A stretch of DNA of 64,000 nucleotides from Antitrichia curtipendula (lineage: Eukaryota > Streptophyta > Bryopsida > Hypnales > Leucodontaceae). The stretch is from contig OX579636.1 in NCBI GenBank assembly GCA_951230915.1, positions 34,655,567 through 34,719,566 of the forward strand. Reading direction: 5' to 3'. The translations under genes were made by a program, and so were the position numbers. This document shows, piece by piece, positions 1 through 64,000 of this stretch (the stretch's first letter is position 1; each line of letters opens with the position of its first letter). The notes below the pieces were generated by a model. That model had not been told where the DNA came from. It did no database searches and saw only the letters and a program-made list of their open reading frames with translations.

Positions 1-3000
1 ATCAGTTGGATACTGGTTTAGAGGGTATGTGATTAGAGACAAAGAAATAATTGTGATTGAAAATGATTTCAATAGATATAAATTGGTATGAATATGAATT
101 GTGTAATGCCATCAACATATTAGTATGAGGTCGACCTTTAGGATATACATATTATTTTGTTATGCACAATGGTATCATTTAGTGATTTAAAAATAAATAA
201 AATTGAAATCAAACTGGACTTTGTCTTTTGCATTGATCACAAAACACTAAATAGAAAGCAAGTGCCAATAGAAGGTAGTCTAAAAATAGAAGTGCCTATG
301 GAATTAAAACCACTACTCGGAGACTTAAATGACATGTACTAGTGCATACATATAATTAATGATACTCTTAGTGTTTCTCCATTTTCTTGATGGTACCGAT
401 ATATGCTTCAATTAAAGAAAATTGAAACCTCTAAGGTAGATAGGTTATCAACCATGGTACTTCACAAGAGTGTCATTGCTACAATATTATTTTTTTATCA
501 TCATATCCTAAAATTCATACTAGATGGGTTTGGAGTGTTGATACCATTACTAAGAACTAGTATGATACCAGAGTTTCATCCATATCCATGCCCAACATTG
601 ACTTTTATCTTAATATTTGTGTGACATGTAAAAATGGTATTACTACAAAACGTGATTCTTTATAGAAGTTAGTACACTTATTACAACATTTTAGTCTACA
701 CTAATAAAAAATAATGTCACTTTGATAAATTAGCACACGAGAAGGTAATTGTTATATTTGTTTTGTTTAGCATTATAAGACAAATGGACCCACTATATGT
801 TTTTAAAGCACTTTGGATAAAGTCATTTAGGCATTTTTTTGTTCAATTTTTATTATTTAATGACGAGTGCATAGAATTTTCTTCATCAAAGCATTTGATA
901 AATTTGGCCTCATTTGAATTATTCACCAAATAATATGATCATTTGAATTTTTTTTCTTCACAAAAGATCAATTGGTCTTTCTCAAACCATCATTTGAGAG
1001 CCCTTTAGGGATTAATCATTGCTTAAAATGAAAATACTCTTTGAGGTCTTCAAAGTTTCTATGGTATTGAATGTTGTGATTTGGGAATAGCAAGTGCAAC
1101 AACATTCTATTTCAATATCCATTCACAGAGGTCTATATTCTATTCATGCTGAATTCATGATCAGTAACTAATGGAATTGAGTACCATTTGCTAAGCATTG
1201 GTGTGTATTTTAATAAATATGTGTTATAGAAATAAAAAGTGTAACTAACATTGATGCATTAGATCTATAACTCTTCTATATCATAATAGAATTAATTGTA
1301 AAGGCTCTCCCCAATTTGTTCAAGAGTTGTCAGATAAAGGTTTATCCCCCTAAAGGACCAAGGCCTTTTTTTTTGTCTCAAAACACTCAAAATTGCAATT
1401 CAAAGAATTAAAAAAATTGATTTTTTTTTTGCACATCTAGCTATAGGTGATTACACCTTATCGGTATGAAAATGTGTGGGAAAACATTCAAAAAATTTGG
1501 CCACACAAATTGCAAGATATCTACATTTAAAGTGGAAAAAAAAATCCAGCTCAATGCGGGACTAGATTATTTGACTTTGAAACATATTAAATTAACTTTT
1601 TTTCACTATAGAGTTTTGAGGTTTAATCTTTGTTGTAGGGAATTGAGTTGAGAGTCTAGGAAAAAAATTCAAAAAAACTAAAAATTATTAAGGAGAAGTA
1701 GGTATGAGATAGAAGGAAAATCTAAATTGTTAATATCTCTAAAATAGAATTAAAATGAATTAATTCAAATGGTGAGATTGTTCTAGGAAGCAAACTAAAT
1801 CATGTGGATTTTTTTTTTTAATTGTAAAAATTATATTCATAAATGAATCCTATTCAATAAGATGTTCTAATTGCCTAGAAAATAAGATTATCCATAACTT
1901 TCTCATAACAAATCTAAATGTAATGAATCAAAGCTTTCCATGTAGAATAAAACATAATCTATGAGAAAAAAAATTCAAAAAAATATATAATAATAATAAT
2001 TTTTTGCAGCCCACTCTCTCATGTTTTGAGCTTATTTGGGCATAACTTTTGTTCCTAGGCACCGATTGAAAAATAAATTACATTCCCACGAAGCTAGTTT
2101 ATGTATTTCATTTAATAAAGTCCATTGACTTTTGAATTGCTCATTGAAAAAAATTGGTCACTTTGATCATTAAAATCTTGAAATAGTATTCATTGTTGGG
2201 TCTTGATGAAACTTTGTAGAATATTAAACAATAATTTTTTTTCAGAACCTAAGATTACTATGATTACTTTACTAGTTTATTGATTGGAAATAAATTTTCA
2301 AATGCATATGTGAATAGAGGTTATGTTTAGGTTATACATAAACATATACTTCTATGCACTCCAAGGGCTAATTGATAGTTGGTGGATTAATGTCAATGTA
2401 TGCACTCTCTATCCAATGCCCTAAATTGGACCTCTCCACCCAATGTGATTCTAAAATAATTTGCCTATAATGTCATACATTTCAAGTTGTAATCAATGGA
2501 TGTTTTTTGCATGTAGGATTTAATAAATTTTAATGAAGACGTAGGCAATAAAATATATAAATTCAAAAGAACATAAGCTCCACTACTATTATCCTATATC
2601 ACATTTGTCTATATTTGAAAAAAAATTAAAATAACAACCACCCCAATGGGATAAGGTAGCCATATTGACCACAATGGGTTCATTTAATATAAACTAGGCC
2701 ATTATTTACTTTTTGCCCATTGTAGACATCTATGAAAGGACCCCAATAATCTCATACATTCAACCTAAACTGACATTCTTTTAAAAATGAGATTTGAGAG
2801 ACAATGGATTTTACTATAAAACCTTTGCAAAAAGTGTATATTTCAAGGCCTTAACATTGTAATTGTTTTAGGATATATTGTATTGTGATTGCTTAAGGTG
2901 AGTAAGATGACCATTATAGATGCACTTTTTGCTGACCAGGAGTAGTTTAGAGACTTTTTTGAACCATTTTCGGTAGCACACTTCAAAATTTAATAACAAA

Positions 3001-3156
3001 TTTATACCTCGGTGGATAATTATAATTTCAATTGTTACGGACGTCTCTCACATTTGTCCATACCAATACGTGGGGATAGAAATTAGATTTTTTTCAATAA
3101 TTTATTGATGGGAAAGCATTCATTGTCCTTTAAGTGGACTTGTTTACCTTATCTCA
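1..3156. other. AT-rich intergenic DNA, no gene seen
   Basis: All open frames are short (61-73 codons), AT-rich and without recognisable motifs. From about 1345 the text resembles the start of the repeats at 16894-17825 and 32208-33129: a CCCCTAAAGGACC-like start, then the shared phrase about a wall of Ts and a 'gcaagat' block. This is probably a badly diverged third copy. Around 2640-2690 there is a short match to the terminal repeat of the element at 47189-47638 (GACCACAATGGGTT). I see no RNA gene. Confidence 0.6.
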
Positions 3157-3158
3157 TA

Positions 3159-3726
3159 CTCCCTCCGTCCCAAAATGATCTTCATGTTAGACAAAATGTT
3201 CTGGATTAAGACTAAAAATAACATTTTTAAAGCCTGTTTTGCACTACATATGGAGTTTGGTGCACTCCTATTGCCCTTGAAACTTTGAGTTTTGAAGCCC
3301 TTTTTAAAGTGTAGTTTTGGATTATTGAAAAGTGAAATTTTTTGGGTATTTTCAAGGAGCACCAATGGTTATTTAATTATTGAGTGTGAGGTCGTCATTT
3401 TGTGGGTAGTTAGTATAAGTCAAAGACCATATGTGGACCTATATTTTGCCTCCCAAAACCTTCATCTCCTTTAGTTAGATAATATTCAAAGAGATGCAAA
3501 AAATAAAAACAAAAAGTGTTGATTGACCCCTTCAACCATTTTATTTGTCTTTTGATTAGTGATTGCATAGATGGAGGGGGAACTATTACTTGGAATTGTT
3601 TTGTTAGTCTTAGAGAACAACCAAAAGTTAAATTTAACCAATTTGTAGCTCACAAAGTACAACAGGAAGATCATTTTGGGACAAAAAATGAAGGCCAACA
3701 GGAAGAACATTTTGGGACGGAGGGAG
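3159..3726. mobile_element. Stowaway-like MITE (Tc1/mariner type)
   Basis: The element starts CTCCCTCCGTCCCAAAATG and ends with the reverse complement of the same sequence. The terminal repeats differ at one position in about 25. It is flanked on both sides by TA (3157-3158 and 3727-3728), the expected target duplication. CTCCCTCCGT ends plus a TA duplication are the known signature of plant Stowaway MITEs. The 568-bp length is above the usual 70-350 bp. A second, internal copy of the 3' terminal motif lies at about 3663-3683, so the right end is duplicated. No transposase is encoded. Confidence 0.9.
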
Positions 3727-3728
3727 TA

Positions 3729-6700
3729 TATACCTTTTGTCAATGCAATGCCTTTATCCTTCCCTTTAATCCAATGACAATAAAAGTGTGTTTCTAGTTC
3801 AATCTAAAATCATTATTAGTGCAATTCATAAAGTGGATTAGTGTAAAAACAAACCATGATCCAATTCCGTACAAATCTATGAGGACATGTCGTTATAGAA
3901 TGCCAACTTAGAAACATTCAACACTCTTTTATCTTAAAGCACATCAACAAGAAAACATCTGGGACAATCCTAGATTGACATATTCTAGTAAATGTATTTC
4001 GATGGAATTGGGTCACAATTGATTTAATAGCAATCTACCATGTTTTCCTTATCCTCTCTTTTGGTGTCTATCTTCTCTCTTGAGGAGCTTGGTTGATTTG
4101 TACTTTTTCTTTAGGTTTGAAAGTCATTCCATTTGTTTCAGAAAATGAAGGAAAAGAAAGTCACTCCATTTGTTGTTCAAAGTAAACATTTCTTGCACGA
4201 ATATTTTTTGAGTTTTACCAACTATTTTCCTTTGCTTCCTATATTGAAACATTCTGTTTTTCAGGTACCCAGTTTGGTTATATAATCTATTTTTAACTCC
4301 GAATATAATTTATTTTATATTTTTTCACCATTTTTTTTGCCGATGTTTTCAAACTGCATCCGTGTTTTTCCCCCAATTCCACAGGCTAGCTTATAAATAA
4401 CCGCCGTCAGTTTTTCCCCAAACACTGGTACTGTGAAGAGTGAACTGAAAACCCAACTCTGGGGCTCACTGAGAATCTGGATGGACAGATCCATCCATCG
4501 CTTCATCAGATGGATGAGAAGTTTCAGTTTCTGCTCACGAATCACAATTCAATTGGGTGACAAAGATGCAGTTCTGCCCAACTGAAGGCATGTGCCGAAG
4601 GACGGACTCCCTGGCAGAGACGGACACCGACGTGAACATGACAGCTGTACGGCAGCACTCAAAAAAATTCAAATTCAAATGAATCACCCAATCTTACCTT
4701 CAAACAGCTACTGTACCCTTCTTTTTACTGACACAAAAAAGAAAAAAAAAGTCAAAACAGACAAAATTTTATATATTATTATTGTTATTATTTTTAAAAT
4801 TAAATTATATAAAAAAATAAATTATGTTTGTCATTGTCAAACTTTTCACTCATATGATCATTGTTCACCTACACAAAATAGTGAAATTGGGTTGCCGTAC
4901 CCAACAAAGTTATTTCTTGATTCATTGCTTGTCTACATGGAGGTGCATGTAATTCTCTAAACCTGGGCCATGGACCAATATGCCAACCCATATAACACAC
5001 ATGGGTTCTGCATGATTGCATCCTTTTATAATAACAATACACATTTATGTAGTGTAGAATGTCGAGAAATTAGTAAGGGGCAACCTAATGTCACTATTTT
5101 GTGTACTTTATTTATTTAATATACTGTGTGTTGTATGTAATAGAGGGAGTCACAATAGGGAGCCTTCATTCCTCCAACTTATTGAAGAAATGTTATGGAA
5201 TGAAATGAATGGATAACCAAGAAAGACTTCACCAAACTTGTTGAAGAATATTGGACTCATCTAAAGAGTAAGTAACAAAGTTAATTGTAAAGTGAACCCC
5301 AATTTGATGTTCCAAGGAATTTTGTTAGGTATTTCTCTCAAACTTTGACTCCATGTTCCTGATTGCGCACACTTTACAATTAACATTAATGTAGACTAGC
5401 CCAATTATATCCTCTACTTTTGGCCCCAATTCCATCTAGAAAGACATCCAAATCTATTCATTTTTTGACAAAATCAATGAATTAATGCCTACAAGGGGTA
5501 AGGTGGTTATGGGTTGAATGGGATATTTATAACTCTGCTCTATAGGTAGTTTTGTAATTTCAAGGTAGACCACTTCAAAAATTACAATTTTATTTGGAAA
5601 ATTATAATTCTACTTGGATTTGATTTGTGAAACAAGCACACATCTTTGAAAAATATGTGCCCCTCTTGAAGTTGGCCCCAATATATTCAGATTACCTTAG
5701 TTTCACCCCATTTTGTTGAAGTTAGGAAAGCTACTGTGACTCCTTCTATTAATGTGATATGCAATTGTAATTGTATATGACATTCAATTAACTTTGTATC
5801 AATATTCCATAGTAGCTGATAATATCATATCTTATTTTTTTAGTTACAATATATTAATAATGAAAATTTTAAGTTTAATCAAAATAATTGATTTAAAAGT
5901 GTATGTGATGAATGTTTAATGCAAATAATTTGACAATGTTAAACATTAAAGACTTTGTGTTTTGAAAAAATCTATTCAAAACTTGCAAAAATTAGATGTA
6001 TTTTCAAAATAAAAAATGAATCTCATATACTATACTAAGTATATTAGTAGTGTTATGATCCCATATTCTCATCCAAATTTTGGAAGCATTGTTGAGTTTT
6101 AAATCCATTTCTAGCAAACTAAAAAATATATAATGTTTGTAAAACTCCACATGGGGTGTGGAGAGGGACTTTAGATGTTGCAATGGCTGAACAACTAGTA
6201 TATAAATCTTCAAATTTGAATGTTTTTCTAAATTTTTTATTGTAAGAATCAAACAAAGTTGGGTCAGGCTTGTTCCTATACTTACAACTTCTAAATTGAA
6301 TTAACTTTGAACAATTCTTCACAAAATCCATTGAAGCTTATGATCAATGGTCCACAATCTACTTAGACTCTCATGTCATTAGACCATTTAAATCCGAACA
6401 AAAATCTACTAAGGTTATTTTTGGTACGTAAGAGACAAAATTCAATGTATGTAAAGTCTAATTGTAACCTGTTTGCAAAATTATCCTTTTTAGATTCTTG
6501 CCTGAAATGTACATCCTTTGTATATTAAAGCATAGGTTTGATTTTGAGTACACATATTTATGACACTTTGAAAATTCATAGTTTATTCAAATGGAGTCTA
6601 AAAAAATGTTCTATGAGAATCTAGAATCTTTTTTTGACTACTAATGAGATTGATCAAAAGCTTTAATTCACAAATCTATAGTAGAAACCATGCTCTAAAA

Positions 6701-7431
6701 CTTATTAGAATGCATTTAGGTGTTGTTACCTTCCTTCACTTTGAATTAATTTCCACCAAAGCAAGAACATTCCAACCATCATTATTTGCACTTCTAACAA
6801 ATAAACTTCCATTAAGTGTGTCCCATAAAGTGTCATTAATTAAACCAATCCTATATTCAATTGCCATTGGACAATTGCTAATTTTCATAGATTTTGGTTT
6901 AGGGACCAAGTTATTTGATAGTTTAAGTGCCCTAGGGAGTTCCACTTTGAAAATTCATCGACATTACATGTTACATCCAAAAAATCTTTAAAAAAAAAAC
7001 ATGCTTTTCAATTGCTAATACTACAAAAAAGAAAAAAAGAAAAAATCCTAGAAAAAGTGCTTCCAACTATGATGAATTGTTTGTTATTGTGATGGTTTTA
7101 AGTGTTTCCACCTTAAAAAACATTTCCAAATATGAAATCAACTTACTACTATATGTTTAGTTCAGATTCGGCACATTGGTGGCGAAATAATTTAGTTTTA
7201 GAATTCAAACAGCTTGTCACCTCCATTTGGATTGATTTTTTCTATTCATGCCTAAATGTGTTCCTTTTTTCTAAATTTTCCCAAGAATAATTTTTGGATA
7301 TTTAGAATTAGCAAAAATGAAATTTTTTTCAGATTTTCAGAAATAGTTGTACAATTTTTAAATTTTTGGACATGCTCCAAATTTTCTCTAATTATTTACA
7401 AAATTGACCTATGCGTGTACGGTAGTAAGTT
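3729..7431. other. AT-rich intergenic DNA, no gene seen
   Basis: No reading frame here has a recognisable domain. The longest (6644-6991, 115 codons) is low-complexity translated AT-rich DNA with an equally long frame on the opposite strand. The segment at 4315-4620 is somewhat more GC-rich and contains a short frame, but it shows no conserved motif. I see no terminal repeats with confidence. Confidence 0.6.
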
Positions 7432-7434
7432 TTA

Positions 7435-8555
7435 GGGCCACTTCACACTACGGCACAAGGTGGAGAGTCCGTCGATTCCACCAATCAAATTGCAGGAATC
7501 CATTAATTCCTAAAATTTTGGCCTCTCAAACCTTCACACTAGACGGCACAGTCGAGAGCCCATCGCCCTCCAAACTGACATTTCTAGTAGAAAATTAATT
7601 ACATGTTGACGAACTCTCGACCATAGTTTGGGTCGAGCAAAAATGGAGACCCAAACTATGATCGAGATTTTGTCGAATTTTTTTCCTAGAAAATCAGATT
7701 TGTTCTCTCTTTTCACACACTTTGTTATTTGTTATTTGTTATTTGTTATTTGTCGCCATTACAATGGGGAGTCTTTGCATTCAATGAACCTACTTCCCTT
7801 AACCTACTTCCCTTCAATGGCCAATGCCAACCTTCTATTTCATTTATACCCTTCATATTCCTTGTTTGATGGTAAGAGCATGCGCTGTGATTTTTTCCAA
7901 GGCCATTTTGGACTCCTTTCTCATGTTTTTTAATCTTTTGCTTGAAAAATTGATACATGGGTGAGGTTTGAACTTTAGGCTTGGCTTTTGGAGGCTTCAC
8001 ACTATGGCCATCCAAGTTGAGAGGCCGTGCCCAAACTATGATCGAGAGTCTAATGAAATGGGCTCTTTAACCCATTAAGGATCGGTCGACCATTCTGTGG
8101 TCGATTTGGGTCCTTTTTGGTTTGTAGAGAAAGCATGTCAATGAATTTGATGACGTGGCAAAGGGGATGGGTATGGGGAATTGGAAAGTGAAAAGTTTAA
8201 GACAATAACTAGGCCAATCTGAGGTGGCATGTGGCCAAAGGGTTGAAAAAACCAAGACAACAGGGGCTGAAATTACACCAAGATTTGCTAAAAATTCTTA
8301 CTTTACAACGCACCTTCACCAAAAATTTCAATGCTAAATTCTATATCATGCGCAATACTTCCATCCATACGGTTAGATCTCCGATAGGCACTTGCATTCA
8401 AAAGTTTTAAAATTGCTCCCAATTAGTCATACAAAGAATTGCCCACCTCCCAAATCAGCCACAATCCTTAATGGATTAATGGACATTTCTTTGGACTCTC
8501 ACCCAAAGTTTAAGCACGACCTCTCGACTCAGTCGACCATAGTGTGAAGCGACCC
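7435..8555. mobile_element. Tourist-like (PIF/Harbinger) non-autonomous element
   Basis: The ends are inverted copies of GGGYCRCTTCACACTAYGG, and the similarity continues for about 40 bp. Both sides carry the triplet TTA (7432-7434 and 8556-8558), which fits the 3-bp TTA/TAA duplication of PIF/Harbinger and Tourist elements. The 1,121-bp interior repeats pieces of the terminal repeat in both orientations, for example near 7530, 7615-7660 (a local hairpin) and 7990-8050. This suggests nested or rearranged copies. I found no transposase frame, so it is likely non-autonomous. Confidence 0.75.
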
Positions 8556-8558
8556 TTA

Positions 8559-10339
8559 TACAACTGAGACCAATCTCGCAATCAATGACGCCCATTATTG
8601 AGTGACTTCGGCTTTTTACCCTTCCCAGTCTCCAGTTCCCCAAATCCCAAAAGTTTCAAAACCCATGTCCCGCCTGCTGGTGTCCGGAATTGGTCATGAG
8701 CATGAGAATATTCCCCAAGAAAAATAGGATAAGAAATTTAAAAGAAAAAAATAACATCAAAAACAACTGAACACGACATGATTGTCAGCAGTCACCTCGT
8801 TTGGGACGTCGTCCACGACGGGTCTTCCCGTCGCCCGCGACGAAGTTGAAGACCCCAAAATTTGAATTCTCACGAAAGGGGAAAGAAAGGACAAGCCCAC
8901 CCCATAAATAGCCGGCCCGGAAAACTGACTCGTGCCAGTCGCCGAGCGTGTCTGCCACCGGAAGAAGCCCAAGAACGGTGACCGGGTGAACCGTCTGAGA
9001 CGGTAAACAGCGGGGAACAATTGGCAAGCGCCATTCAAAACCAGGGCGCGACTCCCAAGGCGACCTTTGGCTTGCAAATGCATTGGGTGGGATCTTCGCC
9101 CGTCTTGCGAATGCGCGGCACAACTAGAATCGGCCGACGACTGACGGCGACATTTGGGATTTTGAAAATCGAGTGGCTCATCAGTTGGGACCTCCCTTGC
9201 GGATGGACGCGGATGCCTCACTGCGATGGAAATTCAAATTTTTATGGCGTGGAGCGAGGGTGCCCGCCTCTCTTCCGCTCTTGTCTCACAGTCCTCCTGT
9301 AGCTTCGACCCCTAATTTACCAACTACGGGATCTGGTTGTCACTGAGATTAGTCCCCTCTTCGAAACTTTCTCACTGTGGAGTTGATGAGCCTTTGGAGT
9401 TTCTGGCCCTTTTGGTCCATTTGAAGAGTTTGGGATCATTCGAGAGTAGCTTGTGGTTCTGTTGGAGAATTTGGATGGTGTTGTGGTTTCAGAGGGTCTG
9501 TGGATGGAGGTTTTCGTTTCAGGGGGAGAAGGGCAAACAGAATGCGGTCATTGGTGAGACGGGAGAAGCCTCTTTGCTTTTGTATTGGTTGGAATTGGAG
9601 AAGAGTTGTAGGTGGTTTGTTGATGAGTGTTCGTTGTTGAGTGTGTTTGAGAGGCTGACGTTCTGTCGAATTCTATCGTATTGTATTAGTGGAATCGAAG
9701 TAGTTGGTTCTTGAAAGCATTCGTCTTTGTGTATTATGGTTTTTATTTATGTTGCTAGGGTGAAGCTGAGTGAGATAGGAATGATGAGAGAGAGAGAGAG
9801 AGAGTGATTGCTGCGAATTTGTAGAAGGCTCCTCTTTTTATTTTTCTTTGTTTGAATTCTCAAAATATTTGAAATCGAAAATGCGATCTAAACTGGACAT
9901 CTTGGTCAAGATTCGCATTTGTTTCAAATCTTCAAGATTCGTTTGGTTTGGTGTACTCGCTGCCTTTCTCTGACGTTCACGTCTTCTTATTCGGTTATTT
10001 TGAATTTTGAATTTTCCTCTCAAGTCAATGGTTACAGTATTTTGTTATGAACCAATCCTTCATCTGCTACTTGTTGACGAAGAGCTAGGATTGTGTGTGA
10101 TGATTGCATTTGCGCTAATCCGATGCTGTCATAGTCGGCACTTGAATCTCGAGGGTTTGAATTCGACTTTGGCGCTTTTTCCACTTTCTATTTCCGGCTC
10201 TTGATTGACCAAGGCTTTCCATATCATATGTCGTTGTGAATGGCAGGTCGCGGTAATTGTTTTGTAACTGCCGATTGAGAAGGTTTCTGGGAGTACGGGC
10301 CTTTCTACACCCTTCAGAACTCATCCGTGCAGGTGAACG
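8559..10339. other. Intergenic, with a GC-rich patch and a GA microsatellite
   Basis: A distinctly GC-rich patch spans about 8770-9310. Open frames occur there on both strands (for example 154 codons on the minus strand at 8757-9221), but they overlap each other and show no domain. I read them as by-products of composition. A (GA)n microsatellite lies at 9786-9804. The patch could be the promoter or 5' region once used by the decayed hydrolase copy that follows, but the sequence does not prove this. Confidence 0.5.
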
Positions 10340-11690
10340 GGGAAATTAGATTCCCTTTTCTGGTTTTTGCCTATGGTGCAGGAGCCAATTTCCGAATGGA
10401 TGGTCAGGTATATGTGCCCCAAATTATCATCCAGATTATGTTTGCCATCGTAAATGTTTCTCCACAGCTTGGGGCATTTGACGCGCTTTCCTTAGCAGCT
10501 GGATTTGCCATTGTTGAGGAGCAGGGTCTTAGATGCAGTCAAAGTCACAGTAATTCAAGTTAAGATTATTGCGAAATTTAGTGCTTGCCGACAGACTTGA
10601 AACCATTCTGCTCTTATTTCAATAGAGAAAGCGGTTAGTTTTGCTGTAGGAGAGGTTTAAGTGTAATGTGGTCTAGTTAGGGTGACATGTATGTAGTTCT
10701 GAGAGCAAGTGCTTCTCAAGTCTGTCTGTCTACCTGCCTGAATCATATGTTAGGAACCCAGGAATTGAAGATGCGTTGAGAATCAGAACATTTTCGCCTT
10801 GGAGCTTGGTTTAGGGTTTTGCTACTGGTGAGACATTAGTAGTAACACGCACTCATTCATTTGCGTGAACACGGATGCTAGGATATTTACGAATGATTGT
10901 GTTGAAAGTGTGGCAGATGGAAGAAGGTATTAGGCGATGCAACCAATGCGGTAGAGTTTGCGACTTTTGATTACCCTTGTAAGATGCTCCTACTTTGACA
11001 GCCATTGCGTGTCTGGGAAGCTCCTCTTTTCTCGAAATGTACCTCTCGCTGATACTTCTGTATTCGTACGCTGACGTAAGTTCCGTCCCGCGATCACTGT
11101 TTGAGTCGAAGTTCAGAATACTACCAACTCTTGCTTGCTATGTTCACGAGTCTCTGAGAGTAAAACGAACCCCTTACCATGGGTTGTGCGTGGCAGCTCA
11201 TATACAAGATGATCCTGGAGCACTATGTTCAGGGCAGTGAATTCTATTGTGCTGTAACTTGTGTAACTTCTCGAGGTTCCGCATGGCAGGCGGAATAAGT
11301 GAGAACGAAAAGGACGTCTCGTGCAGATTGTGCGAATGGTAAGAAAGGCGGAGAAGCTAGTGTGTTGTCACATGGAAGAAATTAGAAAGTTTACATCACG
11401 ACATTGTGGCCATGCTATGGTACTTGTTGGGAAGTCCATGGGCTCAAGGTACATCTGAATCGAGATATTATTCATCTAATTAATCTAAGCATGGCAAGAT
11501 GATTGTCCGTCATAAATCCTCTGAAGCCTGCACTTGATTTTGTGATTACCTTTGAGACGTCCTTACGCAAGAATGTAGTTGTTTGGTTTGGTTTACGGGG
11601 AGCTAATAGCGCTCTTCGTGATCAAGCTTCGCTTGAGCTTGAAGCCCCGGTCTTATTTGTATAGGTACAGCAAAGTGCATTGATGATAAG
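10340..11690 (+). pseudogene. Decayed copy of TEX30/KANSL3-type hydrolase gene
   Basis: This stretch aligns exon by exon and intron by intron with the intact gene at 21399-23479. The end of exon 1 (about 10345-10410) keeps the phrase LVFAYGAGANF, where the intact copy has LVFAHGAGANS. Exon 2 (about 10918-10980) is still open and reads WKKVLGDATNAVEFATFDYP. Exon 3 (about 11327-11450) has lost 14 bp between two short direct repeats (AAGGCG), which shifts the frame and produces a TAG. Exon 4 is not found. Exon 5 (about 11600-11662) has lost its AG acceptor and ends in TAG. Exon 6, with the catalytic Asp and His, is missing. Intron sequence is also conserved, so this is a DNA-level duplication and not a retrocopy. 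Confidence 0.9.
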
Positions 11691-11858
11691 CTTTTCAAGC
11701 AGCTGCTTCGATTGTCTTCTCTTCAAGATGGGCGGCTCCTTCAGTTGATGTCGACATTATTTTGTGCTCGAATCATGGAACGTCGTGGATGCGTTCAATT
11801 CGCCTGCATGCGAGGAAGGGTTTGCAGGGTAAGGTTGTAACTGTGTTCGACGTTTGCC

Positions 11859-14800
11859 ATGGCTCCTGGGTCCAGTCGCCAGCCGCTCAACGCCATGAAG
11901 GACAAGGATGGAGGTCCGAGAGAAAAGAACTCCCAAGAAGCTGAAACTTCTGGTGTCTTGGGCCTGCTGACAAGTGTGGACGTGAACCGAATGCACGTTG
12001 ATTCGAACCAGCAATCATGGCCTGCACTGAGCAAGAGCATTTTACCCCCTCCGAAGAAACGCCATCATCCTGCCAATCAAAATGCAGCCGGTCAACCGGC
12101 ACCCAAGGTTATATACATGGACTGCAAGGAGAATAAGAGTGACAAAGGTGGGAGCCTTACCTCAAGGATATCATCGCTGAGCCCTGGTACCAAGCGCAAG
12201 ATGCTGGGCTATGCAGCTGACGGTAATGTCTGGCCGTTTTTCTCTTTCATTTTGCATGCTCAGTCAGAATGAATTTGAGAAATGCCAGCTAGGAAACTGT
12301 TTGCTTGATTGGTAGTTCGAATTTTCAGATTGTTAGAGTTCAGCACATCTCGTACCTCAAGGATTAATAAAGTGAAACACATAACCACAATTACAAGTAT
12401 ACGAGAACGTTTGTGCTCTACACGATGATCTGACATTTCTCGTATGATGACCTTCAACAAACAATTCCAGTATCCCATTCATGTAATCTGATATTGAGTT
12501 TGTTTTGCAGGCTCTATTCCCCCTCTTCCACCACGCCAGAAGCGTGTCAAGAAATTCTCTAAACTTACTAATGGAGAAGGTAAGCTGTGCACAATGTTTG
12601 CACGTTCAGCAGAGCCTAGTGGACTTCTTGGAGATCTGAAGCCAGGTATTATGAGACAACAAACAAGAACACGGACAGAAATTCATGCCTTACTAAGCGC
12701 TGTAGTTGGTGATCTCCTACAGAGGGACAGTCTATCAGTAGCCGATGGTCTTTGTTACGAAATACAAGTGAATGATAAGTTTTCAGTCCAATTGGAAGAG
12801 CCACCTATTGAATGCAGTGATTTGAATAGGTGGACTGAAGAGACTTCAGACCAGCCCACAGAGTCATCTTTGCAAGATTCGCAGGATGGCAACACTGATT
12901 CACCTAAAATGAGTGGTCACAGCAATACGGAAAAGAACAGTAGGTTCGCAGATGCCGTTGATGGCCGCTTTGATGTGGGGTTGCGTAAATGCAAAGGCGT
13001 GATAAACACTAGTGAAAGAACGTCTGGGTTTGTACCGTTCCAAAGGAATGGACAGCATGCCTGCAATCGGAATGTACCTGTTCTGCTAGCAGACTCGAGA
13101 TCACGATCACACATACCTCCTGTTGCCCAAAGAGATGAGATAAGTCACAGTCAGCAAGTCCAGTTGCCTGTGACCATGAAGCAAGAGCGTGATATAACGC
13201 TCTTTCATTCAAGAGCAGGGCGTCTGAGTGAGGCTTTCGAATGTAAGCAAGAGGGTCTTGAGGGGGATCCATATGAGTATCCTATCGACCTCTCTACATT
13301 GAGTGAAGATGCTGGTTCTCTAAGGCATGAAGATGCACAACGACTGGAATCTCAATTACTGATGCCAGTTTCAGGTACATGAAACCGATTCTTAATCGCT
13401 CATTGCTAATGTTCTTGGACAATGAGTTCTCCATTTGTTGATTTTTTGCATGGATGTCAGATGTAACAGTACTCCAGGCAACAACCTGATAATTATACTT
13501 TTCTGTTGCTTCCCATGTACTATCTCGGAAGTCGAGTAGTACTTTGGAAGTACTTGGTGTACTTTGGAAGTACTCCGTATTTGGAAGTGGAACATTACAC
13601 TTAAATAATGTTATCCACCCGCAAAGTCCTCTGCTTACCAGTGAATTGAAGAGCTGCGTGCGTTTCATTTGTATTTCCGTCAACTAATTGTCCTCCAGGC
13701 AACAGGCAGCTCAATTTCTTGAAAGCAGCTGCACAGCCGTAGGGTAGATACTTTGGATATTAAGGACGGGAGTGAGGTTTTGATAACTTTCCTAACCACA
13801 TTAGTGGGTTTACACAGGTGCTAATGTTGCAACATGCTGGCTGGAGCTTCTTAGCCTGGATGTCAAAGGTCGTCTTGCTGGTGAGTACCAGACCTTAAGA
13901 TACTTAAATTTTTCTTTGCTGCTTTACTCTTTGGATCCTGTCATAGTTCCCCAAATGCATGAGGTTTCTGAGTGTGCGAAAGCGCTCTTCGGACGAACTT
14001 TATCCCGTGCTATACCCGACGTGGTTGGAATCGCAGCACTAAAGAGAAGCAAGCGAAGGGTTGGAAGTGTTATTGAATCGGGCGAACTGGACCTGGATGC
14101 ACCTTTGGTCCCTGGTTCTGCTACCTCGCTGCCAACCCTCAACCACCCCGCAGATGGGCAGTCACCTGTGGATAGCTGGAGAAAAGTTTTCGAATCTATG
14201 GACAGGGCCCTTACCCTAGAAGGACAGAAACTGGTTCGCCCCTCTGTCACTTACTGAACAATTGTTTGAGTCCTTTGCTTCCATTGTCGAGGATCTTTTA
14301 GCGCGTAGCAATAATATTTCACTTTTCTATTCCTAATTATATCGGTTTACATTTTTGCCATCTTTCTTGTCCGTCTTCTGATTTGAATATCTTAACTTTG
14401 TAGTTGCCTATTCACTTTTGTATATTTATAGATTCATTGAAGAAAGACTCCTTGCCTGAATTAGAGGTTCTGTGAATTATTATTGCACCATGTCAATCTT
14501 CCAAATAGAGGCCGTATATTGTTATTTGGTGACCTAGTTATCACACGTCCTTAATGAATTATGTGCTGTATGCGTCCCCCAATTTGTTTTCGGTACGGAA
14601 TGCATGATGCTATTGTATTCCTGCAGAAGAGCTGGCTCCAGCAGATTCACGTGATGCAAGGCGATTGCCAAAGGGACATGACTTTATCTTCGAGCATTAG
14701 ACCAACATCGTTCAGGTCCGTGGTGTTCATATACGATTGTTAGTATTTCATGTACCGTCTTGTGCCAGGTTGAAATGTAAATTAACCAGAGACATACCTT

Positions 14801-15365
14801 GTTTAACCCCAAACATACAGGTACCAAGATGCCTGGTTACAGAGATTTTTAACTTTGAAGCGCAGCCCTTTGTTTATTTCTTTTATATGTTCATCTCAGA
14901 TGTCGGCTTCCGAAGCATAGGATGATGCCATCTCATTTTGGCGGTTTCTTACATACCGTCCTTACATCTTTCTCATTTCACGAGAGCTCTAACACATGGG
15001 GTTGCAAGTAACCGACGGAGTTGTCACTTAAGTCATATTTCATTCTGGTGTTGGTAGTCGATAATTATTTGCGAGGTGTTACTTGTGCAGTGAGCTACCT
15101 CCGCCAAGGACTCAAGATGTTCAGAATGTGGCCGTTCCCCTGGCTACAGCTTCCAAGATGTCTACTGCGAGCTTCACCTCACAAATAGCTGATTATAGTA
15201 AGGACTTCATCACTTAGCCTAGCAACCACGCTTTTGACATGTATCATTATCCTTAATAGCTTAATATCATTCAGCTTTGTTCTGTTTACACCTTGATTCG
15301 GGAACAAGCTTTATTTGTTAGCTTTGTTTCCTGCATGTGTAGACGTGCAACTGGCGACAGTCTAG
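11859..15365 (+). CDS. Uncharacterised multi-exon gene, probable nuclear protein
   Basis: I do not recognise the family. The start ATG lies in a strong plant context (GCCATGGCT). Exons I can support are 11859-12222, 12511-13374, 13818-13880, 13947-14233, 14627-14715, 15091-15197 and 15343-15365. All boundaries are GT/AG and the phases agree (1,1,1,0,2,1), giving about 598 residues. The weakest site is the donor after 14233. If it is not used, the frame ends at 14257 (533 residues). The protein is hydrophilic with basic patches (PPPKKRHH, PRQKRVKKFSKL, LKRSKRRVGSVI), so nuclear localisation is an inference. A short hydrophobic helix-like segment, CWLELLSLDVKGRLA, is encoded by exon 3. The first intron also contains a possible short TAG-ending cassette near 13700, which I left out. 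Confidence 0.7.
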
Positions 15366-16893
15366 TCGCCACTGATTTTAGATCCTCACTGCTGATAGAT
15401 TTGACTAACTACGAGGTAAAGACCGCGGCGGCTTTTTTTCTAGCTGACGGAAGTGACAACTGCTGAGGCCTCACCGGTAGGCCCGAGCTGAGCAATTTCT
15501 TGAATGTATTCAGTATACTGAAATAATCTTGATGCTGAATATCAATCTAAGAGTACCAAGTTTACAGGGGTGTGTCGTTCTCTCATGGTAATGCAACTTG
15601 GATCTTTGTAAGGGGAACTTGCACTACGCATTTGCCTATGGAAATTGCAGGCTCAGTATTTACCGGTTTAGTTTCTCCTGTCTGAGTTGACCTGGCCCGA
15701 GCAGCATGTTACCGACAACTGAAATTGAAGATTTCAACGTCGTATACCAGGACCACAGTTCTGTGTTTCAATTCATGTGAGTACCAGTTGTAAATACTCG
15801 CAGGCTTTTTGTTCACTTGATATTCGATAACACCGTAAGTTCATTCCAGGATTTTTAAAGACGTGGAGTTGTACCTGCAGTTCGGAGGGAAGAATTCTGT
15901 TACCGTGGTAGTAGTAAGCATTTTGACAATCCCTAACCATTGACAGTTTTTTAGTTGAACCAATCGCAAGAGCTTCATCGAATAAGCATGTGAGCATTGT
16001 TCTCATTTTTAAATTGTCTTAAATTGTCTGGTTCGTGTAAGCCATGAAAGAGGATCTAAATTGGCTAAGATAGTCTCTTTATTATACTGTATTGCATGTT
16101 TGTTTTAAACACCGTTTGATGAACCTATGAATTTTCAAGTTGCTGGTTATTGGTGTCACAAATGGACCCGTGGTTCTCATGCTTAGACTATGTACACTTG
16201 AGACGAGAATTTGGTGGTTTGGTAAGGTAACAGGTCCAGAAATCGTGCACCTAAGAGCTGAAACTGAATTTTGGGAAGGCAAATCTTCTTGAAATATTTT
16301 TCAGTAAATTTTCCTTGAAACAGAAGTGGACTTGGCATCTAACCTAAGTCGTTTTATATTTTTTGGAGCTTTTTGAAATTAGTTATGATATTTTGAAGTT
16401 GAATTGGCATAGGGCTCCAAAATCGTCCACCCCTGAAATGGACACTGTTTGTACATCACTGAAGGCTATGTAAAAATAGCATGTACAAATTGTGTACATA
16501 TTAAAAGTGGGCGGTTCTTAATGCCTGAACTATTCTCGAGCCTATTACCTTATGCAAGTCACAATCAATAAGAGTAGTTAGTTTATATTTTGGAGTGGCA
16601 CTTGCTACACAACAACACTCAAAACTGTATCTAGTTTCACCTACATTGGGGTCAGATGCATTAGACTCCATACAAAATCATTTCTTTTTAAGTTGAATAT
16701 TCTTTCATTAACTCAATTTAGAATTTTTGGAATTTCATTTCACAAGATTTGGAATATTTTGTGACCTTTAGTATGGTCCTCATAGCTTTATTGCAATACT
16801 CAAGTCTTTATTGAATCTTGTGTGACTTTTAGCACTAGGGTCCTTCTGGCTTAGGGTTAAGTTTCAATCCCTTTCAATGAATACAATCTTTCT
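15366..16893. other. Intergenic DNA, no gene seen
   Basis: This is the 3' flank of the preceding gene, becoming AT-rich from about 16.3 kb. The open frames at 15773-16006 and 16082-16282 (minus strand) have no recognisable content. Additional untranslated exon sequence of the preceding gene could lie here. I see no terminal inverted repeats. Confidence 0.5.
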
Positions 16894-17825
16894 TTAACCT
16901 CTAAAGTTCTATGACTATGTTTTTACCGAAAACGCTCAAGAACTGCCATTTTTAGTACAAATATCAAATTTTTGAAAAAAATCTTTTTTTGACACATGTA
17001 ATTGTAAGATCTTGTAGTATGCTGACTTGAGAACATGTGGTAAAAATTTCAGAAATTTCCACCGTGTAGATTGCAAGATATAAGCATTCAAAATCATTGA
17101 AATTGTTTTTTTGACCCTGTGAAAAATCGGGCAGCTGCACTTCAGGAGCTCACTTTTTTCTGAAAAAATGTCTAAAATGGTTGTTCTTCTTTGGATTCTT
17201 TTTCCTAGACAAGTTGACTATATGCTTAAAAATTTCAGATCATTTGGAATTGTACAACATATAAGAAAAAAATAGTAAGTAGAATGAAGTAGAGAATGAT
17301 TCAAAATACAAAATTATTAAGAATTTAGATATGGAATTGGAAAATGCCAATCCCAATGGTTGAGATGTTGTAATAAACAAACTACATCCTATGATTTATT
17401 TTTTTCGAAAAATATTGAAAGTTGAGTAAGATAAAGGACTTCAAAGTTTATTTTAGAGTAGAGACTCCATAATTGCCCCCAAACTAAAACTCTTCATAAC
17501 TTTTGACTCATTGGTCAAAATGGAATGATTAAAAGCTTTCCATGTATATATAACTCTAGAAAATCAATTTCAGATTTTTGTTTTTGAAAAAAGTGGTTTT
17601 CTCTGATCTGCCCGAACTGCCTGACCGAAGAAAAAAAGTAACATATTAGACCATAACTTTTGACTTGTATTTCCAGATGTCATGAAATTTAGTGCATGTG
17701 AAAGATAATCTTTGCGCACAAATTCTATTAAAATATTAGCCAACAATATAAAAATCTCCAATCACATGTACTTGTCCAAAATTTCTATATTGCCAAAAAA
17801 TGCATGCTAGTCCTTTAGGGGTTAA
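16894..17825. repeat. Copy of TTAACCCYTAAAG-bounded repeat
   Basis: The segment starts TTAACCTCTAAAG and ends CTTTAGGGGTTAA, an imperfect 13-bp inverted repeat. Its interior is recognisably related along its length to 32208-33129, with shared landmarks such as a GACACATGTAA block, a GTAGATTGCAAGAT block and a GATCATTTGGAATTG block in the same order. The two copies have similar size (932 and 922 bp). It is most likely a non-autonomous DNA transposon of a family I cannot name. The target duplication is unclear. Confidence 0.6.
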
Positions 17826-20800
17826 GTGGGAAAAAATGACTAAGCTTAGTAAGTTTATATAATCCATTAATTTTTTGCATTTCTAAAGCAATTATTTTTT
17901 TATGTATATTATTTTTAATTTTTCACCAAGTATTTTTTAGGATATCATTTTTATTTATTAATATTTTCTACACTATTCAATTATGCCACATTATAACTTC
18001 TGAAAATTTAATTACATGACATATTTAATTATATTTTGAATTATTTTTTAATGAATTTGACCCAAGCGTAGGATAATTGATTTTTTAAGTACTATAAATT
18101 TTTGTTGTTGATGAATATTTTTACCAACTATGTTTTGGGAGATCTTCCTCTTGGATAATATTGATATTTATGCTCTTGGTAAGGATATTTATTTATTTTA
18201 ATTTATATTAAATAATTTTTTTAATTTATAATAAATCAAATATAATTAAATTTAAAAAACTAAAAATTTGTAAGGATTTAATGGTGATGCAATTTCACCT
18301 ACAAAATGAGGTCTAAATCATCTCCAATCATTAGAAAAATTTCAGCCTCTAAAGAAATTGCAAGTTTGGGATGGTAGTAGTGCAATTAGAGAAAAAATGA
18401 TGATTTGAAAATAAATAAATAAATTCCTAAAAATTGATGTGGCACTATTAGTGCCCCATTAGCGCCATGTTTGATCAACTATTTTCTAACTATTCTTTTA
18501 CTTTTAAAAAAAAATTAATTATTTTTATTTTTTATTTTTTTGTATTTGCACCACGAGGGTGCCGAAAATGAATAGTTGGTGGCCCTTTTGCAAGGGTCAG
18601 ATTTTTTCTAATGGCTCAAAAATGCATGATCAAGGGAGTACTATTTGTATGAATATGAAAGATATAAAATAATGTATTTTTGAATGCCCTTTGGTAAGAA
18701 CATGCCCACCTATATGGGAATAGACCACATAAGTTTTAGCTCTAGATTGTGAATTTAAAGTGCTCTATTGTACTCAAAACCTAAAAAATTAAAAATGTGA
18801 CAAATTAGCAAAATTGAGTTTAAATATGAAATGATTTTAAATTTTCAAAAAGGATACAATTACAATAAAGACATTCACAAGCTAAAAACATTTCAAGTTC
18901 ATTAGGGTCATACTTCAAAAGTTACAAGTAGAAGACAAAACCAGCTTAGCAAAATGCTAACCAAAATGACCAATCTTTTTTGCAACTACCCTTGTACACT
19001 ACACTAAATTATTCTAAATGCCCTATGCAAAATGATGTTTTTCAGTCTTACAAAGATCCTTTGATGGTTTTAAATTTGGAACCAAAATATCAACCATGGA
19101 TGATCAAACTTGGAATATTTCATTTCATATTTGGAATCAATGATTCCTAAAGAGTTGAAAGAGATCTTCAAGTAGAAAATTAATTATTTAGCGGGTGATT
19201 TTTTACATTTATTCCTATGTTCTTTATAAAAAAATTACATAATTCTAGCACTGATATTTATTTTAGAGATGGTTTATCTGAATTGAATAAAGAGATTCCT
19301 CTGGATGTTGGATAAATCAATCAATCTTCTTTCCCTTGATGTCTCCATTCTCTTTGTTAGAATTGGCATCAAGTCAACAAAAAACAAAAACAAAAAACAA
19401 TATCCCTATTGGAAGGTGATCATCAACAATTGTGCTCATGTAGAAGAAGCCTTAGTAAAATTTGTGTAATATGTATTGTGCTAATGACTCTTGTTGTTTT
19501 TCCCTTAGTAATAGTATAAAATACAAAGTAAGAACTATGGACATGAACGCCAAGGAGCGCTTCTTGATACACATATTTTAAACACTTTGAAAATTCATAG
19601 TTTTATTTATTTGGTATTTAAATTATGCATAAGAAAAGAACCTAAAATGCTCTTTTGACTTCCAACAAGATTTGAGAATACATTAGGCAATTCAATAATT
19701 ATAGAAAGAATTATAAATTCTTTATTCAAATGCAATTGGGTGTTCTTTCATTAGGATAATTTTATGTTAGGATCCAACCCCAATTCCAAGTTGGTCCAAT
19801 TTACATATACTTGTAGAATCTCTCTTAGTGCATGGTGTTGGAACTTAATCACTAAAAGAGGATTATGCATTAAGAGAGTCCACAAACCACGTGCCTTGAA
19901 TCTACAGGACTATATGTCTTTTTGTCTTAAATGAGGCGCATGCCACCTACTATCTCCAAATTCTCTTACTATATATTATGCACTAAGAGAATATGCAATA
20001 AGAAAAGGTCTACCTATACATGATCAATTCAAATTAGGTCCAAGTGGGAAAATTGGGTCAAGGATATATGGCCATCCAATTTTTAGTCCAAATCAAATTT
20101 TTTGGCACCAAAATACTACCACAAAAGTGACAATATAGCGTAAAAGAAAAGTGGTTTGGCTATCAATACAAAACCTTTAGGCTTGATTGATGTCCCAATT
20201 TGAGGATCTAGCCCATAAACAACGAGGATGACGTTTTTTGGATGATGAATGATAAAGAATTTCTTTATGTAGGATAAAAATGCAACTATTCAACCTCCAA
20301 ATTTTGTGTGGAAAGGAAAGATCTTCTACAATAGATTGTCTTCCAATGAATGCTTTTTCATTTTTTTAAGCCAACAATTCACATGGTACCCAAAGAAACG
20401 ATTTCCATGGTGACCGGCATGTTATTTAACTCTGGAGTGCTCCAATGTCCAATTTTTGGACGATGAACAAATTTGTATTCTTGTTGCTTTTTTGTTGCTT
20501 CTTGGATGAAAGTCATCCTAATTTGTGGAGATAATTTATCAAATTCTTGTCCTATCTATTGGTTGGATTTGGTGTTATTAGAGTACATATTTTTTTTAAT
20601 TACAAATGTGGAAGTATATCAAGTGGTTGACTAAGCCAAAATTGCATTGACTCTAGTTCAAAACTAGATTTGCAAAAATGAAGTTATAGATGTAAAGAAC
20701 ACCGAAAAATTTCAAAAAATCACCATGCCAAGAGGACCTCCTTGCAAATCCATTTCAACAAGTTTAACTCAAAAAATGATAATATTTTGCTTGTAATCAC

Positions 20801-21398
20801 ATTTTGAAGGAATTAAAAAATTTCCCTTTCAGAATTCATAAAAGAATATTGTTGATAGCATTGGTAAGTCTAACTGCTATGGATGAAATCTAAAATTTAA
20901 AATTTACAACTTTCATTTGTATCTCAATTCCAAAATATTCTTCCAAATAGTACTTTATTATGATTTCTCCAAAATCGTCAATTTTGGAGAAGACTCTGAA
21001 CATTTAGGGGTTAAAGGCTAGGCACTCTTAATGGTTGAATTTGGTGGTATTGAAATTGGGTCAAGAATTGAACCCTAATGTAATATAGAGTGGCCTTTAT
21101 TAGAGTATGCAGCTTGGTCAAGAAGCCTCACCCAAGTGGCGAGGGTTTTGGAAACAGACGCCGGTGTTGGCCCAGATATTTGGAATTGTTAATGCCAGGC
21201 AAGGTACTCAACAAGCTCATGTCAACGTTAGCTTGCTTCTTCCGGAGTTCCAACCTGACGAAGTCGCACAAATTCTCGAGCTTGACATTGCCATCTTCCA
21301 GAGTCCTCACTCAGATACTTAGACTGAAGAGCCCAGAAGCTCCTTCTTGCATCTCATCTTTAGGTGTACACATTTGGGAATACAAACAAAGGATCGCA
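17826..21398. other. AT-rich intergenic DNA, no gene seen
   Basis: This is very AT-rich and without coding signal until about 21.09 kb, where composition rises into the 5' region of the hydrolase gene. A terminal-repeat-like motif (CATTTAGGGGTTAA) at about 21004-21017 suggests one more end of the TTAACCCYTAAAG repeat family. I could not find its partner. Confidence 0.5.
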
Positions 21399-23479
21399 AT
21401 GACACGCCCGAAGCGAGCAGCAGCAGCGACAGCAGCAGCAGCAGCAGCAACAACACCACCACCGCCGAAGAGGAGTAGAAAGAATCAAAAGGAGGCAGAC
21501 AAGAAGGATGAAGAGCCCCCCAAACGGAGTCGCAGAAACAGTAAAGCGGAGCCTGAGGAACCGAAGGTGGAGGAAGAGGCGCCTGCACCTCGTGTGGCGA
21601 AGTCGAGCCGCAGCAGTTCCGGAAACTCGGAGTCGCCTCTTCTGGTTTTTGCACATGGTGCAGGGGCCAATTCTTCTCACGAATTTATGGTCAGGTATGT
21701 AGGTGTGGATAGCAATGTGCCGTTCAGATTATGTTTTTCAGTGTACTTGATTTCTGCACAGGTTTAGTATGTTGCTATTGTTGAATAGGAGCAGAATCGT
21801 TGATGTAGCTGAAGGCACAGTAATTCCAGTTACGATTATTGTGAAGCTTGGTGGAGGACGTCAGCCTTGCAAGCATTCTGTTTTTGTTGCAGTTGAGAAT
21901 GGGGTTAGTGTTTGCATTTCGACTGCGAGAGAGATTCTCAAATGTTGTCTAGTTAGGGTGCCGTGTGTGTAGCTCGCAAAGCAAGTTGTGACGCAAGGCT
22001 GTCTGACTGACTGAATCGAGTGTTAAGGGACTGAGGAATTGAAGATGCGTTGAGAATCAGAACATGATCTCCTCGGAGCTTGGTTTAGGGTTTAGCTACC
22101 TTTGAGACGACAGTAATAGCGTCATGACCCACTTGCTCATTTGCGTGAACACCGAAGCTAGGTTTTTTACGAAATGAGTATGTTGAATGTGTGGCAGATG
22201 GAAGAAACTGTTAGGCGAGGCGACCAAAGCCGTGGAGGTTGTGACTTTTGATTATCCTTGTAAGATGCTTCAACTTGGACAGCCATTGCATGTCTGGGAA
22301 GCTCCTTTTTGTCGAGTCGAAAATAGATCCCTTGAAATTGAAACCTCTTTATTCGTATGTTTAGTTTGTTTAAGTCCCGTGAACAGTGTTTGAACTGAAG
22401 CTCAGAATAATAGCTATTCTTACTCGCTATGCTGACAAGTTTCTTCACTTTTCGTTTTACGTAGCAGCTCATATTCAAGGTGATCCTGGAGCACTGTGTG
22501 TATGGTAGTGAATTCTTTTGTAGTGTAACTTCTGCAAGTTCTCGAGGTTCCACATAGCAGGCGGAATAAGTGAGAACGACGAGGTTGTATTGTGCAGATT
22601 GTGCGAATGGTAAGAAAGGCGCCCCTCCAAAGGCGGAGAAGCTAGTGGGTAGTCATGTGGAAGAAATTAGAAAGGCTACCTCACGACATTCTGGGCATCC
22701 TTTGGTTCTTGTTGGGAAGTCAATGGGCTCAAGGTACTTCCGAGTTCCGCTAGTGTTCATCTGAAATTGGCAGGTGTCTTATTTCAAGTGCATTTTAGAG
22801 GTTGAGTCTATCATCATGCTGCGGGTGGTTTAGGGTTTAGGCTTCGACTTCGAATATCCTCCTCGTTTCACTGTTACTTCGTTAGATGTTTCAGTTTCTG
22901 CGATCCTTACTAACCCCTTCATTGCAACTACGAATAGGGTGAGCTGCATGGTAGCGGGTCTTGAAGACACGGAAGTCGCTGCTGTGGTTTGCCTTGGTTA
23001 TCCTCTCAAGGTATCTGTTTCTTACACTTGAAAGGCTACAAGTGATACTGTGTTTTATCCCCCAGACAAGAAATGTAATTGGAATGCTTTGTTTTGTGTG
23101 CAGGGAGCTAATGGCGCTCTTCGTGATCAAACTTTGTTGGAGCTCCAAGCCCCGGTCTTGTTTGTTCAGGTACAGTCTAATGCATTGATAATGGTTTCGT
23201 AAAGCGAAGGTCCAACGACGTGATCTTTTTTTTTCACATTGTTTTTTCGATGGTTGTATTGTGTTGCAGGGCAGTAAAGACTCAATGTGCCCTTTAACCG
23301 AGCTTGAGAAGGTAAGGAAAAAGTTGACCGTAATGAATGAAGTGCATGTGGTCGAGGGTGGAGACCACTCTATAAAGATAAGTAAACGTGCCAGTGGTAT
23401 GAGCCAAGAGGAATCGGATCACATCGCACTTGATCGTATCAGTGCATTTATCGTCAAGGCCCTTACCAACACCAAGTAA
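21399..23479 (+). CDS. TEX30/KANSL3-type alpha/beta hydrolase
   Basis: Six exons with consistent GT-AG phases: 21399-21694, 22198-22259, 22598-22733, 22938-23010, 23104-23169 and 23270-23479, giving 280 residues. The protein matches the plant alpha/beta-hydrolase family related to human TEX30 and KANSL3. It has an oxyanion-type HGAGANSS loop (about residue 86), nucleophile motif GKSMGSR, acid in GSKDSMC, and catalytic His in GGDHS near the end. The substrate of this family is not established. Ahead of the domain is an 80-residue basic, low-complexity extension. It has an Ala run encoded by a CAG/GCA-type trinucleotide repeat (about 21415-21460), then PPPPKRSRKN and PKRSRRNS, which look like nuclear localisation signals. 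Upstream codons in frame are open, but the ATG used here is the one that begins this extension. A decayed duplicate lies 10 kb upstream. Confidence 0.9.
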
Positions 23480-24781
23480 GGCTGGTTGCGAATACTTGAT
23501 TTTCGTGATTGGCAATCCTGCAAATGCCCCAAGGACATTGTACTGTACACTACTTCCAAAGTGAGCGTAGACATTTTGTTGGCAAGAAATGATGACAGAG
23601 CAGGTGAGCAAGAGAAGGATTTCATTAAGCCGAAAGTACTTTCCGGGAGGTCAGCAAAGTATTGAACAGTTGAGCAGCAAACAGTAGTGGGGCAGTTTGA
23701 GACGGAAGGCGACAAGGAGGACAGCATTGTCTTGAGTAACTGAAAGCGGTAGTTTTTGAGACTTTTACAGCATGAATGCTGACAAGTAGGTGACCTGTCA
23801 ATCGTCTTTTGGCAGTGTTGTATAATGAAATGGGCAGACAAGCTGCACATTTTGTTTGCTATGTCGATGTAACTGGCGTGTTTTAAACAGTAAATGGGCA
23901 CAATTTTTTACCTCACGACTTCCCTCTGTCTCTACTAGAGATTAATTGTCATATCAGCATTGTGATTGACTTGGGAGCAGAAGTGAAATCTCGTGGACTT
24001 TGCGTTTCAGGTGAAAGGGAACTAAAAACGCAGCTCACTAGGGATAATAAGTTGGCCTTGGTGTTGACAGTGAGCTTGTGTCTCTCGAGAGTTCGAAGAT
24101 TGAGTGATATGTGAGACATTTAATAAAGTGACCATGATCAGTGAAAGGGATCCAGAACCTGGAGTCAACGAACCCAACTTTCAAAGTCAAGGGAATCTAA
24201 TCCCTCCTAAAAGCTTAAAAGCTTAAAAGTATTACATGCATTCCACTACGTGTAAATGGCAACGTACAAAAGGATGCTACAGAATAATATGTACTGCTGC
24301 ATGAATGTCCAATGAACACACACAAACAACAGTACGTACCTTCTTTTGTGACCCGCTTTAGGATTTCCGAAGCTTCGTGAATTCGGATGCATAAGTCTGG
24401 AATCATAAGCTAATAAGGACGTGACGCTACTCTTGTAGGGACTGTGCTGGTAACCTACACAGCTCAGAGAGAGTGACAGGTCTAATAAGAACTGTTTTGA
24501 CAGAAGAGACGATGGCATTATTGTGTTTCGATTTTCTTCTCAGTGACCGAAGAATTCCATCAATTTAGCAAGGGAGAGGATGAATACTTCAATAGGCGTT
24601 TTCGGAGGGAGTTAAAGCATTGATGCATGCTTTGGCGGTTGACATCTATTGTGGGCGTGATCCCCGAGGTGGACCAAGTGTTGGCTTGCTGTGTAGGAGC
24701 ACTCATGCACCCTGTTTCTGTTCTTAAGCGGTAACGTTAGTTGCATTCTCGGATCGGTGCTGAAGAAGACCTAGACGCCAC
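23480..24781. other. Intergenic DNA, no gene seen
   Basis: This holds the 3' flank of the hydrolase gene and the 5' flank of the F-box gene. The minus-strand frames at 23419-23901, 24215-24518 and 24737-25063 have no recognisable domain, and the last runs antisense through the F-box intron. I see no repeats with clear ends. Confidence 0.5.
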
Positions 24782-26504
24782 ATGGCTTCGTCCTCGGTAA
24801 TGTTCTGGCTCCAAATTTGCTTTTGGGTTTTGCAAATTGTCTTGTTCTTGTAAGGGTTTCAGATTATGCGTAGTAGCTTGGCATACCTGGAGGTTTTTAG
24901 GGTTGTGAGTCTGTTTGAATATCGCATCCCATATCTGTGCGTTGTTTTCTCGACGGGGATTGTGGTAGGAGGATCGAATTCCGTCATTGACCTCAACATT
25001 AGAAATTGTGTCGGTTTTAGGGTTTAGGGTCCCATTGCAAGACCTGGGAGGAGCACGCAACACAAATTTCTAATCCAATTTGAACCCGCATAACTATTGC
25101 TTACGGTGTTGTTTAACGAATGCATACATTGGTGTGTTGGATTCCCCTTTCAATCCGTAACGAGCGTCAATAAGTATTTGATCAACTATGCTTAGTGCAA
25201 TATGTGTCGGTTTACGATTCTCCCACCTTACGCTATGTAATTTTTGGTAATGGCAACAACAGGAGGAGTCCGTGGCGGACAGTGTCGACGAGCTTCCCGT
25301 GGAGATCATCGAGCGCGTGCTCTCGTTCCTGTCCGTCCCCGAGCTTTGCCGATTGCGTTCCGTTTGCAAGAGCTGGCTGGAGCTTCTCTCCAAACCCAGT
25401 TTCCACGACCTCTACGACCTCAACCCCAAGAGAAAGCACGACGCCTTCCTCTTCCTCACTCGCGACTTGGACTGCGACGGCTGGAGCGTCGTGGACCCCA
25501 TTTTCCGCCGTACCGTGAGCTTCCTGGACTTGGAGACACAACGATGGCATTCCATCGACGCCGGGGAGTCTTCCCTCAACGAAGAGGACTTCGAAACGCA
25601 GCTCTCCGCCATGGACGACGGCCTCATCTGCGAGTTGAGCACCTTGCGCGGCAGCGACGACGACTTGGCGCTCACGATCTCCGACCCAGTGGCCCAAACC
25701 AGAACAACATTGCCCGCTCCCCCAGAAATTTTCTGCCTGGGCACGTACCTCCCCATCCTCCTCCCGGCCGTCGACTCCCCCGCACGCAGCTTCAAAGTCT
25801 TCCTCGTTAACAACCCCCGGGAATTTGGAACTCTAACCCTAACGAGAGTGCACGTCTTTGAGCCTGCCCGCAATGAATGGAAAGCGCTTCGCAGCCCGCC
25901 CAAGGAGTTCGAGGAGGCGATTGCAGGCTCAGCTGTGATGGTAGCCCAAGTGCTGTACATTGTTTTCCGGGACATTCTGAGGCGCCAGTTTGTGCTCCTC
26001 GGTTACGATCTCCAAAACAATACATGGACTGAGCTTCGGCGCATGAGCTTCCCGAGAAAGCTTCGCCATCCGCAACTGGTGGCCAGGGGGAGCCGCTTGT
26101 TCATGAACGCTTGGTCGGATGGAACAAACCTCCCGTGCTTTGAGGTTTTGGAGGTTGTGGTTGCGCAGAATGTCTGTTGCAGAACGGTGGTGCAATTCAC
26201 CATTGCGCAGCTTCATGAGCTCTTCGGGGAACAGGATTCCGAGTTTGATATTGCGTACGGAGTGCCGTGTGTGGACTCCGGAGGGGGGTGCACCGCGGTG
26301 GTGTTGATGTCGTCGTTGTCCGGGAAACTGATCTCGTATGAACTGCAAAGCAAAGCAGTGAGCGTGTTGCCGACGAATCCGTTGATTCAAGGCTGCTGGG
26401 AGCAGAGTTTCCCGGCTTATGACATTTTTCGAGGGAAGAACATGAACCTCAGTTTGCGGAACTTGTTGTCACAAGCAGGTGGTGTGAGCGTGAGCCTTTC
26501 ATAA
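24782..26504 (+). CDS. F-box protein, F-box/kelch-like
   Basis: The large open frame begins at 25251, right after a stop, and has no ATG before residue 100 or so. The F-box itself would be lost if translation began there. A first exon 24782-24796 (ATG plus four codons, MASSS) ends at a GTAATG donor. An acceptor ACAACAG at 25262 joins it in phase 0 to exon 2 (25263-26504), giving 418 residues. The F-box lies at about residues 13-55 (DELPVEIIERVLSFL, then LRSVCKSW), the part expected to bind SKP1 in an SCF ubiquitin ligase. The remainder resembles the beta-propeller region of plant F-box/kelch proteins, with segments such as NEWKALRSPP and NNTWTELRRM. The substrate cannot be read from the sequence. 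The short first exon is inferred; the F-box assignment is secure. Confidence 0.85.
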
Positions 26505-28091
26505 CAGATAGCCGAGATGACTACAAACGTGTTCTTAAGACTGCTGTTGTGAGTCGGCCATCACTGATTCCTTAGTTTGTGCCAAGTGCGCACTTTGACA
26601 ATTCTTGCAGATGATTGGGGGGGATCGGGGGGAGTCACAGTAGATTTCAGTGAACTCGTTGAATTCTACACTTCGTCCCTGCTCTCTTGGCACAAAAAAT
26701 GGAGGGTTAGGTGGCAAGCTGTAGTTGATATTCCAACTTCTTTGTCTCCCTTTCTAACTCCAGTGCTTGGGATTCAGCTAGTTCATTGGAAGCGCCAACA
26801 AGAGGTCTTTGAAGCGACCACAGAGGAAAGGGAAGCTCCAATGTGCGAGACACTCCCTCTTGTTTCGGTATTAGGTGGCAACAATTGCAACACGGTTACA
26901 TGTAGATTGAGTTCGATGGACGTGTGTCTTGATCTCCCACGATCCCCTTTGTACAGTTCAGTGGGCTTTCTTGCAAATGGAGCATTTGCATAGTTGATAT
27001 TGCATGTCAAGATTGCAATAGGTTGCATGCAGATTTAGTTTCACAGTGTGTTCTTCAACACTGACCCTTGTACGTGCCATTCAAATTTTCTGAAGATTGG
27101 CCAGGATAAAATTTTGTACTTGCTGGTTTCAATCTGTCATTGAATTGGACTATCAGAACATTGCCAAAACTGCTGGGGTCCCTGCAGATTTCTGTTGCAT
27201 ATGGAGCTGTGAATGTGAAAAATAAGACACTTCATACTATCTTCCCTTTCAAATATCTTGTCTTCAAACATCCACCGAAGCAAAGAATTGAGGCCTTGCG
27301 CTGTTTGCATGAGTGGAGCATGAATCATTCTCGCTAGAGGTCTGTCATCGTTTTCTACTTCAATTGTCACTTCCACTAGCTTCTAAACTTTGATATGGGA
27401 TCTCGGAGAAACAGACTCTTACTGTCTGCCAACCTCAAACAGAGGTCACAGTCCTTTAAAATATGAAAGAACCAATTCGGGTGATCTTGCTACAAAATCT
27501 AGGTGACCATGAAAGCTTATCCACTTCTTGACATAGAATTGGAAGTTAATTTTTCTTCCATATCTAGTTGTGGTCATTTCCTTCTTGACCAAATTGTATA
27601 AAGTGAAATTGGACCAGTGAACTCTTTTACACCAACCACAATGCAGAAACGGCCTAGCCTATGGCCATTAGTCATGCCCATGGCCCTCACTACAGAGACT
27701 TTTGGAGTGCCACAAGTGAAGATGCTCTTAAATTGAAACATTATTGATGTCAAAAAGTGTCTGATGAATGACTTTCCCTCCAACAGTAGAACGGTTTGTG
27801 TTCTAGTTTCTTTACAGATTACATCAAAGTCTGTGCTGGCTTTTTCATTCAGAACAGCAAGGGATCTTATTTTTTCACCAGTCGAGGATTAGACAACAAT
27901 TAATGGGACTTAATCTCATGGGAAAGGTAGGATAGGAGAAATTAAATACGACATCCACTGTAAGTTTATAATGAGAAATCCAGCCTCCTACAAATTGGAT
28001 ATTTCAATGTCAGCAAAACCACTACTGGCAGGATTCCAGAGAATAGTTCTCACGGAATTCATCATCGTCACACAATATAAACAAACATCAT
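26505..28091. other. Intergenic DNA, no gene seen
   Basis: The open frames (longest 138 codons at 26577-26993) have no recognisable content and overlap frames on the other strand. This is the ordinary flank between the F-box gene and the outer edge of the PAL-CHS inverted duplication. Confidence 0.5.
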
Positions 28092-28393
28092 GGGAGAGGT
28101 TGTATTCGCACGCAGCGTTCAATTCCTGACAACCTAGATAATCTATGCCAGTCGAAGTTTTGAGGGCTTTTTGTAAGTAGAACATTTTCCATCTCAAACA
28201 TATTGGCGGTCACAATTGTGGCGTTAAACTGAGTAATTCCTTTTCTGTTTGACTGAAGCTCCACATTCACGTGGAAGTATGTACCGTAACTCAGCGTCAA
28301 CTACACCTGATCAGCTGTGCACTTGTGTAAGAAAAAGCCCAAGTATGTCGATTCTGCTCTTAAATGTAATAATGGGATGCAAAATTGTGAAAG
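28092..28393. repeat. Outer, diverged part of inverted repeat, left
   Basis: The reverse complement of this 302-bp stretch aligns with 46425-46719 at roughly 90% identity by eye, with a 12-13 bp and a few smaller indels. Homology stops at a GGGAGAGGTTGT/ACAACCACTCCC boundary. The contrast with the identical arm that starts at 28394 is abrupt. Confidence 0.85.
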
Positions 28394-28894
28394 AAAACGT
28401 GAGAGGAGATGCCAATTCACTTCAACTTTCAGTCCATTAGACCTGAGTTCTGCTTTTCGTCTTCTGGCATACTTCGCTTATTTGCCAGTGTATTTAAAGA
28501 AGCAACTACCTCGTGTTGCATCCGGGGAAGGGAATGGTAGCACGACACAGCGCGCCTTAACACGAACTCCTGAGAACTACTTCGGTCAACTGGTGTAATG
28601 AGATGCATGCTACAATATATGAATTCCAAATCCAAACACGCATGATGGGACACTCGAAGAAATGAAACCTCTGGATTGAAAATGTAGACGTCCGATGGAT
28701 GTCCAAAGAATGTTATGAAATGCTCAAGCACGGCCCAATGTGAACCGAGTGCTCATCAAATGTACACGAGTCACAACTGGTGACTCCAAAAATTAATGTG
28801 TGCCGACTCCGAATTGAATAGGAGTGAAAAAAAATCTCTACATGATAGTACAAAATTTTGCTAAAGATGAACCGATGAGACTAATGCTACGGTT

Positions 28895-31054
28895 TTACGA
28901 GGGGAATGGGCCCGGAGCGCCAGTCCAGCCTTGCACGCACCGCAGAAGAGGTTGAATGAGCTTCCCCTCCGACATCGCCTCAAACACTTTCTGGATTTCA
29001 GTCCCGGGAGACACGGTCCTCAAGCCAGACAACAACTGAGTGCCGAGCTCCGACCTCACGAATTGGTACAACGGGTACGTCCTGCACGACTCGATCCTGT
29101 TGGGCACCGCCGACAAGCCCTTGTTGTCATACGCTTCCCGCACCAAGGGCACCACCAAGCGCAAACTCTCTTGCACTTGGGCCTCGAAGATGGGGATCTG
29201 CTCGAACACGGAGCGCGAGGCGTCTTTGAGGGCGTGGCTGACGAGAACTCCTCGCAGCTTCTCCATCAACGGGTACGACTCCGAGGACGCGTCGTCGATG
29301 TACGAGAACACGGGCTGGCGCTCCACGACGAGGAGAAGGTCCTTCTCGCAGAAGCGCGAGGGAAGGAGGGCGCCGTCTTGGCCCACGAAGAGCGTCTTCT
29401 TCGCCGCTTGCAACACCACTTGCTTCACCGCGGATTGCATGGTCTCTTCCACATGGCGGAGGTCGATGGCTTGGCACAGCCCCACCAGGAATGTGGAGCT
29501 CATGAGCTTCAGAATCTCCACGGCCTCCTCTGTCTTGCGAGCGGACACCAGGCCCAACGAGTTGACGTCCTGGTTGTGCTGCTCCGCGCTTTGGACATGA
29601 GTGGTGACGGGATTGGCGAGGTAGTTGAGCTCCGACAGGTACGACGCCATGGCGATCTCGGCGCCCTTCATGCCGTAGTCCAGGCTGGGGTTGGGTCCCC
29701 CGCTCAAGTTGGAGGGCAAGCCGTTGTTGTAGTAGTCGTTCACGAGTTCGGAGAATTGCGCAAACATGAGCTTGCCGATGGCGGCCACTGCCAGGCGCAT
29801 GTTGTCCATGGAGACGCCGATGGGTGTGCCCTGGAAGTTCCCCCCGTGCAGTGCAATCCCTCGCGCGGCGTCGATGATGGGGTTGTCGTTGACGGAGTTG
29901 ATCTCGCGCTCGATGGCGTGCGTGGCGGTGCGGATCACCTCGATTTGGGGACCCAACCATTGAGGAGAAGTGCGTAGTGCGTACCGATCCTGCTTTGGCT
30001 TCTTCAACGGGTCGGTTTCGTTCAACTTCTCCGCGGCTTTCATGAAGTCGCTCCCGGCCAACACCCACTCCATCACGGCCGCCGCCTCCATCTGTCCCGG
30101 GTGATGCTTGAGCTTGTGCGTCAAGGGGTCTGCGAATTCCGGCTTCCCTTGCATCACTTCACAAAACAAAGCCGACAGCACCTCGGCAAGGAGTGCCAAC
30201 ACGTTGGCGTCGAAGCACACGGTGGACGCGAGCGCCGACCCCACGGCCGTCCCGTTGACAAGCGCCAATCCTTCCTTGGGCTGCAACTCGAAGGGCTTCT
30301 CCACTCCCGCCATGCGCAAGCCTTCCAGTGCGGAAACCTCCCTCCCGTCTTCTGTGACTGCGATGGAATTGGCTCTCCCCGTGAGTAGCCCCGCAATGTA
30401 GGACAACGGCACCAAGTCCCCGGAAGCCGTCACCGTCCCCCGCAGCGGCAGCTTGGGCGTGATGTTGGCATTCAGCAGCTTCTCCATGGCTTCCAGAATC
30501 TCCCAACGGATCCCGGAGTAGCCTTGCATCAACGTGTTGGTGCGCACAAGCATGGCCGCGCGCGTGGTCTCCGCAGGCAACGAGTGGCCCTTCACCAGCA
30601 CGCCGGCGTTGAGGAAGCGGATGAGCTCGCGCTGCAGCTCCACGCCTTGCTGCGTGCGCCGATGCGAGGTGGCGCCAAAGCCAGTGGTCACTCCGTAGAT
30701 ATCCCCCCCGCTCATGATCTTGTTGAGCACCCAGTTGGAAGATTCATCCACCCGCGCCTTCGCATTGGCCGCGTCCAGCACCACCGCCACTTCGGGTCGG
30801 CGAGCGATGGCCGTCACCTGACCCACGCTCAGGTTCACGCCCTCGATGGCCACCTGTGTGGCCTCGAAGTACGTCGCCACCATCTGCTTGATCTCATCGA
30901 GATGGTTCCCTTGGAGCTTGGCAGCCGTCTTGGCCCAGTTGAGAGGGTCTCGGGAGCCATTACTGCAGAAGGGTGCCGCCGCTTTCTTCACGTTTTCTGA
31001 TCCGGCATGGTTCATGCAGAGAGACGACGCCATGATGTCTTCCACAGCGGCCAT
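28895..31054 (-). CDS. PAL: Phenylalanine ammonia-lyase, left copy
   Basis: 719 residues in a single exon. PAL deaminates L-phenylalanine to trans-cinnamate, the entry step of phenylpropanoid metabolism, and works as a cytosolic homotetramer. The Ala-Ser-Gly triad that forms the MIO cofactor is at residues 210-212 ([13 protein letters not shown]). The catalytic Tyr lies in [12 protein letters not shown] (about Tyr120). The selectivity position in LIRFLNAG is Phe147, which favours phenylalanine over tyrosine. The C-terminal shielding helices are present, so this is the plant type and full length. I chose the ATG at 31054, because five codons further upstream the frame opens only with TTG. Most seed-plant PAL genes have one intron and this one has none. 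The protein is identical to the copy at 43764-45923. It diverges from the CHS gene, with 4,000 bp between the start codons. Confidence 0.97.
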
Positions 31055-32207
31055 CTTTCGAATCTTCAAGCCTCCTATCTTGGAGTTCTCGATCAGCTCT
31101 GCTAGCTAGCTCCCGAAAGGACTTAATTCAGCTCTGCAGACAATTAGTCAAGACTGCAAAGCCCTAGTCCTTCAAGGTCAAAGAACGTCTTTGGTTGCAA
31201 TTTCCCACACAAACTCAAAACTGCGACTGGATTGCTAGAAATGGAATGTACTATCGATCAACTGATTGTGGTTGCAAATTTGTGGCTGCTGATCAGGAAC
31301 TTCTTTGTACGTTTGAGTGAAACTCGCTGCTGTGCGAATGGAAGAAGAGAGTTGGAGCTGTCTGAGATGAAGAATTGGAACTGCGGAGATCTGTATTTGT
31401 AGGCGGACGAGCTTGCAATCCAGTGGTGAAGGGATCGGGTCTCTTGACTGCGAGTGGGGTTCCGCTGTCAGGTTTTCTCCCAACGAACGCGGGGATGTTC
31501 AATTCTGGGGAGACTGTGTTCAAAAAGCAAAAGAAAGGCCGAATTTCAGGCCTTCTCTTTGACATTGGGGTTGACACTCAGTGAGGGGCACTGTGCAGGG
31601 CCCGGCATTCCGGCTTCCGTGATCTGTACGTGTTGAACGAGTTGGGAGCTCGGGTGAGTGCTTGACGACGTGTCTGATCTTGTCGGAATTTGCCGTTGAT
31701 GACCTGGAGATTTGCCGTTTTGGGGGACCATAGCCACCGGTTAGTTCATTGTTTAGCGGTGGAACGGGGTAAGAAATCCGTTTGCAATTTGCAAACACTC
31801 GGAAAACTCCGGTGATAAAATCTATAAAACTTGTCTTTGGAGTAGGAATTGAACTGGGTTCAGAGTAGGAATTGAAGAGAGGTATTTTGTAAAACTTAAG
31901 AAATATCCCAAACGCTGCTTGAAATTAGCCCAATTTCTCCTTCCACCCCAGATCCCCCAGATCCCCCAGATCAGATTGGGGATCAATTCAATATTTTGGT
32001 TCAGATTCAAGTACCACGTGTCATCTCATGAAATGGAGTATCAAATAAATGGAAAATACATATTCATAATTAATTGTTAAAAATCAATTGTATGAAATGG
32101 TAATCAAACAACTATATAATGTGTTGGAACTGTTTTGGTCTTTTGGGATACTTGGATTGCATACCTATATAACAGTGCATTTCAACATTATTTTGAGTTT
32201 TTTTTCC

Positions 32208-33129
32208 TTAACCCGTAAAGTTCCTTGCTTATGTTATCATCAAAAACGCTCCAAAACTACCATTTCTAGTACAAGCACCCAATTTTTTGATTAATATCAT
32301 TTTGGGACACATGTAACCGTATGATCTTGTATTATCCTAGATTGAGAAGATGAAGAAAAAATTTAAAAAGTTTCCACAATGTAGATTGCAAGATTTTAGC
32401 GTTTGAAGTGGCAAAATTCCTTTTTTTGCCCCCTTCCTAAAATAGGGCAGCTGTATTTCACAAGGTCACATTTGTATGTAAAGATGTCCAAAATGGTGGT
32501 GCTTCTTTGGATTTATTCTTCAAGGCAAGTTGCATACATGCTTGGAAATTTTCAGATCATTTGGAATTGAACAACATATAGGAAAATAATAGTAAGCAGA
32601 AAGATGTAGAAAATGATTCAAAATACAAAATTGTTAAGAATTTAGTTATGGAATTGAAAAATGCCAATCCCAATGGTTGCAATGTTGTAATAAACAATAC
32701 ACATCCAAGAATATTGAAAATTGAATAAGGTAAAGAGCTTCAAAGTTTATTTTAGAGTCAGTAGAGAATCCATAACTGGCCACAAACTAAAACTCCTCCT
32801 AACTTTTGGCTCATTGATCTAAATAGAATAATCCAAAACTTCCACGTACATACAAATCTAAAGAACCAAATTTCAAATATATATTTCTGAATGAAGTGAT
32901 TTTTTAAGAAGTTTTTGAGCTGCCTATGAAGCAATGAGAACTACGTATCGTACAATAACTTTTTGGCCATGTATAGTAGTCAAAAGTTATGAAAATTGTT
33001 GGGTCTTAAAGCTACTCCTAGGGCACATGTGTGAAAATTTTGAAGAGAAAGAATAATAATTCCGTTCGTGGTGAGTTGCCCAAACTTGCTATGTTGCCAA
33101 AAAATGGTGTTTGGTCCTTTAGGGGTTAA
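32208..33129. repeat. TTAACCCYTAAAG-bounded repeat in PAL-CHS promoter, left
   Basis: It starts TTAACCCGTAAAG and ends CTTTAGGGGTTAA, and is related throughout to 16894-17825. A second right-hand end, CTTTACGGGTTAA at 33369-33381, matches the left end perfectly, so the unit may be 32208-33381 with an internal or nested end. It is probably a non-autonomous DNA transposon of unknown family. Confidence 0.6.
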
Positions 33130-33767
33130 AAGACAAAAATTTCATCTTTTGGAAGGGCTAGAAAAGCCTATATGATTTTGAAATTTAGGCATGTTTAGCT
33201 TGCAATCAATTGCAAAATTCATTTAAAATTTCTAAGAGGATGTACTCAAACCAGTTAACCAAAGGATCCTATAGTTGGATTTGTTAAAAAATAAATATTG
33301 ATGAAGAATTCAACCTTGCTTTGGCAATGAGTGTTTGAAGCAATTTTGGACCTTCCATCATGTTTATCCTTTACGGGTTAAAACTTGATTGTACGCATTA
33401 TGTTTTTTCCTTTTCTCTTTCTCTTGAGGAATCTTGATGAAATGAAGCTTTTGTACTCCACCCACATCTCTAAAGAAAGAAAGATCATGCAAATTTTCTT
33501 TACAATATACTATTCTGTAATACAATGGACCTCTATAATTCTGATTATCTTGGATTTTGAAGCATGTTCATACTTGATATGAATATTCTTCATCTGTTCT
33601 TCAAAATTTCCACAAAATAGTCAAAAAGAAAATTTAAGACATATATTAGCAGGTGATTTCAGCTGGGGTCTGAAATTTATAAGAAATAAAATTCCCTCTT
33701 CAATAGAGGCCAACAAAAGGATTGAGAGAGAGGAGTTTGAACTATGCGACCATGGGCACTTAAACTT

Positions 33768-34403
33768 AACCCCTAAATGCCCAAGACACCCAATTTTGGT
33801 GTTGACAATACTTTGAAATTAAATAAGACCTAACCGAGTTGTTATTTTTAGTAGTTCATGTTTTTTGAAAAATTCTTTTTCGAGTCTAGTTATAGCATCA
33901 AAAATTTGATTTTGAAAATTATTGATTATGATTTTTCTATTCAAAGATTTTATGCGAGGGTGTCCATTGCAATCTTGACTTTACATAGTGTTCACGGCTC
34001 TTGGAAATAAGCATCAAATTCACCAGCTCTTGGAGAAGAAATCACATTAGAAACTCATTTGAAAAAATTGTAGAGTAGTTTTTGAGAAGCCATAAGTTGA
34101 TTTGGGGTTATGCATGTTAGGCCCTTTGTCTTCATGGTTTTTGGGTGACCAACTTTATAGATTTATCTTGGGAAAAGAGGATTGAAAGACTTCAAATCAC
34201 TTTTGCACTTTGAACACCCTCGTGATCAGACATTAGTGATGTTGTGTTTTATTTCCCTATGTGATCTCTAACACGTTCAGTTTGAATTTGCACGGTTACA
34301 CTTCAGAAATGACTGATACAACTTATCCAAAGGTTGACTTTTTGTTCAATTCAAACCAAATTCCTCAAAACACAAAAAAAGGCGGCTTGGACATTTAGGG
34401 GTT
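33768..34403. repeat. Second terminal-inverted-repeat element in CHS promoter, left
   Basis: The 18-bp ends AACCCCTAAATGCCCAAG and CTTGGACATTTAGGGGTT are inverted copies with one mismatch. The 636-bp unit lies about 400 bp before the CHS TATA box. The end motif is a variant of the one at 32208. No clear target duplication and no open frame of interest. Confidence 0.55.
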
Positions 34404-34798
34404 CAGAAGAAGCAGAAACTGCACAGCACCCACGTTGCACAAAGAACAAGAGATTGAAAAACAAACAACACCGTCCCATTCGGAAGAGAACATCAGAGAG
34501 CAGAAAAGTTTCCACCATTTGTCAACAACAAGGAATAGGCAAAGAAGAAATAGCCGAAGCAGCAGTTGACAAAAATTGCCGCAAATCAGCATCCATGAAT
34601 TATAAAAAAATACTGATAGTAGATTCGCTGCAAACCAGTGTCAATGCGGACCCCCACCTGGTGGGCCAGTGCGGACTTTTCCTCAAAACTCGTCCTGAAC
34701 CGCGACTTCGCAGCATTCAACGCTCTTTCTGCACAGAGATGCCGCAGACTCTCCGCCCTGTACGTTCTATCTCCGCAGTCACGCGTTTGAGCTTCCCT

Positions 34799-34804
34799 TA
34801 TAAA
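34799..34804 (+). promoter_or_regulatory. Probable TATA box of CHS, left copy
   Basis: TATAAA in the context CCCTTATAAAGAGCC, 251 bp before the CHS start codon. It would place transcription start near 34830 and give a leader of about 225 nt. Confidence 0.6.
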
Positions 34805-35054
34805 GAGCCTGGATCATGTCCAATTCATCACAACAGCAAACGATCCCCACTCTCGCATTCCAACAACTGATGACAATCACACTCAATCGTTAGCTACGTA
34901 CCACAATTCTCTTCGTGAACTCTAGTGGTCGATCGAGGCCTTCGGATCGGTAATCAACAAAGAGAAAAGCTTTCGTGCGGATTTGCTTGAGTCGATTGAT
35001 TTCCACACGTTAGGATTTGGAACGCAAAAACCACTTCAGTCGTCATCGTCGCTA

Positions 35055-36475
35055 ATGGCTCCCCAGACAGCTGCTGCGAGCCCTGCGCTTCCCAGGGCGC
35101 AGCCTAGGGCGGACGGGCCGGCGTGTGTGTTGGGCATCGGCACTGCCGTGCCTCCCACCGAGTTTCCGCAATCGGAGTACCCGGATTTCTTCTTCAACAT
35201 CACCAACTGCAACGAAAAGGAGGCGCTCAAGGCCAAGTTCAAGCGCATTTGTAAGTGACCGGACCCTAAATCTGCATCCCCTCTTGTGTGTACATTAATT
35301 CTTGCGGATGAATGTCGAGCTTGATGTGGTGGAGGGATGAATCCATGCGTTCCGTTCAGTGATCAACCCCAAATTTGATTTGACTGGGATGGATTCGGAC
35401 TGCAATTCTGTGGTGCCTAGCTTAAATTATGTCCAGTAAATTGACGAGGTTTACAAATGATGGCGTTGCAGGCGACAAGTCGGGCATCCGGAAGCGTCAC
35501 CTGTTTCTGACGGAGGAGGTCCTGAAGGCCAACCCCGGGATCTGCACGTACATGGAGCCCTCGCTGAACGCGCGCCACGACATCGTGGTGGTGCAGGTGC
35601 CCAAGCTGGCGGCCGAGGCCGCGTTGAAGGCGATCAAGGAGTGGGGCGGACGCAAGTCCGACATCACGCACGTCGTCTTCGCCACCACCAGCGGCGTGAA
35701 CATGCCGGGCGCCGACCACGCCCTGGCCAAGCTGCTCGGCTTGAAGCCCACCGTGAAGCGCGTCATGATGTACCAAACGGGTTGTTTTGGCGGCGCCTCT
35801 GTGCTGCGTGTGGCCAAGGACTTGGCCGAGAACAACAAGAACGCGCGCGTGCTGGCCGTGTGCAGCGAGGTCACGGCCGTGACCTACCGTGCTCCGAGCG
35901 AGCACCACTTGGACGGGCTGGTGGGCTCCGCGCTCTTTGGCGACGGTGCTGGTGTGTATGTTGTGGGCTCCGACCCCAAGCCGCAAGTGGAGAAGGCTTT
36001 GTTCGAGGTGCACTGGGCCGGGGAGACCATCTTGCCTGAAAGTGACGGCGCCATCGACGGCCATCTCACGGAAGCAGGGCTCATCTTCCACCTCATGAAG
36101 GACGTGCCCGGGCTGATCTCCAAGAACATCGAGAAGTTTCTGAACGAGGCGCGGCAGTGTGTGGGTTCGCCGCAGTGGAACCAGATGTTTTGGGCCGTGC
36201 ATCCCGGAGGTCCGGCCATTCTGGACCAGGTGGAGGCCAAGCTGCAGCTCTCCAAGGACAAGATGCAGGGCAGCCGCGACGTGCTGTCGGAGTATGGCAA
36301 CATGTCGAGCTCCTCGGTGATGTTCGTGTTGGACCAGATTCGACGTAGGTCGTTGCGAATGGGCTCATCCACGTTGGGCGAGGGCAGCGACTTCGGCTTC
36401 TTCATTGGGTTCGGACCGGGCCTGACGCTGGAGGTGCTGGTGCTCCGAGCCGCAACCAATGCCGCCACCGTTTAG
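35055..36475 (+). CDS. CHS: Chalcone synthase, left copy
   Basis: Two exons, 35055-35250 and 35472-36475, joined across a 221-bp GT-AG intron that splits codon Cys66 after its first base. This is the conserved intron position of land-plant CHS genes. The 399-residue product condenses p-coumaroyl-CoA with three malonyl-CoA to naringenin chalcone, the first flavonoid step. The type III polyketide synthase catalytic residues are present: Cys170 in YQTGCFGG, Phe221 in SALFGDGAG, His309 in AVHPGGPA and Asn342 in GNMSS. Each is offset by six from the alfalfa enzyme. The GFGPG loop is intact, as are the pocket residues that separate CHS from stilbene- or pyrone-forming relatives (Thr in AVTYR, Gly in IDGHL, Ser after GNMS). 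The sequence is close to moss CHS. It is identical to the copy at 38343-39763. Confidence 0.97.
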
Positions 36476-38342
36476 ATTCATTTAAATTGAACATTGTCTG
36501 AGCTCATCTCATCAATTGATCGGCTACAGCTGTACAAAGGAACTTAGATCCGTGCTCGATTACTTCTTTAGGTCTGTTGATTCACGTGTTGCCATTTTTG
36601 CAACCCCATTCATTTTCAGCTGTGCATTGTGATTTCAAAGTGAAATCCGCAGCTGGCAGGAGGACTTGGTGTACAAACAACCCAATCTGAAATCCATTTA
36701 TTTCCGGAATTATGCTACTTTGAACCTGCTCCCGTCTGGCACATGAGTTGCATGATTTTNNNNNNNNNNNNNNNNNNNNNNNNNNNNNNNNNNNNNNNNN
36801 NNNNNNNNNNNNNNNNNNNNNNNNNNNNNNNNNNNNNNNNNNNNNNNNNNNNNNNNNNNNNNNNNNNNNNNNNNNNNNNNNNNNNNNNNNNNNNNNNNNN
36901 NNNNNNNNNNNNNNNNNNNNNNNNNNNNNNNNNNNNNNNNNNNNNNNNNNNNNNNNNNNTACGCCTCTGTAAGTGCCTAAGTCGTAGAATACTACCAAAG
37001 TATGAATATTGATGTTGTAATCACAAACCCAAAATATTTACTGCACATGCTTCAGTCCTGCTGGATCCATAGTCGTGGCCAACTCAATGAGTAGAAGGTT
37101 TAGAACCGTCTATTCTGACGTGCATGGAGTAGACTTCATTTGATGTAGTGTAGCGAGTTGTATTCGAGGAGGAGCCTACTGATTCTGCCGGTACTGTACT
37201 GTACATGTACGTATTTTTGTGTGTCAATAATGAATCGATTTTATAATTTCGTGCAATTGCCCAGGCAATCTAGATGTTCCGTTCCTCTTTATGTTAAGGT
37301 TGCAGGGAACTTTGGTCAATATAGCATTATGAGTGTGTTGGGTAGGACTAGAAACAAGTGTACTGTCAATGCATGCCATGAAGATGCATGAAAGTTTAGA
37401 ACGGTGACATTGATAGCTGCTTATAATGTATATCGAACAGGGTCTTTTATTTACATTTTGAACTATTTGAGTTCCGTAGTCTTGGCAACGCATCTTGAGC
37501 GAGCCTGCATCTTTCTTCGCACGTCCTTATACCGAAAGTCATACGTTCTCAGTGCACACCCTCTAGAATCTCTACATTTGATGCGGCCCAGATACTCAAT
37601 TTCATGAGAAACTAGGCTTACGATCGGGATTCCTTGGATAGCGCATGATCTCTCAAATCATGAAACAGGTTCGGCATGTGCACAAGGTTCTTCATTCACT
37701 AGAAGTAAGCCTCCTATACTCCATCGAGGACAGCTTAATTTATATTATGTGACCGGTGTCCCGCAATATTGCTCGTATGACCCGTTTTCAACAGGCTCCT
37801 TTTAACCTCATGTTCGTTGAAATCGAAGATAAGGATCAGTGAAATTAGATAAGCACCTCTCCTAGGGTTTAAATTCGAGCACTGGGCACTTAGACGCGAA
37901 GTATTACCACACAGAAATACGCCATCCAATATTCTAAAAAGCCCTCTCATTTTCATGTAACCAATTGATCCAGATTTATGCAGATCATTGTTAATCAAAT
38001 CATAGGCGGAGAAAAACCTGCTCTACTGATTTCAGGATTGGAAAACAGACACCTTTGGAAAATCATGCAACTCATGTGCCAGACGGGAGCAGGTTCAAAG
38101 TAGCATAATTCCGGAAATAAATGGATTTCAGATTGGGTTGTTTGTACACCAAGTCCTCCTGCCAGCTGCGGATTTCACTTTGAAATCACAATGCACAGCT
38201 GAAAATGAATGGGGTTGCAAAAATGGCAACACGTGAATCAACAGACCTAAAGAAGTAATCGAGCACGGATCTAAGTTCCTTTGTACAGCTGTAGCCGATC
38301 AATTGATGAGATGAGCTCAGACAATGTTCAATTTAAATGAAT
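36476..38342. other. Region between the two convergent CHS genes
   Basis: The two CHS genes point at each other across 1,867 bp. The first 284 bp (36476-36759) and last 284 bp (38059-38342) are the mirrored ends of the arms. Between them lie the N run and 1,099 bp of unique sequence (36960-38058). I see no gene in the unique part; short open frames at 37158-37607 and 37735-37998 have no recognisable content. Confidence 0.7.
36760..36959. other. Assembly gap of 200 N
   Basis: Exactly 200 unknown bases. The round length suggests a gap of unknown true size. It begins at the last base at which the left arm can be matched to the right arm. Confidence 0.99.
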
Positions 38343-39763
38343 CTAAACGGTGGCGGCATTGGTTGCGGCTCGGAGCACCAGCACCTCCAGCGTCAGGCCC
38401 GGTCCGAACCCAATGAAGAAGCCGAAGTCGCTGCCCTCGCCCAACGTGGATGAGCCCATTCGCAACGACCTACGTCGAATCTGGTCCAACACGAACATCA
38501 CCGAGGAGCTCGACATGTTGCCATACTCCGACAGCACGTCGCGGCTGCCCTGCATCTTGTCCTTGGAGAGCTGCAGCTTGGCCTCCACCTGGTCCAGAAT
38601 GGCCGGACCTCCGGGATGCACGGCCCAAAACATCTGGTTCCACTGCGGCGAACCCACACACTGCCGCGCCTCGTTCAGAAACTTCTCGATGTTCTTGGAG
38701 ATCAGCCCGGGCACGTCCTTCATGAGGTGGAAGATGAGCCCTGCTTCCGTGAGATGGCCGTCGATGGCGCCGTCACTTTCAGGCAAGATGGTCTCCCCGG
38801 CCCAGTGCACCTCGAACAAAGCCTTCTCCACTTGCGGCTTGGGGTCGGAGCCCACAACATACACACCAGCACCGTCGCCAAAGAGCGCGGAGCCCACCAG
38901 CCCGTCCAAGTGGTGCTCGCTCGGAGCACGGTAGGTCACGGCCGTGACCTCGCTGCACACGGCCAGCACGCGCGCGTTCTTGTTGTTCTCGGCCAAGTCC
39001 TTGGCCACACGCAGCACAGAGGCGCCGCCAAAACAACCCGTTTGGTACATCATGACGCGCTTCACGGTGGGCTTCAAGCCGAGCAGCTTGGCCAGGGCGT
39101 GGTCGGCGCCCGGCATGTTCACGCCGCTGGTGGTGGCGAAGACGACGTGCGTGATGTCGGACTTGCGTCCGCCCCACTCCTTGATCGCCTTCAACGCGGC
39201 CTCGGCCGCCAGCTTGGGCACCTGCACCACCACGATGTCGTGGCGCGCGTTCAGCGAGGGCTCCATGTACGTGCAGATCCCGGGGTTGGCCTTCAGGACC
39301 TCCTCCGTCAGAAACAGGTGACGCTTCCGGATGCCCGACTTGTCGCCTGCAACGCCATCATTTGTAAACCTCGTCAATTTACTGGACATAATTTAAGCTA
39401 GGCACCACAGAATTGCAGTCCGAATCCATCCCAGTCAAATCAAATTTGGGGTTGATCACTGAACGGAACGCATGGATTCATCCCTCCACCACATCAAGCT
39501 CGACATTCATCCGCAAGAATTAATGTACACACAAGAGGGGATGCAGATTTAGGGTCCGGTCACTTACAAATGCGCTTGAACTTGGCCTTGAGCGCCTCCT
39601 TTTCGTTGCAGTTGGTGATGTTGAAGAAGAAATCCGGGTACTCCGATTGCGGAAACTCGGTGGGAGGCACGGCAGTGCCGATGCCCAACACACACGCCGG
39701 CCCGTCCGCCCTAGGCTGCGCCCTGGGAAGCGCAGGGCTCGCAGCAGCTGTCTGGGGAGCCAT
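38343..39763 (-). CDS. CHS: Chalcone synthase, right copy
   Basis: Exon 1 is 39568-39763, intron 39347-39567, exon 2 38343-39346. The 399 residues are identical to the left copy, including Cys170, Phe221, His309, Asn342 and the GFGPG loop. The intron also matches as far as I compared. It is convergent with the left CHS and divergent from the PAL gene at 43764-45923. If both copies are real, they supply the same enzyme and cannot be separated by short reads or protein data. Confidence 0.95.
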
Positions 39764-40013
39764 TAGCGACGATGACGACTGAAGTGGTTTTTGCGTTCCA
39801 AATCCTAACGTGTGGAAATCAATCGACTCAAGCAAATCCGCACGAAAGCTTTTCTCTTTGTTGATTACCGATCCGAAGGCCTCGATCGACCACTAGAGTT
39901 CACGAAGAGAATTGTGGTACGTAGCTAACGATTGAGTGTGATTGTCATCAGTTGTTGGAATGCGAGAGTGGGGATCGTTTGCTGTTGTGATGAATTGGAC
40001 ATGATCCAGGCTC

Positions 40014-40019
40014 TTTATA
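40014..40019 (-). promoter_or_regulatory. Probable TATA box of CHS, right copy
   Basis: Mirror of the TATAAA at 34799-34804, at the same distance from the CHS start codon. Confidence 0.6.
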
Positions 40020-40414
40020 AGGGAAGCTCAAACGCGTGACTGCGGAGATAGAACGTACAGGGCGGAGAGTCTGCGGCATCTCTGTGCAGAAAGAGCGTTG
40101 AATGCTGCGAAGTCGCGGTTCAGGACGAGTTTTGAGGAAAAGTCCGCACTGGCCCACCAGGTGGGGGTCCGCATTGACACTGGTTTGCAGCGAATCTACT
40201 ATCAGTATTTTTTTATAATTCATGGATGCTGATTTGCGGCAATTTTTGTCAACTGCTGCTTCGGCTATTTCTTCTTTGCCTATTCCTTGTTGTTGACAAA
40301 TGGTGGAAACTTTTCTGCTCTCTGATGTTCTCTTCCGAATGGGACGGTGTTGTTTGTTTTTCAATCTCTTGTTCTTTGTGCAACGTGGGTGCTGTGCAGT
40401 TTCTGCTTCTTCTG

Positions 40415-41050
40415 AACCCCTAAATGTCCAAGCCGCCTTTTTTTGTGTTTTGAGGAATTTGGTTTGAATTGAACAAAAAGTCAACCTTTGGATAAGTTGT
40501 ATCAGTCATTTCTGAAGTGTAACCGTGCAAATTCAAACTGAACGTGTTAGAGATCACATAGGGAAATAAAACACAACATCACTAATGTCTGATCACGAGG
40601 GTGTTCAAAGTGCAAAAGTGATTTGAAGTCTTTCAATCCTCTTTTCCCAAGATAAATCTATAAAGTTGGTCACCCAAAAACCATGAAGACAAAGGGCCTA
40701 ACATGCATAACCCCAAATCAACTTATGGCTTCTCAAAAACTACTCTACAATTTTTTCAAATGAGTTTCTAATGTGATTTCTTCTCCAAGAGCTGGTGAAT
40801 TTGATGCTTATTTCCAAGAGCCGTGAACACTATGTAAAGTCAAGATTGCAATGGACACCCTCGCATAAAATCTTTGAATAGAAAAATCATAATCAATAAT
40901 TTTCAAAATCAAATTTTTGATGCTATAACTAGACTCGAAAAAGAATTTTTCAAAAAACATGAACTACTAAAAATAACAACTCGGTTAGGTCTTATTTAAT
41001 TTCAAAGTATTGTCAACACCAAAATTGGGTGTCTTGGGCATTTAGGGGTT
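40415..41050. repeat. Second terminal-inverted-repeat element in CHS promoter, right
   Basis: Mirror copy of 33768-34403, present because the whole arm is duplicated and not because of a separate insertion. Confidence 0.55.
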
Positions 41051-41688
41051 AAGTTTAAGTGCCCATGGTCGCATAGTTCAAACTCCTCTCTCTCAATCCT
41101 TTTGTTGGCCTCTATTGAAGAGGGAATTTTATTTCTTATAAATTTCAGACCCCAGCTGAAATCACCTGCTAATATATGTCTTAAATTTTCTTTTTGACTA
41201 TTTTGTGGAAATTTTGAAGAACAGATGAAGAATATTCATATCAAGTATGAACATGCTTCAAAATCCAAGATAATCAGAATTATAGAGGTCCATTGTATTA
41301 CAGAATAGTATATTGTAAAGAAAATTTGCATGATCTTTCTTTCTTTAGAGATGTGGGTGGAGTACAAAAGCTTCATTTCATCAAGATTCCTCAAGAGAAA
41401 GAGAAAAGGAAAAAACATAATGCGTACAATCAAGTTTTAACCCGTAAAGGATAAACATGATGGAAGGTCCAAAATTGCTTCAAACACTCATTGCCAAAGC
41501 AAGGTTGAATTCTTCATCAATATTTATTTTTTAACAAATCCAACTATAGGATCCTTTGGTTAACTGGTTTGAGTACATCCTCTTAGAAATTTTAAATGAA
41601 TTTTGCAATTGATTGCAAGCTAAACATGCCTAAATTTCAAAATCATATAGGCTTTTCTAGCCCTTCCAAAAGATGAAATTTTTGTCTT

Positions 41689-42610
41689 TTAACCCCTAAA
41701 GGACCAAACACCATTTTTTGGCAACATAGCAAGTTTGGGCAACTCACCACGAACGGAATTATTATTCTTTCTCTTCAAAATTTTCACACATGTGCCCTAG
41801 GAGTAGCTTTAAGACCCAACAATTTTCATAACTTTTGACTACTATACATGGCCAAAAAGTTATTGTACGATACGTAGTTCTCATTGCTTCATAGGCAGCT
41901 CAAAAACTTCTTAAAAAATCACTTCATTCAGAAATATATATTTGAAATTTGGTTCTTTAGATTTGTATGTACGTGGAAGTTTTGGATTATTCTATTTAGA
42001 TCAATGAGCCAAAAGTTAGGAGGAGTTTTAGTTTGTGGCCAGTTATGGATTCTCTACTGACTCTAAAATAAACTTTGAAGCTCTTTACCTTATTCAATTT
42101 TCAATATTCTTGGATGTGTATTGTTTATTACAACATTGCAACCATTGGGATTGGCATTTTTCAATTCCATAACTAAATTCTTAACAATTTTGTATTTTGA
42201 ATCATTTTCTACATCTTTCTGCTTACTATTATTTTCCTATATGTTGTTCAATTCCAAATGATCTGAAAATTTCCAAGCATGTATGCAACTTGCCTTGAAG
42301 AATAAATCCAAAGAAGCACCACCATTTTGGACATCTTTACATACAAATGTGACCTTGTGAAATACAGCTGCCCTATTTTAGGAAGGGGGCAAAAAAAGGA
42401 ATTTTGCCACTTCAAACGCTAAAATCTTGCAATCTACATTGTGGAAACTTTTTAAATTTTTTCTTCATCTTCTCAATCTAGGATAATACAAGATCATACG
42501 GTTACATGTGTCCCAAAATGATATTAATCAAAAAATTGGGTGCTTGTACTAGAAATGGTAGTTTTGGAGCGTTTTTGATGATAACATAAGCAAGGAACTT
42601 TACGGGTTAA
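41689..42610. repeat. TTAACCCYTAAAG-bounded repeat in PAL-CHS promoter, right
   Basis: Mirror copy of 32208-33129, with the additional end motif at 41437-41449. It was inserted before the duplication or copied by later conversion. Confidence 0.6.
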
Positions 42611-43763
42611 GGAAAAAAAACTCAAAATAATGTTGAAATGCACTGTTATATAGGTATGCAATCCAAGTATCCCAAAAGACCAAAACAGTTCCAACACATT
42701 ATATAGTTGTTTGATTACCATTTCATACAATTGATTTTTAACAATTAATTATGAATATGTATTTTCCATTTATTTGATACTCCATTTCATGAGATGACAC
42801 GTGGTACTTGAATCTGAACCAAAATATTGAATTGATCCCCAATCTGATCTGGGGGATCTGGGGGATCTGGGGTGGAAGGAGAAATTGGGCTAATTTCAAG
42901 CAGCGTTTGGGATATTTCTTAAGTTTTACAAAATACCTCTCTTCAATTCCTACTCTGAACCCAGTTCAATTCCTACTCCAAAGACAAGTTTTATAGATTT
43001 TATCACCGGAGTTTTCCGAGTGTTTGCAAATTGCAAACGGATTTCTTACCCCGTTCCACCGCTAAACAATGAACTAACCGGTGGCTATGGTCCCCCAAAA
43101 CGGCAAATCTCCAGGTCATCAACGGCAAATTCCGACAAGATCAGACACGTCGTCAAGCACTCACCCGAGCTCCCAACTCGTTCAACACGTACAGATCACG
43201 GAAGCCGGAATGCCGGGCCCTGCACAGTGCCCCTCACTGAGTGTCAACCCCAATGTCAAAGAGAAGGCCTGAAATTCGGCCTTTCTTTTGCTTTTTGAAC
43301 ACAGTCTCCCCAGAATTGAACATCCCCGCGTTCGTTGGGAGAAAACCTGACAGCGGAACCCCACTCGCAGTCAAGAGACCCGATCCCTTCACCACTGGAT
43401 TGCAAGCTCGTCCGCCTACAAATACAGATCTCCGCAGTTCCAATTCTTCATCTCAGACAGCTCCAACTCTCTTCTTCCATTCGCACAGCAGCGAGTTTCA
43501 CTCAAACGTACAAAGAAGTTCCTGATCAGCAGCCACAAATTTGCAACCACAATCAGTTGATCGATAGTACATTCCATTTCTAGCAATCCAGTCGCAGTTT
43601 TGAGTTTGTGTGGGAAATTGCAACCAAAGACGTTCTTTGACCTTGAAGGACTAGGGCTTTGCAGTCTTGACTAATTGTCTGCAGAGCTGAATTAAGTCCT
43701 TTCGGGAGCTAGCTAGCAGAGCTGATCGAGAACTCCAAGATAGGAGGCTTGAAGATTCGAAAG

Positions 43764-45923
43764 ATGGCCGCTGTGGAAGACATCATGGCGTCGTCTCTCT
43801 GCATGAACCATGCCGGATCAGAAAACGTGAAGAAAGCGGCGGCACCCTTCTGCAGTAATGGCTCCCGAGACCCTCTCAACTGGGCCAAGACGGCTGCCAA
43901 GCTCCAAGGGAACCATCTCGATGAGATCAAGCAGATGGTGGCGACGTACTTCGAGGCCACACAGGTGGCCATCGAGGGCGTGAACCTGAGCGTGGGTCAG
44001 GTGACGGCCATCGCTCGCCGACCCGAAGTGGCGGTGGTGCTGGACGCGGCCAATGCGAAGGCGCGGGTGGATGAATCTTCCAACTGGGTGCTCAACAAGA
44101 TCATGAGCGGGGGGGATATCTACGGAGTGACCACTGGCTTTGGCGCCACCTCGCATCGGCGCACGCAGCAAGGCGTGGAGCTGCAGCGCGAGCTCATCCG
44201 CTTCCTCAACGCCGGCGTGCTGGTGAAGGGCCACTCGTTGCCTGCGGAGACCACGCGCGCGGCCATGCTTGTGCGCACCAACACGTTGATGCAAGGCTAC
44301 TCCGGGATCCGTTGGGAGATTCTGGAAGCCATGGAGAAGCTGCTGAATGCCAACATCACGCCCAAGCTGCCGCTGCGGGGGACGGTGACGGCTTCCGGGG
44401 ACTTGGTGCCGTTGTCCTACATTGCGGGGCTACTCACGGGGAGAGCCAATTCCATCGCAGTCACAGAAGACGGGAGGGAGGTTTCCGCACTGGAAGGCTT
44501 GCGCATGGCGGGAGTGGAGAAGCCCTTCGAGTTGCAGCCCAAGGAAGGATTGGCGCTTGTCAACGGGACGGCCGTGGGGTCGGCGCTCGCGTCCACCGTG
44601 TGCTTCGACGCCAACGTGTTGGCACTCCTTGCCGAGGTGCTGTCGGCTTTGTTTTGTGAAGTGATGCAAGGGAAGCCGGAATTCGCAGACCCCTTGACGC
44701 ACAAGCTCAAGCATCACCCGGGACAGATGGAGGCGGCGGCCGTGATGGAGTGGGTGTTGGCCGGGAGCGACTTCATGAAAGCCGCGGAGAAGTTGAACGA
44801 AACCGACCCGTTGAAGAAGCCAAAGCAGGATCGGTACGCACTACGCACTTCTCCTCAATGGTTGGGTCCCCAAATCGAGGTGATCCGCACCGCCACGCAC
44901 GCCATCGAGCGCGAGATCAACTCCGTCAACGACAACCCCATCATCGACGCCGCGCGAGGGATTGCACTGCACGGGGGGAACTTCCAGGGCACACCCATCG
45001 GCGTCTCCATGGACAACATGCGCCTGGCAGTGGCCGCCATCGGCAAGCTCATGTTTGCGCAATTCTCCGAACTCGTGAACGACTACTACAACAACGGCTT
45101 GCCCTCCAACTTGAGCGGGGGACCCAACCCCAGCCTGGACTACGGCATGAAGGGCGCCGAGATCGCCATGGCGTCGTACCTGTCGGAGCTCAACTACCTC
45201 GCCAATCCCGTCACCACTCATGTCCAAAGCGCGGAGCAGCACAACCAGGACGTCAACTCGTTGGGCCTGGTGTCCGCTCGCAAGACAGAGGAGGCCGTGG
45301 AGATTCTGAAGCTCATGAGCTCCACATTCCTGGTGGGGCTGTGCCAAGCCATCGACCTCCGCCATGTGGAAGAGACCATGCAATCCGCGGTGAAGCAAGT
45401 GGTGTTGCAAGCGGCGAAGAAGACGCTCTTCGTGGGCCAAGACGGCGCCCTCCTTCCCTCGCGCTTCTGCGAGAAGGACCTTCTCCTCGTCGTGGAGCGC
45501 CAGCCCGTGTTCTCGTACATCGACGACGCGTCCTCGGAGTCGTACCCGTTGATGGAGAAGCTGCGAGGAGTTCTCGTCAGCCACGCCCTCAAAGACGCCT
45601 CGCGCTCCGTGTTCGAGCAGATCCCCATCTTCGAGGCCCAAGTGCAAGAGAGTTTGCGCTTGGTGGTGCCCTTGGTGCGGGAAGCGTATGACAACAAGGG
45701 CTTGTCGGCGGTGCCCAACAGGATCGAGTCGTGCAGGACGTACCCGTTGTACCAATTCGTGAGGTCGGAGCTCGGCACTCAGTTGTTGTCTGGCTTGAGG
45801 ACCGTGTCTCCCGGGACTGAAATCCAGAAAGTGTTTGAGGCGATGTCGGAGGGGAAGCTCATTCAACCTCTTCTGCGGTGCGTGCAAGGCTGGACTGGCG
45901 CTCCGGGCCCATTCCCCTCGTAA
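43764..45923 (+). CDS. PAL: Phenylalanine ammonia-lyase, right copy
   Basis: 719 residues, intronless and identical to the left copy, with the MIO triad Ala-Ser-Gly at 210-212, Tyr120 and Phe147. The start ATG at 43764 has a good context (AAGATGGCC). The five preceding codons are open, but begin with TTG and not ATG. The gene is divergent from CHS at 38343-39763. Sequence identity with the left copy continues for 501 bp past the stop codon and then breaks off at 46424. Confidence 0.97.
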
Positions 45924-46424
45924 AACCGTAGCATTAGTCTCATCGGTTCATCTTTAGCAAAATTTTGTACTATCATGTAGAGATTTTTTTTCACTCCTAT
46001 TCAATTCGGAGTCGGCACACATTAATTTTTGGAGTCACCAGTTGTGACTCGTGTACATTTGATGAGCACTCGGTTCACATTGGGCCGTGCTTGAGCATTT
46101 CATAACATTCTTTGGACATCCATCGGACGTCTACATTTTCAATCCAGAGGTTTCATTTCTTCGAGTGTCCCATCATGCGTGTTTGGATTTGGAATTCATA
46201 TATTGTAGCATGCATCTCATTACACCAGTTGACCGAAGTAGTTCTCAGGAGTTCGTGTTAAGGCGCGCTGTGTCGTGCTACCATTCCCTTCCCCGGATGC
46301 AACACGAGGTAGTTGCTTCTTTAAATACACTGGCAAATAAGCGAAGTATGCCAGAAGACGAAAAGCAGAACTCAGGTCTAATGGACTGAAAGTTGAAGTG
46401 AATTGGCATCTCCTCTCACGTTTT

Positions 46425-46719
46425 TTGCATCCCAACATACGTGGAAGAGCAGAATCGACATACTTGGGCGTTTTCTTACACAAGTGCACAACTGATCAGG
46501 TGTAGTTGACGCTGAGTTACGGTACATACTTTCACGTGAATGTCGAGCTTCAGTCAATCAAAAAAGGAATTACTCAGCTCAACGCCACAATTGTGACCGC
46601 CAATACGTTTGAGATGAAAAATGTTCTACTTACAAAAAGCCCTCGAAACTTCGACAGGTATAGATCATCTAGTCTAGGTTGTCAAGAATTGAACGCTGCG
46701 TGCGAGTACAACCACTCCC
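46425..46719. repeat. Outer, diverged part of inverted repeat, right
   Basis: Matches the reverse complement of 28092-28393 at roughly 90% by eye, with substitutions scattered along its length and several small indels. It ends a few bases before the CHS-derived relic that starts at 46725. Confidence 0.85.
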
Positions 46720-46724
46720 GTTTA

Positions 46725-46796
46725 GTCGACTGCAACGCCATCATTTATAAACCTTGTCAATTTACATAAGTGAAGCTAGGCACCTCACAATTGCAG
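46725..46796 (-). pseudogene. 72-bp CHS intron/exon-junction relic
   Basis: Read on the minus strand, this fragment matches the last 70 or so bases of the CHS intron including its GCAG acceptor and the first few bases of exon 2 (35401-35475 in the left copy). It carries about a dozen differences, including a short indel. Landmarks in order are CTAGGCACC..., GTCAATTTAC and TGCAACGCCATCATTT (plus-strand view reversed). It lies five bases outside the end of the inverted-repeat homology. It is therefore a remnant of a third CHS copy or of the rearrangement that made the duplication. Confidence 0.85.
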
Positions 46797-48084
46797 AATA
46801 TAGCTTTCTCTTAATTCATCACCTATGAACTGGTGAAAGGTTGTAGCACGGTAGAATTTCGAGAAAAAGATTCCTAGACTCCAAATTCCATCTCATATTT
46901 CCAGCAAATGCTTCCAGCACAGTCAAACATAAACCGTCTAGAACATTCATGATGAGAGCAATTCCATTAAGCCCTAGCACGCTACACCAGCAGGATACAA
47001 CACAAGAACCTCCAAGGTCACCACTGGCTACCTAGTGAATCTCCCTCAAGATCAGCTCCTGCTTGCAATCCATCATATTTAGAGCTCGGAGATACAATAG
47101 ATTACAGAATCGAGAAATCCTTCTCCGAAAGATTCACTCCTTTGATGTGTAACCGAAACCAATCACACAACGCATTTTTAGGTATAAGGTAAAACAGCCC
47201 ATTGTGGTCAGATGACCCATAGTAGTCATCTAGTTTTTTCAGTTTGTGAGATTTTGGCTTCAATGCATGTGTTACATGATAGTTAATGGAGTGATTGGTG
47301 ACTTCATTAGGAACTTCCAATTTTTCAATGAGAATTCATTGAAAGAATTGATTTTCTAGGCTTTTCATGTTAGAAAATACTATGATTGCTTTAGATGAGC
47401 AAAATAAGCATGATTAATTTAGATTTTGTTGGTTCTAAGATAGTCTACAAACTCTTTTGGGCCATGTTGAATTGAGCACTTCAAAAATTCATGGCAAATT
47501 CATACTTTGTCAAAAAGACATAATTTCAATTGCTCTCATTCTTTCTCACACTTGCACTACTGTGGGAAAAAATATTGAAAAATTTCAGCAACCACATGAG
47601 GTCAAACTCCTAATTCTGACCACAATGGGTTGTTTTACTTTACAATCCACAGTATTGAAAAGAATGAGTGGAGACAATTCCGCAATCAATAAGTGTAGAC
47701 TTTGTCATCTCTATCAACCACATGTACCTGTTTCCTTCATCTAGCAGAAATCCAGAATTTCAAATCTTGCACAAACTAAAAATTACAATGCAATGTCTCC
47801 ACGACGACTGCAAATATAACAACCAAAGAAATCTTCACATTGAAAACGAAATGCATGTTTTGTAAGCATGGACATTTACGAAAGGAATGAGTGGAGCCAA
47901 TGCGGCAAATCCATAAGTATGCACGTTGCCTTCAACCACGCCTGTTTCCTTCACCATAAAAATTCCCAAATCCAAGTATTTCCCAAATCTCACACTAACC
48001 AAAAATTACATGCAATGTCTCCACAACAACAGCAAAAAATGAAAGGAACCTCGACACTGAACCCCAAATCCACACAATCTGAAT
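46797..48084. other. Intergenic DNA with one small inverted-repeat element
   Basis: No gene recognised. The element at 47189-47638 is listed separately. The remaining sequence is AT-rich with short frames without domain content. The stretch at 47860-48080 is the 3' flank of the NHL-like gene. Confidence 0.5.
47189..47638. mobile_element. Small terminal-inverted-repeat element
   Basis: Begins GTAAAACAGCCCATTGTGG and ends with its reverse complement, with one mismatch over 24 bp. Length is 450 bp, with no coding content. Flanking bases do not show a clear target duplication, so the superfamily is open. A related terminal motif occurs near 2680. Confidence 0.65.
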
Positions 48085-48783
48085 TCAACTAGAAACAAGG
48101 GTATTCGCATTCACCAAGCACGTGAAGTTGAACCACGCCGGCCGCTTCGGCCACCACAGCCTCTTTACTTTCACGCTTGCGTCCACTTCGACCCGTATCC
48201 TGACGCTCCCCTGTCTCATAGCCGCTCTCAACGCGTCTGCCGTGGTCCTATTCACGCACTGCTCCCTCACCACCACCCCCGTACTCACATTCCACCTTTT
48301 CCCCTGGCCCTGATAGAATCCAGCCACAGGCGGAGCTCTCCCCAACAACACACTCCCATACCACGTCGTCACCTACTGGTGCTTGAATCCCACCACTCTG
48401 CTCGGGTTATGTACTTCGAACACCATCGAGAGGTTCCCATTCACGAACCACGGTCCCCCGGCGGACACCTTTAAGCTTGTGTTATTGGTGACGTTGAAAT
48501 CGTGCATGAGGAAAGATTCTAAGTTGGTTTCTGGAGGACGGGAGCCTATGAAGTGGAGGAAGAGGAGAAGCACGAGGAGAGTGATGGTGGTGGAGTAGGA
48601 GGTGAGGAAGCGACAGAAAGGGGAGGGGAGGGAGAGGTAGCATGAGGGCCAGGGCTCTAGGCCGAGGATGACAGTGTAATGGTCTTCGTGGAAGCCTAAG
48701 CCGGTGCATTTGTGGTGGGGAGTGAGAGATTGTGTTGGAGCAGGTGGTGCTGAGGCTAGTAGGTGCACTTGGCGACGGCCCAT
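48085..48783 (-). pseudogene. NDR1/HIN1-like (LEA-2) protein with one amber codon
   Basis: The frame runs 232 codons from an ATG at 48783 to a stop at 48085. It is interrupted only by TAG at 48373-48375 (codons ...HQ-TAG-VTTWY). Content fits NHL/LEA-2 membrane proteins: a cytosolic N-terminus, one transmembrane segment (TITLLVLLLFLHFIG), then an extracellular LEA-2 domain. That domain has the typical VHNPSRVVGF and GFYQG-type motifs and several N-glycosylation sites (NVT, NTS, NLS, NRT, NFT). The amber codon falls in the middle of the LEA-2 domain, where relatives are continuous. It may be a fresh nonsense mutation, a sequencing error or a null allele. I see no readthrough context I would trust. 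NHL proteins are linked to defence and stress signalling in seed plants; the role here is unknown. Confidence 0.8.
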
Positions 48784-51700
48784 TGTGATGAGGTGTGATT
48801 AATCGCTTGGTTTCTAGTCAAATGGATGCATTCCGAGAGTATATCACGAGCTGGATAGCAAATTTGTTACCACTTGCATTGCCATTGCTCTTGGTGATGG
48901 AAGATTCATACTGTTGCATCCTCTGCTCTCTCTCTGCACCGAGTTCAAAACGCAATTTGTACTTATGTCACCGAAAGTTGCATACAAATGTGGTCAGGAG
49001 CAGTGCAAGAAGTGCTTTGAGGATTCTAGATTGCCTTCTTTCCTACCACCTGCACTCCCGTTGCCCTTACTAATTGAAGATTCATAATGTTGTATCCGCT
49101 AATTTTGTATCCTCTAGAATCGCATTCTCTGCTCTCTATATCTAGTTCAAAACCCTCTGAATTTCTCACTTTCATACTCTGGTATGTCTCCAGAAGCTGC
49201 TGCATACGGATGTCGTCACACTCTTCTGTCACGAGAAGTAGCATACAAATGTGTCGCACTTTCCTACGCCACAGGAAGTTAGACGCATACAAATGAGATT
49301 AGACGGAGTTCAACAAGTCCAAAAAGGATTCTAGATTGCCCTCAATCTTCACTCTTGTGTTGAAGTGCCTGCCAACATTGCGATTGCTATCATCGTCATT
49401 GCTAACATTGCCGCACTCATTGCATCCCGCTAATATCGCTTCTAGTAGTGCTGCATCCCTACCCAGTTCAAAATTCTCTCTGTTTTCTCAATTTCATACT
49501 CAGGTATGTCTCCAGAAGCTGCTGCATACGAATGTCACATTCTCTTCTGTCCCCAGAAGTTGCAAACAAATGCGTCGCACTCTCTTATGTCACCGAAAGC
49601 TGGATGCAAATGTGGTCAGAAGCAGGGCAACGAGGGCAATAAGGATGGCCTTCTGAATGGCCTTTTTCACTCTCCTAGGGTAGTGCCTGCTAACACTGCC
49701 TTGCTATCATTGTCATTACTAACATTGCCACACCCTTTTTTCCATTCCAACTGAAAGGTCCTACCAAGAAGCGTCTAGAAATCTTGAAGCCAACGCAAAC
49801 CGCGAGCCTAATCGAATGGATTGAACTTCTGGTTCAACCGCTGGTTTCGGAATAGTGGACCAGAGCATGCTCTCAGAATTCATGACAGTGGGGTTGGTAC
49901 GGTAATTGGCGGAAGAGAAGACATAGACAGGACATATGGCAGCAAGCGCCCGCAACTCCTTCTGAGTTGGTTAAGTTAAGATTCAATGTCATACACTTGT
50001 GCAGTTGTTGGAAGGATCACATGCACCGAAAGAGACAGATCGAGGGCTTTGCGTTTGTTGATTTCTAGAGAATTGGCGACGCCCAACTTTGCCTGAGAGT
50101 GAGGGTGGGCAGAAGATGATCATGGATGCCTGGATCTGACTCAGATTCGGGTTACTGTACACACCTTTTCTTACTCCAGTGCCATGTAGTGTATTCACTA
50201 CCACAGGAAGCGGTCCTTTAACCCTAGAACGCCGGCAGAGCCATTTTATGGCTTCTGGATGACAATGCAGGGGTTTGAACAGGAATTGGAAGGTTTTTTT
50301 CATCCATGCTTTTCTTGTTGACCTTTCATGGTGGATTATGAAGAGTATCCAATTGAATTTGTAGTCTTTTCAGTGTTTGTCTTCATGTAAATGAGAAGTT
50401 AGTAAAAAAACGGATCAAGAAATATGCTATTCTAGCTTATTTTGGGAAGTTGTTGTTCCTTGCTCTAAAGCTGAAATTTCTCCACAAAAATGATATTTTT
50501 TGATTTAAAGTCCGACTAACAAAATGAAGTTCATCTACTCTAGTTTCTACTCCAATTTGAATTTTGAAAAAATTCCTAATATTGAATATTTTATTGCAAT
50601 TTGAACTTTTAGTGTATTTTCAATTTCTATTCTTTTCTAATTATAGAATGACATAGAAATTGAGTTTACACCATGATGTTTGTCACTATAATATACACAC
50701 ATGGTAAAATTTTCCAATTTTTTGAAATAATTTTCTATTTGATATGATTTTTCTTCAATTTCTCTTCAAAATTCTCAAAAAAGTCAATTTTTCACAAAAA
50801 AATCTAAATTTTTTATGAAGTAAAGAAGACATGTAATTCCATTTCTGAAAAATAAATATAAATTTTTTCATACATATCTAGTTGTAAAATGGCAGCAAAT
50901 TGAGTGATGGGCAGTGAGGCTTGAAATCATTGGTCATGGGTCCATCATCTAGGGGTTAAATTCGTTTTTAAGAAAAAAACAGCATACTGGAATAGCAAGA
51001 CTGTTTAGTAATGATGTCTGAAAAAGTTGTGCCTTGGATACGGTGTATTGGACGGAGCTAAAAGTGTACGTCATGTCTTTTAAGTAGTTAATTATTGGGC
51101 ATGCTTGTTTATAAATTATTTGAAAAAGAGGCGCCTTTCAGTTTCCACCTTCTCGCTTGTTGTGGCAAGTGTCCATTGCTGGTTTCCTGACAGTAGGATT
51201 GATACCTATTTCTGGATGCTGTGCGCACCAATTGGAGTACAACAAATCTCGTGGAGAACATTAAATTGCATTATAAAAAAGCGGAGAAATCAACGGTACA
51301 TGGACATTGAGCTGTCGTGCATCTGCTGCATTGGATTTAGAAATTAATCTATTTTTATAAATTGGCGGAAATATTGTGGAGCTCCACAGGAAATCTCAAA
51401 AATGCCATGATAGGAAATTGAAAACACGCACTTTATTATTAGAAAATAGAAAATTACTTATCCATGTGCGTCGAAACTGACGCACAGAACTATATGTTTA
51501 TAGAAAAAAATTCTTCCGTGACAGCTATGATCACCGGAAGATACAGTATTGTAGCTATGAGGCATTGCATCCAATTACAGCGCTTACTGTACAATTGTAG
51601 AAGCTATAGAATCACTTTCGTCCAAAATTATTGAAAAAATTGCTGAGGCCACTAATCAGAAGTGAGCGACATAGTGAGCAGTCTAACTTGGAAATACCAG

Positions 51701-51909
51701 CCTCGCCGCATGCACGTACAACACGCAATTCTGATCTATTCGAGATAACTCTATACATGTAGAATAAAACTAGTACAACTAGTGATATTCAGAGGACATC
51801 TTCACCGTCTCACATGTAGCTACCTTCGACGTTTCGATAGTGCAGCGAAGACTCATACTCATTGATGATGCTTTCATATGTGCAATAGACTTTCAAGCCA
51901 GAGAATAAT
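48784..51909. other. Intergenic DNA with degenerate tandem repeats
   Basis: From about 48838 to 49650 a unit of roughly 300 bp is present about three times in diverged form. Each copy carries a phrase like TATGTCTCCAGAAGCTGCTG or its variant, a GTTCAAAA box and an ATTCTAGATTGCC box. Minus-strand frames at 49761-49955 and 49989-50303 look somewhat protein-like, but I cannot place them. From 50.3 kb the sequence becomes AT-rich with a repeat-end-like CTAGGGGTTAAA at about 50950. No further gene seen. Confidence 0.5.
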
Positions 51910-54900
51910 TCATCCCTCTGCATTTTCCACCGTCTTGTGCTTGACTTGATCCTTCCATCCGTTTGGAAAAGGACATGCTTCACAAACTCCTATGGAAGTG
52001 ACAGAACCCACCTTCACACTGCACCAACCAGTCGGGATCACTTTCCGATATAGTTTAGCACCTGCTAATCCCATGAGAATGCCTTTTCCAATGTCATGTT
52101 GTTTCCCTTCAATGACTTTCGCCATGCAAACTTCATCACCACATTCCATCTACTTTCACACAAACATATTCTTGTCAACTACTTCAAAAATTCTAGAATG
52201 AGAACCATTACATAATGTGCCAGCTCATGCCAGCTCTATCCATGGAATTTGCAACATCGCATTCGTCACTTCCTGTACACAATGTCATGCTTGTAAAGTA
52301 GTGACGATGCTATCTCAATCGGCAGAGTTGTCGTCGGTCCCTCCGTTCAATGCTATGGAACGAAAGCAACTCTCATTAGAACTGTGCATGCACGTTTAAT
52401 CAAGTCTGCTAAACAGAGAACGCATTCTAATTAAACTGGGAGTCTGCATTTACGAAATACCACCTCCACTGGGATGCCCGTTTGAACTTATTGCGCCACC
52501 TTTCCTAGTCCTGCATTGTTGTCTGCTTCAAACGATTTCTGCTTGCTAGTTTTGTGCAGCACATTTCCTTCCTGAAGATTCTCATTTTTCTTCCCCTTAC
52601 TAGATACATTGGAAAAGGAATCGTTGACGTTGCTTCCAGAAATGTCCTTCCCTTTCTCTTTGCTAGATGTCACCCTAGCAAGCACTTCTGGAGACATGCA
52701 ATGACATGATCACTCCACTTCGCATGGATCTGTCTAAAAAACAAAGACGTTCGTGATGGGTACAATACTTCAATGTCGGAGGCATACCTTGGCAAAGATC
52801 ACCGACGATACCTTTGTCAGTTGTGACATTCAGTGGCACTTCGGTGAAAAGCAACGAGTAATTCTGCTTTTCCTGCGTACTGAACATGTTCACAGACATC
52901 ATCATTCTCTTTAAATTCTCCATTTAGGAAGGATGTCCTTCACACTTTCCATTTTCCGTGCGTGAGTTCCCCTCAATTCCATTCATTATATACGAAGTAG
53001 TGGTACACTGAAATTAACGTCATGAAATGCCGTATTCAGTGGACGACGATTGATTCTCATGCAATTTGCTTTCTCTATAAACGGACTTCAATGAATGGGA
53101 GCTCCCTGAATAATTCCTAATGCTTTCATGTATTTGGAGGTCCAGTCACAACTTTAGTAACGTCATCGGAAAATGAGACGACCTCATGCCCTCACCTTCA
53201 TCGAACTCTCTAGCCAGTGCAATTGATTTCTGAGGGCCATCAACTGTGCTTCTATGTCCTCTTCATCCGATGCAGCTACTCTTGTTGTCAACGCATTCAC
53301 ATTCTCTGTCATGTTCATATTGGCAGCTGGAATCACCTGAAAGTATGAAGTAGGATGTTAATATTCCCTACCTAGTTGCCGTTCTTATCTGAGCCAACTG
53401 ATGTGGGAAAAAGAAATTTCATTTTCACTAGCATATGCAACCTACATAGACTTTCCCAAAATCAATAGCGTACACAAATGTGCTTTGCATTTAGTACGTT
53501 GAATTTAGTTGCATTCAATGAGCAACACAATTAACGGACATGCACTTACAAACACATGATTCCAACAAAAAAATATCCACTTTACAATTGTTGACATTAA
53601 CAACAGACTATCGAATTGATGGATTGGTATCGCTGTTTGCTGCGTGTGCAACTTACCTCAATTTCCGTGCTAACAGCTGTTGTATCCTTCAAAACTTCCG
53701 GAACGTAGCTGTTGCCTCTACCCAAACTCTGCCTTGACGTACCTGCCCCTTTGTTCTTCACTAATTTTTTTGTTAACTCCACTATCTTCAACCAATGGGT
53801 TTTACTGACGTCCTCTGGTTTCTCCCCTTCATGTAGTTTTTGACTCTTGTATTTCAGTTGCATTTTGCGGTTGCACATGAACTTGGTAGAGGACTTCTCA
53901 AACATCGCCCTGGCCTTGTGAGCAAAGCCCTCAAACTCCCACTCTTTCTCAAGAGCATGCCAGATGCTATCCACAACGTGCTTCGAGTGATGATTAATGT
54001 TGTCCATGCTCGGGTCCAATCTACCACACTGTCCATGTACGGCCTTCTTCCATAGATGTTTGTTAATGCCTTTTGGTTTGTTGGTTCCATCAATGAAGTA
54101 TGACATACGGCAACTTCTTCAACGACCTCCAATTATGGGTTAAATCTTTCATCCTTTTCGCGCACCACCTACTCAATCGCCGTACCCGTAGTGCCCGCTG
54201 GGCAGGAGTCGCATTCGGAGGCATAGGAAAGTCCACTTCAGAATCCGAATCTTCTCCAGTGGAAGTTATCGTCATGTCTGCCTTCTTCCTCCGCTTAGCT
54301 TCACCTTTTTGATATTCCAGTTCATTCCAAGTGCTGCCGTCACGTACCTGTTCATTGTTTGTTTCGAATATTGTAGTTATTGCATCGCTTCCGATTCGAA
54401 TGGCAGGAGCTGTCGATCCCTCGAATGACGCCGTGCACTGCTGCAATGCACGCAAAACCATCTCCTGCACGTGCTTCTCGAGCATTGACTCCAGGATATT
54501 CTTCCCGTCCTCCATTTCTTTACACTATAACAAAACATGGTAAAAAAAAACCGCATTCAAAATTGAGTGCAGTTCTTTTTGCCACGTTTTTGTGTAGGCG
54601 CGTGTAGTGGATAGTCAACTTCTTTTGCACTTTTTCACTGCAATTTTTGAAATTTGAAAGCGTGTAATATACCGTTGAAAAGGTATTTTTAAAACCTTTC
54701 CAATGGTATATGACACATTCCCAAATTCTAAAAGTTGCAGTGCAAAATTGCAAAAGAAGCTGATTGCGCGCGTAGTGGGTCTGCACAAAAACGTGGCGAA
54801 AAGAACCACACTCGATTTTGAGTGCGGTTTTTTTTACCATGTTTTGTTATAGTGTTAGCACCTGGATTCTTCGCTTCTAGACAGTTTGAGGCCCTTCCAA

Positions 54901-55189
54901 CGTCCGCTTCTTCAGTTTCCGCTACCTCTTTTTTGTCTTCACCGCCTCCATTGTCCGCTTTGATATAGCGTGAGGCTCTTCCGACGTCCGCTTCTTCAGT
55001 TTTCAATGCCTCTCTATTCTTGTCAACGCTTGCATTCGCCACTTCAAAACAAGCTAAGGCCCATCTAATGTCCGCTTCTTCACTTACCACTGCCTCTCTT
55101 TGTCCTAGAATATTATATTGACAAGAAAAGAAGGGATGAGATGACGCATTTGAGTAGTATTCATCTTCGGAATTACTTCCGGACTCCAT
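51910..55189 (-). CDS. Ptta/En-Spm-like plant transposase-family gene, with a possible frameshift
   Basis: Exons in transcription order: 55189-54862, 54517-53657, 53336-53196, 52917-52788, 52687-52500, 52149-51910. The phases agree, although the acceptor before 52917 is weak. Exon 1 encodes three 28-residue repeats beginning EEAD(V/I)xxA (codons 37, 65, 93). Exon 2 has a basic linker (AKRRKKADM), an acidic run, and a Trp/basic region (THNWRSLKKL ... WHALEKEWEFEGF ... NRKMQLKYKSQKL) that resembles the Ptta/En-Spm family. The last exon (AKVIEGKQHDIGKG ... WCSVKVGSV) also fits that family's C-terminal part. Exon 3 reads as a short coiled coil. The family call is an inference from pattern. Near 54107 the frame shifts by one; either this is a real frameshift or a 52-nt intron removes it. 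The first intron is almost wholly a CACTA-type MITE. Confidence 0.55.
54523..54854. mobile_element. CACTA-type foldback MITE forming an intron
   Basis: 332 bp. Both ends begin CACTATAACAAAACATGG, and the inverted match continues, with interruptions, over most of the element, so it can fold on itself. It is flanked by TTA on both sides (54520-54522 and 54855-54857), the 3-bp duplication expected of CACTA elements. It lies inside the first intron of the Ptta-like gene (54518-54861) and accounts for 332 of its 344 bp. Confidence 0.9.
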
Positions 55190-55582
55190 GAAATTCTTCA
55201 AACAATTCCACTGTAACTGACTGCATGCATGTAAGGAACGTCAATTGCAGTTTGTATACACTTCAATGACAGAACTATATTGCAGTCCTCCATGATTACA
55301 ATTGATTCAATACTTATTTAAACGACAAAGCTCAAGTGATAAAATGGATGGATTCACTTACATACGTTGATATGAACTTGAACAGCAACTCAGTCGGACT
55401 TCCAAAGATCTATTGCTTCCACTCAAGGGATTTGATACTGTCGAAAATGCTCCAAGTTCTCCTTCGAAGTCGTTGTTGCCGTGCATCCGCTAAAGATAAG
55501 TCAGGTCTCCGCCCCGCTCTACTATATTGGCGACTGACAAACAACTCCAATCGCCACTGATCAATTTTTTTTACATTTGATG

Positions 55583-56890
55583 CACTATAAGAAAACAGTT
55601 TTTTTTTTTATGTTGTAGAAAACATGAGACGGCGTCTTGTTTGACGCGGAAGTAATCGGTGCAGATGTCTCCTAAAATCCGTTTGAATTGACGGGCAAAA
55701 AACGTGCAAAAATCACAAAAAACGCGTCGTTTTCAAGCTTGTTTTTTCCTGATGTCGCACATGACAAGGTGAACAAAGGTCTGCAGAGGTCAACATGTGG
55801 AGGCCATATAAGTGCCATGTCTACTCAACTGCTGCCATGTCATTTTTTTCCATCCATGCCGTTGCTGATGTGGTCTTTGATGTGGAGGCGGGAAATTGTG
55901 ACGTGGTCATTGACGTGGAGGCGGGAAACTGTGACGTGGTCACTGACGTGGAGGCCACATCAGCTCATTTTTGTGTCATTTGAATAATTTAATGGTGTTT
56001 TTTGAGATGTCAAATTAGACATTTTTTGCAACGTCAAATTACACGATTTTTCAAACATCAATTGCTACATACCCTACCTACAAGGCAATATCAATAAAAA
56101 TTTAATATAAATTAAAAAAATGAAATGAACAAAAAAAAATTCTGAATTCAACAAAAATTGAAGAAAACTTACCATCAACCATTAAGGGAATTTTTAATGG
56201 TCAAATGAAGGAATTACTTCATTAAAAGTTAATAAAAATGAAGGATAAGGACATTGTATTTATATCCATACTTTGCCCATGGAAAGACAAACAATATGGG
56301 ATAAGTAGATATGGTTATTTCACTTGTTTACATGTTGATGTTGTTTTTGACGTGTATATGTTCTTTTAAACATAGAGATGTTGTTTCAGACATCTCAACG
56401 TTTTTGTGGACATTTCACTTTGAATACAATTTTTTTTTGATATATCCCATATCAATTGTCTCTCTTCCACCTCCCCACCTGTATAAAGACTTTATGTTTT
56501 CATCCATGGAACACATCCATTTTTCTTTTTTTTGGAAAGCATGCCACGTCATTGCCTTTTTCCTAATTTTTTTATATAAGGTCAATATTTTTCCATTGAC
56601 CTTAGTAATTTTTAGTAATTTATCCATAGTGAAAGTGGACTTCATGCTGACGTGGTAGTCTATGTTTTTTGAGATGTCACAACAAAACATAAGCTTGTTT
56701 TTTTAAACATTGTAAAAAACATCTCTGTCTACGGTGACATCTACTTGTTTTCCAACTTAGTCGCACATGTTTTTTGCAACATCAAATCAAATTCACTCTT
56801 TTGCACCTGTGCACTACTTAACGCGTGACATCTCAACAAACATGGCACGTTTTGGTCCAACGACAGCAAAAACGGGGTTTTCTTATAGTG
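55583..56890. mobile_element. CACTA-type non-autonomous element
   Basis: 1,308 bp with ends CACTATAAGAAAAC and GTTTTCTTATAGTG. The triplet ATG is duplicated on both sides (55580-55582 and 56891-56893). Subterminal DNA carries repeated motifs: GACGTGGAGGCGGGAAA-type 30-bp units in tandem (about 55880-55955), and several GAGATGTC and TTTTGCAACRTC copies. Such subterminal repeats are typical binding sites for CACTA transposases. No transposase frame. It lies about 390 bp upstream of the Ptta-like gene start. Confidence 0.9.
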
Positions 56891-56893
56891 ATG

Positions 56894-59588
56894 AACTTAT
56901 ACTTTTGATAAACCACACTCATTGAACAAGTGCAACCGTCAATCCCATTAAGGATTGTAGGGCTCCAAAATGTTGAAAAAACATTAGAAGTGCCAATATT
57001 GTAATAACTATTTAATTCAACTAAATGTTCATAATACAGACATCTGCTTCTAGAATTAGTAGTTTCATCCTGCATACTTGTAAAACATGTTCTAAATCAC
57101 GTTATTCCATATGCATACTTAATTGCTACAGCCGTCCTCCACTTACGACGATGGTGGCCCACAAGAATATCTTCAGTATGTTGAGTACAGAAGCAACATC
57201 GTCTACTCTATGCCTAAATCGATTTTGGATAAAAAAAAGTCAGTGTCATATCAAGAAGACTACAATTTTGATTTCAGCTGTCCCATGCATTTCTACTCTC
57301 ACCCTACTGCGGGAAAAGTTTTTTCTAATGCAAATTCCAATGTCATACAACTGGAAAGTGCAAATTCCTGAATCTCTGACAAACTCTGTCTCTTCCTAAT
57401 TCTCTCTGACTTCTCCAACTACAAAACCTACCTCATGTAGCTAGATGTTTAAAAAGAAAAATACTGAGCTCTCTTCTTGATAGTGCTTGTCTGCATTACA
57501 ATTTTGGAAAAGAGGTTGGCAGTATGCTTAAAAAAATTCAGATCTTGTGGTATGGTACAACGTATACGAAACAAATAGTAAGTTAATTGACATACAGAAT
57601 GATTGACAATACTAATTTATTAGCACTTACTTTTGGCCATTTAGAATTCCCGATTCTAGTGCTTGTGAAATAGTAATTAACTGTATTAACAAAAAAAAAA
57701 ATTCCTTTGAAAATGGGTCATTGAAGTTGGGTAGAGGACTTCTCAAATTCGTGGACAAACTAGAAAGCATATTTTAGTGGAAAGTGAAACAAGTGCTGAC
57801 TTATCACTCATTGCAGAGAATGGAAAGATTTCTGGACATTTTAATATAATGAAAAGAACGGTGAAAAATGTAAAATGGTTTCTTTCAAAGAAAACGGGAT
57901 TGTCCAATTCAGTAGAAATGGACCCACTTCACATTGAAGCCGGAATGCAACTTACAGCTTTAGAGTCTCGACTCCGAATGTCCTGTAAGTGGTCCACATG
58001 AAAGGTATTTTTCATCCACTCTTTCCACATAAATGTGAAGCACCAAAAAAAATGTGATAGAGCATGCAAAAAAGCCACAGAATTAACCCTTCAGCGGGAG
58101 TGGTCAATGCAAAGCAAAGAAACGTGACAACAAGTAAGAGATGTTGCGAGAGCTCTGATGTGAGTAGGGAGGACATCAGAGAAGAGGTAATCGTACAATC
58201 TAGTGGTCAAAGGTCTGCAGAACATATGGAGACCAAGATCGGCCGACATACCTTCTTGGCTTCGGAGATTATGAGCTTTGACCACGCGGAAGACGCCATT
58301 GACTATGCTGGACAGAGAGACAAGAGTTCAGTTCTTCCACATTTTGACGGGCAAATGCCTTGGCGGACCATACTGTCTCTCTACCGTTGACTATGCCGGG
58401 CAAAGAGACAAAAAATTTGAGTTGTCCACAAACTAGAAATTGTCTTAAGTTTTTTGTCGTTGATCAAAATGGAATGATTCAAAGCCGCATTCCATTTATA
58501 TGTAAATTTTGAAAACCTGTCTCAAAGTTTATTTTTATTTTATTTTTATTTCAATTTATTTTTAATTCCAAGTTGCCCGCCAAACATTTAACCCCTGAAG
58601 TCCTATTGACCCCTGGACGACACTGCTATGTGAGCAGTGAGCAAAGAGCGAAGAGCGGAGAGCGCAAATTTAGAGAGTGCAGAGCAGCCAGAAAGTAAAA
58701 AAGTTCTTTTTTATTATTATTTATAGATTTTATTATTGACAAATTTGAATATTTTAAAGAATATTCAAGATTCTCTAAGAAATAGTAAATTTTTATGACC
58801 TATTACCGTGGAATTAAGGGGTAAAAAAATCAGTGGGCATCTAAATTTTGAAACTTTTGATTTAGTTTAAGACCCAAGAAATACAAAATAATTAATTTTT
58901 GTGACCTATCACCGTGGAATTTGAGGGCCCAAAAAACAATGAAGGTCTAAATTCGCAAACTTGTGATTTAATTAGAGACTTGGGTAACACAAAATTGAAC
59001 TTATGCGAAGGATGAAGTCAAGAAAGAATAAAAGAGATTGACATTTTGAGATTGGTACGTTTGAAGATTGAGAAAGGAGGAGGATGCGGTTGATTTGAAT
59101 GCAGACATTTTGTGGAAGACAAATGAGGTGGACAATGAAGACAACTTGGTTGACCTAGAAGAAGAGGTCAAGGTTTTAGGGGAATCTTCAAGGACTTTGT
59201 TGTTTCATGAGAGGATGAGAAGATTATCGTCACATCGACTACCATGGAAGGAATGGATGAAGGACCAAACAATTAGCAACATTCGTTTACTTTGATCGGA
59301 TCCAATTCCAACAAGGTCAGATGATGAGTGGAAGCCACGAGCATTTAAGAGGTTGGCACAACGGAAATCAATTTGGGAGAAATAAATAAAAGGTTTAGGG
59401 ATTAGCATATAGAGTGAGACAGTGTGAAAAACACATGGCAACAATTATTGTAATGCAATGATTTGAGGTGAATAAAAATCATAGAACATGACAATTTATT
59501 TTCCAAGGGAGTAGATAGCAAGTACATGTGAGATCAACAAATGACCAAATCCATAAGAAGACAAAGTAATCTCAAGTTGGCAATGAAT
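56894..59588. other. Intergenic, repeat-derived DNA
   Basis: Around 57440-57900 the order of short blocks (a GTGCTTGTCTGCATTAC stretch, ATTCAGATC, ATAGTAAG) resembles the middle of the TTAACCCYTAAAG repeats, and an end-like TTTAACCCCTGAAG occurs near 58588. This is probably another decayed copy, rearranged. A short run of GAGC-type units lies at 58625-58680. The open frame 59068-59295 (75 codons, rich in Glu and Asp) is unassigned. Confidence 0.45.
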
Positions 59589-62500
59589 CTAGGTGGTAGA
59601 ATGTGTCAAGAGGCCCCCCTCAAGAATGAATTTAATCTCATTGAAGCTAAAGGTTGGGGCATGAATGAACAAGTTCACTTCAGGATCTAACTTAGAGACC
59701 TTGACAAAGAGGAAGTACAAATGCTTACAATGTAAAAACGAATGTCGCTTGCGGCCAAATTTGGTAATCATGTCTTTGAAGGCTGGGCAAGTGCAGTTGG
59801 GGAGGGAGCTCACTGTGAGTTGGTAAATTGATTGTGTTGGAGCAGGTTTGGACTGTAGACTAATAATACATCTAAATCCGGGGCGAGGAATCATTGTTAC
59901 CTTCAAGATGGTTCCCTGTATAGCACAAGCGGACGCAACCATTTGCATTTGCTTTGCTGATGGTACGTGGGTGGAGCGTCGCGTAGACTTGGAGTTCCTT
60001 GAAACATGGTAAAAGTCAGGATTCGATGGAACGTCCACCTCGGAGAGGTCGAGGGGAGGAGCACAATTGTTGAAGAGGCGTGTTGGAGTGATGTGCTCTT
60101 TCTGTGGCAATTGAAAGCCGGCATTCTCAAGATTCAAGATCTCCGGGCGAGTGAGGTTTGTGCCAAGCTTCACGGGCCACACAGGAGGAATAGGAGGTCT
60201 CTCCTGGTTTGCAGAGAAATTGTCCATCCACTTGTGACGCGAGCCCTTGACACAGCGCTCGATGTCATCCGGGCAGAAGAAGAACTTCTAATACGATATT
60301 CGTTATTTTGGGAGAATTCCATGATTTTGGGAGTATGCAGTTCAGCGCGGTTCGCGCTGATCTGCACCATAGATTGGAAAACTGGAATTTCCGAATGGCC
60401 ATAACTTACTCAAATCTTGTCCAAACTGGGCATATGAGGTGTTTTTTGACATCTAAGGAATCTGTAGATGTCAAAAAACACCTCATATGCTCAGTTTGGA
60501 CAAAATTTGAGTAAGTTATGCCCATTCAAAAATTCCAGTTTCCCAATCTGTGATTCAGATCATCGCAAACCGACCTAAATTGGGAGATAGAAAAACTCCC
60601 CAAATAACGAATATCGTGTTTTCTGGGGTCTTGGTCTTGCGAATGAGTAATGGTTCCAGAATCCGGAGTAGGTTGGGGCAGGGGTACTCTTGCCATTTGG
60701 GACGATTTTGGCAGTGCATTTCTTCTTGGTGATAGCGTGCATAGCCCAACAAGACTTCTTGGAATTATAAGGAAGGCAAGCAATATGCCACAACTTCTCG
60801 TCAACTTTAGATTCTTGAACGGCTGTGATGCGATGAACATCCAATCCGGTAGGTGAAGGAGGCGCCACCTCCTATATAGATGGGAAGGACTCCTCGACAA
60901 TTGTAGGGAGAGGTGTAGGATGAGATCTTGTATTTCTCTGACTAACATGGGGGCGAGAGAAATTGACGGTGTCAGGGCGGTGAGAATCTTCATCGGCTCC
61001 AATAGGAGTGTCAGGTTTGCGCTTCTGTGATCTGAAGACCTCGTCGCCCTCGAGGTGTGGATTACGCGTGCAGAATTTGTCCTCGCCGGGCATGGTAAGG
61101 AGAACCTTCTGCAACACAGTCGGGTCACCAGTTTGCTGAGCCCGGCGTTGAGCACATCTAAGCTTGAGTTCTTCTTTGCTAGGGCCATCTCCGCCAAAGC
61201 CACCTCTCAAAAATTGATGGTATGCCACAACTTGGAGGAACGGTCGAATATAGTCGTCCACAGTCGCCACGTAGAGATCGCCACCCTTGTTGCCGGACAC
61301 TTGAAGCCATTTGTTGTGAATGGATTCGGCAAGGTTGCAATTTGGCATCTTTGCAAACTCTTCGGCCATCATGATTTTCTCCTACACAAAAGAAAGATTT
61401 AATAAGAAACTGAGAAAATAAAGAAAAAAGTAAAGAAGAAAACATCTAGTGATAAGTCAACCAATTTACTAGTTCCATGAAGCCACCCCATTGTCGATAG
61501 CGGAAGTGCCAAAAGGCTAGCCAAAGCTCAAGATGCCTTAGTCCATCCTCAGAGGTGCAATTTGATGATGCCCACCATGCTTTGATAGCAAGGTACCTCG
61601 TCTCTGCCTCTAGCATAGACGAGGCATCGCGATACTGGAGGCAGAGACGCTTGTGTTGGTCTTGCAATTCGTGCTTGATATATAGCTTTGTATGCTTTTC
61701 CAAGGACTGGGTCCAATGGAAGTAGCACGTCCTCTCGCGCCCTTCAATTGGAATCTTGGGATCTCCGGAGCCATAGACGATGCGCAGGGCATTCCAATTG
61801 GCTTGTGCACTATCTGCCATGAATCCTTTAAAGTATGGCTTTGGGATCCCATGGCGAGCCATGACATGGTTGAGGTTATGCCAAAACAGCACTTGAGCAT
61901 CTTTGTCTTTGGATTGGAAGTTGCAGCAAGCAATGGTCATGATGCATTGGTACGTCCCATCGTAAACGTGGCAAGCCATGGTGGTCCATTTAGAGACGCG
62001 CTTGACATGGTCGAACATGATCCACGCATGCTCGAGATCCCCGCCTGGTTGCATGCGCCGAACCAAATCGACTCCACTACCGGGGCCGACCTCAGACATC
62101 TTGAAGACAAAGACTTTGTCGGCTTCATCACCTTGGCCTGGGAACTGATTTTGTTGAACGTAGGCCCAAGTACTAACTCCCCTAAGCTTAGCAATGCCAT
62201 CCATGACTCCTAATCTACGCATGTATTTGAAGGTCGTAACCTTGTTGCGGAGGTGAGGAGAGTTCAACTCCTTGCAACGATCAAAGACGGGCTCCAGTTC
62301 TTCTAATGAAAGAAGTTGATGTGCATCATTATCTTCACAAAGGAGGAACTCACCTACAAAGTCTTTGCTGGCCTCAAGGACAATTTTACTGTGCGTGGCT
62401 TGGGGCATCCTCTCGACGTGCTCTTCGATGAGCGCATTGATGCATTTGCTGCTGTCTCTGCAATCACCAACCTTGACAGGGTGCCGATGGTTGCCGATAT

Positions 62501-63593
62501 GAATGCAGCCTCGTTGAGAAGAGTTCTTGCCGTGGATGTAGAAGATCTTAGCATCGCAAAGTTCAAGGCATTTAGGAGGCTCTTTGCAAATCCTGCATAC
62601 AAGAGTGGAGGTAATTGGTGGAGGACCACCAATGGCGAAGAGATCCTTGGTAAAGCCGTGGAAGTTGGTATCGTTCACCGTGGAGGTTTGGTGAGCACGT
62701 TGAAGGTAATCGCAGTTTTGATTCTGGCACTGAAGGTGGCCAAGGCAAGTTGATGAATGGAACGCAAGGCCAAGGTCGTTGCTAATGTTAGTGGTCTGAG
62801 TTTTGGTCCAAACATGGCCATCGTACCGCTTGTCCATGCCCTCCATGGATTTGGCTTTGGTATGAGAAGATGAGGCTCCAACCGGGGGGAGGACAAACAT
62901 TTGGGTACCATCAAACCGTGGGGGGAGGAAATTGACTTCAATTTTCAATCTATCATAATCTAACTTCTTGAGGATGTTTTTATTACCAGGCATAGAACCT
63001 AGTCTACGTAGACATTGAACAATGCAATTGGGTGGATTGGATGAAGAGGGTACCTAAGGATTTGAAAGTTCAGGGCGAGAAAGAAATGGGGTGACAAATG
63101 TGGAAATCTTTGATAAACGAGTAGGATTCACAAAAGGAGTAGGGCAAGTGAGTGCATCTTCATCAGAGGAATCAGACAGATCAATGATTGGCTGCACACC
63201 AGGCTCACTTTTAACTCTCACTATTGGAGGGGTGTTGAATATGGAAATAGAGGATCGGAGTGGAGTAAGGCTTTCAGTCAATACCTCCATTTGAGAATTG
63301 GTGAGCCCATAAACCCTGTATTTGCCAACGCCCAGCTCCCAAACCATTGATCCATTCTCGTCAAGCCTAGAATTCTCACGCATGGTTACAGAAAGCAAAG
63401 ATGTAGCAGGATCAAAAATCTCGCGTTCAACCCAGATTGTACTTACTTGTAAAGAAAATTTGATGCTAAGGTGAAGGGCAAAGACAGATGCAAATCCATC
63501 TTCGGCTACAGGAACAAGAATGGAGACCCCAAGGCCATGCGCACGAAGCTCAGCCATCTCAGCTATTGCAGGGACAGTGGAGGATGAAGCCAT
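59589..63593 (-). pseudogene. Mutator-like transposase with SWIM domain, disrupted
   Basis: Exon 1 runs 63593-61470 and exon 2 61381-59589, across an 88-bp GT-AG intron in phase 0. The frame is continuous for 1,194 codons except for TAG at 63054-63056 (codon 180), TAG at 60872-60874 and a 331-bp insertion at 60290-60620. Domains in order: an N-terminal part with a SUMO-interaction-like IIDLSDSSDED; a Cys/His cluster (about codons 283-375; CLGHLQCQNQNC, CRICKEPPKC, RGCIHIGNHRHP) of the kind carried by MULE transposases; and a DDE core with Asp in DGTYQ (about 545), Asp in MADSAQANWN (about 594), CYFHW (623-627) and Glu in NLAESIHNKW (about 727). Last is a SWIM zinc finger, CTC...CKH, near the C-terminus. 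This order is that of Mutator-like transposases. The element's own ends were not found. It could be a dead transposon or a decayed domesticated gene. Confidence 0.85.
60290..60620. mobile_element. 331-bp foldback element inserted in the transposase gene
   Basis: The ends are inverted copies of AAYACGATATTCGTTATTT, and the two halves pair along most of the element. The inner 179 bp (60371-60549) pair almost perfectly around a short loop. The 4-bp sequence TTCT (AGAA on the coding strand) is present on both sides (60286-60289 and 60621-60624). Taking out the element and one 4-bp copy rejoins the host frame exactly: PRPQ | KFFFCPDD. The superfamily is open. Confidence 0.9.
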
Positions 63594-64000
63594 CAACAAA
63601 GAGAAGGAAAAGCTAAAGTGTAGAATACAAAGGGCTATGCAATCAAGGAGCACAAGAAAGCAAATGGACAAAAGGCGAATTTGATGATCTGGACATAGAG
63701 GAGGTAATTCAAGATTTGCAAAGAAAGGTAGTACATAAGAGGAACTCGGAGCTGAAGCATTCTGCATTATCTATGAATAATGGATCACTGACTACTAATA
63801 GACCCTATAATAATTACAATTTTGACAAAGAATTAGAAGAAATTAGAAGTATTCTAGATAGTGCAATCATTAGTAAAGCCGTTGGCATCATCTAGCCACC
63901 AGGCAACCGTAATAGCCAGGTAGAATTGATGCGCACTAGTTTTTTGAATTAGAACGGAGGCAACAAATAAATAATGACATGCAATCATGTCCTACAATTG
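63594..64000. other. Upstream flank of transposase gene
   Basis: The transposase frame remains open up to an ATG at 63767, but those 58 extra residues are hydrophobic and leader-like and precede a better start (MASSSTV). The rest is AT-rich with no further feature before the window ends. Confidence 0.4.

Follow-up and report, generated by a model that had tools for sequence, protein, structure and literature searches.

The window (the whole 64,000-nucleotide stretch of moss DNA analysed) carried two predicted phenylalanine ammonia-lyase (PAL) and two predicted chalcone synthase (CHS) genes in the order PAL-CHS-CHS-PAL, all four with intact open frames (Table 1). The PAL product matched Lyase_aromatic (PF00221; 497.5 bits, cut-off 27.3), aligned over residues 27-716 with the PAL structure 1w27, and had a TASGDL motif of the MIO type at residue 209, presumably the MIO-forming Ala-Ser-Gly. 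With a full-length domain and this triplet, it had the predicted features of a plant PAL. The CHS product had both Chal_sti_synt domains (PF00195 and PF02797), aligned over residues 9-397 with its best PDB match (9jl6, named chalcone synthase), and contained the motif contexts GCFGG, VHPGG, YGNMSS, ALFGDG and IFHLMKD, with Cys, His and Asn among them, which were taken to be the Cys-His-Asn triad and the two Phe gatekeepers; both domains, triad and gatekeepers would make it a chalcone synthase of the type III polyketide synthases (PKS). Judged by their sequences, PAL and CHS look complete. Searches of the window with tblastn returned no further coding sequence for PAL (best match besides the two copies, E 0.31) or for CHS (E 0.40). 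Sequence by itself does not prove CHS activity (PMC9670752).

Table 1. Features of the PAL-CHS locus, in window positions.
Feature	Position	Strand	Description
F-box gene	25251-26504		neighbour of left arm
Left outer rim	28092-28393	.	downstream of PAL; homologous to 46425-46719, diverged
Left arm	28394-36759	+	8366 bp; 100% identity to reverse complement of 38059-46424
PAL copy 1	28895-31054	-	single exon, 719 aa; ATG at 31054, stop ends 28895
PAL-CHS intergenic interval	31055-35054	.	exactly 4000 bp, ATG to ATG
TIR element A	32208-33129	.	922 bp, TTAA-flanked
TIR element B	33766-34405	.	~640 bp; 34-nt terminal inverted repeats, 79% complementary
CHS copy 1	35055-36475	+	exon 1 35055-35250, intron 35251-35471, exon 2 35472-36475; 399 aa
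Assembly gap	36760-36959	.	200 N; directly abuts left arm inner end
Spacer right of gap	36960-38058	.	1099 bp
Right arm	38059-46424	-	exact mirror of left arm
CHS copy 2	38343-39763	-	identical to copy 1
Element B mirror copy	40413-41052	.	
Element A mirror copy	41689-42610	.	
PAL copy 2	43764-45923	+	identical to copy 1
Right outer rim	46425-46719	.	diverged homologue of 28092-28393
CHS relic (putative)	46717-46796	-	outer edge of right arm; blastn match

Mirror arms, outer rim and central gap

The two arms were exact reverse complements in the window alignment (8366/8366 bases), an extent that is a lower bound, since the gap truncates the left arm on its inner side. A match of 8.4 kb without a difference is not due to chance, and about 5006 bp of each arm is non-coding, so that selection on coding sequence does not explain the identity. 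An inverted, perfectly matching duplication of a head-to-head PAL-CHS pair, with 4.0 kb between start codons and four intact frames, had been claimed in a first-pass annotation; the arm coordinates agreed to the base, and the distance between start codons was the same in both arms. That annotation did not mention the 200-N gap, the diverged rim, the CHS relic or the transposon-like elements that separate PAL from CHS.

Outside the arms, a rim of about 300 bp on each side was homologous but diverged by about 7% (22 substitutions in 290 compared sites, plus 3 gap runs), against 0 differences over 8366 bp within the arms. From 28092 inward, 39/39 differing alignment columns fell at or before 28393. 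At the rate of the rim, the 4000-bp intergenic stretch by itself should contain about 303 differences; the edge of identity is therefore abrupt. This suggests that the rim is the older trace of an inverted duplication whose interior was later homogenised by gene conversion or break-induced copying. Beyond the rim, the left (28,091 bp) and right (17,281 bp) flanks did not match each other at the junctions; the arms are thus two loci in the assembly rather than a fold-back copy. The relic at the right edge comprised the last ~70 bp of the CHS intron, the splice acceptor and the first ~12 bp of exon 2 (70/85 alignment columns identical). By this alignment it is a truncated trace of a third CHS, and its position indicates that PAL-CHS copies were gained and lost at the locus.

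The gap interrupted the path from arm to arm through the centre and started at the very base at which the left arm ended, the left contig having no unique sequence past the repeat. An unresolved repeat would end in this manner, so the identity and the mirror order rest on the assembly. For the spacer, the rest of the window gave no match below E 0.058.

Intergenic interval and flanking sequence

Transposon-like TIR elements filled 1.56-1.81 kb (39-45%) of the interval between PAL and CHS. Element A was identical to a like-length copy at 16894-17825 at 689/909 aligned sites, and may extend to 33381, where another perfect TIR match ended. Counts of G-box, MRE, H-box and ACGT-core motifs in the interval were near the mean of 200 mononucleotide shuffles, and E-boxes were somewhat above it (36 vs. 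27.2). A TATA-like box was present at 34799, 256 bp from CHS, and none was present within 1 kb on the PAL side.

The flanks were scanned as 68 stop-to-stop open reading frames (ORFs) of ≥95 aa outside the arms, a threshold at which shorter exons would be missed. C4H and 4CL, which the first-pass annotation had proposed to look for around the genes, did not appear, with no P450 or AMP-binding domain in any of the 68 ORFs. Domain matches among these ORFs were F-box and Abhydrolase_11, with Tetraspanin, Glyco_hydro_123 and Abhydrolase_5 below threshold. CHI, the third gene that had been proposed, is reportedly missing from the genomes of mosses (PMC9670752; PMC7010833); another review counts it among the gene families known from P. 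patens and Sphagnum (PMC13120521). Synteny through the F-box gene was unproductive (26 proteins matched; the two labelled Ceratodon only 42% and 35% identical). No structured RNA was matched in Rfam at gathering score.

Discussion

The locus is probably a repeatedly duplicated one, in which an older inverted duplication was followed by recent homology-directed homogenisation of one PAL-CHS unit. The older event would have produced two mirror units, and its age would now show in the diverged rim. One of the facing arms would then recently have been copied onto the other, by interlocus gene conversion or a break-induced process, so that at least 8.4 kb of one unit was overwritten and both PAL, both CHS and everything between them became identical; a further CHS on the right would have been lost save for its intron/exon-2 relic. 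The likely effect is that the enzymes opening phenylpropanoid metabolism and the synthesis of flavonoids, which serve as sunscreen pigments, are each encoded by two identical genes kept in step, with a change in dose rather than a new function, if both copies are expressed. Perfect identity gives way at the outer edges to an older, diverged rim, a pattern that argues for homogenisation over a simple recent doubling; the perfect match that the first-pass annotation described is correct for the arms but incomplete as an account of the locus.

An assembly artefact, in which the genome would have a single PAL-CHS unit, perhaps with a diverged second copy left unassembled, and the contigs would have been placed facing each other across the gap, is unlikely, although the gap beginning at the last base of the left arm is what it would produce. 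In that scenario, assembly of the left flank would have run on into a repeat belonging to the right contig. Both outer junctions, however, lay in gap-free sequence with differing flanks of 28 kb and 17 kb, and the diverged rim found at each of them indicates that both junctions are real and paralogous. Accurate long reads are unlikely to let copies 7% apart be merged, and collapse could hide small differences only. Read length would agree with the artefact if the present assembly came from a project similar to that of another moss, Ulota crispa (21.28 Gb from 2.18 million HiFi reads), which had reads of about 9.8 kb each, near the length of the arms (PMC11803377).

A co-regulated mini-cluster whose two genes share a bidirectional promoter, and which was doubled because selection favoured a higher dose, is rather doubtful. 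This reading concerns function and is compatible with homogenisation. The head-to-head order and the functional link between the two enzymes agree with it, as do the CHS/PAL pairing in Marchantia (PMC7010833) and the report in Pohlia nutans that 14 PAL genes and CHS were up under UV-B (PMC9247546). Against it stand the 4 kb between starts with its transposon-like content, motif counts near the shuffle expectation bar the E-boxes, a TATA-like box on the CHS side only within the distances searched, and flanking ORFs free of C4H and 4CL domains. A kingdom-wide study of plant type III PKS also considered PKS clusters unlikely, noting a single published exception from barley, and described PKS genes as generally not co-expressed with other genes (PMC8133574). 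From the first interpretation of the locus, PAL and CHS as intact neighbours in two mirror copies in the assembly were supported; its shared bidirectional control region was not, with 39-45% of the interval transposon-like and no clear enrichment of the flavonoid-type motifs counted.

One recent inverted duplication, produced by a template switch that began in existing homology in the PAL 3' flank and with no older complete second unit, is distinctly improbable. It would account for the perfect identity over 8.4 kb and agrees with the relic, which shows that the sequence downstream of PAL at the right edge had been joined to a piece of CHS beforehand. It requires, however, a pre-existing homologous stretch downstream of PAL, exactly placed, which itself implies an older copy, and with that copy granted it differs little from the homogenisation model. 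An artefact in which a sequencing read folds back along its own strand is rejected in view of the unrelated flanks beyond 28092 and 46719 and the diverged rim, which also speak against allelic copies set side by side as the main reading.

PAL-CHS pairing in other plants

The PAL-CHS pair is probably meaningful, because in Marchantia polymorpha a CHS/PAL gene pair has been described whose two genes multiplied together (PMC7010833, citing Bowman 2017). As in that liverwort, PAL and CHS were here adjacent in a bryophyte and duplicated as a unit, in an assembly with a central gap; unlike it, the present locus is from a moss, and its head-to-head unit was repeated as a perfect mirror. The pair thus resembles one already reported in a liverwort, with the mirror-image perfect copy seen here in a moss. 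Like the palindromes that gene conversion maintains on mammalian sex chromosomes (PMC8981503), the locus had two inverted arms that carry genes and are more than 99% identical, but its arms are of 8.4 kb, in a plant and around a central gap, and conversion is inferred from one genome only. In Calohypnum plumiforme, genes of one pathway likewise adjoin in a moss, in a momilactone cluster that makes diterpenes and has been called functional (PMC13120521); the present locus differs in having two enzymes only.

The Ceratodon PALs most like the present one (M758_11G038600 and KC19_1G283900) had no CHS with a nearby tag among the best 120 of 3865 and of 3826 matches. Among the matches listed, the liverwort Riccia fluitans had PAL R1flu_015507 and CHS R1flu_015513 on equally long contigs, and Ceratodon had PAL M758_6G204400 and CHS KC19_6G202900, whose tag prefixes differ; such tags are leads only. 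No report of PAL-CHS adjacency in a moss was found in the open-licence literature consulted, which is no proof of absence.

That PAL and CHS have been linked since the moss-liverwort ancestor, and that gene conversion homogenised the whole unit after its amplification, so that both genes evolve in concert, is a speculative and rather unlikely extension. If true, recombination would be maintaining two metabolic genes as one block in a plant whose haploid phase dominates. PKS clusters have been judged unlikely, yet the CHS/PAL pair has been described in a liverwort and is now seen in a moss. If it is shared by descent, very-long-term linkage of plant pathway genes would become directly testable, and the sharp edge of identity makes the locus a clear case for the study of gene conversion in haploid-dominant plants.

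Inverted PAL-CHS units

Self-comparison of the window yielded one long inverted match, in which 28394-36759 (left arm) was the reverse complement of 38059-46424 (right arm) at 8366 of 8366 bases; the mirror-image PAL-CHS duplication proposed in the first-pass annotation is real in the assembled sequence. The start codons of PAL and CHS were exactly 4000 bp apart, the CHS intron interrupted a Cys codon, and both enzymes look complete. Protein similarity assigns the window to a moss. In the PAL protein search (3865 proteins passed of 8000 scored candidates), the best six of the 120 matches listed were from Ceratodon purpureus and relatives, with 89-92% identity. CHS was 88% identical to Ceratodon KC19_6G202900, and its best PDB match was 9jl6, a chalcone synthase.

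Features at and around the PAL-CHS locus (window coordinates)
Feature	Position	Strand	Remarks
Alpha/beta-hydrolase exon	23192-23476		Abhydrolase_11, 4.1e-08
F-box gene	25251-26504	plus	about 1.6 kb left of rim
PAL copy 1	31054 to 28895	minus	
TTAA-flanked element with terminal inverted repeats (TIRs)	32208-33129		922 bp
Second TIR element	33766-34405		640 bp
CHS copy 1	exons 35055-35250, 35472-36475	plus	
CHS mirror copy	39763-38343		
PAL mirror copy	43764-45923		
CHS relic	46717-46796	minus	right outer edge of arms; 70/85 aligned columns identical

Arm edges and centre

The strips just outside the arms (the rim; 28092-28393 and 46425-46719) were similar over about 300 bp; of 290 sites compared, 22 carried substitutions, and the alignment was broken by 3 gap runs. 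In a base-by-base alignment from 28092 inward, all 39 differing columns lay at or before 28393, and self-comparison of the window gave no match continuing the arms beyond the rim. Divergence fell abruptly at the arm edge, from about 7.6% to 0%. Each arm includes about 5006 bp of non-coding sequence, so coding constraint cannot account for the absence of differences within the arms. The duplication had been described as perfectly matching, which holds for the interior but overlooked this diverged rim.

The order PAL-CHS-CHS-PAL stands as assembled. A trace of another CHS had been missed. This relic consisted of the final ~70 bp of the intron, the acceptor and the opening dozen bases of exon 2, and joined the PAL downstream rim at a common GGG. 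No other PAL or CHS coding remnants were found in the window by tblastn.

The sole N run in the window (200 bases, 36760-36959), likewise missed, qualifies the perfect mirror, whose arms are identical as assembled. The left arm extended to the base just before this gap, so the left contig ends inside the repeat or at its end. This makes the arm length a minimum and the loop size, 1299 bp in the assembled sequence, nominal; the mirror order rests on scaffolding.

Interval between PAL and CHS

A shared bidirectional control region was not borne out, as the interval held the 922-bp and 640-bp TIR elements and motif counts, E-box apart, were near those of shuffled sequence. The first element, whose TTAA ends resemble those of piggyBac-type elements, may be lengthened by another TIR match, which ends at 33381. 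It was identical at 689 of 909 aligned sites to a relative of like length at 16894-17825 (932 bp, TIRs at both ends); in self-comparison, a 100-bp piece at 57523-57622 was 81% similar to part of that relative.

Motifs in the 4000-bp interval were counted on both strands and compared with 200 mononucleotide shuffles: G-box 2 (a single palindromic site) vs 1.0, ACGT core 24 vs 27.6, MRE-type 2 vs 1.5, H-box 0 vs 1.1, and TATAWA 11 vs 13.5. Only E-box leaned upward (36 vs 27.2), an excess not read as meaningful. A TATA-like box lay at 34799, 256 bp before the CHS start, and the nearest on the PAL strand was >1 kb off. It is simpler to assume two separate promoters.

Neighbouring sequence

All 68 stop-to-stop ORFs >=95 aa outside the arms (8 + 60) were compared with Pfam, a scan which shorter exons escape. 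The first-pass annotation had proposed looking for C4H, 4CL or CHI close by; no C4H or 4CL candidate appeared, with P450 or AMP-binding domains in 0/68, and only the F-box gene and the alpha/beta-hydrolase exon exceeded the cut-off. A protein 96% identical to the F-box product exists, and the closest labelled Ceratodon protein was 42% identical. Beside the hydrolase gene, same-orientation repeats at 10505-11684 and 21772-23189 (76% and 83% identical) may stem from an older tandem duplication or belong to a dispersed repeat. Two palindromic stretches, perhaps fold-back elements, emerged from self-comparison: 60348-60572 matched its own reverse complement at 88% identity and 54522-54855 at 81%. 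Long minus-strand ORFs at 59589-63770 gave the impression of a MULE-kind transposase, with no Pfam match among those scanned.

Linkage in other plants

PAL-CHS pairing in a bryophyte is already known and not new (Marchantia; Bowman 2017, as cited in PMC7010833); the literature consulted gave no report of a pair in a moss. A survey of plant type III PKS genes considered PKS gene clusters unlikely, apart from a single published exception in barley (PMC8133574). In the moss Pohlia nutans, 14 PAL genes and CHS are reportedly induced by UV-B, with no mention of linkage in the text consulted (PMC9247546). CHI is missing from moss genomes according to two reviews (PMC9670752, PMC7010833), whereas a third includes it in the families found in P. 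patens and Sphagnum (PMC13120521).

In Riccia fluitans, PAL R1flu_015507 and CHS R1flu_015513 were six tags apart on contigs of equal length, a lead only. For Ceratodon CHS KC19_6G202900 and PAL M758_6G204400, prefixes differ and numbers may not compare; the Ceratodon PALs closest to that of the window (tags 11G, 1G) had no CHS tag nearby among the matches listed. Locus tags are leads only, and do not show conserved PAL-CHS adjacency in mosses.

Interpretation

The abrupt arm edge is the look of an older duplication with an overwritten interior. The locus is probably the moss counterpart of the gene-pair duplication known from bryophytes, with its inverted copies homogenised: after an older inverted duplication, gene conversion or break-induced copying would have replaced the interior. 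The main rival, an assembly effect at the 200-N gap, is unlikely; the gap lies where expected if the assembler failed to cross a repeat, which neither proves nor excludes the second copy. The functional reading of the first-pass annotation, a co-regulated PAL-CHS mini-cluster with a shared bidirectional promoter, doubled for dose, is improbable given the content of the interval. It is compatible with homogenisation, and the probabilities therefore need not sum to one. A simple recent doubling of the unit would require pre-made PAL downstream homology at the target, itself an older copy.

The recombination history of the PAL-CHS locus is more interesting than its promoter, and the CHS relic at the edge makes that history one of PAL-CHS units gained and lost.
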